Source: Hericium rajendrae (lineage: Eukaryota > Basidiomycota > Agaricomycetes > Russulales > Hericiaceae). From it: DNA of 64,000 nucleotides. Where the stretch lies: the NCBI GenBank assembly GCA_033439255.1, contig CM065879.1, positions 2,460,501 to 2,524,500 on the forward strand, written 5' to 3'. Shown in pieces: positions 1 to 64,000 of the stretch. Each line of letters begins with the position of its first letter. The stretch's first letter is position 1. Both the position numbers and the translations under genes were made by a program. The notes under the pieces are model-generated. The model was not told the DNA's origin. It did not search any database and saw nothing but the letters and a program-made list of their open reading frames with translations.

Positions 1-275
1 CCGAAAGGATCATCTTGAATGTTGGTGGGACTCATTTGACAGACGAAGAATTCATACAGGAGCTTGAACGTCAAAAGAATGCACGAGAGGCAGCTGAAGA
101 GGCGAAGAAAATAAGAAAGGAGGAACACGCAGCCAAAAAAGCGGAGAGAGATGCAAGTCAGACCATGTGGCAGGAGATTCTGGCTGTACACGAGACTGAG
201 GTCAACAGGTGGAAGACCCAGTGTGATGAGCTGATTCACTAAGGAACTTGAAAGAAGGACTTACCAATGAAGCCA
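1..275 (+). pseudogene. C-terminal tail of a pogo/Tigger-like DDE transposase, part 1 (split by copy A)
   Basis: The open frame entering from the left window edge encodes a Lys/Glu-rich, probably coiled-coil tail ending WKTQCDELIH. This is the usual look of the C-terminus of fungal pogo/Tigger-type DDE transposases, so the family call rests on composition and context only. The frame meets TAA at 240-242 and TGA at 249-251. Beyond them the same frame still reads like a transposase tail (KKDLPMKP) up to the insertion of copy A at 276, and it resumes at 18029. Both stops are what a C-to-T change in CAA or CGA would give, so the gene probably decayed under cytosine deamination. The DDE catalytic part lies outside the window. 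Confidence 0.5.
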
Positions 276-879
276 CATCTGAGAAAAACACCAGAGGTAT
301 ATTGCACTATGTAGTCTACATAGTTCTAATAGGGCCATAGCAGTCCCCTTTTCTTCATAGCCATCTCATAGTAGCAAGGTAATCTATATAGGGCTACATA
401 GCTATCATAGGATAAGGCAGTAGCTATGGTAGCTATTATAGCTATCATAGCATAGAGCATAAGCTATCATAGCTACTATAGCTATCATAGTATAAGATAG
501 CTATAAGAGCTATGTTAGCTATGTAATATATTCTCACTATCATATTATATCTAGTCATTTAGATTTCTATCTACCCTATGTCATCTCTGCTAAATATATT
601 ACTCAAAAATACTATCAATATATCACAAAATATAAATACAATATAAATCTGTCTTATTATAATTAAAGCCTTTAAAACATCAAACATTTCAAAGCATTAT
701 ATTATAAATAATATCTTATAGCAATACATTTATATAAGACTACAAAACTACAATACACTACAACAAATACCAACTTACAATAAACTCAAGCTAGATAAGA
801 TAAGATTAAATATAAGATGAGACTTAAGATAAAAGAGAATATAAGATAAGAGAGAATATGAGATAAGATAGAATATAAG

Positions 880-1020
880 ATAAGATAAGACTTACCTCAA
901 AGATAAGAAAAAGCGAAAATATAATCTAAACATAGATTAATAAATTAGTACAAGATAAAAGAGATATATATAGAAGAACATAAGACATACCAAAGAAAAG
1001 AAAAAGCGAAAATATAAAGT
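880..1020 (-). other. Microexon leader of copy A
   Basis: On the minus strand two short exon-like blocks containing TTTTCGCTTTTTCTT end in splice donors. One reads TTTGAG|GTAAGT (donor near 895) and the other TTTG|GTATGT (donor near 990). They match blocks in copies C and D, so they are shared parts of the element leader and not chance AT-rich sequence. Confidence 0.6.
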
Positions 1021-1973
1021 CTACAAAGAACATTAGGATTAGTAGACAAGAAAACAATATAGCAACCTACCGAACATAAGAAGATTAGAACAGCATCAGA
1101 GAAATATGTCACTGGTATATAACACTATGTAAGCTACATAGCTTTCCTAGGTCCATAGCTGTCCTCTTTTATACATAGCATCTCATAGCAGTCAAGTAAT
1201 CTATCATAGCTTGCCATAGCTGTCATAGCTGCCATAGCATAGGGCATAAGCTATCATAGCTATCATAGCATAGAGTATAAGCTATTATAGCTGTCATAGC
1301 TACTATAGTATAAAACAGCTATAGAAGCTGTATCAACTATATACTATATCTCCATTATTATATTACATCTAGTTAGAAAGATTTATATCTACCCTATATC
1401 ACCTCTATCAAATATATTGTTTCAGCATGTTACAGGAAAAATATTATCAGTCTAATACTTTCATGTTTTAAAGTTACAAACATCGAAAATTAAACAGCAT
1501 AAATTTTTTATATAATTTTATTACAAAGCATCATACAAGCTACAAAGATTACTAGATAACTACAAAAGATACAAACTTACAATAACTATAAAAAGCGAAA
1601 ATATAAACATGAAAAGGCATTAATATAAAAAGACAATATAAAAGCTTACCAAACTAATAAAAAAGCGAAACTCTACAAAACAATTTAAGACATCAGTGTA
1701 AGAAGATATAATAAAACTTACCTAGTAAGCATACACAAGTACTATACCAAGTAGTAAAGACATCAGCATAAGATATAAGAGACGAAGGATAAAAGCTTAC
1801 CTTAATAAAAATAAAATAAAAGCAACGACGACGAACAAGAAAGCAATGACGACGAACAAGAAAGCAATGACGACGAGCAAGCAACAACGACGAGCAAGCG
1901 ACGATGACGAAGTGTCGACGTGGCAGGGGATGGTGGGAGTTAAAGAGCAAGAGGTAAGGCACGTCGTGCATGC

Positions 1974-1981
1974 CTTATATA
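1974..1981 (-). promoter_or_regulatory. TATA box of copy B leader unit
   Basis: TATATAAG on the minus strand, followed by GGCATGCACGACGTGCC-type sequence shared with the other copies. It directs transcription toward end A. Confidence 0.6.
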
Positions 1982-2392
1982 CGAGTCCCGGCCGGAGCCG
2001 GGATTTGTGGTTGCCGGGGCACTTGCTGAGAGTCACATCGGAGACTGGGCACCAGACGTAACTAACGAGATTTCGCTGCCCACCGATGCAAGAGAAAGTA
2101 GATAGATAAAAATCTCATTCATTTGAGTTGTATGTACAATAGTTAGCTTCGAGGTTTTTCATTCAATTTATACGATTTTATTTGATTTGCAAGGGCTCGA
2201 ATACTATACCTTCGCTCGTTCGGTGGCTGAAGCACCGAGCTCGCGTCGAGACTTACTCACTTGATCAGTCTTCATCTCCTCCCTCACTCTGTTTGTCCCT
2301 CTCCGGCTCAGCTCGCTCGTCTCGCTTCACTCCTCCTTTTCTCGACAGTCAAGACGGATCGGGCTGGGATTTAGTAAGCTGGGGGACTGCAG

Positions 2393-2464
2393 GTAAGTAA
2401 AAACGTTATTCTTTCGTGTCTATTCGTACTAATGCAGAGTGTCGCTCGTCTTCGAGCGACACTC
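2393..2464 (+). other. Copy B conserved mini-intron plus hairpin
   Basis: The donor CAG|GTAAGT is at 2393, a TACTAAT branch site at 2427-2433 and a 3' splice site at GAG|TGTCG (2439). The new exon opens into a perfect inverted repeat: GAGTGTCGCTCG, four-base loop, then its complement (2437-2464). In this copy the pair is GTGTCGC, changed on both arms together relative to GTATCGC in the others. That is a compensatory change. Confidence 0.65.
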
Positions 2465-2809
2465 GTTCTTTCGACACCCCCACGTCTCCCATCTCATGTC
2501 CGGCATCCCCATCGCCCCTATCGCCTTCAACTGCCCCCTTCCACGCTCCCAACGACGTCAGCGCTGCCCTCTGCTGCCCGCGCGCACAACCTCAACACCC
2601 CGCGCCCAAACCACCAGATCACCCGCACCCTGATCCCCCCCTTTACGCTCACGACCACGGACGACGCACGCACGACCACGGACGACGCACGCACGACCAT
2701 GGACGACGCACGCACGACCACGGACGACGCGTGGACGTCGTTCCGCACCGTTCGTGTGCTGTCAACGATGTGCGCGCACTCGTCACGTCACCGCCCACCG
2801 CGCGCCGTA

Positions 2810-2837
2810 GAGTCTCGTTGCCACGGCAACGGGACTC
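2810..2837. promoter_or_regulatory. RFX/Crt1-like X-box palindrome, copy B
   Basis: The core GTTGCC-AC-GGCAAC fits the RFX X-box consensus GTNRCC(N0-3)RGYAAC. It is extended by GAGTCTC on the left and an almost perfect complement on the right. Confidence 0.6.
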
Positions 2838-3234
2838 GGGCGTCCTCCCTTTGGTCTTGCCACGCCTCAAACAATGTCTCAACACCCCCGCCGTGTCACC
2901 AGCATGCGGGCTCTGCACCCCGCACCCCCGCACCTCTCCCACTTGTGGCCACTGCGCCTCCCGCGCAGGCTTACCGCATTGTGGATGGGCCGCTGCAGAA
3001 CAACGACGTCCCCACCATGCCTCGCTTCTCCGACGGCAGGCCAGCTGCGTCGCGCACGGTCTCCGCGCCCCGTTCCGGCCTACTGTACCTTGTGCACGGG
3101 CCCGCCTCACCCCAACCCCTTGCGCACGCCCGTCACGCCTCATGCTCAACGCATCGCGCACGGGCCCAGCACCTGGTACCGACGCGCCTCAACCACACCC
3201 ATCGCGCCGGGTGCACATCTCCCGCGTCTCCCGC

Positions 3235-4202
3235 TGATGTGTGGACCCTGGGAATGGAGGCGGCAGCCAAAACCAAAGCCGAGACGTGTAGCTGACGGGT
3301 GATCGTACTACGGGTAGGGGAGCAAGGCCGCGGAGGGCGAGCTTGCTGCGCGCGGGCGACTTCCGACACGGCTCTGCTAGGGACGATGACGGTACGACAA
3401 GACTCACGGGTCTTAGGTGATACGGCTTGTAGATAACGGCGCGGCGACGAGTACGACGAATATGATGAGCGACACGAGAAAGTGAGAAGAGCTACGTCTG
3501 AGACGTGCTTAGAGACTGGGGTGAGAACGTCAAACGGCGGGCTTTGTGAGATCTGAGCTCTGAGGGGAAAAAGGCAGATTCCGTTCTGATTCTCTAAGTC
3601 AGTAGCTACGGTACAAATGGGCAAGGCCGCCTCTGGCGGCCCGGCGCGACTCCCTACGACAACCTCCCGCTGACCGACCCAATCTCCAATTCCTTCCTGA
3701 TCCTGCCTGCTCCGGGTCCCTTGGCGAGTGGAGTCGTTGCGACTCGGCCCGTGCAGGGCAGAGGGCGTGCGCGTGGTACGAACGAATCAAAGGTGCCGCC
3801 TTACAACGTCGCCCGGGGCGTGCGTCGGGAACGGCGGGCACGTCGAGCTGGAATGGCTGGGATGACGTCAGTAGCGCACTGTCGCGGGCGCCGCTCGTGA
3901 TCCGGGGGCGTGTGGGCGTTCGAGGGCGCGTTGATTGAGCCGGCTGGTTCTCTGGGCGCGCTTCTGTTCCTGTGCCGCTGACTCGTCCGGCCGGTTGATC
4001 TCCTGCCCGTTCGGTGCATCGGACCACGGGACGCCGGCTTTAGTCCGACCCGGTCGGTCCCGAACCCGTGGGGGCGCTTGTCCTGTGCGGGGAGCAACGT
4101 CGCGGTGGGCGGACTTGGTGCGGCTGAGGTGAAGTGAAGCGGGACGGGCAAGGAGGCGGGGAGTGGGCAATGCCGTTGCAAGGCGCGCTAAAGGGCGCAT
4201 CA
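3235..4202 (-). repeat. LTR (3' LTR in element sense)
   Basis: Begins TGATGTGTGG and ends GGGCGCATCA as read on the plus strand. It matches 14310-15331 nearly base for base but is about 54 bp shorter near its outer edge. Confidence 0.9.
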
Positions 4203-4217
4203 TTCTCCCCCTAACTG
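4203..4217 (-). other. Polypurine tract next to the 3' LTR
   Basis: On the minus strand AGTTAGGGGGAGAA directly abuts the LTR start. This is where a retrotransposon plus-strand primer is expected. Confidence 0.65.
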
Positions 4218-7200
4218 AAAATTTAGACTCTCCGTAGTCTAATCTGGAGCCCCACGAGGGATTCGGGCGCGGACATGCGTGAAGCCGATTGTGCGACGGC
4301 GCCCTGGGCGGGTGTGCTGCAGCGAGCCTATAAAAGGCATCTACGCCCGGGAGGGCACTCAACTCCGAGCCATCTTCGCGCCCGGCAGTCTTGTCCCGAT
4401 GAACACCTTCCTTGATCAAGTCTTCCGCCAGAAAGTGACCTGGCTCCTTTCGGAGCGCTCGTGGACCCCGCTCGATGCGTCCACGCTGTCCAAGCGCGAC
4501 GCGGTCATCCGGGAACGCGAGATCTGGGGTCGAGACCTCATGGTCGCCGTAGTACGTCCAAGCTCGTTTGCGGCGTTGTTGCGTACCTGCTAATTCTCGG
4601 GACTCCAGAAGGACTACCAGCGCTACGCTGGCGCCATCGACGTGGGTCTGCAGGATGACATCACGCAGATGTCGGACCACTTCCTGTCCGAGGCCGCCCG
4701 CGCGTCCGGGAAAGTCCGCCGTTGGCTCGACTGGGGTTGGTACCTCATGCCGTCGCTGAAGCGCGAGTGGCTCGATTCCCTGGAGCACCATCAGGTAGAT
4801 GCCGCGGACCGCCTGTCCGTGGCCGAGTCCGAGCTGTGGGAGACGCGCCGCGCGGTGGCCCTGGAGGAAATCGATATCACCTGCCGCAAGTACCAGTATG
4901 ACGTCATAGACGCGGAGGCCTGCAAGCGGGCTCTGGAGCCGTTGTTCGCCAGGCTGCATCAAGCGGTCTCCGCGCCGGAGTTGCCGTGGGAAGACGCCGG
5001 GGGAGAGGTGAGCGAGGATCCGCATGAGCTAGAGACGATGCACCGCCTAGTGGCGGAGGCACTCGACTTGGCCGAGCTGCTGCGGCTTCCGCCCTACCGA
5101 GCAGACGAGGAGGGCGCCCGTGACAGGGTCGCGGGAGGGGCCGCGGATTAGTATAGTACGATGTACGCCGGTGGCGAGCATGCCTCGCCGCTCAATTGAA
5201 CTATTCTGGTGCCAAGGCGCACTATGCTGTCTGTGGGACTTGCCCGTCGTTGAATAGGCTTCCTGTTCGCGAGACGCGGCTGAAATGACAAATGGGCGCC
5301 AATCGGGGCCTGAGATCCTGATTGAGTCCGAAGCGACAACTGTTTTGGCCGGGTGCCCGCGTCGCGGGCTTCTGCGCGAAGCTGCGAAGCTACCTGTACG
5401 CGGGGGCTTCTCCGGAGGCAATTCGCCAGGCGCTTCCGTCTTGTCGCGGAGTCCTTATGAACACTGAGTTGCGAGGCGACTCGCTCCTCAGCACCTCGTC
5501 TCCCATGGCTCGCGCATACGTCGACAACCGCCCCAAGGGTATTCAGGCTCTCGAACGCCTCTTCGGGTCAGGCCACCCGCGCGAAGGCGACCCCGGCAAT
5601 GTCTGGGCAGAGTGGATCACCCAGGTTGCCAGTTGCTTGGTGAGTCCGCCGGCGCACGTTTTGCTTCCGTCCCCGCTGACCACCACTCCTGACAGGGCCC
5701 TCTCTTGAGGTCGAATTCGACCCACCTCGACAACGATTTCTTCCGTCGCGGGATCGCCGACGCCCGTGTAGTCTTCAGCCGCCTCGAGCTGAAGTCCGAC
5801 CGCAAGTGGGGTGCCAAGGTGCTCGACGTCTTCGAGCCCCCGAAGACCCGACCGAGACAGAGGACCGGGAGACCGACGAGCTCGAGGAGAGCGACGACGA
5901 CACCCCGCTCGCGGCCGCGACACCCAAGGGCAAGGGGCCCGCGCAGGTCGCGCCCGTTTCAACGCGCAAGACAGGGCCCCCTAAGGGCAAAAGGGCGGCC
6001 GCGCCAACCAACGAGACCCCGCAGGCCTCGTCTTCCACGCGCACCAGGGCTCCGTCGCCGCCCCGCTCGCAGACCGGTGAGCAAGACCGCCTCGAAGTCG
6101 CCGCCCTGTTGACCGCCACCGGTGTCGTAGACGCGTCCGCCGAGCGGGACGTAGACCCGGCTCTGGACGCTCCAGTGTCCGCCGCGACTCGCGCGGCCAA
6201 GCGCAAGGCCGTAGCACCTGTCGAGGAGGAGGAGGCGGGGGACGAGATTGTCGAAGTGCCCCCGCCGGCGAAGAGGGCGCGTACGGGGCCGGCTGGCGCC
6301 GTCGCTGCGAACGAGGGGAAAGGGAAGGCCAAGGCCAAGGAGCCCGATGAGAAGTGGGGTCCGGTAAGTACCCATCTCCTCCACCTGTGCTCGACGCTAA
6401 TTTTCTGTTTGCGTAGTGCCTGCCCGAGCAGTGGTGCACCGCGTGCATCAACGAGGGCAAGGAGTGCCTCCGCCGGGTCCTCCCTGCGAAGAACGTCGGG
6501 CGCGCGAAGCACGAGCGATGCTGCGAGTGCAGCGAGAAGCGCACTTCCTGCCTCGCCTGTGTCGACCTCAACGCGCATCTGACGCGGATGGGTGCGCCCG
6601 TCGTGGATCCTGTTGCCGCGCGCGCCGCCGCGGCTTCTTCTGGTCGCGACCAGGTGGCCGACTCCCCCGTGGTCTTGCCGGGGATACCAGACTCCGCGGG
6701 CGCGCTCCGTAAGTCGCTACCCCACTGTTGCTACGCGTTTGCTGACCGGGTGACCGTCCTACAGCCCCGTTCGAGGCGCTCGCATCTCGCCTTCCGTTCC
6801 CGGTCTCCGACGGCTTCCGTCCAGGGGCCTGGGACTACGTCGACCCCTACGCGTGCATTCCGCGCGATTCGTCGCTCCGCCGCACCCTGCTCGCGGAGAC
6901 CGAGCGGCAGCTCGTCGGTTTGTACCTCCAACGCATGTCGAACCACGGCCAGATCCTCGCCGTCGAGAGGCTCGTCACGGCCCTCTATACGGGCACGCGC
7001 GGCGAGTATATCGCGGCGGAGGCGGATGAAGAGGGCAAGGTCGCCAAGGACGAGCCTGCGGACGCCGCTAGCGACGCAGAGGAGGAGGCCGCGGCGAGTC
7101 CCACCGCGGGTCCGTCTTCGCGCCCGCTCGCGAGGGAGTCCCCCGTTCCTTCGGTCGAGGGTCCTGGTGAGCCGTTGGAGCCGACGGCGGCTCCTGTCGC

Positions 7201-7670
7201 TGAGGTGGCCGCGTCAGAGGAAGTCGTGCCGGCTGACTCCTGACGAGCGGGGCTGTCGCTTTGCGCGGGGAGGGAAAGACCCTCCCCTTTTAAATTTGCT
7301 ATCTTGTTTTGTCGTCGTGGAAGTTGTCGCATACGTTTTGTGTTGCCCGGGCCTTAGGCCCGGCTTTTTACTATAGGTCGCTCGTAATCGGGACGCCGAG
7401 TCCTACTGTATCGTTGCTCCTGCCGAATGGGAGCCCATCTTGAAGTCTGAACCTGTGTGAATCTAAAGGGGAAAACCAGAAAGAAACAAAGTCGCCCCAG
7501 GCGATCTTGTCAGGGCCTATACGATTGGTGAAGGTAACATCTGAGTGGTGGATGGTATGAAGATCGCCCAAGGCGAGTTTGTCGAAATGCAAGTAACAAT
7601 AGATTTATTTCGTGCGTGTGGGTATTGGTGGGGCGTCCAAGGTCGTCGACACGCTTGACTGACGGCCTCT
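4218..7670 (+). other. Antisense cargo region of the Ty3/Gypsy element
   Basis: Between integrase and the 3' LTR lie GC-rich open stretches on the strand opposite to pol: about 4279-4593, 4642-5151, 5322-5708, 5806-6387 and 6920-7243. Their composition is protein-like (acidic/Lys-Ala-rich linkers and a Trp-rich helical segment at 4642-5151), and they are separated by short GT...AG-bounded gaps typical of host introns. Near 6417-6580 a Cys-rich stretch (pattern CTAC, ECL, CCEC, CLAC) recalls the C-x-x-C clusters of many agaricomycete hypothetical proteins. Additional antisense genes in this position occur in some LTR elements. I do not recognise a function. It may be captured host sequence. 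Confidence 0.5.
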
Positions 7671-7690
7671 ACTCCCCCTAACTGAAAAAT
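7671..7690 (-). repeat. Second copy of the polypurine-tract sequence
   Basis: TCCCCCTAACTGAAAA here repeats the sequence at 4205-4220 beside the LTR. The two copies bracket the antisense cargo, one just after pol and one at the LTR. Confidence 0.6.
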
Positions 7691-9681
7691 GGACTGCCCT
7701 CAGTCCTCCTCGCTAGTCGAGTGGTCAGAGGACGCCGCGGGCGAACTTGGTCGGGACCTGTCGATTCGCCGAGGTCGCTGCCGGCGGTTTCGTCATCCGG
7801 GTCTGTGACGGTGGAGGCGAGTAAACGTTCAAACTGCTCGATGCCGACATCGAGGAAATCTTCCAATGGCGGGTGATCGAGGATGGTACGGGCGAAATAC
7901 GGGACAACGCGGTAGGCTGCGGTGGGCCGGTCGAATAACGTACCGTCGAGCTCACACAAGAGGTAAGCACGCCCCTTGTTGCGGCCGAGGACGAGGTACG
8001 GGCCTAGGTAGCGCGGTTTGGTCTTCCGGGAATGGCTGGTGCTGTACGCGGAATTGCGGACAAGTACCAGTTCGCCGCGGCGAAAGTCAAAGTCGCGGAT
8101 CGTGCGTTCATGTTCCAGTTCGAATTTTCGTGCTGCCTGGAGGCGGGCCTCGTAGACGCGGCTGTGAAGTCGCTGAAGGTCCTTTTGACGCTTCTGCAGG
8201 GCAAGAGCGCGGGAGGCGATCAGGTCGGTAGAGGACAAGATCGCCTCGGGCGGCGGTAGCAGGTAGGTGGCTTCCGCGATATCGAGCGGCATCAGGGGGT
8301 GCGTACCGGTTACCGCGAAGTATGGGGAACAGCCCATGCGCCGGCGGATGGTGATACGTTCCGACCAGAACACGGAGTGGGCTGAGTAGCTCCAATTCTT
8401 CTCCACGCCGTCGGCGGCCTTGATCAGGGCTTGGCGTACGTCAAAGTGTGCACGCTCAGCGATGCCGTTGGCTCTCGAGTTATAGCCCGAGATGCGGATA
8501 TGCCGGACGTGGTACTTCTTTTCCAGCTGCGTCAAGGCTTTAACGAACGGGCCGCCGTTGTCGGACACGATTTCGGTGAGCATACCCCAGCGGCACAAGA
8601 TGTCTTGGTAAATCCAATCAGCAATGTGCTCGCTGCGTTCTTTGCGCAGCATGCGCCATTCGGGAAAGTGGGACACCGAGCAGCGCCCTTGGACCAGGTA
8701 TTGCATATTGTTGGATTTCGGCAGGTGCATGGTATCCATGTACATTTTCGCAAATAAAGGCGCGGGCACCGCAACCGTTGGCGGGATAAGAACTTTGCGG
8801 ATCTGGAACGCTTGGCAAATATGGCACGAACGGACGAACCAAGCGACATCCGAGCCCATAAAAGGCCACCAGAAACGGACCGCGAGCAGGAGGGCGGTTG
8901 CGGCGACGCCACGGTGTCCCGCGGACTCGTGAGTCTCAACGAGAGCAGCCCAGCGGCCGGTCGGCGGGAGCACTAGTTTGTGCGCATTTGTCTTGTCGCG
9001 CTTCCAGAGGCGGCCACCTTTCATGAAGAAGTCGCGGCAATAACGCAGGAAGCGAGCGTATTCCCGGTCCGTCAGTCCGTCAGGGCGGATCGGATGGAGC
9101 AGGAAGTCGGTGACGGCGCGCAGTCGGGCATCCGTGAGGAGGGATTTTTCGGACCTTGGAACGTCTGCGTAGGACGCCAAGTGGTCTTGCGGAGGAGGCG
9201 CGACAAAATCGCCGGCGGCGACATTGGTCGAGATGAGCTGTTGGGCCAGCTGAGGGCGGTCGTGGCCGATCCGAGGCACATTTATTATGTGTACAAAGCC
9301 ATAAGCACGGTCGACCCAGTCGTCGAAGTCGTCGTCGGGTTCGGGCGCATCATCGTCCTGGGGGCGGCGCCGGGAGAGGCCATCCGGCCCATGCTTCTCG
9401 CCAGGGACGTGGACCAGGGTAAATTGAAACATGAGGATGCCGACGATCCACCGGTTCATGGACGCACTAGGGGCGAGATCGGGATTATTCAGCATGCCGG
9501 ATATATAACGGGCGTCGACTTCGATAATCAGGTTGCGAACGCCAATGAGCCAGAGTTTGAGTGCGCGAAGGCTCCGGTATAGGCCATATAATTCCAGCTT
9601 TGGTTGGGAGAAGCGCGCCTCACGGTCGTTCAGGGCGATAGAGCCGAAGCGAGCATACCGGCGAACTTTGGGGTCGTCCAC
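7678..9681 (-). CDS. Ty3/Gypsy Pol: RNase H end and integrase
   Basis: The open frame carries an RNase H-like start (about 9300-9681), an HHCC zinc-binding integrase N-domain (THESAGHRG then CHIC) and an integrase core with the DTMHL, SDNGGPF and NGIAERAH blocks. It ends in a C-terminal region with no chromodomain that I can see. Part of the LTR element; treated as a fossil. Confidence 0.9.
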   Translation of the reverse strand: MDDPKVRRYARFGSIALNDREARFSQPKLELYGLYRSLRALKLWLIGVRNLIIEVDARYISGMLNNPDLAPSASMNRWIVGILMFQFTLVHVPGEKHGPDGLSRRRPQDDDAPEPDDDFDDWVDRAYGFVHIINVPRIGHDRPQLAQQLISTNVAAGDFVAPPPQDHLASYADVPRSEKSLLTDARLRAVTDFLLHPIRPDGLTDREYARFLRYCRDFFMKGGRLWKRDKTNAHKLVLPPTGRWAALVETHESAGHRGVAATALLLAVRFWWPFMGSDVAWFVRSCHICQAFQIRKVLIPPTVAVPAPLFAKMYMDTMHLPKSNNMQYLVQGRCSVSHFPEWRMLRKERSEHIADWIYQDILCRWGMLTEIVSDNGGPFVKALTQLEKKYHVRHIRISGYNSRANGIAERAHFDVRQALIKAADGVEKNWSYSAHSVFWSERITIRRRMGCSPYFAVTGTHPLMPLDIAEATYLLPPPEAILSSTDLIASRALALQKRQKDLQRLHSRVYEARLQAARKFELEHERTIRDFDFRRGELVLVRNSAYSTSHSRKTKPRYLGPYLVLGRNKGRAYLLCELDGTLFDRPTAAYRVVPYFARTILDHPPLEDFLDVGIEQFERLLASTVTDPDDETAGSDLGESTGPDQVRPRRPLTTRLARRTEGSPFFS

Positions 9682-11381
9682 ATCCTGTTGACAGAGTAGG
9701 TAACCGATGGCAATATAGGAGGTGTGACGCCCAGGATCACTGAGGCGGGAGACTCGTAATCTATCGCGCGCAGGGCGGGTGATGCGAGTAGCGCTTGTTT
9801 AAGGTCTTCCTGCGCAGCCAACTGGTCTGGGCCGAACTCGAATGGGGTGTCCTTGCGCGTAAGCCGTACCAGATGGTGAGCACGTTTTGCAAAGTTCTTG
9901 ATGAAGATGCGGGCCACGCCAATGGTCCCGAGGAAAGCGCGAACGTCCGAGAGGTCGGTACAAGGTTGCCAGTTGCTGACCTTGGCGAGGTTGCTGAGTT
10001 CTGGCAAACGGCCCGCCGGCGTGCATCTATGGCCGACGACGATGATTTCCGGCGCGCAAAGGACAGTCTTTTTCCCTGAGAAGGTACCACCGCAATATTT
10101 CATGCGTTGGACGACACGGTTCGCGCCCTGGAAGTGTTCCCAGACAAAGCGACGAATACCTGGGTTCCAGGGTATAGTTTCAAAATTTCCGCCGGGCAAC
10201 TCGTAACGGGTAGCTGGGCCTTTAATGGGGACATCATCGATATAGGGCATGGTGACAGCTGGGATTTCTGGCCGGAGGATTTCGGTAACGTCGTCGTGGA
10301 AGATAGGCACGGAGTTCGTCCACCCCATGGGCAGCGTAACGAGCCGTTTGGGCCCGAACGGGGTTTGGAACGTGGTCATGTCGCGGGACTCCTCCGCCAA
10401 GAGTCGCTCGTCGTAACCAACGTAGAGATCGAGGATGCCGCCGCAAGCACGCCCGGCGAACTGCTCGGCGAGCTGGTCGGTAAAAGGCGGGACGCCCGAG
10501 TGAGCGATGGTGACCTTGTTGAGTGGTTCGAGACTGTGCACAATGCGCAGGCTTGTACCATCCTTTTTGGTGACGCAGAACCAGCGTGAGCGATATGACG
10601 ACGACGAAGGCTCATATACGCCGGCGGCGATCTTGGTACGGATAATCTCGCAGACCTTGTCATGGATGCCTGGCGGGATTGGACGGTTCTTCAAGACCCA
10701 GGGGGTGTGCGGTATCACCGGCATAACCACTGAGGGGAAGAAGTCTTCGCGGAAATGTCCCCGCTCTGAATCGTCCCAGGCGAAGGCGGTATCGTGGAGA
10801 CACATGAAATGGTGGAGTAGGTCGCGCTCGGAGGGCCAGAGGAAACCTTCTGGATGGGCGCGATCGATAACCGCTTTTCTTTCTTCGGTATAGCGGGCGG
10901 TGGGAGCGAACGGGGGCGGATTGGGAGATAACTCCGGCAGGTCTTGGAGAGGGTCGCCTTTGATGTTACGGAGAACCCGAAAACGCTCGGGGAGGTCCGT
11001 AAATACTGGGCGGACTTTTTGGGCAACTGGCTTGTATTTCTTTGCGGCGTAAGAGGCGACAGGAGGACCGGTATCCGTCGCGCCAGGAGGCGGCGGACCC
11101 GGGCGACCTTGCTTGGAAGCGGAAGCGGACTTGCAGGCTGTAGCGGAGAGAAAGGCGGACAACAAATTAGATTTATCGGGGGCATCCGAAAGCGAAGGAC
11201 CCCCCGGACTAGAGTCGAGAAGCGAGGCATCACAGGCATAGAGATAAAGAGATTGAAGATGATCTTGGCGTTTTTCTGGGTTTTCGGAACATTCTGGGGG
11301 TATAGCGGCATAAGCCGTGATTTGCGGCGTCTCCGAGTCGAAATCAACGATGAAGGCGACCTCTCCTTGATCTTCGATCAA
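9630..11381 (-). CDS. Ty3/Gypsy Pol: reverse transcriptase
   Basis: The open frame contains the RT fingers and palm: VTKKDGTSLRIVHSLEPLN, LPMGWTNS and the YIDD catalytic box. The order upstream of RNase H and integrase is that of Ty3/Gypsy Pol. Part of the LTR element; treated as a fossil. Confidence 0.9.
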   Translation of the reverse strand: MIEDQGEVAFIVDFDSETPQITAYAAIPPECSENPEKRQDHLQSLYLYACDASLLDSSPGGPSLSDAPDKSNLLSAFLSATACKSASASKQGRPGPPPPGATDTGPPVASYAAKKYKPVAQKVRPVFTDLPERFRVLRNIKGDPLQDLPELSPNPPPFAPTARYTEERKAVIDRAHPEGFLWPSERDLLHHFMCLHDTAFAWDDSERGHFREDFFPSVVMPVIPHTPWVLKNRPIPPGIHDKVCEIIRTKIAAGVYEPSSSSYRSRWFCVTKKDGTSLRIVHSLEPLNKVTIAHSGVPPFTDQLAEQFAGRACGGILDLYVGYDERLLAEESRDMTTFQTPFGPKRLVTLPMGWTNSVPIFHDDVTEILRPEIPAVTMPYIDDVPIKGPATRYELPGGNFETIPWNPGIRRFVWEHFQGANRVVQRMKYCGGTFSGKKTVLCAPEIIVVGHRCTPAGRLPELSNLAKVSNWQPCTDLSDVRAFLGTIGVARIFIKNFAKRAHHLVRLTRKDTPFEFGPDQLAAQEDLKQALLASPALRAIDYESPASVILGVTPPILPSVTYSVNRMWTTPKFAGMLASALSP

Positions 11382-11770
11382 ATCATCGAAGCGCGAAAAT
11401 CCTCCTTTGCCGCGAGCGTATACTGAATGTCAGTGCGCGGGTGGGTGGGGATCGTGGCTGCTTCGCCGGTGTTTGGGTCGAAGATGGTGATGGTCTGTGT
11501 TTCATTGCGGTAGCTGCGCACGACTGACTCGGTAAGCACATCGAAGGGGCGTCCGAGTAGGATATCGTAGGCGGGCGACCGGAGGACGTGTATTTGGAGG
11601 TAGAGAACAATGTTGCCGAAGACTGCAGGCACGTTTCGGCACAGGCCCAGCGAGTCATCAAGTTCGCCGTTGGCGGATTGCATAGTGAGGATAATCGTGG
11701 GGTCATACGACAGGCCTAAGGTGTAGCAAACGCTCTCTGACATGGAGATGACCTGAGAACCTGGGTCCAA
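11378..11770 (-). CDS. Ty3/Gypsy retropepsin-like protease
   Basis: The frame opens on a DPGSQ segment (DSGS/DTGA-type aspartic protease motif region) and contains YDILLGRPFD. That matches the ILG-R-F/W signature of retropepsins in basidiomycete Gypsy elements. It lies between gag and RT. Confidence 0.75.
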   Translation of the reverse strand: MDPGSQVISMSESVCYTLGLSYDPTIILTMQSANGELDDSLGLCRNVPAVFGNIVLYLQIHVLRSPAYDILLGRPFDVLTESVVRSYRNETQTITIFDPNTGEAATIPTHPRTDIQYTLAAKEDFRASMI

Positions 11771-12672
11771 GATGCACTCGACCGGTTCTTGATGATCTAT
11801 GAGTGCTGCAATAGAACGCAGCGCCGCAGACTCGCGCGAGACGATCAGGGGTTTAGGCTTTTCGTCCGGGCGGAGTTGCTTGAGGTACTGCTCGTAGGGA
11901 TCCGGGAGGACGACAGCACCTTCCGGCGGCTCGGCGCACTGGTGCGAAAGGATAGATACTCGTGGATGAGGGGGCGAGGCCGGTGCTGCACACGGTCGCC
12001 TTCGGCGGGCTCGCTCGCGAACTGGATACCTGCAGCGAGCTCTACTTGACGCGCTGGCGAGGCCAGCTCCTCGACTGCATCTTCACCTGGCAGCTCGGAG
12101 AGCAGGTCAGTCTCGTTAAGGACTTCCAACAGGTTCTGTCCCGCCACCGGACGCGTGTGACGCCGTGAGACTGCCTCCTTGTATTTCGCGCGTAGTGCAG
12201 GAGCCAGGGACCAGAGCTCGCCCTGGGTGACCTCGATAGGGAGGGACATGGCGCGCGCGAACACGCGGTCCAGCACGTCTTGCCCGACTGAGTCTTGCGC
12301 ACGACGGGTTGGGCCCGTCTCTTCGACTACTTCGATCACTGGGACTTGCGCGGGCCTTGCACCGTCGCGGGCTCTGGCAAATGGGTGGACGGGACCATCA
12401 GGGTCGCGGAGGTCGTCGCGCACCGCAGGTTGAGATAGAAGGTGGGGGGACGTCTCGTTCCGGGCCTGGGGCCGGTGAAGCTTGCGGAGGGGGCAGGGAC
12501 GCCCGCGGCGGCTCTGGTTCGTCCTCGATGGTCGGGCGCGGCGGCGCACGGGGCAATCGTGGAGGGGCTGGTTGGCGGGCAGGCTCTTCCATCCTGCGAG
12601 CTCGTTCCAACGCCCGGTTAGCTCTATCACGGCTGGCCGCGGCATTGGGTGGGGGCACAACCGAGGCGTCCT

Positions 12673-14397
12673 TCAACTGGTATAACCGCCGTAGCTCGCC
12701 CTCCAGGCTCTCGATCCGCGCGTCTGTGGTGAGCTGGTACAACCCTGCCTGGACCTGGGTATAGGGGGACGCGGTGGTCTGAGCGTATGCCGGCGCGACG
12801 CGATAGCCGTAGGGAGGGAGCCCGCCCGCGGCGAACTTGCCTGGTGGGTACCGGCTACACCCATCATAAGCTGACCCGTGGCTCGCTGATTGGGGTTCAT
12901 ACGGTGGTATTCGTCGATCCGTTCGGCCATAGTCGCGCCTGGGGGTCCTTGCGGGAGCCAAGCCCCAGAGGGTAAGACCATCTTGCCTTGGACGTCCTTC
13001 TTGCACTTGCCGGCGGCCATGTATTCCCGGGCTGTCATGCATTCGCGCACGAAATGCCCCACGTTCCCACAGAAGTTGCACTGATCCGACCCCATTCGCC
13101 CGCGCATTGGCGCGCCTTGATTACCTCCGGAGACCATCGGTTGACGCGACGGCTGCTGCGCGCTCCTCAAGAGGATATCGGCCAGTGACGCTAACTGCTC
13201 ACTCTTAATCTGGATAGTCGTCCCTGAGCCTGCATCGGCGGTTGATGACGACGCGGTGGCTTGAGTTGACGACGGTCCACGCAGGTACGGGTCGGGGGTG
13301 ATGGCAGTGCCATACATGCACCACTCTGCGGCCCTATAGACGTCGTTGATCGGGTGCGGATCGTCGGGATGGTGATCAGGCTTGGTAAGAGCAAGGCGGT
13401 CCTCTACCCGCAGGCGAAGACGTTCGGGGAGCGCCGCCAAAAACCAGCGTTGTTCCTCGATATCGGAGATGCGGTTCTTGCCTTTCAGGTAGCGCGTGAT
13501 GACCGTGAACTCGCGCGAGAACGCACCAAGTTCGCCGACGGAACTGAGGGTGGACTCGGCAGTTCGGTGGACGAGTGACTCCAAATCTTGACGCGAAAAG
13601 GTATTCTCCTTAGCCGAGCCCGGGTAGAGTTCGTGGATAGCTTTCTTGAATTCGTCCCAAGTGCCGGCGGCGTACTTGGCCTCGGACCGCCACAGCTCTT
13701 GTGCGTCAACGTCTGAGAGGAGACGGACCGCATGACTCTTTTTCTCCGCGTCATCTGCCACGGAGGAACGCTGAAAACAAAATTCGAGATCGAGGAAGTA
13801 ACGGCCCAGCTCGCGGGGGGAGTTGGTGTCGAACTTGGGAGCACCGCTCTCGCCGCGCATAGGCATGGAGGGGGGCGGCATGACTGGTTGGATACTTGGT
13901 GGCCTGGGGAAGGGGAAACGTGCAGGGGCTAGCGGGCTGTGTTGTTGAGTAGGAGAAGGGGGACGGGGGGTAGCAGGGAAAGTCGCCTGGTGCGGCGTTG
14001 TCCTAGGACCCGCGGTAGCAGAGGGGCCGGCAAGGGGTCGCGGCGCCGGAGTTGGCGATACGGGTGGAGTAGGAACGATGAAGGAACGCTCGAGCTCGGG
14101 AATTTCGAACTCTTCGTCGATGGGAGTAAGGGGACTAGTGGGAGTTGGAACCGGCGGGAAAGGTGACGGTAGGTCGGGGGAAACTTGCTGAGGGTCCTGA
14201 GTCGCAACACGGACTTCTTGTTCGAGGGTACGATCTGGATTCGACCGTGCGCTACTCCTAGTACGACGCGGCTCTATTTTGAGTATGGAACCCTCGCGGT
14301 GGGCTCCAAAATGATGTGTGGACCCTGGGAATGGAGGCGGCAGCCAAAACCAAAACCAACAGAGTACCGGGGGGTGCGAGGGGACCAAGTATCTCAA
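12673..14397 (-). CDS. Ty3/Gypsy Gag with CCHC zinc knuckle
   Basis: The frame has a Pro-rich N-part and a helical capsid-like core (FKKAIHELYPGSAKE, then RYLKGKNRISD). It also has a single CNFCGNVGHFVREC knuckle (C-x2-C-x4-H-x4-C). The open frame runs back into the LTR; the true start is probably just inside the internal region. Part of the LTR element; treated as a fossil. Confidence 0.85.
   Translation of the reverse strand: MRYLVPSHPPVLCWFWFWLPPPFPGSTHHFGAHREGSILKIEPRRTRSSARSNPDRTLEQEVRVATQDPQQVSPDLPSPFPPVPTPTSPLTPIDEEFEIPELERSFIVPTPPVSPTPAPRPLAGPSATAGPRTTPHQATFPATPRPPSPTQQHSPLAPARFPFPRPPSIQPVMPPPSMPMRGESGAPKFDTNSPRELGRYFLDLEFCFQRSSVADDAEKKSHAVRLLSDVDAQELWRSEAKYAAGTWDEFKKAIHELYPGSAKENTFSRQDLESLVHRTAESTLSSVGELGAFSREFTVITRYLKGKNRISDIEEQRWFLAALPERLRLRVEDRLALTKPDHHPDDPHPINDVYRAAEWCMYGTAITPDPYLRGPSSTQATASSSTADAGSGTTIQIKSEQLASLADILLRSAQQPSRQPMVSGGNQGAPMRGRMGSDQCNFCGNVGHFVRECMTAREYMAAGKCKKDVQGKMVLPSGAWLPQGPPGATMAERIDEYHRMNPNQRATGQLMMGVAGTHQASSPRAGSLPTAIASRRHTLRPPRPPIPRSRQGCTSSPQTRGSRAWRASYGGYTS
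14290..14309 (-). other. Likely primer-binding site region
   Basis: Directly inside the 5' LTR the minus strand reads on from the LTR terminus CATCA into TTTTGGAGCCCACC. TGG close to the LTR edge is usual for tRNA primer-binding sites. Which tRNA is unknown. Confidence 0.35.
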
Positions 14398-15331
14398 GAG
14401 GGGAGCGCCGAGACGTGTAGCTGACGGGTGATCGTACTACGGGTAGGGGAGCAAGGCCGCGGAGGGCGAGCTTGCTGCGCGCGGGCGACTTCCGACACGG
14501 CTCTGCTAGGGACGATGACGGTACGACAAGACTCACGGGTCTTAGGTGATACGGCTTGTAGATAACGGCGCGGCGACGAGTACGACGAATATGATGAGCG
14601 ACACGAGAAAGTGAGAAGAGCTACGTCTGAGACGTGCTTAGAGACTGGGGTGAGAACGTCAAACGGCGGGCTTTGTGAGATCTGAGCTCTGAGGGGAAAA
14701 AGGCAGATTCCGTTCTGATTCTCTAAGTCAGTAGCTACGGTACAAATGGGCAAGGCCGCCTCTGGCGGCCCGGCGCGACTCCCTACGACAACCTCCCGCT
14801 GACCGACCCAATCTCCAATTCCTTCCTGATCCTGCCTGCTCCGGGTCCCTTGGCGAGTGGAGTCGTTGCGACTCGGCCCGTGCAGGGCAGAGGGCGTGCG
14901 CGTGGTACGAACGAATCAAAGGTGCCGCCTTACAACGTCGCCCGGGGCGTGCGTCGGGAACGGCGGGCACGTCGAGCTTGAATGGCTGGGATGACGTCAG
15001 TAGCGCACTGTCGCGGGCGCCGCTCGTGATCCGGGGGCGTGTGGGCGTTCGAGGGCGCGTTGATTGAGCCGGCTGGTTCTCTGGGCGCGCTTCTGTTCCT
15101 GTGCCGCTGACTCGTCCGGCCGGTTGATCTCCTGCCCGTTCGGTGCATCGGACCACGGGACGCCGGCTTTAGTCCGACCCGGTCGGTCCCGGACCCGTGG
15201 GGGCGCTTGTCCTGTGCGGGGAGCAACGTCGCGGTGGGCGGACTTGGTGCGGCTGAGGTGAAGTGAAGCGGGACGGGCAAGGAGGCGGGGAGTGGGCAAT
15301 GCCGTTGCAAGGCGCGCTAAAGGGCGCATCA
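14310..15331 (-). repeat. LTR (5' LTR in element sense)
   Basis: Partner of 3235-4202 with the same TG...CA ends. It carries the extra ~54 bp (about 14355-14410) absent from the other LTR. Confidence 0.9.
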
Positions 15332-16082
15332 CCGCGTCCGTCCCTCGCGGCTCGCGCGTGCCCCGCGGCCGTCTCTCCCGCCTCACGCACGAGACCGCCA
15401 CCCGCGCACCCTGCCCAACGTACGTACCTGCCGCAATACGGCGCCCAGCGTACGGGACTCCGCGCCTCGCGCATGGATCCTACGGTCCCGCATGAGCCCG
15501 CGACAGTTTCGCGCGCGGTCTCGGGCCCCGCGTTACCCGCGCGCAGGCCCGTTTTATTGTGCACGGGCCTGGGCATCGCGCCTCGCACGCAGAACTGCCG
15601 CGTCGTGCACATCGGCCGTGGCCTAGTGCGCGTGCGCACCTTGTCGCGCCCCGCGAGCGCGCATGCTGGCCCTGCCTCTGCACGCCACGCGTGACGTAGT
15701 ATACTTGGATGTACTTGTAGGAATGATGAATATAATTGACTTTGTACTGAAATCTTTTGTACCTACCTGACTTGACATAACAGTAGTAGCAATCATAGCT
15801 CACCTCTAAGTATGATAATGCTACATATTTCAAACTGCTACCTATGGAAGCTATGATAGCATCATATAGCTGGCACTACCAGCTATGGAAGCTCTCATAG
15901 CTCTCATAGCTCTACATAGCTGGATAAGCAAACTTCATAGCTCTGATAGTGCAATGATAGCACCTATAATCTAACCTGCAGCTATATGGAATTTACTTTT
16001 CTCAGATGAGGAGAAGAGTGAATGGCGAAAGACGGGAGATGGTAGTGGTAGGGAAGAGAGAGAGACAGCGCGTCACGCAGGC

Positions 16083-16090
16083 CTTATATA
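16083..16090 (-). promoter_or_regulatory. TATA box of copy A leader unit
   Basis: TATATAAG on the minus strand, with the same GGC-rich flank (GGCCTGCGTGACGCG) as the other copies. Confidence 0.6.
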
Positions 16091-16483
16091 CACGTGGCGA
16101 GCGGAGCGCCAAATGTGGCTGCCGAGACCGGGCCGGGCGGTGCCGAGCACTCACGTCAGAGGCTAAGTGCCAGATTTCTCTAAGTTCACTTTGTTGCCCA
16201 GTAGCTTATAGTAGCTTGGTTAGATATTCACCTCATATGATTTGATGTAATTAACAAATGCTAGCTGTCGTCTTTTTTTTTCAGAATTTAACGTGTTTTA
16301 TTTGATTTACTATAGCTCGAAACGTTCGAACTTGCGTGCGTTCAAGCACCGAAGTCGCGTCGAACTTCAATTTACAATTCTCATACCACCCTCCTCCCTC
16401 TTCATCGATCCTCCCTCCTTCCTGTCTTCAAACTCGTCAAATCGAACGCGGATGGATTTTTACGGGTCACAGAGGGGTCCCAG

Positions 16484-16559
16484 GTAAGTAAAATAACTAT
16501 TTATTGGCATGTTCCGTACTAACAAAGGGAGTATCGCTCGTTCTTGACGAGCGATACTC
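16484..16559 (+). other. Copy A conserved mini-intron plus hairpin
   Basis: The donor CAG|GTAAGT is at 16484, a TACTAAC branch site at 16517-16523, and the acceptor GGGAG at 16531, giving 48 bp. It runs straight into GAGTATCGCTCGT, a 5-base loop and its perfect complement (16529-16559). Confidence 0.65.
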
Positions 16560-16830
16560 TCGTTCTTCGACGTCCAACACGCCTCACTCACCCCATCTCC
16601 AACCTCCCCACCCGCATCGCCTTCCCTCCGCCATGTCACCAGCGCCCGCCCCGCCTCTGAAACACGTCGCCAGCAGCCTCGACGCCCTGCGCGTCACCAA
16701 CAGCTGCGCACGGACCCGGCCACGTGCGCGCAAGCTCGATAGCTCGCGCGTCGACCCCCATGCCTACACCCGCGCCCTCAACCTCTCATTCTCGCCCTCC
16801 CCATTCACGGACGATGGCATCCGCATCGTC

Positions 16831-16858
16831 ATGCCTCGTTGCCGTGGCAACAGGGCAT
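16831..16858. promoter_or_regulatory. RFX/Crt1-like X-box palindrome, copy A
   Basis: Core GTTGCC-GT-GGCAAC. The outer arms differ from copy B (ATGCCTC instead of GAGTCTC) but still pair with the right side (GGGCAT). Outer pairing is thus kept while sequence drifts. Confidence 0.6.
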
Positions 16859-18028
16859 TCACCTTCGTTCGCCCGGCCTCCCACGCCCTCGTATCCCCTC
16901 AACGACCCGCGCACGGAAGGCCGAGGATCCGATTGCGCGGGCACGACCGCGCCAGCTCTTGCATGCAACTGCGCGAGCATGCGGGTCTACGAGCGCGGGG
17001 ACGACCAAGTCGCGGCCACGCACGACCTGTGCATCTTGCCCTGCCCTGCGCATGACACGTGCATCGACGCCCAGCCTCGACATGGTCGCTCGCCCGCGCA
17101 CGTACGTGACCATACGTGCCATCTCATGCGGGCCACGTGCGACGGCGCAGGCCATGCCAACTCGCGCGCGGTTCCACGCCCCACCCCCACACGACTGCCT
17201 CGCCTCGCGCACAGCCACGCCAGCTTGCACGCGGCCATGCACGATTCGTCCACCCGTCCCCCCCCATGCAAAACAGGTGTGCCGACGCCCCGCCTCGCAT
17301 ACGGCTGCCTCCCCCGCGCACGCGCGTGAGACCACTCACAACAGCCAGCTCATGCGGGGCCACACATGACCGCGCCAGCTCACGCACGGCATCACGCACG
17401 GGCCCCATACCTCCGCTAGGGCCACGCACGAGCCACGTGTCCCACCGCCCCGCACATGGCTTCGCCCGACCCCATCATACCGCGCACGGCACCATGACCC
17501 CCACAGGACTGCCTCACGCCGCGCACGGCCGCGCAAGCTCGCGCGCGGCCACGCGGGATCTGCGCACCCCACCGCACCATCTGCTCATGTACGCCATGGC
17601 CGGGCCTGTCTGTGCGTGCAAGCAGACGGTGATGCGCAAGGTTGCAAGGGCACAAGGTCTCTCCCAGGACCTTTGTATACTATTTAGATAGTGTCATATT
17701 TCGTAGTTTCCTTGTTTGTTGTAGTCTAGCCCTGCATATAATAAAATTTTGACTTAAATGTCTTCACTATCTAGGTGGCTTATCATAAGGACTATAGTAG
17801 CCATAGCAGTCATAGTTTTCCTTGGTAAGTATCATGGTCCTATGTATATGACATCCTTAGCTATAGAGGTTATGGCACTCTATGTATCTAATACTCCATG
17901 CTATAGAGGCTATCATAGGCCTCATAGCTTTACATAGCTGGATAGTTCAACTTCATAGCTCTCATAGCTCACTGATAGGGCCCATAATAGGACTTGCTGC
18001 TATATAAAAATCCTTTTTCTCAGATGCA

Positions 18029-18106
18029 AAGTGACCTACCAAACTAAAGCAGAGGAGGTATGAGGAGGATGGCGATGAGGACAGCTCTGACGATGAGCGC
18101 GCATGA
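18029..18106 (+). pseudogene. pogo/Tigger-like transposase tail, part 2
   Basis: Taking out copy A plus one CA joins AAG CCA to AAG and keeps the frame of 1-275: K-P-K. One TGA (18032-18034, again a possible C-to-T change of CGA) is followed by an open tail RRYEEDGDEDSSDDERA and a stop at 18104-18106. A short acidic end like this is common in fungal transposases. Confidence 0.5.
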
Positions 18107-18440
18107 AGGAGATATTGGAGCGTGACAACAGATCTGCGGCGTTCCCTGCATGGTCACTTGCTGTCACGGCTGTTTCATCGAGTCATTTTCGTGACATCTT
18201 TACTCTTCAGACATACTATTTTCTTGTGCCCCAACCATCTAATCTCCCTCTTTGTAAATTCACGACTTGTTAGTAATTAACATATCCTCTCGAAACATGT
18301 ATTTGATCGGATTTTAGGTACATTCAGACGAACACAAAACCTGAAATCCAAAGTCGTGTTTCACGGAGCGGGGAAAGACTGTACAGAACAACAAAAGCTG
18401 ACTGTATCTCAGTACTGCTCTATCTCACAGAATTCTTGCT
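18107..18440. other. No gene seen
   Basis: AT-rich spacer between the transposase end and the NLR remnant. I see no coding or repeat signal. Confidence 0.5.
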
Positions 18441-18449
18441 CCTGCAAAA

Positions 18450-18960
18450 TCACCCTTAACTGTAGAATGTAATGAAGTCATCTGTGAGACAGTGTTTCTG
18501 GTACTTCAAGGCTGCTACATCATCCTCTTTGGTATCAGTGGTATTGGCAAGAGCTCTATAGCCAAAGCTATACTTCATGAACCAGATGTGGTAGCAACAT
18601 TTGATACTCATCAGTTCTTTGTTCACTACAATGATATTGTTATCTCTCACATCTCTTATGACATCTTCTTTGATCAGGTCACCAGAACTCTAGGCCTAAC
18701 AAACAATCAGGTTGACTGTCACAGCATGATTGCCAGATATCTGTCTTTAGAACTACTGCTACTAGTTTTTGACAATGTAGAGACATTTTTAGATGTTGCT
18801 CAGGATAAGACATGATTGCTGATGCTGTGGATGGCTTTAGCACTCTAAGCATTATCACAATTTTGCTGATATCTTGTAGTTAGATTTTCTCATTGAATCT
18901 CCTATGAATTACTATTTCTGTCTTTGTGCTTGAGCCAGATGCTACACACAAGACATTTAC
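18450..18960 (+). pseudogene. NLR/STAND NTPase remnant, NB-ARC part
   Basis: The open piece 18492-18815 holds a Walker A (GISGIGKSSIAKAIL) and a Walker B-like LLLLVFDNVETF at the spacing seen in basidiomycete NB-ARC/STAND proteins, whose consensus runs GxGGIGKTS then LLVLDNxET. Just after it the frames are broken by stops, but residual similarity continues (LEPDATHKTF, like the LEPLDPxxAKxTF block of these families). These proteins act as intracellular sensors that oligomerise on ATP. This copy lacks a full N-terminal effector and sensor repeats. It is AT-rich compared with the gene island to the right. Confidence 0.6.
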
Positions 18961-18969
18961 TACTGTCTA

Positions 18970-19330
18970 TCAGAACAAACTCCTAGACACTGATGCAAAT
19001 AAGATTGATAGTTGATACTCTTCTAAGACCTCTTGACTATTATCTCTTATTGTTTTGTTGACATCCTGAGGTAAAAATGCAATGACTTTTAAAATATAAA
19101 GAGCATGATCTCTCAGCTCCTTAAATGATGAGCTATTTAGGGAGTGTTTAGTATTGTAGCTAAGCTCTGACTTTTTATCATCATCATGTAGCATGTGAAT
19201 TTTCTGATTATCTCATAACTTCAATAACTCTTCAAGAGATCAGTCATTTTTTTATAGCCACATAAAGTACTCATGGAAACTTTTAACTGCCTGATAGAGA
19301 TTTTGATTGGAGACAATTTAATCTGACCCA
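18970..19330 (-). pseudogene. NLR remnant, winged-helix part, in inverted orientation
   Basis: On the opposite strand to the NB-ARC piece, the frame reads KKSELSYNTKHSLNSSSF, then LYILKVIAFLPQDVN. This resembles the helical/winged-helix stretch that follows the NTPase in basidiomycete NLRs ('...LSLNSPSM...LLGVISFLPDG'). Upstream fragments with stops at about 19200-19320 extend the match. An internal inversion of the old gene is the simplest reading. Confidence 0.45.
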
Positions 19331-19642
19331 TAAAACTGCAACAACACCAATAAGTACATAACTGGATATGCAAAAATAATATACATGATGTGATGGTTCA
19401 TGAGTAAGAAGGTAGTGCAATGTACAATAATATAGATAGCAGATAGACAGCAGATGCAAGTAGGACTGGTCCGCAAGGATAAATGGTGCCGGATAGGTAG
19501 CTCGAGGAAGGAGCAAAGACAGTGGGGTAGGTACATCTAATAACCGGGGAATAAATGATACAACAGTGACCATCCAGATAAAAACAGGGCGTGAAGGATA
19601 GGCATCGCAGCCTGGGCGCGTAAGGGAGAGAACCAGTGGGGG
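19331..19642. other. Spacer downstream of atg1
   Basis: No gene recognised. It probably includes the atg1 3' untranslated region. Confidence 0.5.
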
Positions 19643-22600
19643 CTATGGCCTGCTGTCCTGGCTCTGGGTGCGCAGTTGCGCCATGCCCTCTGCGTCCCAC
19701 GGCGCCGGTATGCGCGGGACATCGTCCAGATTCTTGTCGCACGCGCATCGCGCAGGCGCTCGCGGTTCGGCATGCCCATGCGTGCGCGACAGCGCACCAG
19801 GCGGAGTTTCGTGCGCTTGATCCCTGCGGCGCCGTCAGCATCCCAATGAACAAGAGGAGGAGGAAATGCGAACATGTGGCGATGGTCTCACGGTCCTCCT
19901 CCATGAACGGGTTTCCCTTCTGCAGGAGGTCGTCCTGCAGCGCGTACAGGCACCAAAGCGATTCCTCGTAGAGCTTCTCGCATTCATCTGGACTCTTGTG
20001 TTGGTCAAGTAGCTCCTTACGCGCAGCATTGCGGCTCTACATGCACATCCTGCGTCAGCATTGGTGAAGCAAAACAGAGGGAGGTTATTGACCAAGGTCA
20101 GCGCACGATTGTACACGAGCTCGTCGACCCAGGTGCTAGGTCCGGTGTACTGCGCCGGCAACCACGTCTTCACTAGCGCCGCACGATCATTGCACGTAAT
20201 AAAATGGTCCTTGAACCAGCTCAGCGCTACCAAACCAAGCATATCAGCATTGCCCCCGCGCCGCGGAGAAGCCAGACCCACCGTCGTCGAAGCCGCGGCT
20301 CATGACGAACCCGCCGGGGTTGCGCATCTCCGCATGCTCCTGGAAGCGGCGTAGCTCCTCGATGCCCTTCTGCGCGAACGACATCACGAGCATGTAGATC
20401 GCGACGCACGTCACCGCGTTGTACTCCGCTTCGACGTCCGCGTGCTGCCGACGCCGCGCGAGCTTCTCAGGCTCGCCCTCGCGCGGCGCGAACTTCGCCG
20501 GGTCCGGCAGGGGCTCTGTCCGACCATTTCAGCATCATAAGAGAGGGCACGAGCAGGGAAAAACGCACTCTGCGGCACCGCCTTCACGTATTCGTACATC
20601 TCGTCCGCCCAGCGCGTGATCACGTCCGTCTTCTGCGCGAGCTGCTCGAGTCCCTCGAAGAACAGATCTTCAACTGGATCGCGCTCCTCCGTGCTCAGGA
20701 TCCGCGGCGACGGCAGCGGCGACGGGCCGCGCGACGGTGGCGAGCGCCCCACGATACCACCGCCAGATGGCGACGGCGATGCTGAGCCGAAGAGTTTCCG
20801 CGATGCGATGTTGATGGCACGCGCGAGCGGATTCGAGAGCGAAGAGGCCCGGGAGGGCGTCGGCGGGGTAGTTGCGGGTGCAGACGGGTTTGGCGGGGGC
20901 GGGAAGGTCGGCGGGGACGTGCCTGAGGGTGCAGGCGACATGGCCTGCGGAGGTGCGGAAGTTGCCGATCTGCGGGAGTTGGAGCGCTTCGGCATGTTTG
21001 TGTCGACGGAGAGCGGGGGTACGCGACGGTCGAGGAGGGGCCGCCGACGTGCGGCGTTGATTTCTAAGGGTGCGCGTCGTGAGTAAGTTCGGACGAAGAG
21101 GACCGAGAAGACAAAAATGTACCGTCTACTGTGCGATTGAACTCCACCGCCTGTGTATCGCCGACCAGGACATACTCTCTCCGTAGTAGCCCGTCCTCCT
21201 CGGTCTCCCCGGGAATAATAGAGCCCTCTGTCGAAAGCGGTCGATGAGCAAACGGAGGGGCAGTGACATTACGTGGTATGTTAGGGGATGTCTTCGCATG
21301 AGTTGCGGAGGCTAACGATGGTCTCTGAGGTTTTGCAGAAGAGAAAGTCGCCGGTACAATGGCCGGCACGGGTGGAGGGGGCGCATCACGCGTCGGCGTC
21401 GGAAGTGCCAGTGGTGGTGGTGGTGCGCTAGAAAGCAAACTGATGTGAGCAGTTGCACACAAAAGTGCACATGTAGATACATACTCGGTCTGTCCCGTTT
21501 CTTCTCTCCGTCTGAAATGGAACTTGCTCGGCGGGATCATAGCGCCCATATCAAGGACCTCCGGTGGAACATGTATATGATGCTCAGGCATCTCACCCGC
21601 ATCTCCGCCGTCCCCTTCAGCCTCCGCCTCCGCCTCGCCCTCCGGCTGTCCTTGTTCACGCGGCCGTGGAAACTTTGAATTCACCATCGCGGTGCTCTTG
21701 AAAAATTCCTCGAAGCTCGCACGCTGCGCTGGAGTCTTCCGCAGCAGCATACGGACAAGAATCTTGATGTCCTCTGGAACGGGCTGCGTCGAGGTTGAGG
21801 TCGTGGGATCCTCATCGGGGAAGCGCACGCCGCGCGACTGGTCGATCTTCCTGAGCAGGTCCAACGGATTCCCAGCGCGGTACGGCGGTCGGCCAACGGA
21901 CATCTCATACAGAACAGCGCCGACGGACCAGAGATCCGCTTTCGCGTCGTATTTCTGGTGCATGAGGATCTCAGGCGCCATGTATAGTCTACGGGTGTCA
22001 ATTGAGTAAATAACATGCGCATTTATAGGACTTACGGAGAGCCACAGAGCGTCTCGGCCATAGAGGCATTGGGTAGGATTCGTGCGAAGCCAAAGTCAGC
22101 GACTTTGAGTATTGGAACACCTAGTGGGTGACCGCGCCTAAGCTCTTCGGGAGAAGCAGGCTTCAGAAGGAGGTTCTGACACGAGACGTAAGACGCAAGT
22201 CGCGGGAGACGGAGAACTGCACATACCTGAGGTTTAATATCCCGATGGATGAGGTGATGTTGTCGAAGGAATTTGAGTGCACGAGCTACACAATTATTAG
22301 TGTCAATACGCACAAACGCCTGCACTCTACGCACCTAACTGTCTCAGAAAGCTTCTTACAACAATCTCCGCAAGCCCCACCCGCGGATGGGGATAGTACT
22401 GTGGTGCTGCGCCTGGAGATGGGACATACTCAAGAGTCTCGACACGCCCCCGCTTCTTAAGGTAGCCTGCGAGATCGCCGCCGGAACAGTATTCCATGAT
22501 AAGGTAAATATTGCGTTCAGCGCGCTGAAAAAGGAGTCAGCAGCTGTCAATCGAAAGGGACCGCATGCCCTCGTGGAGGGCTGTGGAGCCTCGCTGTGGT

Positions 22601-22986
22601 AAAGTAACGCGGACACATGCCCAGAGGGCACGGCAGCAGCTGAAGCGATACTTACAATGATATCAATCAGCTTGGTAATATGCCTATGCGACATACTCTT
22701 GAGAATGTCGATCTCGGACTGCAGATTCTCGAAGAGCTTCGGAGATAGATTTAACCTGCTCACGGTCTTGATGGCGACTTCCTGTCGCGTCCCCTGCCGT
22801 GCGGTGTTAGCAGGGGAAAAGATGGAATGCAATTGAGCATACCTCATGGTATCCCTTGTACACGATAGCAAAACTACCTTTCCCCAGCTCGCCCACAAAG
22901 ACATAAGGCTTGATCTCCTCATCCTCCACCCACCTATGGGAGGCGGCAGAAGCCCCGCGCTGCACGGGAGCAGCTGAAGGTGCCAT
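19643..22986 (-). CDS. atg1: Autophagy-initiating serine/threonine kinase Atg1 (ULK)
   Basis: Atg1 starts autophagosome formation with Atg13 and Atg17 at the phagophore assembly site. The start is at 22984-22986. The first exon (22843-22986) gives the Gly loop [11 protein letters not shown]. Exon 2 (22656-22793) has VAIK with the ATP lysine. Later exons give [26 protein letters not shown] and the APE block ([21 protein letters not shown]). After the kinase comes a long disordered Pro/Ser-rich middle with REYVLVG...[10 protein letters not shown], the block before the C-terminal region in fungal Atg1. The Atg13-binding helical end is recognisable ([45 protein letters not shown]). The ending seems to change frame near 19735-19742: one frame stops making sense while another reads [18 protein letters not shown] to the TAG at 19643-19645, the expected terminus. 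At least seven introns are needed. I did not fix every junction. Confidence 0.9.
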
Positions 22987-23612
22987 TGCGTGCGTGAGCG
23001 TTGCGTACCAAGGGAAGAGCGTGTAATGGGATAAGGGGAGTGCGTAGAAGATTAATAGAAGAGTGGCAGGGAGGGTGGAAGCTGATAGAGTAGATAACTA
23101 AGAAGGCAAGAATCGTGATTAGAAACAAATGTAAACTTCGATACTAGAGTATATACTCACTGAGTAAGACCACCGCTGACTCACTACGACTGGCCTTGCA
23201 TGCGCATGAGAGCAAGACAAAGGGGGACGTTCAGGTTGCTGGGTGGTGAGACAGTCGAGGCTCGAGGACGGAGACGACCTGAACGGGCGCTTACTCGCGT
23301 CATCACCAGCGCCTCGGCCCGTGGGAATCCCGTTTCGTCGACTTGTCGAGACGTTCAGCTCACAGAACATATTCACTACTGCCTGGGATTTCCAGCATTT
23401 GCATTATCATCGCATAGAATTAACTCCCTTAATTTTTATCCTCGCAGTGCAAGCTGAACGCTGCCTGTCGATTCTCGAACGACTTGGTATGATGCGCATC
23501 ACGTGAATCGGCGGTTAGGCGCCGTTCATCCTGCCCGACACGTTCCCTGCCTCCTCATCGAAACCGCAACGACGACGACCAGTGCCGTCTCATCCCCGTT
23601 CATGAGCTCACG
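22987..23612. promoter_or_regulatory. Shared upstream region of atg1 and the Tag1-like gene
   Basis: 626 bp separate the two divergent start codons. No clear TATA box. I found no other gene here. Confidence 0.5.
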
Positions 23613-25613
23613 ATGAGCGCCGACGACGAATCGTCCACGTCGCTTCGGAACAAGGGCAAATCTCGCGCCTCTCCTCCGCCCGATGAGCCCAGTCCTACTG
23701 AATCGACCCCGCTGCTTGCCAATGCAGAGCTCGAATCCTCGTCTGAGCACCGTCGACGCTCGCTCCCATCGCGCCTTCTTCTGCCTCTCCTTGTTCTCCC
23801 CATCCTCCTCCTGCCCATATTTCTCATATGTCTAGCCCAGTCATACTCACCCCGTCCGTCCGCAAGTGCCGTTGCCCTTCGTACTCCCTCGGCGGTCCAC
23901 TTACGCTGGCTCACCGATGACGGTGGAATGTGGTTGCATGTCGATATCAGTGCTGGTGTCGACGCGGGACAGGTCATGAGCGTGAAACCGTCTGAAGACG
24001 ACTCGGCTTTGGTCGCAGCCTGGAAGGCTGTCGGCAGGTGGGGGATACGCCGGATGGGTAAGGTGACGGTGGAGGCTGGCGACATTGACATATTTACTTC
24101 ATATCCTTCCGACTATCACTCCAAAGAGAGCGACCCCGAGTTCCTCGCCACGATCACTATACCGCCTTTCACGCTCCCACTCACCCCTTTACCCCCATCC
24201 GCCTCGGATGACTCTTGGCTAACGAAGCTCTCGCTCCCTATCCTCATTCGTCCTACGCAGAACAGCTCGACGTGGGTGCGTTTTGCCCGAACTGCTTGGC
24301 GTACCGGAGCTTTCGCAGTCTTCGCATCCGCCGAGTCTGTCAAGGTCACAGGGGGCGGTAGGTTCGAAGGTGGCTGGCGCAAGTGGCTTTTGAACATCGT
24401 TCAGAGGGAGCTTGTAGTCCCTGTGCGGCAGAAGCGTAAATTATCAGTGTTCATATCAAATTGTACGATACTGATGTCTCTCCGCAGTACCCCTCCTACC
24501 CAACCTTCCGCCACCAGGCCCTAATGAACCATTTCCCAACCTATCGTCCCTCCTGACGATAAAGGACTTCCATCTCACCTCGCCCTCCTCAAGCAACGGG
24601 ACGCTCGACCTGTCAGCCAACGTCAGCCTTCCGAACGTAATACCACCCTCCCTGTACTCCACGACCCTCAGCACGCCCCCAATCCCCCTCGAGGTCTGGC
24701 TCGCCGTTCCCTCTCAGCTGAACGACTCTTTCTCTGCCCCTCTCATCCCCTTCGCCAACCTCACTCTCCACCCGCTGCACCCGCCTCCACCCCCACAAAA
24801 CCTCACGCTAACCCTCACAGGCCATTTTCTCACCCTCACCTCCTCTCCCTCCTCGCACGCCGCGCTCTCCGCGCTCCTCTCCTCCTACCTCACCGCGCAC
24901 CCGCACCCACTCACCCTCCGCACGCCGCTCCTCCCCGCGCTCGCCCTCCACGTCGACCTCCCCCCACCGCACCCCAAGCCGCGCATCCTGCGGCACGTCG
25001 CGATCCGCGACATGCGCATCACAGCCGCCGGCACCGAGATGCGCGCCAGCGGCGAGGTGCGCGCGTGCGCCGTCCTCCCGCCCGGCATGCACCTCGCGCT
25101 CGACGTGCGCCGGGTCCTCCCCGACGTGCTCGTCTTCGACGGCGCCGTGCCCGCCGCGCTGAGTCCGCCGCAGCCGCAGCCGCCGCCGGCGCCCCTGCCC
25201 GACCCGCTGCCCGCGCGCGCGTTCGCGCACATCCGCCCGGAGGACTGGCTCGCCGCGACGAGCACGCGCGTGCGCGGGTGCGGCGACGGCGGCGCGGAAA
25301 ACGTGGAGGGCGCGGGCGCGACGCTCGTGCGCGCGCACATCGTCGACGTGCCGCTCGAGGTGCTGCCCGGGCGCGAGCGCGAGTTCAGCAACTTCGTCGG
25401 CAAGGTGCGCTGCTCGTTCTATCCCCGTTCGGCATGCTGACGTGCGTGTGCGCGCAGGTGATTTTCGGGACGCAGCCGGCGCTGGCGGGGCTTCAGGGCA
25501 CGGCGGCGGTGAGCGTGAGTATTGCGGGGCTGTCGGGCGCGGGTGACGAGGGGATGGTGTTGATGGGGCTGCCGTTCGAGGGCCTCGTGCGCATTGGGAA
25601 GAGGGGCCTTTGA
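23613..25613 (+). CDS. Tag1-like vacuolar membrane protein (Ig-like repeats)
   Basis: Three exons (23613-24435, 24488-25404, 25458-25613) encode 631 residues. The N-terminus is cytosolic-type and Ser/Pro/acid-rich with ESTPLL, an acidic di-leucine motif used for vacuolar sorting. One hydrophobic span follows (about residues 53-73, LLLPLLVLPILLLPIFLICL). The rest is a long luminal-type region of beta-rich segments with many N-glycosylation sites (NSS, NLS, NGT, NVS, NDS, NLT). This layout is that of the fungal family that includes yeast Tag1 (older label DUF3712 / 'pre-rRNA processing protein'), a vacuolar membrane protein needed to end autophagy. The family call is from layout and memory. The middle exon is very GC-rich and low in complexity near PPQPQPPPAPLPDPLP. 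Confidence 0.6.
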
Positions 25614-26205
25614 TGCGCGTTTGGTTGTGGTGTGTACTTTGCTTGTGCGAGATGGGGCTGGCCTGTAATGTAATATGAAACTTGTCGTGTAGAGTAGATA
25701 TTGATTTTGTCTGTGCAGATCATATGGACTTGGATTCCATGACTTTTACTGTCGCGGGTGCTGACCGCATGTTGATCATGGACAACGTCAGTTGTTGTTG
25801 GTCGGCCGGAAGCGGGACATACCATGAAGTATGCAACGACGCACACCTGATTGCGAAAGAGGCTGATTTGGTCAATGCATGCTATACTATAACGAGGATG
25901 CCGGACCGATATACTGTAGAGCGATAGCTATACACGACTGCCACCTCAGCCTAAACAGGAAGGAGTGTTTTAAGGGTCTGCTTGGAGACTAGCGATAGCT
26001 GGGGTCTTTTGATCAAGACCATGACTCTAGGCTACTGAGCTAATAACAATTCAAAGCACATAAGCTCAGCAGGCGCCAAGTCGTCCTCACCTCCGATCTA
26101 ATCGATATCACGTCGTCTATACACAGTACTCGACTGGTCCGTCGTTGTGTACGAGAGACACGATCACCAGTCTAATCACGTCGAGCATTTCGTCTCCCAT
26201 CCACT
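25614..26205. other. Intergenic, no gene seen
   Basis: About 590 bp between the Tag1-like stop and the F-box start. It contains an AAGACC/GGTCTT inverted repeat near 26007-26024 of unknown meaning. Confidence 0.5.
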
Positions 26206-28252
26206 ATGTCCGTAGGCTCAAACTCTGATACGGGGTAAGTTGAAGCATGATATCAGACCTTGTCATAATATTGACGAGTTAACTTGGAAGCTCTCATACG
26301 CACGATCCCACTCATCCGTCATCGGGGATCGAGGGACAGAGTGCCAATCTGGTGGAAGGCAACCCATGGCTTCCGTTATGCGCCTCCCGCCTCTCCGCGC
26401 TGGACGATCCGAAGATACCGCTCACTGAGGTCAAGGACAGACTTGAGCAGGAGCTCAGGTGGATCAAGGAGGCAAAGAGCGTTATCAAATATCGCCTGAA
26501 CATGGTCTGCGCCATTGCGCGACTGAGCCCAGACGTGCTCGCACACGTCTTTCGGCTTCTAGCAGACAGTGACTGGCCCATAAATCATATCTGGGATTCC
26601 GCAGTCAATTTCGGATGGATGCGAGTCACGCACGTTTGCCGATCCTGGAGGAATGTTGCTCTGGATTACCCTGATTTGTGGGGACGGGGCGACATCTGTT
26701 CCCTGCCGGGTTGGACGGATGAACGGCTGCGACGGTCAAAGGGGACACTTATTGACGTAAAGGTCCAGCTCGGCGAGGAAGTACCTCTTGCTGTGGTTGC
26801 CAATGCACATCGCATACGAAAAATATCTATCTCCCCGCTGATATCCCCACGATGGTCCGTGCCTAAAGACATGAACGTGAACACATGTTTCGCTCTTCTC
26901 ACTTCGTCCGCTCCATCCCTGGTATCCTTTTCCTGCATATATCCAAATGAAATTCCTGGTATGTTTGCGACTCCGTTGCGAATTTATAAATATACTCATA
27001 CATTGTAGGAAACCATCTGGAGCTCCCATACAACATTTTTGCCTGCAATACACCGCGCCTGACAGATCTCTCACTCGAAAATACTACGCTCACATTCCAT
27101 CCAACCGTTTTCGACAATCTGGTTCATCTCCATCTAAAATATAAGAATCACACTACTCGTGATGACGAAGACATACCCTTGAATCGAAAGCAGCTTCTGG
27201 AGCTGTTGCTTCGGACTCCGAAACTGGAAACTCTCATGCTAGAAGGGAAAATACACAACTTGTCGGAAGATATTGAACCCCAGTCAGACGTGAACACTCA
27301 CCAGCCGGGGCCGGCATTATCTTCCTCCATTCCCCTACCACGGCTGAAAAAGCTGGCCTTAAGGCGTGATCCATGGTCCTGGCTGTGGTTTGCGGAACAA
27401 TTATCCATACCTGCAGCGGCCTCTTTCTGGATGCACTGCCGAATGGACACTGCCGTGCAGGATCAAGCCTCAGTTTGTGACGCTTTCTTACCGTTTATGA
27501 TACGCCATCTGGAGAAGGACCATTCGAGATCCACCCAAATATTGAGGGTTATATGTGGTCCTCGAGTCTGGCGACTTACCGTGTTCGCTGAATGGACAGA
27601 TGCTTTATTGCGTGACGCTCAATTCCCCCAATATGCGCTTCCTGGGGGTTTCATGGAACAGACAGTATTGGCACCCATCGACTTCGCATTTTCCAGCGAT
27701 ATAGCACCTGTCATTCCAGTGGTGCAGGTTCTGCGTCCACTCCTGGCCAAAATCTATACGAACAGCGTTCAAGTTCTTCAAGTTCATGGAACCGCTTCGC
27801 ACCTGGACTGCCCAGAATGGCTCAGACTGTTCGCATCATTCACAGCGCTCGAACACCTCTCGATTTATGGCATGGTCGCGTTTAATCTGATGCAAGCACT
27901 CGGCCTCGATCTCACCATCAATCCCGAGCCAACCTCTATCCTTGGGGGCGCGTCGTCATCTGGGCCCCGGGTTCTTTTCCCGGCTCTGCGCAGCCTGAAA
28001 TTCTTTCGTGTGGACTTTACACGCTTCGTCGACACGGCCGATGCGCTGCTGTCCGACATCGCGACTACAGCATTGATCGAGAGACGCGAGATGAATAGGA
28101 CGCTGGAGGAGATCAGTCTGGAGGAATGCCGTTTCCATAGGCGCTGGGTTGATGGCTTAAGGAATGTCGGTTTCAGATGTTCCGGTTTCGTACCTTCCCA
28201 GTCCAGGAATATGCTCTATCCTCTGTACGATGAACAAGTATGGTGGCAATAG
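26206..28252 (+). CDS. F-box/LRR-type protein
   Basis: Exons 26206-26234, 26291-26958 and 27009-28252 give 646 residues. A coiled N-terminal helix (LTEVKDRLEQELRWIKEAKSVIKYRLN) is followed by an F-box: ARLSPDVLAHVFRLLAD, then MRVTHVCRSWRNVALDYPDLW. The rest has leucine-rich segments (LRTPKLETLMLEG, LPRLKKLALR, LEHLSIYGM, LFPALRSLKFF). This is the standard build of the very large agaricomycete F-box family, in which the F-box binds Skp1 of an SCF ubiquitin ligase and the C-part picks the substrate. The start was chosen because the 29-bp first exon joins in frame through a 56-bp intron. Substrate unknown. Confidence 0.8.
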
Positions 28253-29377
28253 GCTACGAGAAAGGCCGAGTACAGTCATACTAGTAGCTGAAGTATGCGG
28301 CGACGGTGTTGATGTACGATCAGATAAAGGACCTGTATTAGTACGGGACACAGAAAGCAGGTCACTACTAGAGGAGAACGAGCGACCAGGCAGTCATATA
28401 AGCTCAGCATTACTTACCTCTCAGGGCAAGTGGCGATTCGCCGAACGCCTGAGCACGGAGAACCTCTGAATTCAAGCTGATATCCGAGTGCATGCCATCG
28501 CTGTATTCGACCGTGAACTAGGACAGCGTTATTGCCGTTCCATAATCCTCCGCGTATAACTCATTGCGGGCAAGCCAGATAAATGCATTCCACAAATGAG
28601 AATCGCTCTTGGGACTCTGAATCTCGGCCAGAAAATGTCATTTATCGGCTGTCAACAAATCCTCTCTCAACACGGAGACAGCAGCAAATCCCTCACAGCG
28701 GGCTGCGACACATAGATCGGTTGAGTCTTCTCCGTCTGCGATACATGCTTCAGCGAATTGGGTTTAAGCAACCTCAAGATTCCCCCACCAGTACCTTCAA
28801 GTTGTCCGTCGTGGTAAAGATATACAGCTTGTTCTACGTCGTGGCTGGCAAGGCGCGCGGGGAGTTACGGTGGTTCATGATCAGGCTGCAGCGCAAGGGC
28901 ACCTAACTGAGCACGTTAGTGGAAGAAGGTCCTGTAGTTTGCTACGTACCATCCAGGGCAGCTTCAAGCTTGCGGCTTGGTCGCAATCTTCATACACCCT
29001 CATCCGAACAAGGCGCCAGTCTGGCTGTGCTAATCATCCAGCTCAAAGGCTTGAACTATGCAAGCGCTCCGTTGAATCAGGTCTGATCCTGCACTTATCT
29101 CTCTTGTCGCATTCCCGAACGTCGAATATCCGAATCGGTCCAAGCAACGATTGACACAGTCTGGCAATATGGGGAGCGATTACAAGGCTTCAAACGTTTG
29201 AGTGCGTCGGGAGAAAAGTGCATGGGTCAATAACTCTCATGGTGCATGGTGCTGTATCAATATCGTAGCATAATGTCGACAGCAGTACATCTCGTACGTT
29301 TCGCCGCCTGTATCAATCATGCCGAGAAAACGCAAAGCGGGCGGGAAAGCGGGAGCAGGCCAGAAAGCGGCGTCGCT
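28253..29377. other. Intergenic, no gene seen
   Basis: 1.1 kb with only short open stretches. None resembles a protein. Confidence 0.45.
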
Positions 29378-29830
29378 CTACTTGCGCCCTGACGCCGCCT
29401 TTTGCTGTGACTTGATGACTTTCTTCACGACCTTGGCCTCCTCCACGAGGAAGGCGCGGACGACACTATGCCTGTTGTTCAGCTGGTCATCTAGAGAAAA
29501 CAGGCAAGAGCACGCACCGCGACCGCACACATGTCCCGCATCGCGAGCCGCCGTACGCCCGGTTGACATTCTTATTCGGCTTCGACACTGTCGCGTACTC
29601 ACGCGGGCGGAGCGCCACGATCTAAAAGCACGCCGTCAGACACACGCAGCACACGGAGCGGCAGCACGCACGCCGCTGAGCTTGCTCCCGCAGTCGCCGC
29701 ACTTGGGCGCGGTCGCGAGCTTTTTGATGTGGTGGTACCGCAGCACGCCGCCGGGCGTCTTCACGATGCGGCGGCGGTTCGAGGTCGTGTTGTACGGCTG
29801 GCGTTTGCGGAGGGTGACACGTTGGGCCAT
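29378..29830 (-). CDS. rpl34: 60S ribosomal protein eL34
   Basis: Three exons (29672-29830, 29518-29621, 29378-29465) encode 116 residues, the normal length for eL34. Landmarks: MAQRVTLRKRQPYNTTSN at the start, KTPGGVLRYHHIKKLA, a zinc-type CGDCG paired with CGTC, LRPREYATVSKPNKNVNRAYGG, and VVRAFLVEEAKVVKKVIK near the end. The introns are 50 and 52 bp with GTGCGTG donors. It is part of the large ribosomal subunit near the exit tunnel. The many basic residues and codon use fit a highly expressed gene. Confidence 0.95.
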
Positions 29831-31222
29831 TGCTGCGGATGGGCTGCGCAGAACGGGACGTAAGTTTCTGCATAAGCGGGGCGGTCGGAGACATGGCAAT
29901 GGAAGGGACGGTAAGGCAGGAGCAATAGCAGGCTCGCTCGCTCATCTGTACGGGACAAGTTGGACGGGAAATACTCACATGCTAGCGAAGTCCTATCTGC
30001 GGATCCAATGGTCAGCACTTCGTACACCCTCCGGCAACGATATAATGAGGAAAACACACACCTTGATGTTGCGGTCGTCGATGCCGGCGGCGTTGAGTCC
30101 TTCGCCTTTGCTATTGCTGGTGTGGGTGGGAAGATTGCCGTGGCGGTGGCTTGACCAGCTGCATAGTTCATCGGCACTTGCCGGAGACCTAAATTCATCC
30201 AGATTACGTCAGATTCTCTGTCTCGAGCTGTGGCATGTTCACTGGTTGACGATTCTGCAGCCTCAATATATGTATGTACGTCTCAAGCTAGCTGATTGTA
30301 TGCTCCAACACGGTGTCTACGCCATTGCAGAGGGGTAGGCAATGAGATGTCTGTGGACCTGCAGGTGGTTTTTATCTTGCGTCGATCGCCGATTCGACCT
30401 TGTGCGCTGCTAATGCTGATTCGTGATAACCATTGTACAGCATATACCTACGCGTATCCAATCCTCATCTCGTGAGGTATATCCCTAATTCGTCTTAGAG
30501 ATGGCATTGACTTGAAGGACTTAGAAAGTCAGATCGTCGCGCCACTATATGTAGGACTTTATCCCAAACTCGGCCGGTGCGTTCCTTCGCGGGTAATACC
30601 TTCTCTTTCGTCATATAACTGCTTTCGTATCCCTTTGATGAAATGCTACGCTTGACGCCGTCTTAGGACCACAGAAGCCCGTAAAACAAGCTCAGTCCCG
30701 GAGGACATCCGCAAAAAAACCTCTGATTCAAGCAAGATTCGAGGATAAGTCGGTTACGTCGTCTTGGCATAGTCTATTTATATATCGTCTATACCTGTGG
30801 CATGGATGTTCTGGTAGCGCTCCCATACTGGACTTACTGCGCATTCTTGTCGCCCTGGAACCGGGATGACAAGAACGTCCGGGATTGCCGAACAGACGTT
30901 TGACAATGAGAAACTTCAGCAAGATGAGATGCTTGTAGCTTGGATTTTCCTTGTATCTTACGCGTTCGACATGTTTTCTGCACTGCAGATAGTTGTCTAG
31001 ACGTTGAAGACAGGCAGTGAGAGCACGAGCACAAAAGCTGTATGGGGAAAGGGCCCAGGGCGTCAACAATTGGACTCGGACTGGCACCGCCTTCGTCATA
31101 GACATCGCCGACATCCCCTTCACACGTTGCCCTCTTATATACCACCTCCACTGTCTTGTCCTCGTTTCTACCCTTTCGCTTCTGTTATATACCTACTGTA
31201 GCTGCGCTGCTGTCCTTCGGCA
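29831..31222. other. Intergenic between eL34 and the four-span gene
   Basis: 1.4 kb holding the two divergent upstream regions. A 5' leader intron for eL34 is possible but I could not fix it. No other gene recognised. Confidence 0.45.
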
Positions 31223-32664
31223 ATGAATAATCCATTTCAGCCTCCTCCGCCTGCAGGTAAGCCACAGACCATTGTCTTCAAAGTGCCCGTCTCGACGGTA
31301 GCAATGTAGGTTCTTCGCCACGATATGCCCTCGCTGCGCGTGTATACCGCTCAAATCTCAGGCCTATCGTTCTCATTCGTAAGCTCTCTGCCCTTTTGCT
31401 GAGGCAGCTACAATAACTCAGCCCTCGAACTTAGTCGCGCTGCTGAGCGGCATTTGGACTCTCGTTTGGTACGTGCACCTCACACATTATTAGCTTTATC
31501 CTCGATCTAACTTTCCGTAGGTCGGTGAGTCATTGATAGAGCTGCTGTCGGATGTATTCTTCCCTTACGATGCCTGTCCCTGTCAGATTGGTCTGTTCAA
31601 AGAGATCAACACAGACCGAGATGGTGAGTGTCCACGTCTGGCCGTAAATGTGCGGCCGCTTGATTTATGCTCCCGCAGAACACGAACCCAAGCTTGCTAA
31701 CTTCGCTATCGCGCTAGGCGCGATATACATGGCTGCTGCCGTTATTGAGTTCTTCGGGGTTGCAGCCGCCGGCCTGGTGCGTTCTCCCATCCCAACGGCA
31801 GAGATCAGCGCTGATCGCATGACCCGTCCAGCAAAACCTCCGCCTCATCCACACCTATGCCATCCTGTCGCTGGTCAGCGCCGTCCTCGTCATCGGCGCT
31901 GCATTCGCGAGGGTGATAACCCACTTCGTCTTGAAGGTACCGTACCTCCCGCGATTGCGACACCGCATGCAACTGATGGGGCTGCACAGAACAATCTTCT
32001 CAGCGAATGTCAAGACCTGCTCACGAACCAGACAGTGGACTTCAGTTGGGGCATCTGGGGCCCGCACGAGTCGAGGCAGCTCCAGCCAGACGAAGCAGCG
32101 AGCTGTGAGTAGCCTGCTCGTGGCTTGCCAGGTCTTGCCGCTCATAGATTTACTCCTCGACAGGGTGCAAGGACGCATGGAACCACGATTCCGTGTCCGA
32201 AATTATCTCTCTCCTCATCGAGATCGGTGCGCATCCTTCTCCGCTATCTACAAGGCCGACCCGCTGACCGCCTCCCAGTCGCCATGGGTCTCTTCGCTGC
32301 CATCGCCTGGGCGTACTATCGCCAGACCCTCGATCCGACCTCCGCCGTGAACGCCGCGCGCGCGCCGCTGAGCACCGGTGCCGCGGCCGCGTACAACCCC
32401 GCGTACAACGGCTCGAACCCGTCCGTCCCGCACCTCGGGTACGACGCGCCGTTCAACACCTACAGCGCGCCGTACGGCCAGTACCCGCCGCCCGGCCAGT
32501 ACCCACCGCCGCCGGGCCCGCCGCCGAATGCTGCGCCGCCTTACCACCCCGACGATGATGGCAACAAGTTGCCAGGCTATGGTGTTGGCGCGGACTCGTC
32601 GATCGGGTTCGACGACGTGAAGAAGGGCGACGATCCGTTTGCGGATACGCACAGCCGCGCTTAA
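31223..32664 (+). CDS. Four-span membrane protein with Pro/Tyr-rich tail
   Basis: Ten exons give 314 residues: 31223-31256, 31310-31378, 31435-31468, 31521-31524, 31587-31623, 31679-31776, 31832-31936, 31990-32104, 32164-32226 and 32279-32664. Hydrophobic spans: PIVLILALLSGIWTLVW, FAIALGAIYMAAAVIEFFG, AILSLVSAVLVIGAAFA and IISLLIEIVAMGLFAAIAWAY. The last loop between spans 3 and 4 holds two Cys (SECQDLL, WCKDAW) that could pair. The tail is rich in PYGQYPPPG-type repeats. Topology recalls tetraspan/MARVEL-like proteins of basidiomycetes, role unknown. The 4-bp exon could instead be a longer exon 3 ending at 31472 with a weak GTGCAC donor; both keep the frame. Confidence 0.75.
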
Positions 32665-33674
32665 AGCGTTGGGGCGCGAGAATGCTGGATGCGGTGCTGT
32701 CATGGACACTATAGTAATGCGCTGAGGGCGGGGACCTCTGCTGTACGACCACCTTCTGCTATGTCATTCTCTGCGTCCTTGGCCGCTGCGAATCATTATG
32801 AACTTGGACATGGATTGGCATGAGTGAGAGATTTCCGGCCAGGATAATGCTCAATATATCTGCTTCACTACTCGCAAAGCCAACCTACGCAAGGTTCCGA
32901 AGCCTGTGCCGCGAGGCTGCAGGACAGTGCTCATGCGATAGTAGCAGACCGTCATCATCGAGAGACGTGGAGTATCGAATATCCTAAGAGAGCGATAGGA
33001 AGGGTTTTGCGCTATAGCCAATAGAGAGTTTTCGCAGCCCTTCGACTCGAACCCAGCCAGTCGAGCCACAGGCTCCATTACTGTAGTCGCCCCACCCTGC
33101 CACTCGCGGCAGGTTACAGCTGCATCTCAGTCGGACTCGGCGCTCCACTAGTCGAGTCCGAGTCCAAGTCAGTCAATCGTAGTCTCCCACAGGCAGACCT
33201 TGAGAGAGAGATGACAGTCGATCTCTCTGATCGTCAGTTGCGAAAACTCTCTAATGCCGCCACGATGTCTTTGAGCATGCACGAGATATGTTCCGATTCC
33301 GATGTCGCTGGTCGCGATATCTGCGCGTGAATTTTAGCTGAACCCTCGCAAAAGATGTGCTTGACATCAACGAGACATCGTACACAACGGACGAGTCATA
33401 CTGTACACAACAAAAACTGCTCGTAATCTCTCCGGAGCGGCGTTACCATGATATGTAGACGATAAGACACTGCAGCAACTCAGTCGACCTGCATCGGATA
33501 TTAAGAAGGGGAGGTCTGAGAGTCTGTATATACTGGCCTTCCTTATCCTCAGGAATTTACCGAAGACCTATTCTGAGTTCTCGTCTGAAAGAAAGTACAC
33601 GCCTAATAGTCAGACGTGTATTGACGAAATAAAGATGATGCTTACTATCGGCATCTGGGCCCATTATATCTCTC
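32665..33674. other. Intergenic, no gene seen
   Basis: 1.0 kb. I see no coding signal, and a GGGTTCGAGTC stretch near 33045-33056 (minus) does not fold into a tRNA. Confidence 0.45.
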
Positions 33675-34154
33675 TCAGGATGAGATTTCTGCAATGCCGC
33701 TACATAATGGACCTGACTTGTCAGCGAAGCCGACAGCAAATGAGGGCAAAAGACATGCCAAACTTGCGCACGCGGCTCCATTCTCCATTGAGCGCTGCCT
33801 CCACCAGTACACCAGAATTGGATATAACACTGAGTCTGGAGGAGTCACCAGCGACCTCGCTTCGACAGGCTCAGAATAAATTGGATTCAAGGAAGGGTCC
33901 CGTTTCACGACTTCTGTCAACAGCAGCGACAACACAAAGTTGAAGCCAGGTATTCGGTGAGGCCCTTGTCGCGTTGCCTCGATTTTCTCATTTTTCTCAT
34001 GAAACAACTCGGTAAAAGCAGCAATCGTCTCTGCTTGAGCTTCGTTGAAGACATGATTGAAGCTCCTATCCGCATCATCATTGTCGGCACGGGGCATCTT
34101 GGTGAGTCGATCGCGGTCATCGGGTGGATCGTCGGCAGTGCGTTTGGAGGCCAT
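33675..34154 (-). CDS. Unknown protein, head to head with the HNH gene
   Basis: The frame from ATG at 34152-34154 encodes about 159 residues. The N-part is charged (KRTADDPPDDRDRLTKMPRAD, nuclear-signal-like KR/KMPR). A helical stretch follows (FNEAQAETIAAFTELFHEKNEKIEA) and then a Cys-poor hydrophobic end. I do not recognise it. The last 40 residues may be intron read-through, since the reading becomes less protein-like after about 33780. Its start is only 130 bp from the divergent HNH gene start. Confidence 0.4.
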   Translation of the reverse strand: MASKRTADDPPDDRDRLTKMPRADNDDADRSFNHVFNEAQAETIAAFTELFHEKNEKIEATRQGPHRIPGFNFVLSLLLTEVVKRDPSLNPIYSEPVEARSLVTPPDSVLYPILVYWWRQRSMENGAACASLACLLPSFAVGFADKSGPLCSGIAEISS

Positions 34155-34284
34155 CAAGATAGATACGGTGGACTGTGATGGTGAAGGAGTGATGGTTTGG
34201 TAGGAATGACCGTTGTCGTAAAGCAAGGGTGTCGCAACTGTGTTGCAGCCTCCCGCCCATTGCATCCGCTTCTCTATCCCCGTC

Positions 34285-35702
34285 ATGCCGCCAGCGAGCA
34301 AGCCTTACCCCCAATCTTTACCGTCAAATTCTTACCCACCCGGTGACCTGCACACCGCCTATAATCATTGTCTGCGGCTCGAGAGCCGCACAGGTTGGAA
34401 CTTCACCCAAGATGCTTCGTCCGAGGCTCTTATGCACGGCATGACTCCCGCTGTTACCGCACGCATTCTCGGTTACGGGCTACGTCTTGCCCCAAATGAC
34501 GCCGGTCGCAATGCCTTGGTGCGCGACATCATTGCTTGCGGCGAAGATCCAGAGCTACTGGCTGGGCTGGGCTATCTGTATGCGTTTGGGCTTATCCGTA
34601 TTTGTACGTGGCGCTACGTGCCTTCTCCATCTCTCTGATATATTTACAGTCTTCAATCCGAAGGGTCCCACACCTGCTTTAACACCATCCCTTACTCCTA
34701 GGTTGTCCTTAGAAGCCGCTGCACAAAATCCGCATCTTGTCAAGCCGTCGTCTAGCAATGCCTCTGATTTACGCAAGCTAGTGAGCGCATTTGCCTTCTT
34801 TCTTTCCCGTACATTCACTGTTATGCTGTGCAGACCTTGCTTCGCGACAACTACCGTTGTGTCTTCACAGGTGGCATTGATAAAGAGTCTGTTCAGCAAG
34901 CCGCCGACGTCGATCCATCCGCGCCGCTTGCTACTACAAATGTTGCGCATATAATCAGTCAGTCTTTATCGGACAATATCACAGGAACCACCCCGGCCGT
35001 CCATGCTAAGGTAGGACATGCCATGCTAAATTCCTTTCGCCCATCTCATTTCTCCTCAGTTTGACTGGACTAAGACGGCGGGAGCAATCCTCGAGCGCTT
35101 CGGAGGGTTTGCCGCTCATGCTGTGCTAGGTGGTGATAACCTCCACAGTCCCAAGAATGCGTTCACGTCATCTATCGAACCGCATAGCGAATTTGATAAC
35201 CTCGACCTATGGTTGACGCCAGCGAAGGTACATCCGTCTACTGTTGTTGTTTTTGACTGACGGCAGGACTGATGAATTATATTCAGGATGCGCAAGGACA
35301 GGTCATACTTGGTACTTACGATGTGAACCATTGTTATGGCCTGGAGTACCTTCGTCGGCTGGTGTACCATATCAGGCCTCAAGTTGTCTTCAGAAGTCTC
35401 CCTCTCGGTGACCAAACAATTCCTGCCCCCGATCCCGATATCATTGCGCTACATGCTGCTTGCGCGAGGATTGCCCATATGTCGGGGGCGGCAGAATATT
35501 TCCGGGAGTTGTACAGAGATGTGGACAATATCGCAGTCATGACTGAACCGAATGCTGCATATGAGTTGAGTCGAGCTCTGAAGACCTTGCAGGTTGCCAC
35601 TGCTATGGTGCCAGCTGACTCGGTACGTCGTTCCGACCCACCGTTAATGAGGGCAGGTCCTAACATCCGTGTCATACGATGCAGGATCAACAACAGTCTT
35701 GA
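34285..35702 (+). CDS. HNH nuclease domain protein
   Basis: Six exons (34285-34603, 34650-34780, 34834-35010, 35060-35227, 35287-35622, 35685-35702) give 382 residues. The HNH core is clear: RDNYRCVFTGG, then TNVAHIISQSL (first His), SPKNAFTSS (Asn) and EPHSEFDNLDLW (last His). This fits the HNH-type proteins that agaricomycetes carry in many copies. Such domains cut DNA with a bound metal ion; target and role here are unknown. No signal peptide or membrane span is visible. The last exon is only 18 bp and ends with TGA at 35700-35702. Confidence 0.75.
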
Positions 35703-36372
35703 GAGTGTCAGCGCGTACAGTGAGCTTCTTTCCGCGGTATTGAGTCCGCTGGTATTCGCTACCAGACGTGTTGCATCTATTTCGCTGTCATGGGTGACCG
35801 TGTGGATAGCCCCGGGATGCTGGCGTTCTGGACGGACGGAGCGTACAAGAACCTTGCCGATGCGGAGAATATGCAGTACTTCATTCAGGATTACATTGAC
35901 GACTGGATATGCCACTGCTGCCGTGATCGCAGTTCTGCTTCATGGCGTGAAGCTGAGCTTCTTCGTCGCGTTGAGTGGGTATTTCTGTATTGAGAAACGG
36001 CGCGCACTGATTCAACGTTTGATATTACAAAGGTGCCATCGATGCCGATAACCTCCACAAGGAGTGCATTTCATGGGCGGCCAATACTCGGGACACGTTG
36101 TTCGGGACGTACCCTCCTGTCTCCGTCAGCTCAAGCCAGGCGGCTGCGATGATCATGGCGAATTCCTGTTAACGAATTGATTCAATCTCCACAAAGACGG
36201 GGAGCTATGGACTCACCACATATGACTTCTTTATAAAAGAATTCGCTCGGAGCGGTGGTAGCCCGTTGTCGCAGGTTCGGGGTCTCAGCGGGGTGAACAT
36301 ACCATTGGAGCTATGTACTTGCACGCCTATTAGGCTCAGCGAGGAACGACAACAGCTGTATCAGGTCCCATA
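35703..36372 (+). other. Possible small gene or gene remnant, unresolved
   Basis: Scattered protein-like pieces on the plus strand: MGDRVDSPGMLAFWTDGAYK from 35790, and AIDADNLHKECISWAANT then GTYPPVSVSSSQAAAMIMANS from about 36033 to 36170. A possible intron joins 35973 to 36032. I could not build a whole frame and do not recognise it. Confidence 0.25.
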
Positions 36373-36893
36373 GTGACGTCTGGGCGGGCCAATGGATCTA
36401 TGCATACACGAGTAGTCTGCGCTCGGGCACAACGTACAGCATTCTTTTCAAGCTGATCACGCCGGTGCGACTCGTATCCTCTTGTACCTTACCTGGAGGA
36501 CTCGTTGAGTCCAACACGCGCTGACTACTCTAGAAGAACACGTTTGGAAAGATTTGGAGGTTTAAGTGACCTACGACCCCGTTAAGGGCTACATTAGAGA
36601 AGACTCGAGTCAAACAATCATATCATACCACTGACCTGGATATCCTATGTCGCCGTTGTGTTGAAACCCGTTTCTGCATTTGCTTATATGTCTGTTCACG
36701 CTAGGCTCGCATCCATTCCGCCCTTGCAGTTTGGCACGGCCAACAGAACCAGTGTCAATGAGAGTGCCACCCTAATGTTCATTATGTACCGCTTGTGTAC
36801 CCATACTAGTCCGTCGTCTGTATACCGAATATGTAGATGCATCCCAAAGCGCCGCAAGCCCATACTTAGCCCTCAGTCTATCTCGATATCGAC
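36373..36893. other. Intergenic, no gene seen
   Basis: About 520 bp downstream of the convergent glycosyltransferase gene. Confidence 0.4.
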
Positions 36894-38601
36894 TCACGGC
36901 ATCTTGAAACTGCGATCATGGCGCACTTTCACCGCGTCCGCCTGCCTGGACTTCTCGGGCATGCGCTCCCAGATCGGGTCGACGTCCGGCCCATCGAGGT
37001 CGCCCGCGCCGTCCCACCCCCAGCACCACACTAGACGCACATCAGCACCGCGCATGCGCCGACATGAGAATACACGCACCGTGATCCGGCCCCGGGACAA
37101 AGTCGATCGCCTCGCTCTCCTCCTCTGTGAACAGCCGGTCGTGCGGGCCGAACCAGGAGCGGTCCTGCGGGTCCGTGCGCGGGTTGTCGGGCAGCCCGCC
37201 GAGGCGCACGTACCCGCGGATGGCGGTGAGGTTCCTGCGCTGCGGGTGGATGATGTCGAACACCCTCTGCGTGCGCCGTCAGCACACCCCCGACGCAGAC
37301 GAAGAACACACGCACCCGGTCGTATGCGAGCTTCACGCGCGGGACCATGAGGATGCGTCCGTAGCCCGTCTCCCAGTAGTCGTTGCAGATGAGCGAGCAC
37401 TCGCTCGCGGAGCACTCGCCCTCGGTGATGCGCGCCATGCGGAAGCGCACGTGCGGCGGGCTGTAGAACGGCGCGGGGTCGAGGACCGCGACGCCGTTCC
37501 AGCAGGACTGCACTTGCATCGGGAGGTGCCGCTGGAAGCGCTCCGAGGACGCATGGTGCTGGAAGACGGACTCGAACGGCTCGTTGTTGAGCGCGGTACC
37601 GTTGATGTCGCGTGCGACCCAATTGTCGTAGAACACGGGGGAACCCTAGGAGGAATGTCAGGCGGGACAGAGGGCCGGGTGAGCAGGCTTACGATCTCGT
37701 CGTTGTACATGTAGTCCGCCGCGCATGTGATGCCGGCGTTGTTATGCCTGCTCTGCCAGATGAGCTCGAGCAGGTCGTCGACGCAGGGCAGGACGTCGTT
37801 CATGAAGATGATTGTGTCGAAGTACTCGTTCTCGGTATCGCGCAGCTCGTGTAGCGGGACGAATGCGGCGTTGCGCACTTCTGCCAGGTACTCGATACGA
37901 TGGTTGAACGCGCCGCGGGTACGCTGAGACGTCCGGATGGTGACGCGCATGCCAACGCTGCGCGTGAGCGCGTCGAAGATCCTCAGCAGCGCCTTCGTCT
38001 GGTCCGTCGAGCCGTTCTCATAGATCGACACGAACACGTTCTGGTATCCCAATACGGCCGCGACGCGGAAGAGCGTGGCGAACATGTCCGGGATGATGTC
38101 GAACGAGTTGTACAGGTTGATGGCGAAGAAATACTTGTGCTCGCCGCCGGACAGGTCGCGCCGGTGCCGATAGTACAGAGCTTCGTCCTGGTTGGGATGC
38201 GGAACGGGGTCCAGCCCGCCGAGGCCGAGGTCCATGAGCCAGGACGAGGAAGGCGGTGGGTTGTGTCCAATGAGAGGAGCGTAGCGGTCGCGGACCTGCT
38301 GTGCATAGATCGGGCTTGCTTTGCGTGTGCATTCGCGGGTATGGTGTGGAGATAGAGAGGTGAGAAGGTCGAGGACTCGCCGGCGCTGGTCAAGAGTGGG
38401 GATAGAAACAGGATGCCGGGTGTTCTGCCGGTTGGCGCTGTATATTGGCGCATGACCGCCACGCCATGCGGTGGTGGGCGCAGTAGGAGCGAAGCTGCGG
38501 GTAAGGAGGGCGCCGATGAGAATGCCGATGACTATGGCTACAGGCGTGGGGATTTGGCGTGCAAAGGCGAATAAACGTCCGCTTGAGCTTTTGGGGTGCA
38601 T
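36894..38601 (-). CDS. CAP59/CMT1-type alpha-1,3-mannosyltransferase (GT69 family)
   Basis: Four exons (37693-38601, 37316-37645, 37080-37266, 36894-37030) encode 520 residues. It is a type II membrane protein: a short cytosolic start, then one span (IPTPVAIVIGILIGALL, about residues 17-35) and a luminal catalytic part. Family marks seen: KYFFAINLYNSFDIIPDM, VFVSIYENGSTDQTKALL, IIFMNDVLPCVDDLLELI, FYDNWVARDINGTAL, and a Cys-rich region with VQSCWNGVAVLD and ECSASECSLICNDYW. These match the CAP59/CMT1 family (GT69) first known from Cryptococcus capsule building; in mushrooms the product is probably a cell-wall or glycoprotein mannan. Introns are 47-49 bp. Confidence 0.85.
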
Positions 38602-38991
38602 GACAGGAGCGACGGTGTTATGACCGTCGGCTTGTCCTAAAGATTTGATGAGTATGCATTATCTGGGGCTGCGTTGTGATGCACATACGTGAATGCCAGT
38701 GTGTTTGATACAAGAGGGTCGCGTCCGTCGGGACAGGTGTCGTATCGACTCTCGACTGCAGGTGCTGCACGGAAGTCAGACGTTGTTAAATATAGCCATA
38801 GGTAGCTCGTACCTTGGCCGTAACGTGCTGCGACGAGCGTGCTCCTTGCGAGATAGTGAGGGGTATGGTCGGGGATATGGCAGAAGGAGAGATAGCGGCC
38901 ACCGCGGAAGACACGCTCAGTTATGACCGCTTCCGGCGCCTAAGCGCTGCTCTCGTCCTGCGACCACCACCGTCGCTCCTTCAAGCAAATC
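38602..38991. promoter_or_regulatory. Shared upstream region of the CAP59-like and CAP64-like genes
   Basis: 390 bp between two divergent starts. No other gene. A two-way promoter is the simplest reading. Confidence 0.5.
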
Positions 38992-41077
38992 ATGCAGCGA
39001 CGCACAGGCAAGAGCAACCCGCACATCGCACCCCCAACTCCAGGTCTTCCCCCCTCCGAAATACACGCGTCCACCGACAAGCCAACGTCCCGCCTAAACC
39101 AGCGCAGCTTCGGCGTCACCAATCGAATATGGCTGATCATCTCCCTCTTCATCTTCATTATCCTCTTCACTCGTTTTATTCTGCCGTCACATACGCCCGA
39201 CACGTATTACTCGAGACACCACTCGCCGTCGTACGCAGCAAATCTCAAACCGACGAACTACCTTAACGCGTCCGACGAGGCGGGCGAGAGCCCCTTTGAC
39301 TTCTGCCCTACCTTTGGGCCGGGAGACGAACTCGCCCAGAAATACGGTGCGCTCACTATCTCCCAGAGCTGGCTGCACCTGGGCAGCGGTGCACGCGTCC
39401 AGAAGGTCATCCACAAAGCTCTGCTCGGCCAGCCCGTCACCATCAGCATTATCGGAGGTTCTAGTGAGTTATTTCTCTCCCGCTATTCCTGCCATGGTAT
39501 AAGAGGGTCGTGAAGTCGATTTTCTTCACGGATATGCCGTGACAGGCCTGTCCCATTGTACCATCACTGCTGCTTCGGGTTGATTGATTCTGTCTACAGT
39601 TTCATCATGCCATGGCGCCGGCGACGACCCAATAGCGCCAGACTGCTATCCATCTCGCTTTTTCACGTGGTGGAACAGCATTTTCCCTCATCCGGCCTCC
39701 GAGCTCACCAACGGTGCTATGCGCCGCACCAACTCGGAGTACTTCTCTTTCTGCAACGCTCACCATCTGCCGGACTACACGGACCTCATTATCCTCGAGC
39801 TGGACAGTGACGACAAGCCGTGCGTGTTTCTTCACGCGCCGCATCCCCGTTTCTGATTTGCATACAGAGACCGCTCGACGCTTGACAACTTTGAGCTGCT
39901 CGTTCGCTCGATCCTCCTCAGACCCGACTTCCCCGCCGTCATCATCCTCGGCCACTTCAGCCCTCAGGTGCAACAGCAGCATGGCTTCGCAGGCCCAGAT
40001 CACTGGCATAGCGTTGTCGCGCAGTTCTACGATGTCCCGCACATTAGGTACGGCCTCCGCCGTTCTCCACTCACCGTCAGCTGACCTCCCGCAGCACCAA
40101 GTCCGCGCTATACCCGCCGTACATTGCCTCTCCCGCATCCATCGATAACTACTTCGCCGACCCCATTCTTGCCAACGCTCACGGCCATGCTCTGCTCGCC
40201 GACGTCCTTGTCGCCTACATCCAGTCCCAGATTTGCGCAACTTGGTCCGCGGCGACCGGCAAGGCGTTCGAGGGCGGCGGCGGCTACCTGCCCGTGTACT
40301 ACGCGCTCGGCGGCGGCGCCGAGCAGCTCAAGCAGCCCACGGACGCGCGCGGTCTCTTCGGCGGCACGGGCCAGCGCAAGGGCGCTGCGGACGCAGCCGA
40401 GGACGGCGCAGACGACGCCGCGGACGCGGACGCTCGGCGGCAGCAGCAGCAGCAGGCCGCAAACACGCCGCTGATATCGCACCTACGCGTGCCGCCGAGC
40501 CGCATTGCATCGCTGCCCGCGGACCTGCAGAGCCACGCGTTCGAGGAGATCGCGCCGGCGTGTGTGTCCGCGAACGATCTCATCAACCCGCTGCCGCCGT
40601 CGCTGTTCTACGGGTCCGGCTGGCACGCGTACCACCCGCCGTCGAGCTCGCCGTACGGCAGCCCCGCGTCGCTCGGCATCGCGAGCGCGGGCCCGCTGAG
40701 CAGCAGCGCGGCACACTACTGGTACTCGACGCTGCCCACGAGCAAGCTGCGCATCCCGCTGCAGATCGGCGCGGGCGACGTCGGCGTGTATTATATCCGC
40801 GAGCCGCGCGCGGTCGTCGGCGAAGGCAGCGAGGTCGAGTGCTGGGTGGACGACAACTATCAAGGCGCAATCGTCATCTCGAACGCGGCCGACATCGACG
40901 ACAGCGAGCCGACGTGAGTGCGTTGCATCGTGCATGGGGCACTGCTGACCTGTCTACAGACTGCAGATGATCGACCACTATGTCGCGCGGGGCTCGCATT
41001 TCGTCGAATGTGCGCTGCTTGGGGAGGAGGGCCAGGGTGTCCCGCCATTCAAAATTATCGGGGTGTTCACGACGTGA
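38992..41077 (+). CDS. CAP64/Cas3-type SGNH-fold membrane protein
   Basis: Five exons (38992-39463, 39600-39819, 39868-40047, 40095-40913, 40960-41077) give 602 residues. A signal anchor (IWLIISLFIFIILFTRFIL, about residues 44-62) leads to a luminal SGNH-hydrolase-like domain. Its block I is IIGGSISSCHGAGDDP (the nucleophile Ser region), a middle block is LDSDDKPDRSTLDNFELL, and the late DxxH-like stretch is NAHGHALLADVL. The C-part is a beta-rich domain ending in GVFTT. An Ala/Gln/Asp-rich insert (about 40380-40470) is low complexity. Family fit is with capsule-associated CAP64/Cas3 proteins of basidiomycetes, thought to act in polysaccharide O-acetylation or assembly. The exact reaction is unknown. 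Confidence 0.7.
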
Positions 41078-42172
41078 GGGAGCGCGGGGTCGCCGCGGGC
41101 CAGAGCGGCGCTTTACATACCTGGTTCTGCTATGGACAGAGCACCCAGCTCGCCTGGCTGAGGGTGCGGGCTGCTGTACGTGTACACTACCGTGCGGGTT
41201 TCTTGGGGACATATAGATATTCTATAATTACTGTTTACACGATGTGGCCCACCGTCATGCGGCTTACAGGTGTCACGTAACCGTGATCTTGAGCGCTTCT
41301 GTGGCTCTTGAGTCAACCTCGTCTCTCGCGTCTCAACACTAGGGGGGTTCAAACCTTCCGAAGGTGAATCCGAAGGTCGAAGGCGAAGGTCGACTCGAAG
41401 GTCCTGTGGCTGAAGGCGTGACGGGCGCCTGTTGTTACATAATGTCACCGGCCTTGTCACCCCCGGCCCGAGCATCGTTCTGCAAGCGTCTGCAAGTCAT
41501 GCGCTACAGCATCGACCAGCTCGCGCTTCATCGCTCCCCGCCATCGGGGCGCCCGCCTCGTCAACGAGTTATGTTTTCTCGAGCGCATTGTCAAGTATCT
41601 GTTTTAGTGTGTACCAGTTATATTATTCCGAAGTTCCGGCTCTATCCAAGCTGAGGACAAATATTTATTACCGTAAGAATAATAAAATCAGGCATGCTTA
41701 CATCAGCAAAAGCGTGAATAAATGGGAGGGACTTACAAGGGCATGTAAGGCCTTGCAAGGGTCCCAATCCCTGTCGTCAGGTAAGGACACCACATTTCGT
41801 CACTGGACAATACACGTGCACCTTATGGATTTGCCATCATCCCCATCCAGCCCAAGGCTTACCAGGCTTGCCAGACTTGCCAAGACTCGCCCGTAGATGA
41901 GGCCTGTCCATCAGCATGGTACGTATGTAATGCTATATGGATTTTGGCTGGTGTGCAAATCAATGTTAGCTCTACGGCATTTAATTATTTTCACATTTCC
42001 TTGTTATTATTCATAGTCAGAAGAAATGTTGAAATATAATCAAAATACAGTAAAATATTTCATTACAACAAGCTATACTACATCATATTTTCCGTGTCTG
42101 TAACTAAGTAGTCATGCTTGTCTCCATCTATGCTGACGCATCGTGATGGTTGCTTGCTCTGCTCGAAAGTCA
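41078..42172. other. Transition from gene island to AT-rich repeats, no gene seen
   Basis: It contains a short Glu/Gly-type GAAGGTCGAAGGCGAAGG repeat near 41360-41400. Beyond about 41640 the base content drops to AT-rich. Confidence 0.45.
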
Positions 42173-43471
42173 ATTGGTACCCACATTCCTGCATCTCAAC
42201 AACTGTTGTCATGGAATTTTGCCCTGAAATTTTGTATGTGGGTAGCTATATATATGAAGCCCTTGTATGTGAAATTTTAGCAAAAACGGCAGTCCCGTTC
42301 TTTCTCGCCAAGGCAATCATTGTTGTGGGGGGGAGAGAAGAAGAAGATAGCCCAAACAGTTCAAACAGGAATGTTGGGGTCATTTGGGTGCATACATATT
42401 GTTCATACATGCTATATTATGATGCTACAGCAATATGGACCTGCCAAGAGCAATGCCTGAATTGTTTGGAGCACATTTGTCTAAAATTGACCCCCTCCAG
42501 GAGAAGACCTCTACCACTCATTATCCTAAGGTCCAATCTTGCTCAAACATGCATGGTATGTGCATGGTATATGCAGTGCTGTACATGCAAAGTTTCAGAA
42601 TCATAGCTGCAACATTCAAATTATTTGAGCTGCATCTTGTTTTAGGAGATACATACTTTGATTGGCTTCAAATAATTCAGATATTCTCTCTGCTGCATAA
42701 CTGATGAATGAATCATATTCATGTACATTAAATATACATGCTCACAAAGTTTCATGATCATACAACATGTTTTCAAATTGTTTGCCCTCTACCATCTCTT
42801 CGAGGAGTCAACTTTTGCTGCACGTTTGTGTGTGGTGCAATTGCACTCAAACTTATAGTATATGTGCTTTGCATTTGTTAGATGAGATGTGAAAAGTTTC
42901 AGAATCATAGCTGCAATATTCAAATTATTTGAGCTACATCTTTTTTTAGGGGATACATATGTTGATTAGCTTCAAATAATTTAGATATTCTCTCTGCTGC
43001 ATAACTGATGAATGAATCATGTTTGTGTACATTCAATATACATACTCACAAAACTTCGTGGTCATACCATACATTTTCAAATTGTCTGCCCTCTGTCACC
43101 TTCTCAAGAACATGACTGACTTTTGTCACGTATTTGTGTGTGGTCCGATCACCCTCAAACTTATTTGATATGTGCTTTTCATATGTTAGATGAGGCATGG
43201 AAAGTTTCAAAGTCATAGCCACAATATTCAAATTATTTGAGCTGCATCTTGTTTCAGAGGATACATACTTCGATTAGCTTCAAATAATTCAGATATTACT
43301 TTTTCTGTATAACTTGTCAATGCATAGTGTTTATCTACATTCAATATACATCCTCACAGAGTTTTGAGAGTATATGATATAATCTCACATTGTTTGCCCT
43401 TTGCCACCTCCTTGAGGAGGTAACTTTTGCTGTGCATTTGTGTGTGGTCCAATCATGCTCAAACTTACCAT
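42173..43471. repeat. 1.3 kb direct duplication, first copy
   Basis: Matches 51607-52905 over 1299 bp with no net length change and, by eye, only a few percent mismatch. It starts ATTGGTACCCACATTCC and ends within ~305 bp tandem units. Short open frames in it are interrupted and alike in both copies, so I do not call a gene. Confidence 0.85.
42725..43471. repeat. ~305 bp tandem repeats, block 1
   Basis: Three units anchored by CAYNCTCACARAG at about 42731, 43037 and 43350. Each unit has the CAAATTGTTTGCCCTCT and CAAATTATTTGAGCT blocks. Confidence 0.75.
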
Positions 43472-43696
43472 TTATACAGTCAAATAGTGGTGGTAGCACA
43501 AACCTTGCACTCGTCAGATTGGGCTCAAACTTTTTACACATATGCAGAACCATATTAGGATATGATGTGCAAATTTTTAGAGCAATTGGTGGTCTCAATT
43601 TTAAGATAAAAATCAATCAATGTTGGGGAGGAACAGTGAGGAATGGTATGTTGTATTACTTTAAAAGGAAGGTGACATTTTGTCTGCCAATGCTGG

Positions 43697-43900
43697 CTTA
43701 ACAAGCTGCATCGAGCCAAACACCTAGCCAAGGTTATTGAGCCAGACACTGAGCTGCACCGAGCCAGAGACCGAGCCACACCAAGCCAGACACTAAGCCA
43801 CACCAAGCGAACCGAGCCAGACATCGAGCCACACCAAGCCAACTGAGCCAGACACCGAGTCGCACTGAGCCAGATGCCGAGCTGCACTGAGCCAAACACC
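43697..43900. repeat. ~22 bp tandem repeat (GAGCCAGACACCGAG)
   Basis: About eight degenerate units of GAGCCAGACACCGAGCYRCAC. Confidence 0.7.
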
Positions 43901-43927
43901 TAATAATATAAATCTGGCAGCACACAG

Positions 43928-44425
43928 TGTACTGACGTGCTGCGTGCTGCGTGCTGCGTGTGTGGAAAAAAAATCTCAAAATGGCAAAGATGGATTTCTG
44001 GACATAGCGTGAGAGATAAGAAGGTCGAAAGTCGTTCGTCCGACATGTGACGTGGCTGTGCTGCGTGCTGCGTGCTGAACACATCTATGCTGTGCTGCGT
44101 GCAACGTCCTACATGCTGCATACTACGTGCTGCATGCTGCGTGCTACGTGCTGCGTGCTGCATGCTACGTGCTGCGTGCAACGTGCTACGTGCAACATGC
44201 TACGTGCTGCGTGCTGAACACGTCTATGCTGTGCTGCGTGCAACGTCCTACATGCTGCGTGCTACGTGCTGCATGCAACGTGCTACGTGCTGCGTGCAAC
44301 GTGCTACATGCTGCATCCTCAACATATCTATGCTGTGCTGCGTGCAACACGTTGTATGCTGCGTGCTACATGCTGTATGCTGTGTGCTGTATGCTGTATG
44401 TTGTATGCTGTGTGCTCTATTATAT
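43928..44425. repeat. 7-bp tandem array (TGCTGCG/TGCTACG/TGCAACG)
   Basis: Heptamers run through the block. A higher-order unit (CACGTCTATGCTGTGCTGCG) recurs near 44080, 44217 and 44319. Because 7 is not a multiple of 3, all frames stay open and give Cys-rich false proteins. Confidence 0.85.
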
Positions 44426-45180
44426 TATAAGATAACCTTCTAGTTTAAAAAAAAAAATTCAATGACTGGATACAATTTACATTTTTATCACATTCTAAAT
44501 TTATCTTAATACTAAAAAGTTGAAAACATACTACATGCTATGATTCAATAAAAGCTCAAATGTGTATAGTATATGTTACAAATAAAATCACATTACATAC
44601 TTATGATTTTTTAAAACTATATGCTACTTGCAAATGATACAATTACCAAACTTAAACTTAAAAATAAGCAAATATAAATTTAAAATCTTATGAGATTTTA
44701 AATTATCACGTACAACACTTTTTAGCATCAAAAAAATGTAAATTGAAAAATGATGGCATTGCTTCTATGGTCATGTGATTTTTTTTTCGAAATTCTGCTG
44801 ATTTTATTGGGCTCTGTACATGCACTTGAAGATATATTAGATTTGGACCAAAGAAATGTCTATATCGTGAGAACTAAAGCGCTTTGTAATATAAAATCAC
44901 TTGTTCGAGTGACTCCTGATTTATCTGCATCTTTTTCGAAAATGCTTACTGGAGCGTGGGAACCAACTACCATATCGAGAATGACCCAAATAGCATATAA
45001 GGGAAGGGGCAGTTTAATTTTGCTTTTTGTGCCTCTTGACCTGCTACCACTACCTTCTTAAAAAGGAAATTCCCACGCCAATATTTCTCGAATTTTTCTG
45101 AATTTTTCTGAATTTTTTCGGTGAGTCTTTTATAATTTAGGATCTTTTAGTTTTCTAAATTACTGATTTTTTTTTCAGCA
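44426..45180. other. AT-rich spacer and leader of the many-exon gene
   Basis: A 5' untranslated intron is likely from GTGAGTCT near 45121 to TTTTTTTTCAG near 45178, two bases before the ATG at 45181. The open frame at 44750-45061 is not protein-like enough to call. Confidence 0.45.
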
Positions 45181-48137
45181 ATGTCTACCACACCTACTTC
45201 TACCATGGTATGCTTCATATCAGTTTAAAATCCGAAGATTTTTTAAATTGTACTTTCCTTTTTTTTAAACAGCTGTCTACTTCCAACGAACAGGATGTTG
45301 CTATAGTCAACGCCAATACTGCTGCTGCTGCTGCTGCTATTGCTGAGCTGTTGAACAAGTCTCAGGGTGATATAGAGGTAAGATGTACACTTATACAAAT
45401 TTAGACAAGTACTAAATCAATTCATTATTATAGATGCAGTTAGACATTCCTACTAAAATTCAAACAGTATGCTTCAATGTAAAAATTCTTCGAAAATTGA
45501 ACTGATATTAATAATCTTTAGCCACTGCAAGAAGATCAGGATATGGATGTGTCAATTCAAGAAGAAAAACAAAAATCTGATGATGAGGTAGGTGTTAAAT
45601 ATGATTTAGGATATCATAAAATTCTAAAATTTTTTTTTTATAGGAGGACAATATCAGCTCTGACAATATGCCTGACAATTCAATTGGTGCTTATAATGAT
45701 CAGTTTACTGCAAAGGATGATGGTATGGTAATCAATGATGAAAGTGAAAAAGAAAAATCACAAGACAATGTATGTGTCTAATCTAATTTAGAAAATTTTA
45801 AAATTTTAAATTGTTTTCATCTTTATAGAAGAATGCCACTGGCACTGAGGATGACATTGAAAAGGAAACTCAAGCTGAAATTGTATGTTATAATTTTGAC
45901 ATTCTTTAAAAGCTAGATTGATGTTAGTCATTTCAGGACGAGGATATTGATATGATTAGTGATAAAGAAAAACAAAGCTCCAATGACAAGGTACACATCT
46001 AGTCTAATTTAAAATATTTTAAATTTTTAAATTTTTTTTTAAACTCTCATAGAACACACATGCCAGTACCAAAAAATCCAAAAAATCTACCAAACAGTTC
46101 CCTTCTGTATGTTTATATCTATTAATTCTTTTTTTATTATACTAATAAAATCCACAGAAAGAATATATTGAAGACTCAGATGTGTCAGAGTTGTCAGAAG
46201 AGAAAGAGTTCAGAAAGGTATGTTTTTTTAGAATTATCTTCAACATAATTTTATTAAACTTTATTGTTAAGAACAGTTGCGTAAAGAAAAAGGAAAAGGA
46301 AAACAACAAGATCAAGATCAAGATCCAGATGAAGATTATGCTATTGGCCTTGCAGCTGCTATGAATCGAGCACATAGGTCCAATGATGCATCACATGAGG
46401 AATCATCTATTGTTGAAAAAGAATCAGAGGCACAGGTATATATTCTATTTATTTATTTGAATAATCTCTTATTGTATATAACAGCGTCCAGCAAAGAAGA
46501 CTATATCGAAGGCCAAGCCAAAAGTAAACAAGGGAAAAGGCAAAAAATCTCAGTCAAAAGAGGATGATATATCCATTGATAGTCAGGAGATGGTATGCAT
46601 ATTGTATAATTTAAAATTTGCTAAAATTTTAAATTGGATGTTCATTTTTAGCACATGCACATCACAAAGCTTGAAGGCATTCTAAAAGCTGAAAAAGCTG
46701 AAGAAATCAGAGAACTGGATGCTTTGAAAGCTAAAGCATTTATGGGATACTCTTACATCACACTTTTGGAACTCTTTGACAACAATGGTCTTTCACCTCC
46801 ACTTGAAGTCAAAAAAGTCAATGAACGTGCAACAACACCCAAAGCATTGAAAACACTTTGGACAGCTATGCAATTTGGTCATGCTATGCATCGTGACAAT
46901 CCAATACATGCTGTTACTGTTCTTGTTGATGGATCCAAGGTCATAATGTCATCCATATCTCACCATGCACCTAATCCTTTGGACCGACCAACTACTACCT
47001 TGTGTTGGAAGCCAGAGGCCTTGATTGATAAAACTGTCTCTGCTTATTTTGTTCTAGCAAATGGCAACCATCGACTGGAACTATTGCAAAACTACGTTTT
47101 TGCAAAAGAGTTGGCTTATTACTGGAATCTGAAGGAAAAGCTTGCTGGAGCCTTGAATATGAAGAAGCTCAATCTAGGAAAAGTCAAATATGAACAAGCC
47201 TATGAAGATTTGGAAACACAATTGAATATATATGCTCAAACTCTTCAAAAATCAGCATTTTGGTTAGCAGAGATCTATGACAAAAGTACGTTCAATGTAA
47301 TTTTATTATAATTCATATTCTAACATAAAGATGTCAGATGTACTTTTCAAAGATGCAAGAGGACAGTCCATCATCTACAATGATCTTAGTGTCAACAGCG
47401 CTCCTGTGTCTAAAATTGATACAGACACAGATTCCTTGCGTCTATACATCAAACACATCAATCTCATCTGGTCAGAGCAGGGTCTTAGAGGTCAAGCTTT
47501 TCATGATGAATATAAAAGCTCAATGAAAAGGATTCAGATCAATTCAACAAGGCCAATCACATCTACAGTCAAGCCTGTTGTAGATCAAAAAGCTATCATG
47601 CTTTGTCTTGCAGACTTGTGTTGATTTGACTTTTGGAATGCAACTTCAGGACAATTTATTCCACAGCATTTCAACACAGTGCTCAAATCTGGCCTTGATA
47701 TAATGCTTGCCTTTTGGCGACCCATGATCGACCATTTTGTCTGGCCTATCATCAACTCTTCAGATATTTTGCCCTGGAAAAGTGCAATCTCAGTCTGGAA
47801 CACTGCCGAGCGTTTGGACTCACAAGAAATCTATAGGCCCTATAGTAAACATGAGCGTACACAAGACCCACTTCCTCCCAAACAGCTTTCTAGTTTCTTA
47901 TCTGGTTTTGCATCTATGCGAAACTTGTATCTGCATGACATTTCCAAATTTGGCCAGACGACCACTTACCACAAGATCCTGGACAATGCATTTTTTAGCA
48001 TCTTGTCTGATCTGCATCAGCATTGTTTTGCTCAAATCCACGATGCATGGGCTAGCCACTTGCTTTTTTCAGAGGAACATCAGAATGTGTATCAAGCACA
48101 GTTCAAGCAATATAGGCTTAAACTGGACAAAGCAATT
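45181..48137 (+). pseudogene. Many-exon gene of unknown function with a ParB-like GNHR motif, part 1 (split by copy C)
   Basis: The start is ATG at 45181. About ten short exons with introns of ~45-65 bp, mostly in phase 0, code a disordered acidic and Lys-rich N-part (poly-Ala, EEDNISSDNMPDNS, KKSKKSTKQ). A large exon follows (about 46652-47285) with TAYFVLANGNHRLELL-like sequence (read as SAYFVLANGNHRLELLQNY). This recalls the GxHR box of ParB/sulfiredoxin-fold proteins, but that is inference only. A further exon (about 47339-48137) holds long helical segments. TGA at 47622-47624 breaks it (CGA to TGA would explain it). At 48137 copy C cuts the frame inside LKLDKAI. It may belong to a transposon or be a multicopy host gene. 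AT-rich codon use differs from the island genes. Confidence 0.55.
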
Positions 48138-49320
48138 CATCAGGGAAATTGGAATTCTACATAGCTCAGTGTTAAGTTATATGTCCTATTAGAGTGCTAT
48201 GAGGTCTATGTAATTATCCTTCTCAACTATGTAGGGCTATGAGGCCTATCATAGCTTTCATAGCAGTAGTCAGATGCTATATAATGCTATATATGTCTGA
48301 GGGACAGCTATGACTGCTATATAATCTCATAGGCTTGCTATGGTCACTATGGCATCTACAGCAAGTCTGCTAGACTGCAGAGTCATCCAGTCACATATCA
48401 CATATCTTATCTCTCTAACTCAAGGACTTAGCAAAATTTTGTTTATTTAATTGCTATACTAACCGAAGGGACATAAAACTAAGTACATGTGATCAATGCG
48501 CCCGCACAGCTGAAGAGGCTGTTTGCAAGTGACAAGGGCCGTGCGTGGAATGGCGCATGCGTGTGTGCGTGGATACGGGTATGCTAGTCGTAGTCGGGGG
48601 CCATGCGGGGCCGTGCGCACGCAGTCGGAGGCGGGCGCGGCATTCAGGCGTACCCACAGGCAGTCGGGCACGGGCGCGCAGTCGACAGTGGATGCGGGCA
48701 CGTGAGAGCGAGCCCGAGCATGCTGTCGGACACCGCTTACGCACAGGGCGGAGGCATTGTCATGCCTGGTGCCTGGGCACGCGAAGGCGGAGTCGAGGGC
48801 TTGCGTACGCTGTGCGCTGATGCACTCTTGGCAGCGTGGTGCTCTGGGGCCGTGTGCGGACTGCACGATGTCGGTGTCGCCGACGGCATTGTCGACGGGA
48901 TGGGATGGGGTGGCTCCTGGGCGTGGACGCCAGGAGGTCGTAGTCGCCAGCAGGCGTAGCCCCGAGTGCACAGGCGGGGCCGTGCATGGCTGCCCGCGTG
49001 CTGGCAGGACCGTGCATGGCCGTCCGCGTGCTGGCAGGACCGTGCGCTGCTGCCCATGCTGTGCGTGTCTGCATGTGCGCGCTGGCGCGGTCCTCCGCGG
49101 CTGTGTGCATTGCAGTCACCAGCATGCGTGGCCCCGCTCGTGCAAGCAGGGCCGTGTGCACGCAACCGCTAGCACGCGTAGGCAAGGTCGCCCGCCGGAC
49201 TGAGCATGGGGATATGGGTATGGGCGTGGCTTGAGCTTGAAGCGGAGGCGGGGCGCGGGCATGAGCATGGTGATGTGGTGGAGGGCGAGCAGGGGCGAGC
49301 GCGCGTCGTACAATGTTTGG

Positions 49321-49352
49321 TCGAGTCTCGTTGCTGTAGCAACGAGACTCGA
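49321..49352. promoter_or_regulatory. RFX/Crt1-like X-box palindrome, copy C
   Basis: TCGAGTCTCGTTGCT, GT, then the exact complement: 15-bp arms with no mismatch. The core GTTGCT-GT-AGCAAC differs from the X-box consensus by one paired change. Confidence 0.55.
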
Positions 49353-49456
49353 CGACGGCGTCGACGACGGCGTGGTCGAGGGGAGCGGATGCGGTGGGCT
49401 CGTGGGTGTGGGTGAGGGTTGTCGAGGGCGAGCGGGGGTCCAAGAGATGACACACG

Positions 49457-49532
49457 AGTATCGCTCGTTGGCAACGAGCGATACTTGTTTGATTAGCACG
49501 AAAAGACCAAAAAAAAACATGTGTTCACTTAC
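49457..49532 (-). other. Copy C hairpin and mini-intron
   Basis: On the minus strand TAG|GTAAGTGA (from 49532) leads to a GCTAAT branch site and the acceptor CAAG at 49484, 49 bp in all. Directly after comes AGTATCGCTCGTT, loop of 3, complement (49457-49485). Confidence 0.65.
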
Positions 49533-49932
49533 CTAGACCCCCTGAGTGCCCTGCTAGCTGTCCTGACCGTCGAGCGATGTCGTATCTTGCGTGTAGAGAG
49601 AGAGGAGAGAGACGAGGAGAGAGGGAGGGAGAGGTGGAGGTTGGGTGGAGGGAGTACTGGACGAAGAAACGCACCAAGTCGCGCGTCGAGTGCAGGACTC
49701 ATGCGGCTGGCGGTTTCGAGTTCAACAAATCAAATAAAATCTTTTAAAATACAAGAAAAACGGGGCACGTATGAATTCATTGATTCTACAAGATAAATGA
49801 GCTATATAGGTATCTACTACGATGTATGTCCTTGAGCAGTCACTCTAACTTACTGAAATCTAAATCAGTAGCCTCTGCCGCGCCATTCGGCAACTGCCGG
49901 CCAGCCACAATTTGGGCTCCGACGTGCTCGCA

Positions 49933-49940
49933 TATATAAG
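49933..49940 (+). promoter_or_regulatory. TATA box of copy C leader unit
   Basis: TATATAAG followed by GCATGCGCAACGCGCG and a pyrimidine-rich start region. Confidence 0.6.
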
Positions 49941-49964
49941 GCATGCGCAACGCGCGTCCTCTCT

Positions 49965-50203
49965 CTCTTCTCTACCACTACCATCTTCCGTCTTTTGGCG
50001 GTTTCTTCCTTTTCTCTTCCCGACTTTTTTTGTTCGGTAAGTTCTTATGTTGTATATTGTTAACTAATACTTATGCTTATATATTATCTTTATAGACTTT
50101 GAATATTTTCGCTTTTTCTTCTCTTTGGTAAGTCTTATTTATTATGTTCTTTCTTTCTATTGTTGACTTTTTAGGGTTATTTTCGCTTTTTATAGTCTTT
50201 GAG
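49965..50203 (+). other. Spliced leader of copy C with two tiny exons
   Basis: Exon 1 ends TTCG|GTAAGT at 50037. Exon 2 is 50096-50127 (32 bp) and exon 3 is 50175-50203 (29 bp). Both tiny exons contain ATTTTCGCTTTTT and are bounded by TAG and GTAAGT. There is no shared reading frame. A following intron could run to an acceptor outside or at the element edge. Confidence 0.6.
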
Positions 50204-50695
50204 GTAAGTTTTATGTTATGTCTTTTATCTAATATAGCTTGACTTATACTTGTAAATATGTATAGGCTTGTTAATTTTGTAGTATAATGTAGTACTCTTT
50301 TGTGTATTAGTACATCTAATGAATTATAATGTCTTTAAAAATTTCGATGTTTTGTTGATCTGAGAATTGTGTAAAATTTTGATTGTAGTCTGATTGTAGA
50401 TTAGATAGTATAAATAGCTTTCATTGCTTTTATAGATGTGTCAAATCTATCTTATGGACATAGCTTATATTAATGATATAGCTTCCATAGCTTTCATAGC
50501 TATATGTCCTATGATAGCTGCATAGTCAGCTATGATAGCTATGATAGCACTTCATAGCATCCCTCTTAAGCTCTATAGCCCTATATAGCATCTCTTCTTG
50601 GCTATATAGGCTATGGAGTAAAGGGCAATGCTATGGCCCTAGGAACTCTATATAACTCTGATAGAGCTATGTAGCATCTCTACATTTCTCTGATG

Positions 50696-51606
50696 TTGGT
50701 GATTGGGTTGTCACAAGACGTGAACAGCTCAAGAATGATCCAGAGTTTTTAATCATTGATAGAATCCTGCATCAAATTCGTGACAAAGTGCTTTGGCTTA
50801 CCTCTCCTTATTTCAATCATGCCAGCATCAAACTACCTGTGCATACCTTGACACCTCTTTTTACACATGCATTTTGGATCGAGTTCAGAACAGGACTTTT
50901 ACGTTTTCACACTTCTTTGGATGCTGTAAGTTTTTTGATACTACTTGTATGCAATTTAATTTCTTACAAAATCTTAAATTTATTTTTTTAGATTTCAATG
51001 TGGTTTGATCCTATGGCTATTTCAGTCACCAATGCCTCTCTAGCAAATGAAACACGATTGTGGAACTCTTCTTGTGGAGCGATTCAATATTGGGTCTCTC
51101 ATGGCCCACTGTTAAAAGGACAGACAGATGAAGCTCAACATTCTCAGATGGTATCTCAGACTCTCAATCATGTGAGTACATCATTGTATATTAATGCTGA
51201 GATTGTAATCTTACACTACTTGTACAAGATCTGGGCCATCATTTATAATCACTGTATTCTCATCATGCAAGCATTTGAACTCAAAAACTTGCAAAAATCT
51301 ATGTTCAAAATTCCTGAATACAAAGCCTTGCCTACCTATGACCCCAAAGAAGGAGACTTGTTTTGTGCCGTCAAAACATTCTGGAAGGTGAAGCTGCAGG
51401 TGATTGGAAGGAAGAATGGCTTCAATTTTTAGACCACAAGGCCAAACTTCCCAAAGATCATGCCACAATGGTAAAGCTATGCCAACTGGACCCACAGAAC
51501 TTCATTCGACATTTTATGGCCAAAACTCAATATCCAATGCTGCAAATACTGAATTTTGGTACCTACCCAGGGACCATGGCTGGTTGGCTTTGCAAAGCCC
51601 ACTATC
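50696..51606 (+). pseudogene. Many-exon unknown gene, part 2 (right of copy C)
   Basis: After copy C and one TT are removed, GCA ATT joins GGT GAT TGG and the frame continues as GDWVVTRREQLKNDPEFLIID. An intron lies at about 50930-50991 (GATGCT|GTAAGT ... TTTTTTTAG|ATTTCAATG). The next exon reads ISMWFDPMAISVTNASLA and a long helical part. Near 51385 the frame slips by one base: ...FCAVKTFW continues in another frame as EGEAAGDWKEEWLQFLDHKAK. At 51607 the gene runs into the 1.3 kb repeat, so its true end is lost. Confidence 0.5.
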
Positions 51607-52905
51607 ATTGGTACCCACATTCCTGCATCTCAACAACTGTTGTCATGGAATTTTGCCCTGAAATTTTGTATGTGGGTAGCTATATATATGAAGCCCTTGT
51701 ATATGAAATTTTAGCAAAAACGGCAATCCCATTCTTTCTCGGCAAGGCAATCATTATTGTGGGGGGGAGAGGAGAAGAAGATGACCCAAACAATTCAGGC
51801 AGGAATGTTGGGGTCATTTGGGTGCATACATATTGTTTATACATGCTATATTATGATGCTACAGCAATATGGACCTGCCAAGAGCAATGTCTGAATTGTT
51901 TGGAGCACATTTGTCTAAAATTGGCCCCCTCCAGGAGAAGACCTCTACCACTCATTATCCTAAGGTCCAATCTTGCTCAAACATGCATGGTATGTGCATG
52001 GTATATGCAGTGCTGTACATGCAAAGTTTCAGAATCATAGCTACAACATTCAAATTATTTGAGCTGCATCTTGTTTTAGGAGATACATACTTTGATTGGC
52101 TTCAAATAATTCAGATATTCTCTCTGCTGCATAACTGATGAATGAATCATATTCATGTACATTAAATATACATGCTCACAAAGTTTCATGATCATACAAC
52201 ATGTTTTCAAATTGTTTGCCCTCTACCATCTCTTCGAGGAGTCAACTTTTGCTGCACATTTGTGTGTGGTTCGATCGCACTCAAACTTATAGTATATGTA
52301 CTTTGCATTTGTTAGATGAGATGTGAAAAGTTTCAGAATCATAGCTGCAATATTCAAATTATTTGAGCTACATCTTTTTTTAGGGGATACATATGTTGAT
52401 TAGCTTCAAATAATTCAGATATTCTCTCTGCTGCATAACTGATGAATGAATCATGTTTGTGTACATTCAATATACATACTCACAAAACTTTGTGGTCATA
52501 CCATACATTTTCAAATTGTCTGCCCTCTGTCACCTTCTCAAGAACATGACTGACTTTTGCCACATATTTGTGTGTGGTCTGATCACCCTCAAACTTATTT
52601 GATATGTGCTTTTCATATGTTAGATGAGGCATGGAAAGTTTCAAAGTCATAGTCACAATATTCAAATTATTTGAGCTGCATCTTGTTTCAGAGGATACAT
52701 ACTTCAATTAGCTTCAAATAATTCAGATATTACTTTTCCTGTATAACTTGTCAATGCATAGTGTTTATCTACATTCAATATACATCCTCACAGAGTTTTG
52801 AGAGTATATGATATAATCTCACATTGTTTGCCCTTTGCCACCTCCTTGAGGAGGTAACTTTTGCCGTGCATTTGTGTGTGGTCCGATCATGCTCAAACTT
52901 ACCAT
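51607..52905. repeat. 1.3 kb direct duplication, second copy
   Basis: Partner of 42173-43471, offset 9434 bp. Its left edge cuts the unknown gene. Confidence 0.85.
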
Positions 52906-53480
52906 ACATGTGCTTTGCATATGTTAGGTCAGATGTGGAAGCATTCAGAGTTATAGCTACAATATTTGAATTATTTGAGCTACATCTTCTTCTAGGGAAT
53001 ATGTACCTTCATTGGCTTTAAATAATTCAGATACTGCTTTTGTTGTACAGCTGGTCTATACATGGTACTCATTCATACTCATTGTACATCCTCACAGAGG
53101 TTCAAGACAATAGGACACAATCTCACATTGTTTACTCTCTGCCACCTCCTCGAGAAGGTTACTTTTGCTATGCATTTGTGTCTGGTCTGATCGTGCTCAA
53201 ACTTACCATACATGTGCTTTGCATACGTTGGGTCTGACGTGAAGAAGTTCAGAGCTACAGCAGCAATATTTCAATTATTTGGAAGAGATTTGTTTCACAA
53301 GAGAGGCACACTTTGATTAGAGGCAAATAATTCAGATAGTGCTTCTGCTGTACAGCTGGTCCATGCATACTGTTTATCTCTGCTCATCCTACATCCTCAC
53401 AGAGTCTCGACATGCTAGGACATGTTCTCATAGAGTCTCAACATGCTAGGACATGTTCTTACATTGTTTGCACAGAACTT
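52165..53480. repeat. ~305 bp tandem repeats, block 2
   Basis: Five units anchored near 52170, 52475, 52790, 53088 and 53391, spacing 298-315 bp. The first three lie in the duplication. The last two are unique to this block and more diverged. Confidence 0.75.
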
Positions 53481-54060
53481 TAATGAGCATAGGGATAGCT
53501 CGAGGACCAAGTCACATCATCTACATATATATCATCAAGTGGTGACTTCTGTCATTGTCCACGCCAGCCACTGCACTCGCATAAGCAGTTGGTTCTTGCC
53601 ATCCTCACTTGCGCTCACACACACTCTGCACAACATGGAGATGAGTCAATCTATTGTTATATCTGATAACCCAAGTGGGCCATGTTGGGTTGGGTTGATG
53701 ATGTTACTCTCGATGACAACAAAGTATGGAAAGATCGGAAATGATCTGGACTTTAGTGATTGTAGAATCACATGGAACACTCACATAGCCTTACTGTACA
53801 AGTTAGACACATGCTTACTGATACCTTAGTGAGCTGACTGATGCTGTTCTCACACAATGAGCAATCTATGATGCTATGCTATATGATTACTGTACAATTT
53901 CTGATTAGTAGATATGCAGAGCCCACAGTACTATATAAGGGCTCCCTCGTTCACTCAGATACCTCACTCTTTCACATCATAGACTGAAGTGAGCATATCT
54001 TGCATTACTTATGAGTTTTGCCTTTACTCACTCTACTTGTAGCATAGACTAACATCTCTC
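53481..54060. other. Unresolved; short DUF7918-like trace
   Basis: Around 53636-53668 a frame reads GDESIYCYI, like the GDNSIFCYI and GDESISCF stretches of the two remnants downstream. Otherwise nothing recognised. Confidence 0.3.
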
Positions 54061-54500
54061 TAAGTCATGTTTCTTCAGGCCAGACTATGTTCTTTACCTT
54101 TTGTACGCACAGCTCAATGCTGAGGTCCAAGCTTTTAGCACTGATTTCTGGATGCTTACAACAGCTGTACCGAAATGTCCCTGGATCTTTGCCGTTTGCA
54201 AGTCTGGATATCCTGCAAGAACAATGAGCTTCCCATATATCAGGTGGAGCAAGACGGTGATGAGTCAATCTCTTGCTTTAACTCAAGTGAAGCGGAAAAG
54301 GTGCATGGATATTGAGTCCTTGGTTCTTTTGAAATCTACCTCATTACATCTCTGATCAGGCCTTTCTGATTAAATCAACAACTTGTGGGTTTGACCAATC
54401 AGATATAAGGATCTTCGTTTCCATTGATGGAAGACTCGCGAGCAACTGTGAGACTTGCCTTGAGTGTTTGGAAGAAGATATCATTGCAGAGACTGAGGGC
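54061..54500 (+). pseudogene. DUF7918-like remnant 1
   Basis: Broken frames read LQVWISCKNNELPIYQVEQD then GDESISCFNSSEAEKVHGY and, farther on, a SIDGRLASNCETC-like stretch. It parallels remnant 2 closely (about 54860-55200). The pattern 'I-x-x-[DE]-x-x-x-LP-x-[FY]-x-V' with 'CYIPSEAGK' recalls the agaricomycete DUF7918 family, role unknown. Confidence 0.4.
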
Positions 54501-54838
54501 AAAGAAGAGAGGCTGAGGGCAAGGAAGATAGTTCTACCATATGTCCATTATAATATTTTTGCTGCTGTTCATCCTGTTCTGGGTGATAATCTCTTTGTCT
54601 CCTCCAGCACTCCCAAATTCTCTCATCCACCCTCCCACTTGGTGTTTTGGTCCTGAGGTATCTGCTATTCAATAACCTCAGTATCTCAAAATCCAAAAAA
54701 TGTGTGACAGTGAACATAACACGTTCACATTATGTCTCTTCCTTCTCCCATACTAGTGTTCTTCGGTGCAAGTTTTTATGCAGCATCCTGTAATTTCGTG
54801 ACTTAGCTTGGAAGTTGACCTGTGTTATATTCTTACCT

Positions 54839-55345
54839 TTTATACAGCTAGACACTTTAAGCATCAAGTACTGATTTCTGGACACTTGCACCAGGGAGGC
54901 TGGCATGCCACTCCAGCTTCGTGGTCTGCAGATTTCAATATCCTGCGATGATAAACAGCTTCCTCAGTTTCAAGTGGAGCAAGATGGTGACAATTCAATC
55001 TTCTGTTATATCCCGAGTGAGGCAGGAAAGGTACATGGATATCAATTCTTTTGCTGATCAGGCCTTTATAATTGAGTTTACAACTGGTGGGTTTGACCAG
55101 TCAGATATAAAAGTTTTCATTTCCATTGATGGAACACTCGCGGGCAACTGCAAGGCTCACCTTGAGTGTTTGGAAGACAGCATCATTGCAGAGGCCAAGG
55201 GCAAAGAAGACAGTTCTACTATGTGTCTATTTATTTTTGCTGCTGTTCACACACATGGTCAGCCCAGTCTACCTCAGCTAGCCTTTCAGCTAGTGAAAAT
55301 CTGTTTACAATATTCATCTCTAGAAGGAAAGGCATCCTGAAATCA
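54839..55345 (+). pseudogene. DUF7918-like remnant 2
   Basis: Better preserved: MPLQLRGLQISISCDDKQLP, QFQVEQDGDNSIFCYIPSEA, GKVHGYQF, then in a shifted frame DQAFIIEFTTGGFDQSDIKV and FISIDGTLAGNCKAHLECL. At least one frame change and several stops. Together with remnant 1 it forms a tandem pair about 780 bp apart, so the gene was duplicated before decay. Confidence 0.45.
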
Positions 55346-56700
55346 TGATCTCTCACAGCTAGGCACAGTGAAGATCAAAATCTGCCATGTCAACGAGCAT
55401 GATAGACCTTGCAAATATTACAAACCTTACAACCTAACCATTGGCAGTTTTTTTCCCTCAGAACTTCATGTTTCGGAGACAAAAAAGCTTACAGGGTACA
55501 ATTATAGCATGTACGCCTGCTTCACAGTTCAATGCTCATCTATATATAAGTTATCTCCTCACACTTCACTCATATGACTGTCAATAGTCTAGGAGAACCT
55601 GTCAAGGCCACTTATTGAGGGTTACAATTCAATTTCACTAAAATTGATACTGCCGATGATCCTTTCTGTGTCTTCTGATTCCGATACATGCCTCGAGGTC
55701 AGTTTTCTCTCTTTTGAATTTTAGCATAGCTCATCACACAAATCCATAGAAATGTGCGAGAGGAATAATACCAGGCAGTGCTCTGCTGTCATCGTACAAG
55801 GTAACCATTGGTATGTGCATTGTGTACAGAGGCAGTTGTATGTGCAGTGTGCATGCTTTCACCTAACAACACACGAAACCATTTGTGTATGGTCTGATCG
55901 TACACAAAGATACCATGCATGTGCTTTATGTCAAAGAAATATTCAGAGCTACAGTGGCAGTATTCAAATTATTTGGAGGAGATCTTGTTCAGAGGGGAGA
56001 TGCAATTTGAACAGCAGAAAATTATTCATTTATTGCTTCTCCTCTATGGCTAGTCAATGCATAGTGTTTATCTACATTCAATATACATCCTCACAGAGTT
56101 TCCAGACAATATGACATGTTCTCACTTTGATTGCCCTCTGCTACCTCCTCGAGGAGGTGACTTCTACCGCACATTTGTGTGTGGTCCGATTGCACTCAAA
56201 CTTACCGTACATGTGCTTTGCGTATGTTAGATTAGACATGGAAAGTCTCAGAGTCATATCAGCAATATTCAAATTCTTTGAGAAAGGTCTTGTTCAAGGG
56301 GGTACACACTTTGAACAGTCAATGTCAGGGGCAGAATTGAATGCATGCTCATGCAGTGCTCATCATCCAGACCACCTCTAATAGGTCTCTCTTTTTACCA
56401 GCCTTCATACATATGATGCTGTCATCACACGGGGTAACCATTCGTATGTGCATGGTGTGAAGGGGCAGTTGTATGTGTAGTGCCCATGTTTTCACCTAAC
56501 AATGCACAAAACATACAAGACGTGACAGAGCTGGCACTCCGCCAGTCTTGGTCAAGGTTAGAGTTGATATTCATATTCCGTTTTGGAAGAGCAGGGTTCA
56601 TGTGCATATTCAGTCGCATTTGGACGAAACGTATTACAGAAGCAACATCTACACGATTTGGTACGAAAATATATAGAATTCTAGGGGGGGCCAATTTAAA
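55346..56700. other. AT-rich, with a diverged ~305 bp repeat unit
   Basis: Units related to the tandem family lie at about 55860-56300 (anchors CATCCTCACAGAGTTTCC at 56089 and TTGCCCTCTGCTACCTCC). No gene recognised. Confidence 0.45.
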
Positions 56701-58014
56701 AGTTTCTCCAATTTTCTAACACCCCTTCGATTGTAGTCATCTCAGAAATCATGATCTTGTACTTACTCTCGACCTCCACGATCGCCCGTATGAAACAAAC
56801 TGGGCACTTATACCATAATGTGTGTCTCGGTCAGAAGCACGAGAGAAAAAGGAGATGGCGAGACACACAATGCATCCTCAAATAGTCCTCCGCAATGTGG
56901 CTCGCCGTCTCACGGTCGTTCCACCTTGAGCGCGCGCACGACACCAGGAGCACTACGCATGGCATAGTACTGCGGCTGCTCAGGTCTCAAAGGTATACAG
57001 ATACAAATGCACGCACCTCGTCCAGAGCAAACCAGGGGCATAAATGGGCACAGTGACTAATCCTTCTGCGCCTTCCCATGCGTGGGAAGGCGAGGTACTC
57101 CATACTCAACACAGAGTGAATCTTGTGTCTGGACGTGCTGATGTGGTACAGCCGCGAGATCGAAGCGTCAAGCGCGAAGACGTCCGTCATGCTCTGAACG
57201 AATTGTCGCGCTGCGGGACCACGTCGATGGCATTATCACGTTCGTCTCGTCAACAATGAACGCGAGCGAGGACGCGGTATGCGGGATGCAGTGCCAGATC
57301 TTGCACTACATGATAACGTGCGTGCCATATGCGAGATCGGCACTGATTCTATGCATTCATCACGATGGCGGGCAGAATGCTTGCCTGCATGCAGATGTGA
57401 GCTTCGCTTATATGCAAGGATAGGTTATGGGTACCTGCAATCAGTCTCGAAATACAGAGATCCTACAGCCCCACATAGCAAACCAATCAGCACAGAAAAA
57501 CAACACGACAACGCCCTTCACACGACCTCTTGGAGAGGATGCCTGCTCAGAGCACACTGCGCCCCTCGATGATCGTGCACTATGCGTCGCACACAGCCTG
57601 GTCGGACGTCACCAGCAGGCGATGGGAACACGTGCTGGTTGTATAGTAGGAAGTGTGACAGCATAATGGTCATGGAAGAGAATGCACTGCTGACTTACCG
57701 TGATTTTAAAGTCGATGCGGGCACACAATGCATGCATTAATAAGCATATTCAGTAGTGGAAAATATATGTCATATCTGAGTGCGGGATGACGTTCAATCT
57801 ACAACGACACTTCTCGGAAGATGGAGTAGTCTATAGACTGCGCAGCAGAGTGTACAACCACATGTGAGACTTTTTGAGCAAACAGGAAGAGACGTGTGAA
57901 AGAGACTACAACCAAACATGTACAATTGCTGCACAGCATACTCAGCAATAGTAGAGGAATAGAGGAATCAATAAATGGCCCTTTCAAGCAAGATCATCTA
58001 CTGTCTTGCACAGC
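56701..58014. other. No gene recognised
   Basis: Mixed base content and short open frames on both strands (such as minus 56987-57190) without family resemblance. A decayed gene cannot be excluded. Confidence 0.35.
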
Positions 58015-58860
58015 CTACAATTCGCTGTCCATTTGCTCATCGAAACACTCATCCAGTCCCTTCTGCGCTCCCTTCTGCATTGCCACTAGTGCCAATTCTG
58101 TGTCCTTCAAGTTTCCCAATGACTCCCATAGCTGTCGTGCAACATCACCAGTAAACCAATGGTCCTCTCCAAGGCGGCAAAGCACACCCTGTAGGCTCTC
58201 CTTGACGGCAAGTCTGAGATCATCAGGCACTGCAGCCAGCCGGAGCATGTCTGCGTCCGAAACGATGGGTGCAACGATCGTTGCTGGCATGTTGCCATGA
58301 GCTTTGCTAGATTCGATCAAGGCAGACGTCATCCGCTGTGACCCATGCACTGTCGGCATAGGTATTTGATCATTTACATCCTGATTTTTGCTCTTTTGCA
58401 CCTTCTTTCGAGAGTTAGAGGATGCAAAAGCAAGACACAGACACGCACTGGCTGAGAAGCACTTATTCTCCCGCTATTCTCCCTTTTTTTCACAGCCTTG
58501 ACAGGTTGCGACGCTCTTTACATCATCTTTTCTGCTGAAACATTCTCAAAGTCACAATCTCTTATGTGGGTCAGCCAAACTAACAACTCTGAGGACAATG
58601 ATGCCTTACATTGTAAGCACTTCTGTCTCAGTGGTGGGTATTTCTATCCAGCTGGCAAGGCCTATACCCTGCGCCCTAGATGCGAGGTATATCCCATCAA
58701 AAATGAGGCAGCACAGCCACAGATTGTCTGAATCGCTGAAGGCATCTACGCTTCGGCCAAGAACCAGGTTCTCAATGCCCAGAGTAAGGAGTTTCGCCAC
58801 CTCCATCGCTGCCTCACTGAGTTGATCAACCTCTCGAATGGTCAGCACCTTACCCAACAC
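58015..58860 (-). pseudogene. Unknown gene fragment cut by copy E
   Basis: Two open pieces on the minus strand. 58606-58860 reads REVDQLSEAAMEVAKLLTLG and IENLVLGRSVDAFSDSDNLW. 58015-58401 reads MLRLAAVPDDLRLAVKESLQ and DHWFTGDVARQLWESLG, after a Lys-rich SRKKVQKSKNQD. Stops lie between them (about 58400-58605). They may be one old gene. I do not recognise it. The upper edge abuts copy E near 58850. Confidence 0.4.
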
Positions 58861-60786
58861 TATCTAACTAGTCAATGGAGGTCCTGAGTAGACCTCATGC
58901 CCTTCCAATCCTTGTGCATTGTGTGTGCGCAGGAACAGGCATGTGCTCACCCAGCCATGGCGTACATGGGCAGCATGGCACAGCGGGATGCGCAGATCCC
59001 GCGTGGCCCTACACTGCATGGCCGTGCACCATGTGAGGCAGTGTGAGATGTCATGTGGGGATCGTGGGGCCATGCGCAACATGATGTGGTCATGCGAAGC
59101 TGTCTGCGGATGGGGCATCGATGGGCAGGATGGGATATGCGGATCATGCGTGGCCATGCGCGAGCTGGCGTGGCCATGCACCATCGTGCGCGGCCCTGCA
59201 TGAGCTGGTGCGGTCATGCGCGCCATACCATATGTGCACGGGTCGGGGTGACAATGTAGGAGGCAGGGCATCAGCGCACGTGTTGTGCACGAGGCAAGGT
59301 GGGGTGCCCGAGTCATGTGTGGCTGTGTACAAGCTTGCGTGGCCGTGTATGAGCTTGCATGGCTGTGCGCGGAGGGAGGCAGTCATTTGAGGAGCGTACA
59401 TCTGAAAAAATGGTATTTTATATAGCTGCAGGTTAAGTCATGGGTGCTATTATTGAGCTATGAGAGCTATGTAGTTTGCTTATCCAGCTATGTAGAGCTA
59501 TGAGAGCTTCCATAGCTTCCATAGCTATTGGTGTCAGTTATATAGTCTTACTATAGCTTTCATAGCCAGCAGTTTGAAATATATAGTACTATCATACTTA
59601 GTAAGGTGAGCTATGAATACTATTAGTACTATTAGTACTATGTCAAGTCACCCAGGTACTTAGATGCAAAATATTTAAAGTCAAAATTACTTATATTCAG
59701 TATAATTCTACTACAGAACAAGTACACTACAAGTACAAATACCGCAGGCATGCACGGCATGTACAGGTAGGGCCGCGCACAGGGACAAGTGCACTGATGG
59801 AGTGTGACAAGGTGCACACATCCATGAGGCGCGGCGCGGCGTGGCAATCGTGGACAATGCGGCAGTCAGGTGTGAAGAGCGGCAGGCCCGTGCAAGAGGC
59901 GCACGGGGGGGAGTGAGGGACGGCAAGATATCGGTGGGTGTTAGGTGCCGCATTCAGGGCAGGGGCGCGCGCGCGAGGTGTGGAGGCCAGGCATGGGGTG
60001 TCGAAGGCGGCGCGAGGCAGGGGCTGGCAACGGGCCCATGTGCAAGGCACGGGAGGTGAGCATGCGGGGCAGGCGCAACGTGGCAGAGCCCATGCGCGGC
60101 GTGGCAGGCCCACGCCGGAGGCGAGGTGCTGGGGACGTGCAATGCGCGGCGGGCATGTGCGAGATGTCGGCAGGCTGCGCAAGGCCCGCGCGTGACTCGC
60201 GGGGTGGCGCAAGGCACACAGTGGGCGCACAAGGCCCGTGGGGTGTGCGCGAGGCTCCTCGTTCGTGGCTCCAGTCGTGCGTGTGCTGACCTGACCGTAC
60301 ACAAGGGCGCGGGCATGGTCGCGGGCCGTGTCCATCCGTTCGTGCACTGGTGCGGACGTGCGGGGCTGCCCGTGCACCTATGAGGCCGTGCGCGGGCAAA
60401 TCGGGTGCACTGGCAGCCGTATGCAGGCATTGCAGCAATGCACGGTGCCGGTGATGTGTCGTGTGTGGCGAGGGCGCGTGGTGGAGTAGGCCCAGAGGTC
60501 ACGTCGCAAGACCTAGGATAGTGGTGAGATGGGGAATGTGCTACTACATGCTGGCAGCTAACTACTCGAATGATGACTAAGCATCAGGGAAACTCCCGCA
60601 GATCACGTGCTCTATGGCAGTAGGGACCCCCTTGGTCCCTACTCCAGCGGATGGCGACGAGATGGGGCGGGGTGTGGACGGGCAGCGACAGGGAGACGGG
60701 GACGGGGATGGAGTGAGCAGGACGGTGGGCGCGGGCTGTTGGAGCCACACAGTGATGCGCAGGAGGCAGAGCGAGGCACGCTGAAC

Positions 60787-60814
60787 GAGTCTCATTGTCG
60801 TGGCAACGAGACTT
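60787..60814. promoter_or_regulatory. RFX/Crt1-like X-box palindrome, copy D
   Basis: ATTGTC-GT-GGCAAC core: the right half-site is intact and the left has two changes. Outer arms GAGTCTC/GAGACT are kept. Confidence 0.45.
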
Positions 60815-60935
60815 GATGACATCGTCGTCTGCGTTGTCGAGGGAGTGGGGCAGGTAGGATGTGGTGAGCGTTGGCGCGGAGTATCGTAACGTGTCGTGCA
60901 GAGGTGGAGGCGATTGGCCTGAAGGCAGAGAAAAC

Positions 60936-61014
60936 GAGTATCACTCGTGCAGAGCATGAGCGATACTCATTTTATTAGCACGATACAAAAATAGAAAAGA
61001 CCATGCATACTTAC
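60936..61014 (-). other. Copy D hairpin and mini-intron
   Basis: Minus strand: CAG|GTAAGTAT from 61014, GCTAAT branch site, acceptor ATGAG at 60966 (49 bp), then an imperfect hairpin TATCGCTCATGC/GCACGAGTGATA (60936-60968). Confidence 0.6.
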
Positions 61015-61410
61015 CTGAAAGCCCTCAGCCCAGTTCTAAGCCCTCCTGACCGTGAGGCGACGCGAAGCGTCGAGTGTGTGGAGAGGGAGGTACGGGGTTG
61101 GAGACGAGAGAGGAGGGAGTGATGAGGTTGAAAGCACAAGTCGCGCTTCAGCCACAGGACTCGACTTGCGCGGTTGAGTTCTTTTGAGCAGAACAAATTG
61201 AATAAATCAATTTTAAATCAGAAAAAAAGACTGGTGTTACAGAATGTACATAGGCCAACATAACATGAGAAATGATCCTAGATACTGTACCGTAGGCCAC
61301 TGACCAGTGACAACAACTTACTCAGATCTGGCACTTAGCCTCTGTTGCAAAGCCCGGCAACCTTCGGCCCGGCGCTCGGCAGCCACGTTTCGGGCCCCGC
61401 TCGCAACGCC

Positions 61411-61418
61411 TATATAAG
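61411..61418 (+). promoter_or_regulatory. TATA box of copy D leader unit
   Basis: TATATAAG followed by GCATGCACGACGCGC, as in the other copies. Confidence 0.6.
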
Positions 61419-62833
61419 GCATGCACGACGCGCATTGCCTCTTGCTCTTGAACCCCCACTATCCCTTGCCACATTGATGCATTTGTCGTCGTTGTTTCTC
61501 GCTCGCCGTCGTTTGCTTGCTCCTCATTGTCGTTTGCTCGCTCCTCGTCATCATTTGCTCGCTCCTCATCGTTGTTTGATTACTCGTCATCATTATTCTC
61601 TTCGTTGTTAAGGTAAGTTCTCATTCTTAATTATCTTATAACGTATATACTAATGTCTTTATACTTATTACAGTACTATTGTAGTCTTAATGGGTAAATT
61701 TTATTATATCTTATACTAATGTCTTTAAATTGTCTTGTAGATTTTCGCTTTTTTGTTAGTTTGGTGAGTCTTCATGTGTTATCTTTATTATCTTCTAATA
61801 GTCATGTCTTTTCTTATTTATATTTATCTTATCTTATATTTTGTTATCTAATCTAATCTAATCTATTTCTATGAAAAATAAATAGTTTGTATTAGATATT
61901 TTTATAGTTGTTTGTATAGTTTGATTAGTTTGTATTATTGCTATATAATGTTTAATAAGATACAATTGACTTACTTCTATGGTTAGTTTTATTGTGCTAT
62001 AATATTTTTATTTTATATGTCAAATTTTAAAATAATTTAGAGAGATGAACTATAGTGTAAAAAGTTGACATAGCCTTGAGAATCTGAGATAACATAAATA
62101 GTATTCATATAGTCTATGGTATAAATAGTATATATATTATGTATAGTTAGCATAGCTTGTATAGCTATTTTATACTATGATATCTATACCTTATAGTAAG
62201 GTAGCTATGATAGCTATGATAGCTCTCTATAGCTTTCTTATTTGGCTCTATAGCTCTATATAGATGAGCCTTAAGCTATATAGAGGTATGAAGAAAAGGA
62301 GACAGCTATGGAGCTATTAGAACTATGTAGTCAATATAGTCATATATAGCTCTAGCAATTTTCTCAGATGTACACGGACTCGTGCTGTCATGCGGGCCCT
62401 GTTCGTGTGCACAGAGTGAGGTAGTCGTGAGCCGCGGGATGCACAGGATGGGACGGGGTGTGCCAGTCTTGCGTGACCCTACACGCACTCATGTGGACCC
62501 GCATGGACCTGCGTGGTCATGTGCTTGCATGTGAGAGCTGGCGCAGATGGTACCCGTGCCATTCGGGCATGCGAGCATGTATGCATGCAAGTCGGAGCCT
62601 CGCGCAAGTGGGCACCATGTGCTGCCATGCGCGTGCTGGCTGGGCCATTCGCGGGCGTACGCCTAGCCACATGTCGTGGCCCGAGTGTGTTGTCGATGGC
62701 ACGAAGGTGATGGTGGGCAGACAGATGAGGGCCTTGTGAGGGCCTTGTGAGATGATGGGCCTGCACGAACCTGTTGAGGACGTGCGGGATTTGTTGAGGC
62801 GATACAAGGGCAGGAGGCCGGGGGAACGACGTG

Positions 62834-62865
62834 TCGCACCTCATTGCCATGGCAACGAGGCACGA
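62834..62865. promoter_or_regulatory. RFX/Crt1-like X-box palindrome, copy E
   Basis: TTGCC-AT-GGCAA core, one base from the classic GTTGCC-AT-GGCAAC. The outer arms TCGCACCTC/GAGGCACGA show a changed but still partly paired sequence. Confidence 0.55.
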
Positions 62866-62984
62866 CAACGTGAACACGGACAGTGTTGTCAGGGCGATGG
62901 GACTGCGACGGGCTCATGGATGTGGGTGCGGGGTGTTGAAGGTGATGGGGACATGGTGCGTGCAGTTGCAAGAATGAAAGCACA

Positions 62985-63058
62985 AGTATCGCTCGGTGAA
63001 CGAGCGATACTCGCTGTGTTAGTATAAGAAACGAATGAAAGAGAGTTTTTTTACTTAC
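62985..63058 (-). other. Copy E hairpin and mini-intron
   Basis: Minus strand: TAG|GTAAGTAA from 63058, TACTAAC branch site, acceptor GCGAG at 63010 (49 bp), then AGTATCGCTCG, 5-base loop and its perfect complement (62985-63011). Confidence 0.65.
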
Positions 63059-63438
63059 CTATTAGCCTCTCAAGCTGTCCACTAAGCCTTCCCGAGTCTT
63101 GAAGATGCCATGTGTATGGAGAGAGACAGAGACGAAGGAGGAGATGGAGGGAGTGTTGCAAAGACACAAGTCACGCAACGACTTCAGCCACAGCAGCATT
63201 CGACTCTCATGTTTAGCGGTTTCGACTCTAACAAATCAAATAAAATCCATTTAATTCACAAAAAATGTGAGAAGATATAGCACACCGGTAGAAATATAAT
63301 GAATGGACCATCTATGTAATTACTGTACAACACACTTGTAGGTATCAAAATCCACTTAGTAGAATCTAACGGCCAGCCTCTGGCACGATGCCCGGCCTGG
63401 TCTCGGCAAGCTACATTTGACACTCCGATTGCCACATC

Positions 63439-63446
63439 TATATAAG
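63439..63446 (+). promoter_or_regulatory. TATA box of copy E leader unit
   Basis: TATATAAG followed by ATATGCACGATGTGC. Confidence 0.55.
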
Positions 63447-64000
63447 ATATGCACGATGTGCTGTCTCTCTCTCTTCCCTACCACTACCATCCCTCGTTTT
63501 TCGTCGCTCTCTCTTCTTCTGCTTCAACTTTTTAATGTTCGGTAAGTTTTATATTGTTGCTATATTATTTTATTGTTCACTAACCCTACTGTTCTTTGTA
63601 GACTTTTATATCTTTGCTTTATTATCTTAAGTAAGTCTTATGTTTTTCTGTATCTGTATCTTGTATACTAATTTGTTGACTTTGCCTTTAGATTATTTTT
63701 GCTTTTTCTTGTCTGTGGAGTAAGTCTTATCTTATCTTTTTTTGTCTATGTTTTATCTTTAAGTTCTATCTTATCTTTAAGTTCTATCTTATCTTTAAGT
63801 TCTATCTTATCTTATCTTTGTATCTTATCTTATCTTTGTATGTTTTGTTGTCTTATCTTGAAGTGTTGATCTTTACAGTGTATCATAGATGTGTAGTGTT
63901 TGTAGCTTTGTACTAAATGTGCTGTAATTTAATATTGTTTGAAATATAATGCTTTTAAATTTTCGATGTTTTAAATGTTATAGATGCAACAAGATTCAAA

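Follow-up and report, generated by a model that had tools for sequence, protein, structure and literature searches.

An X-box-type palindrome conserved in five copies of a PlavakaB-like, apparently non-autonomous transposon family of Hericium rajendrae

What, if anything, reads the X-box-type palindrome at positions 49320-49353 of this DNA, and why does it recur nearby? The two arms of the palindrome (49320-49335 and 49338-49353) are 16 nt each, 100% complementary and 2 nt apart; its core, GTTGCTGTAGCAAC, lies at 49330-49343. Palindromes of this kind are beyond chance in the window (the whole 64-kb stretch of DNA that was analysed). Exact arms of at least 12 nt with a loop of at most 7 nt occur in 11 registers, a count that takes in other palindromes of the window too, and the longest arm is 16 nt; 20 Markov shuffles combined gave a single 12-nt arm. 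A scan of the whole window for GTTGCCNNGGCAAC with at most 2 mismatches gave 7 matches. Five of these are in copies of one repeated element (core starts 2817, 16838, 49330, 60794 and 62843), and the other two (2010 and 4980) lie outside the element copies. Shuffled windows held 2.35 matches on average and 2 of 100 reached at least 7, so the scan by itself is only mildly significant. In viral_contigs, a variable-loop palindrome pattern had 0 matches, as did a fixed 8-nt-loop pattern (no copy has such a loop); an X-box-plus-arm pattern matched 2 stretches with, by eye, no further element feature around them, and these were taken as chance. Rfam gave no match in the window at gathering scores.

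The repeated element forms a dispersed family with approximately 60-70% identity where alignable, as judged by self-comparison of the window. Five copies were seen (A to E), all within this one window. Copy A (59399-62370, plus strand) is 2972 bp long, and copy D (48138-50695, plus strand) is 2558 bp long with the ends CATCAGGGAAA...TTTCTCTGATG. Copy B (1094-16008, minus strand) measures 2818 bp without the Gypsy-type retroelement that splits it at 3235-15331; copy C (276-18026, minus strand) measures 2836 bp without the inserted B (18026-16009 plus 1093-276). Two copies are nested, A within E and B within C, and the interrupted sequence resumes beyond each insert. Copy E lies on the plus strand; to the left of A it covers at least 58857-59398, and the part to the right of A (62371-64000) runs off the window end. 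The elements have terminal inverted repeats, CATC(A/T)G...C(A/T)GATG, with a fuller left end of CATC(A/T)G(A/G)(A/G)AAA and its reverse complement at the opposite end. The four copies that have both their ends within the window are all flanked by 2-bp target duplications: TA/TA for A, CT/CT for B, TG/TG for C and TT/TT for D. An earlier sequence-only reading had described mobile copies, five in number, each with a two-fold palindrome at or near GTTGCC-NN-GGCAAC. The mobility is borne out by the inverted repeats, the target duplications and the two nested insertions; the five palindromes are indeed there, in five homologous element copies.

Several other features were observed in and around these copies. 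Short AGCTATGA/CATAGCT-type repeats crowd both element ends (276-1090, 50458-50695, 62132-62370 and 59399-59600); it is possible that these subterminal repeats are transposase-binding sites. The right arm of copy E at 63981-64000 ends in ..TATAGATGCAACAAGATTCAAA, possibly the start of an open reading frame that is missing from the shorter copies. The minus-strand insert in copy B at 3235-15331 is a Gypsy-type LTR retroelement with matches to a CCHC knuckle, aspartyl protease, reverse transcriptase, RNase H and an integrase zinc-binding domain; its terminal repeats (TGATGTG...GCATCA) are about 99.8% alike over 925 bp, and it is flanked by CCGC/CCGC. Direct repeats of 1.3 kb at 42173-43471 and 51607-52905 are 97.7% alike and consist of 304-308 bp tandem units; between them is an AT-rich stretch with plus-strand open reading frames, interrupted by copy D at 48138. 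Pieces of an ATG1-like kinase gene (a kinase match and two ATG1-like MIT matches) are found on the minus strand at 19401-23051. A CAP59 mannosyltransferase Pfam match in the window hints at a basidiomycete.

The X-box-type cores of the remaining copies are ATTGTCGTGGCAAC in A (60794-60807, plus strand), GTTGCCGTGGCAAC in B (2817-2830, minus strand), GTTGCCACGGCAAC in C (16838-16851, minus strand) and ATTGCCATGGCAAC in E (62843-62856, plus strand); those of B and C are given on the element strand. The core halves are ATTGTC/GGCAAC in A, GTTGCC/GGCAAC in B and C, GTTGCT/AGCAAC in D and ATTGCC/GGCAAC in E. The spacer between them is 2 nt in all five copies, with varying letters (GT, GT, AC, GT and AT). 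Outside the core, Watson-Crick pairs were counted by eye at 9 positions: 9 pair in D, 7 in A, 7 in E, 6 in B and 5 in C. The five sites are homologous by descent and consequently do not represent five independent origins.

The core is conserved better than its surroundings. Between copies, identity is 112/140 (80%) in the 14-bp core versus 114/180 (63%) in the outer arms, both figures being ungapped. With strict gaps, identity over the whole 32-bp site is 226/320 (71%, versus 44% shuffled). The first palindrome was aligned separately in B and C, which have extra sequence between their two palindromes. The adjacent 32-bp flanks, also aligned with strict gaps, are 182/344 (53%, shuffled 47%) and 175/335 (52%, shuffled 46%) identical; at 64-96 bp out, identity is 46% and 48%, versus 47% and 46% shuffled. 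The block GCAACGAG is invariant in all five copies and continues past the core on one side. The sequence-only reading had named drift of the core at the rate of its flanks as grounds for refutation; with the core at 80% and the flanks near shuffled values among five copies, the comparison did not refute it. It had also described an arm that keeps pairing with different bases. This holds for the core of D (CC/GG to CT/AG) and for the outer arms of C and E, in the copy letters used here, which need not match the earlier ones.

These figures bear on the possibility that the palindrome is a neutral leftover: an ancestral palindrome present in all copies, its symmetry due to arm-to-arm correction, otherwise decaying and without present function. 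The left half-site has been lost in A and E via changes of the C-to-T/G-to-A type, as such decay would produce. The TpG+CpA excess also fits decay by methylation: GC-rich arms of the copies show 1.34-1.74, host-like sequence 1.08. Palindrome correction could partly explain the contrast between core and flanks. However, the core is 80% identical and the flanks, at 46-53%, are near shuffled values; inheritance alone leaves the faster drift of the neighbouring sequence unexplained. A leftover without function is considered unlikely.

The palindrome is not the only conserved feature of the element interior. In the element direction, the first palindrome is followed by the second and then by an intron-like stretch that reads on the other strand; about 430 bp further comes the motif TATATAAG. 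The two palindromes are 134-373 bp apart, centre to centre. The second consists of a fixed 11-bp stem, AGT(A/G)TC(G/A)CTCG / (C/T)GAGCGA(T/C)ACT. In copy D it is found at 49457-49485 (AGTATCGCTCG - 7 nt - CGAGCGATACT). The other copies have it at 60937-60967 (A, loop of 9 nt, two stem positions changed), 2438-2463 (B, loop of 4 nt, one stem pair changed from A-T to G-C), 16530-16558 (C, loop of 7 nt) and 62985-63011 (E, loop of 5 nt). Its identity between copies is 230/302 (76%, shuffled 44%), with a frame that is off by two bases in two copies, versus 50-61% in its flanks (shuffled 43-50%). In each of the four complete copies, which measure from 2558 to 2972 bp, the centre of the second palindrome falls at 0.52 of the length; this constancy over four copies may be due to chance.

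On the leftward strand, all five copies have the series GTAAGT...CTAA(C/T)...AG over 47-49 nt, and the stem begins with the AG of this series. In copy D the stretch is 49 nt long (49484-49532, minus strand, coordinates by eye) and reads GTAAGT...GCTAATC...AG. The exact acceptor is not fixed, because the search pattern required AG at the start of the stem and because B and E have earlier AGs upstream of it. The TATA-box-like motif TATATAAG (49933-49940 in D, plus strand) is identical in the five copies. After it are short exon- and intron-like units (GGTAAGT...TAG), partly duplicated in tandem, at 50040-50240, 61600-61770 and 63540-63740; they resemble small exons and introns of a leader.

This arrangement allows a reading at the RNA level, in which both palindromes are stem-loops in the leader of a leftward transcript and the resemblance to an X-box is accidental; the second stem could then mask, or time the use of, a splice site at its AG. 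The two palindromes differ in this respect: the fixed spacer of the first speaks for a dimer site on DNA and is odd as an RNA loop, while the varying loop of the second speaks for a stem-loop and is unlike a dimer site. The intron-like series in five of five copies, leading into a stem that opens with AGT(A/G)TC, fits such a transcript, although the placement of the AG is partly by construction and B and E have other AGs upstream. Folding predictions retain the second stem in all five copies on both strands. The first palindrome forms at least partially in five of five copies rightward and in four of five leftward; it is the fold of copy C, on the strand that this reading needs, that lacks it.

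Covariation gives a mixed result for the same reading. In the first palindrome, 85.3% of 75 cells pair rightward (G-U included) and 90.7% leftward, the higher value being on the side of the supposed transcript. Four of 15 pairs are changed on both sides rightward, and four leftward. Its covariation score was reached by only 2 of 500 shuffles rightward and 5 of 500 leftward, in keeping with outer arms that tend to co-vary, but relatedness among the copies alone can yield such scores. The first palindrome is weak by two other measures: both-side changes as numerous were reached in 25 and 50 of 500 shuffles, and further pair types in 267 and 288 of 500. The second palindrome does not exceed shuffles in covariation (182/500 and 181/500); it is simply conserved, and its single double change, the altered stem pair in B, fits pairing. 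On balance, paired leader stem-loops with an accidental X-box resemblance are possible but rather doubtful. A more elaborate form joins the two levels. In it, a leftward RNA of the family, conserved, spliced and apparently without coding function, would begin its exon 2 with a stem-loop that includes the 3' splice site; a hairpin serving also as an X-box would come next. Such a control module would be structured RNA and DNA site at once, would sit at 52% of the length of each of the four complete copies, and would be kept by non-autonomous transposons that are otherwise almost unalignable. The probability of this combined module is judged to be low.

A leftward transcript could also be protein-coding, with the palindrome lying within an exon. 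Long open reading frames do cross the site (e.g. 254 aa in D), and one leftward frame gives a similar peptide across it in the five copies. There is, however, no third-position excess between the second palindrome and the site (28/56, 19/55 and 22/56 for D and A; 19/57, 18/56 and 21/56 for D and E; 23/61, 28/59 and 29/60 for A and E). In addition, gaps are mostly not multiples of three, and Pfam gave no match in the element open reading frames searched. A coding exon is considered very improbable.

The best explanation is a control site read by protein, with RFX as the best candidate reader; it is held tentatively, at somewhat less than an even chance. The palindrome would serve a PlavakaB-like, non-autonomous family as a conserved cis-element and belong to a central control region with a divergent arrangement. 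A host protein acting as a dimer, and dependent on the fixed 2-bp spacer, would most likely bind it in double-stranded DNA. That protein would be RFX, and it would tune transcription of the element; the TATA-box-like motif and the leftward intron-like stretch are both found beyond the second palindrome.

The RFX X-box has two inverted RGYAAC half-sites with a spacer of 0-3, and its core requires neither longer outer arms nor their pairing. Both halves fit RGYAAC in three of the five copies (B, C and D) and the right half fits in all five; the double change in D (CC/GG to CT/AG) remains within the consensus. On this match, RFX (Crt1/Rfx1 type) leads the named candidates as binder, a good though unproved choice. 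Several features count against it. Firstly, conservation of GCAACGAG extends beyond the core and the outer arms tend to pair with changed bases, neither of which RFX needs. Secondly, the left half-site is lost in A and E. Thirdly, the second palindrome separates the first from TATATAAG; the first lies several hundred bp from this rightward TATA motif and in what appears to be a transcribed leftward leader. Reading by RFX also omits the second palindrome, the adjoining intron-like stretch and the outer arms; the second conserved hairpin may be as important as the X-box-type site. A damage response, and control of neighbouring genes by the site, are speculation.

Published passages on RFX proteins in fungi count partly for and partly against the candidate. 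RFX genes are recorded in 44 of 51 fungi in a passage of PMC2873420, an RFX DNA-binding domain is listed among Auricularia transcripts in a part of PMC3953639, and an RFX4-related gene of Ustilago maydis is mentioned in an excerpt of PMC10532341. Counting against it, a table of basidiomycete regulators in PMC11134681, in which a Rhodotorula gene is entered for other factors, shows a dash for Rfx1. Within open-licence PubMed Central, no paper was found that pairs RFX or the X-box with transposons.

On either of the two main readings, DNA site or RNA structure, the site is conserved better than its neighbourhood. If RFX does bind, this would be a fungal DNA transposon with a ready-made switch for replication stress; stress-triggered activity of the element, and rewiring of nearby genes by its insertions, would then become testable. 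If the palindromes act as RNA, a structured RNA would be maintained in transposons that apparently encode no protein.

Comparison with known systems places the element and its site more closely. PlavakaB elements are DNA transposons of the CMCT group found in Agaricomycotina. Their target duplications are 2-3 bp and their termini CATCA..TGATG, according to the PlavakaB passages of PMC12730594. The copies described here share the 2-bp duplications (four of four with both ends in the window) and have CATC/GATG at eight of eight ends, exactly CATCA/TGATG at three; in contrast, five of the eight ends read CATCT/AGATG, and a transposase was not found. None appeared among the Pfam matches of 50 of the window's 208 open reading frames of at least 100 aa. 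This absence is expected for a non-autonomous derivative, and the copies are therefore filed as PlavakaB-like only: they look PlavakaB-like and non-autonomous, while membership is not proven. The PlavakaB passages of PMC12730594 make no mention of internal palindromes, and a search of open-licence PubMed Central for Plavaka together with "palindrom" returned only that paper, with one occurrence.

A retroelement LTR is ruled out by the inverted ends and the 2-bp duplications. Helitrons have no inverted repeats and no target duplication, and carry a hairpin at the 3' terminus. The copies resemble them in having a stem-loop followed by TTAG within about 12 nt (five of five), but they have inverted repeats and 2-bp duplications, the hairpin is central and the element extends more than 1 kb past it. 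A Helitron end is ruled out by the first three of these differences; the TTAG makes better sense as a branch-point-like CTAA on the reverse strand.

The site itself is most like the X-box of RFX and yeast Crt1: it has inverted RGYAAC halves and a 2-nt spacer, and the match is perfect in copies B, C and D. It differs in that the core is embedded in a longer palindrome with co-varying outer arms, and in that the element site is not known to lie near a transcription start. The nearest parallel for the proposed relationship is in yeast, where, according to a portion of PMC3002893, host Rfx1 affects Ty1 mobility; there too a fungal RFX protein influences the mobility of a transposon. In the same portion of PMC3002893, unlike the arrangement proposed here, the effect on Ty1 is ascribed to ribonucleotide reductase and recombination rather than to an X-box borne by the element.
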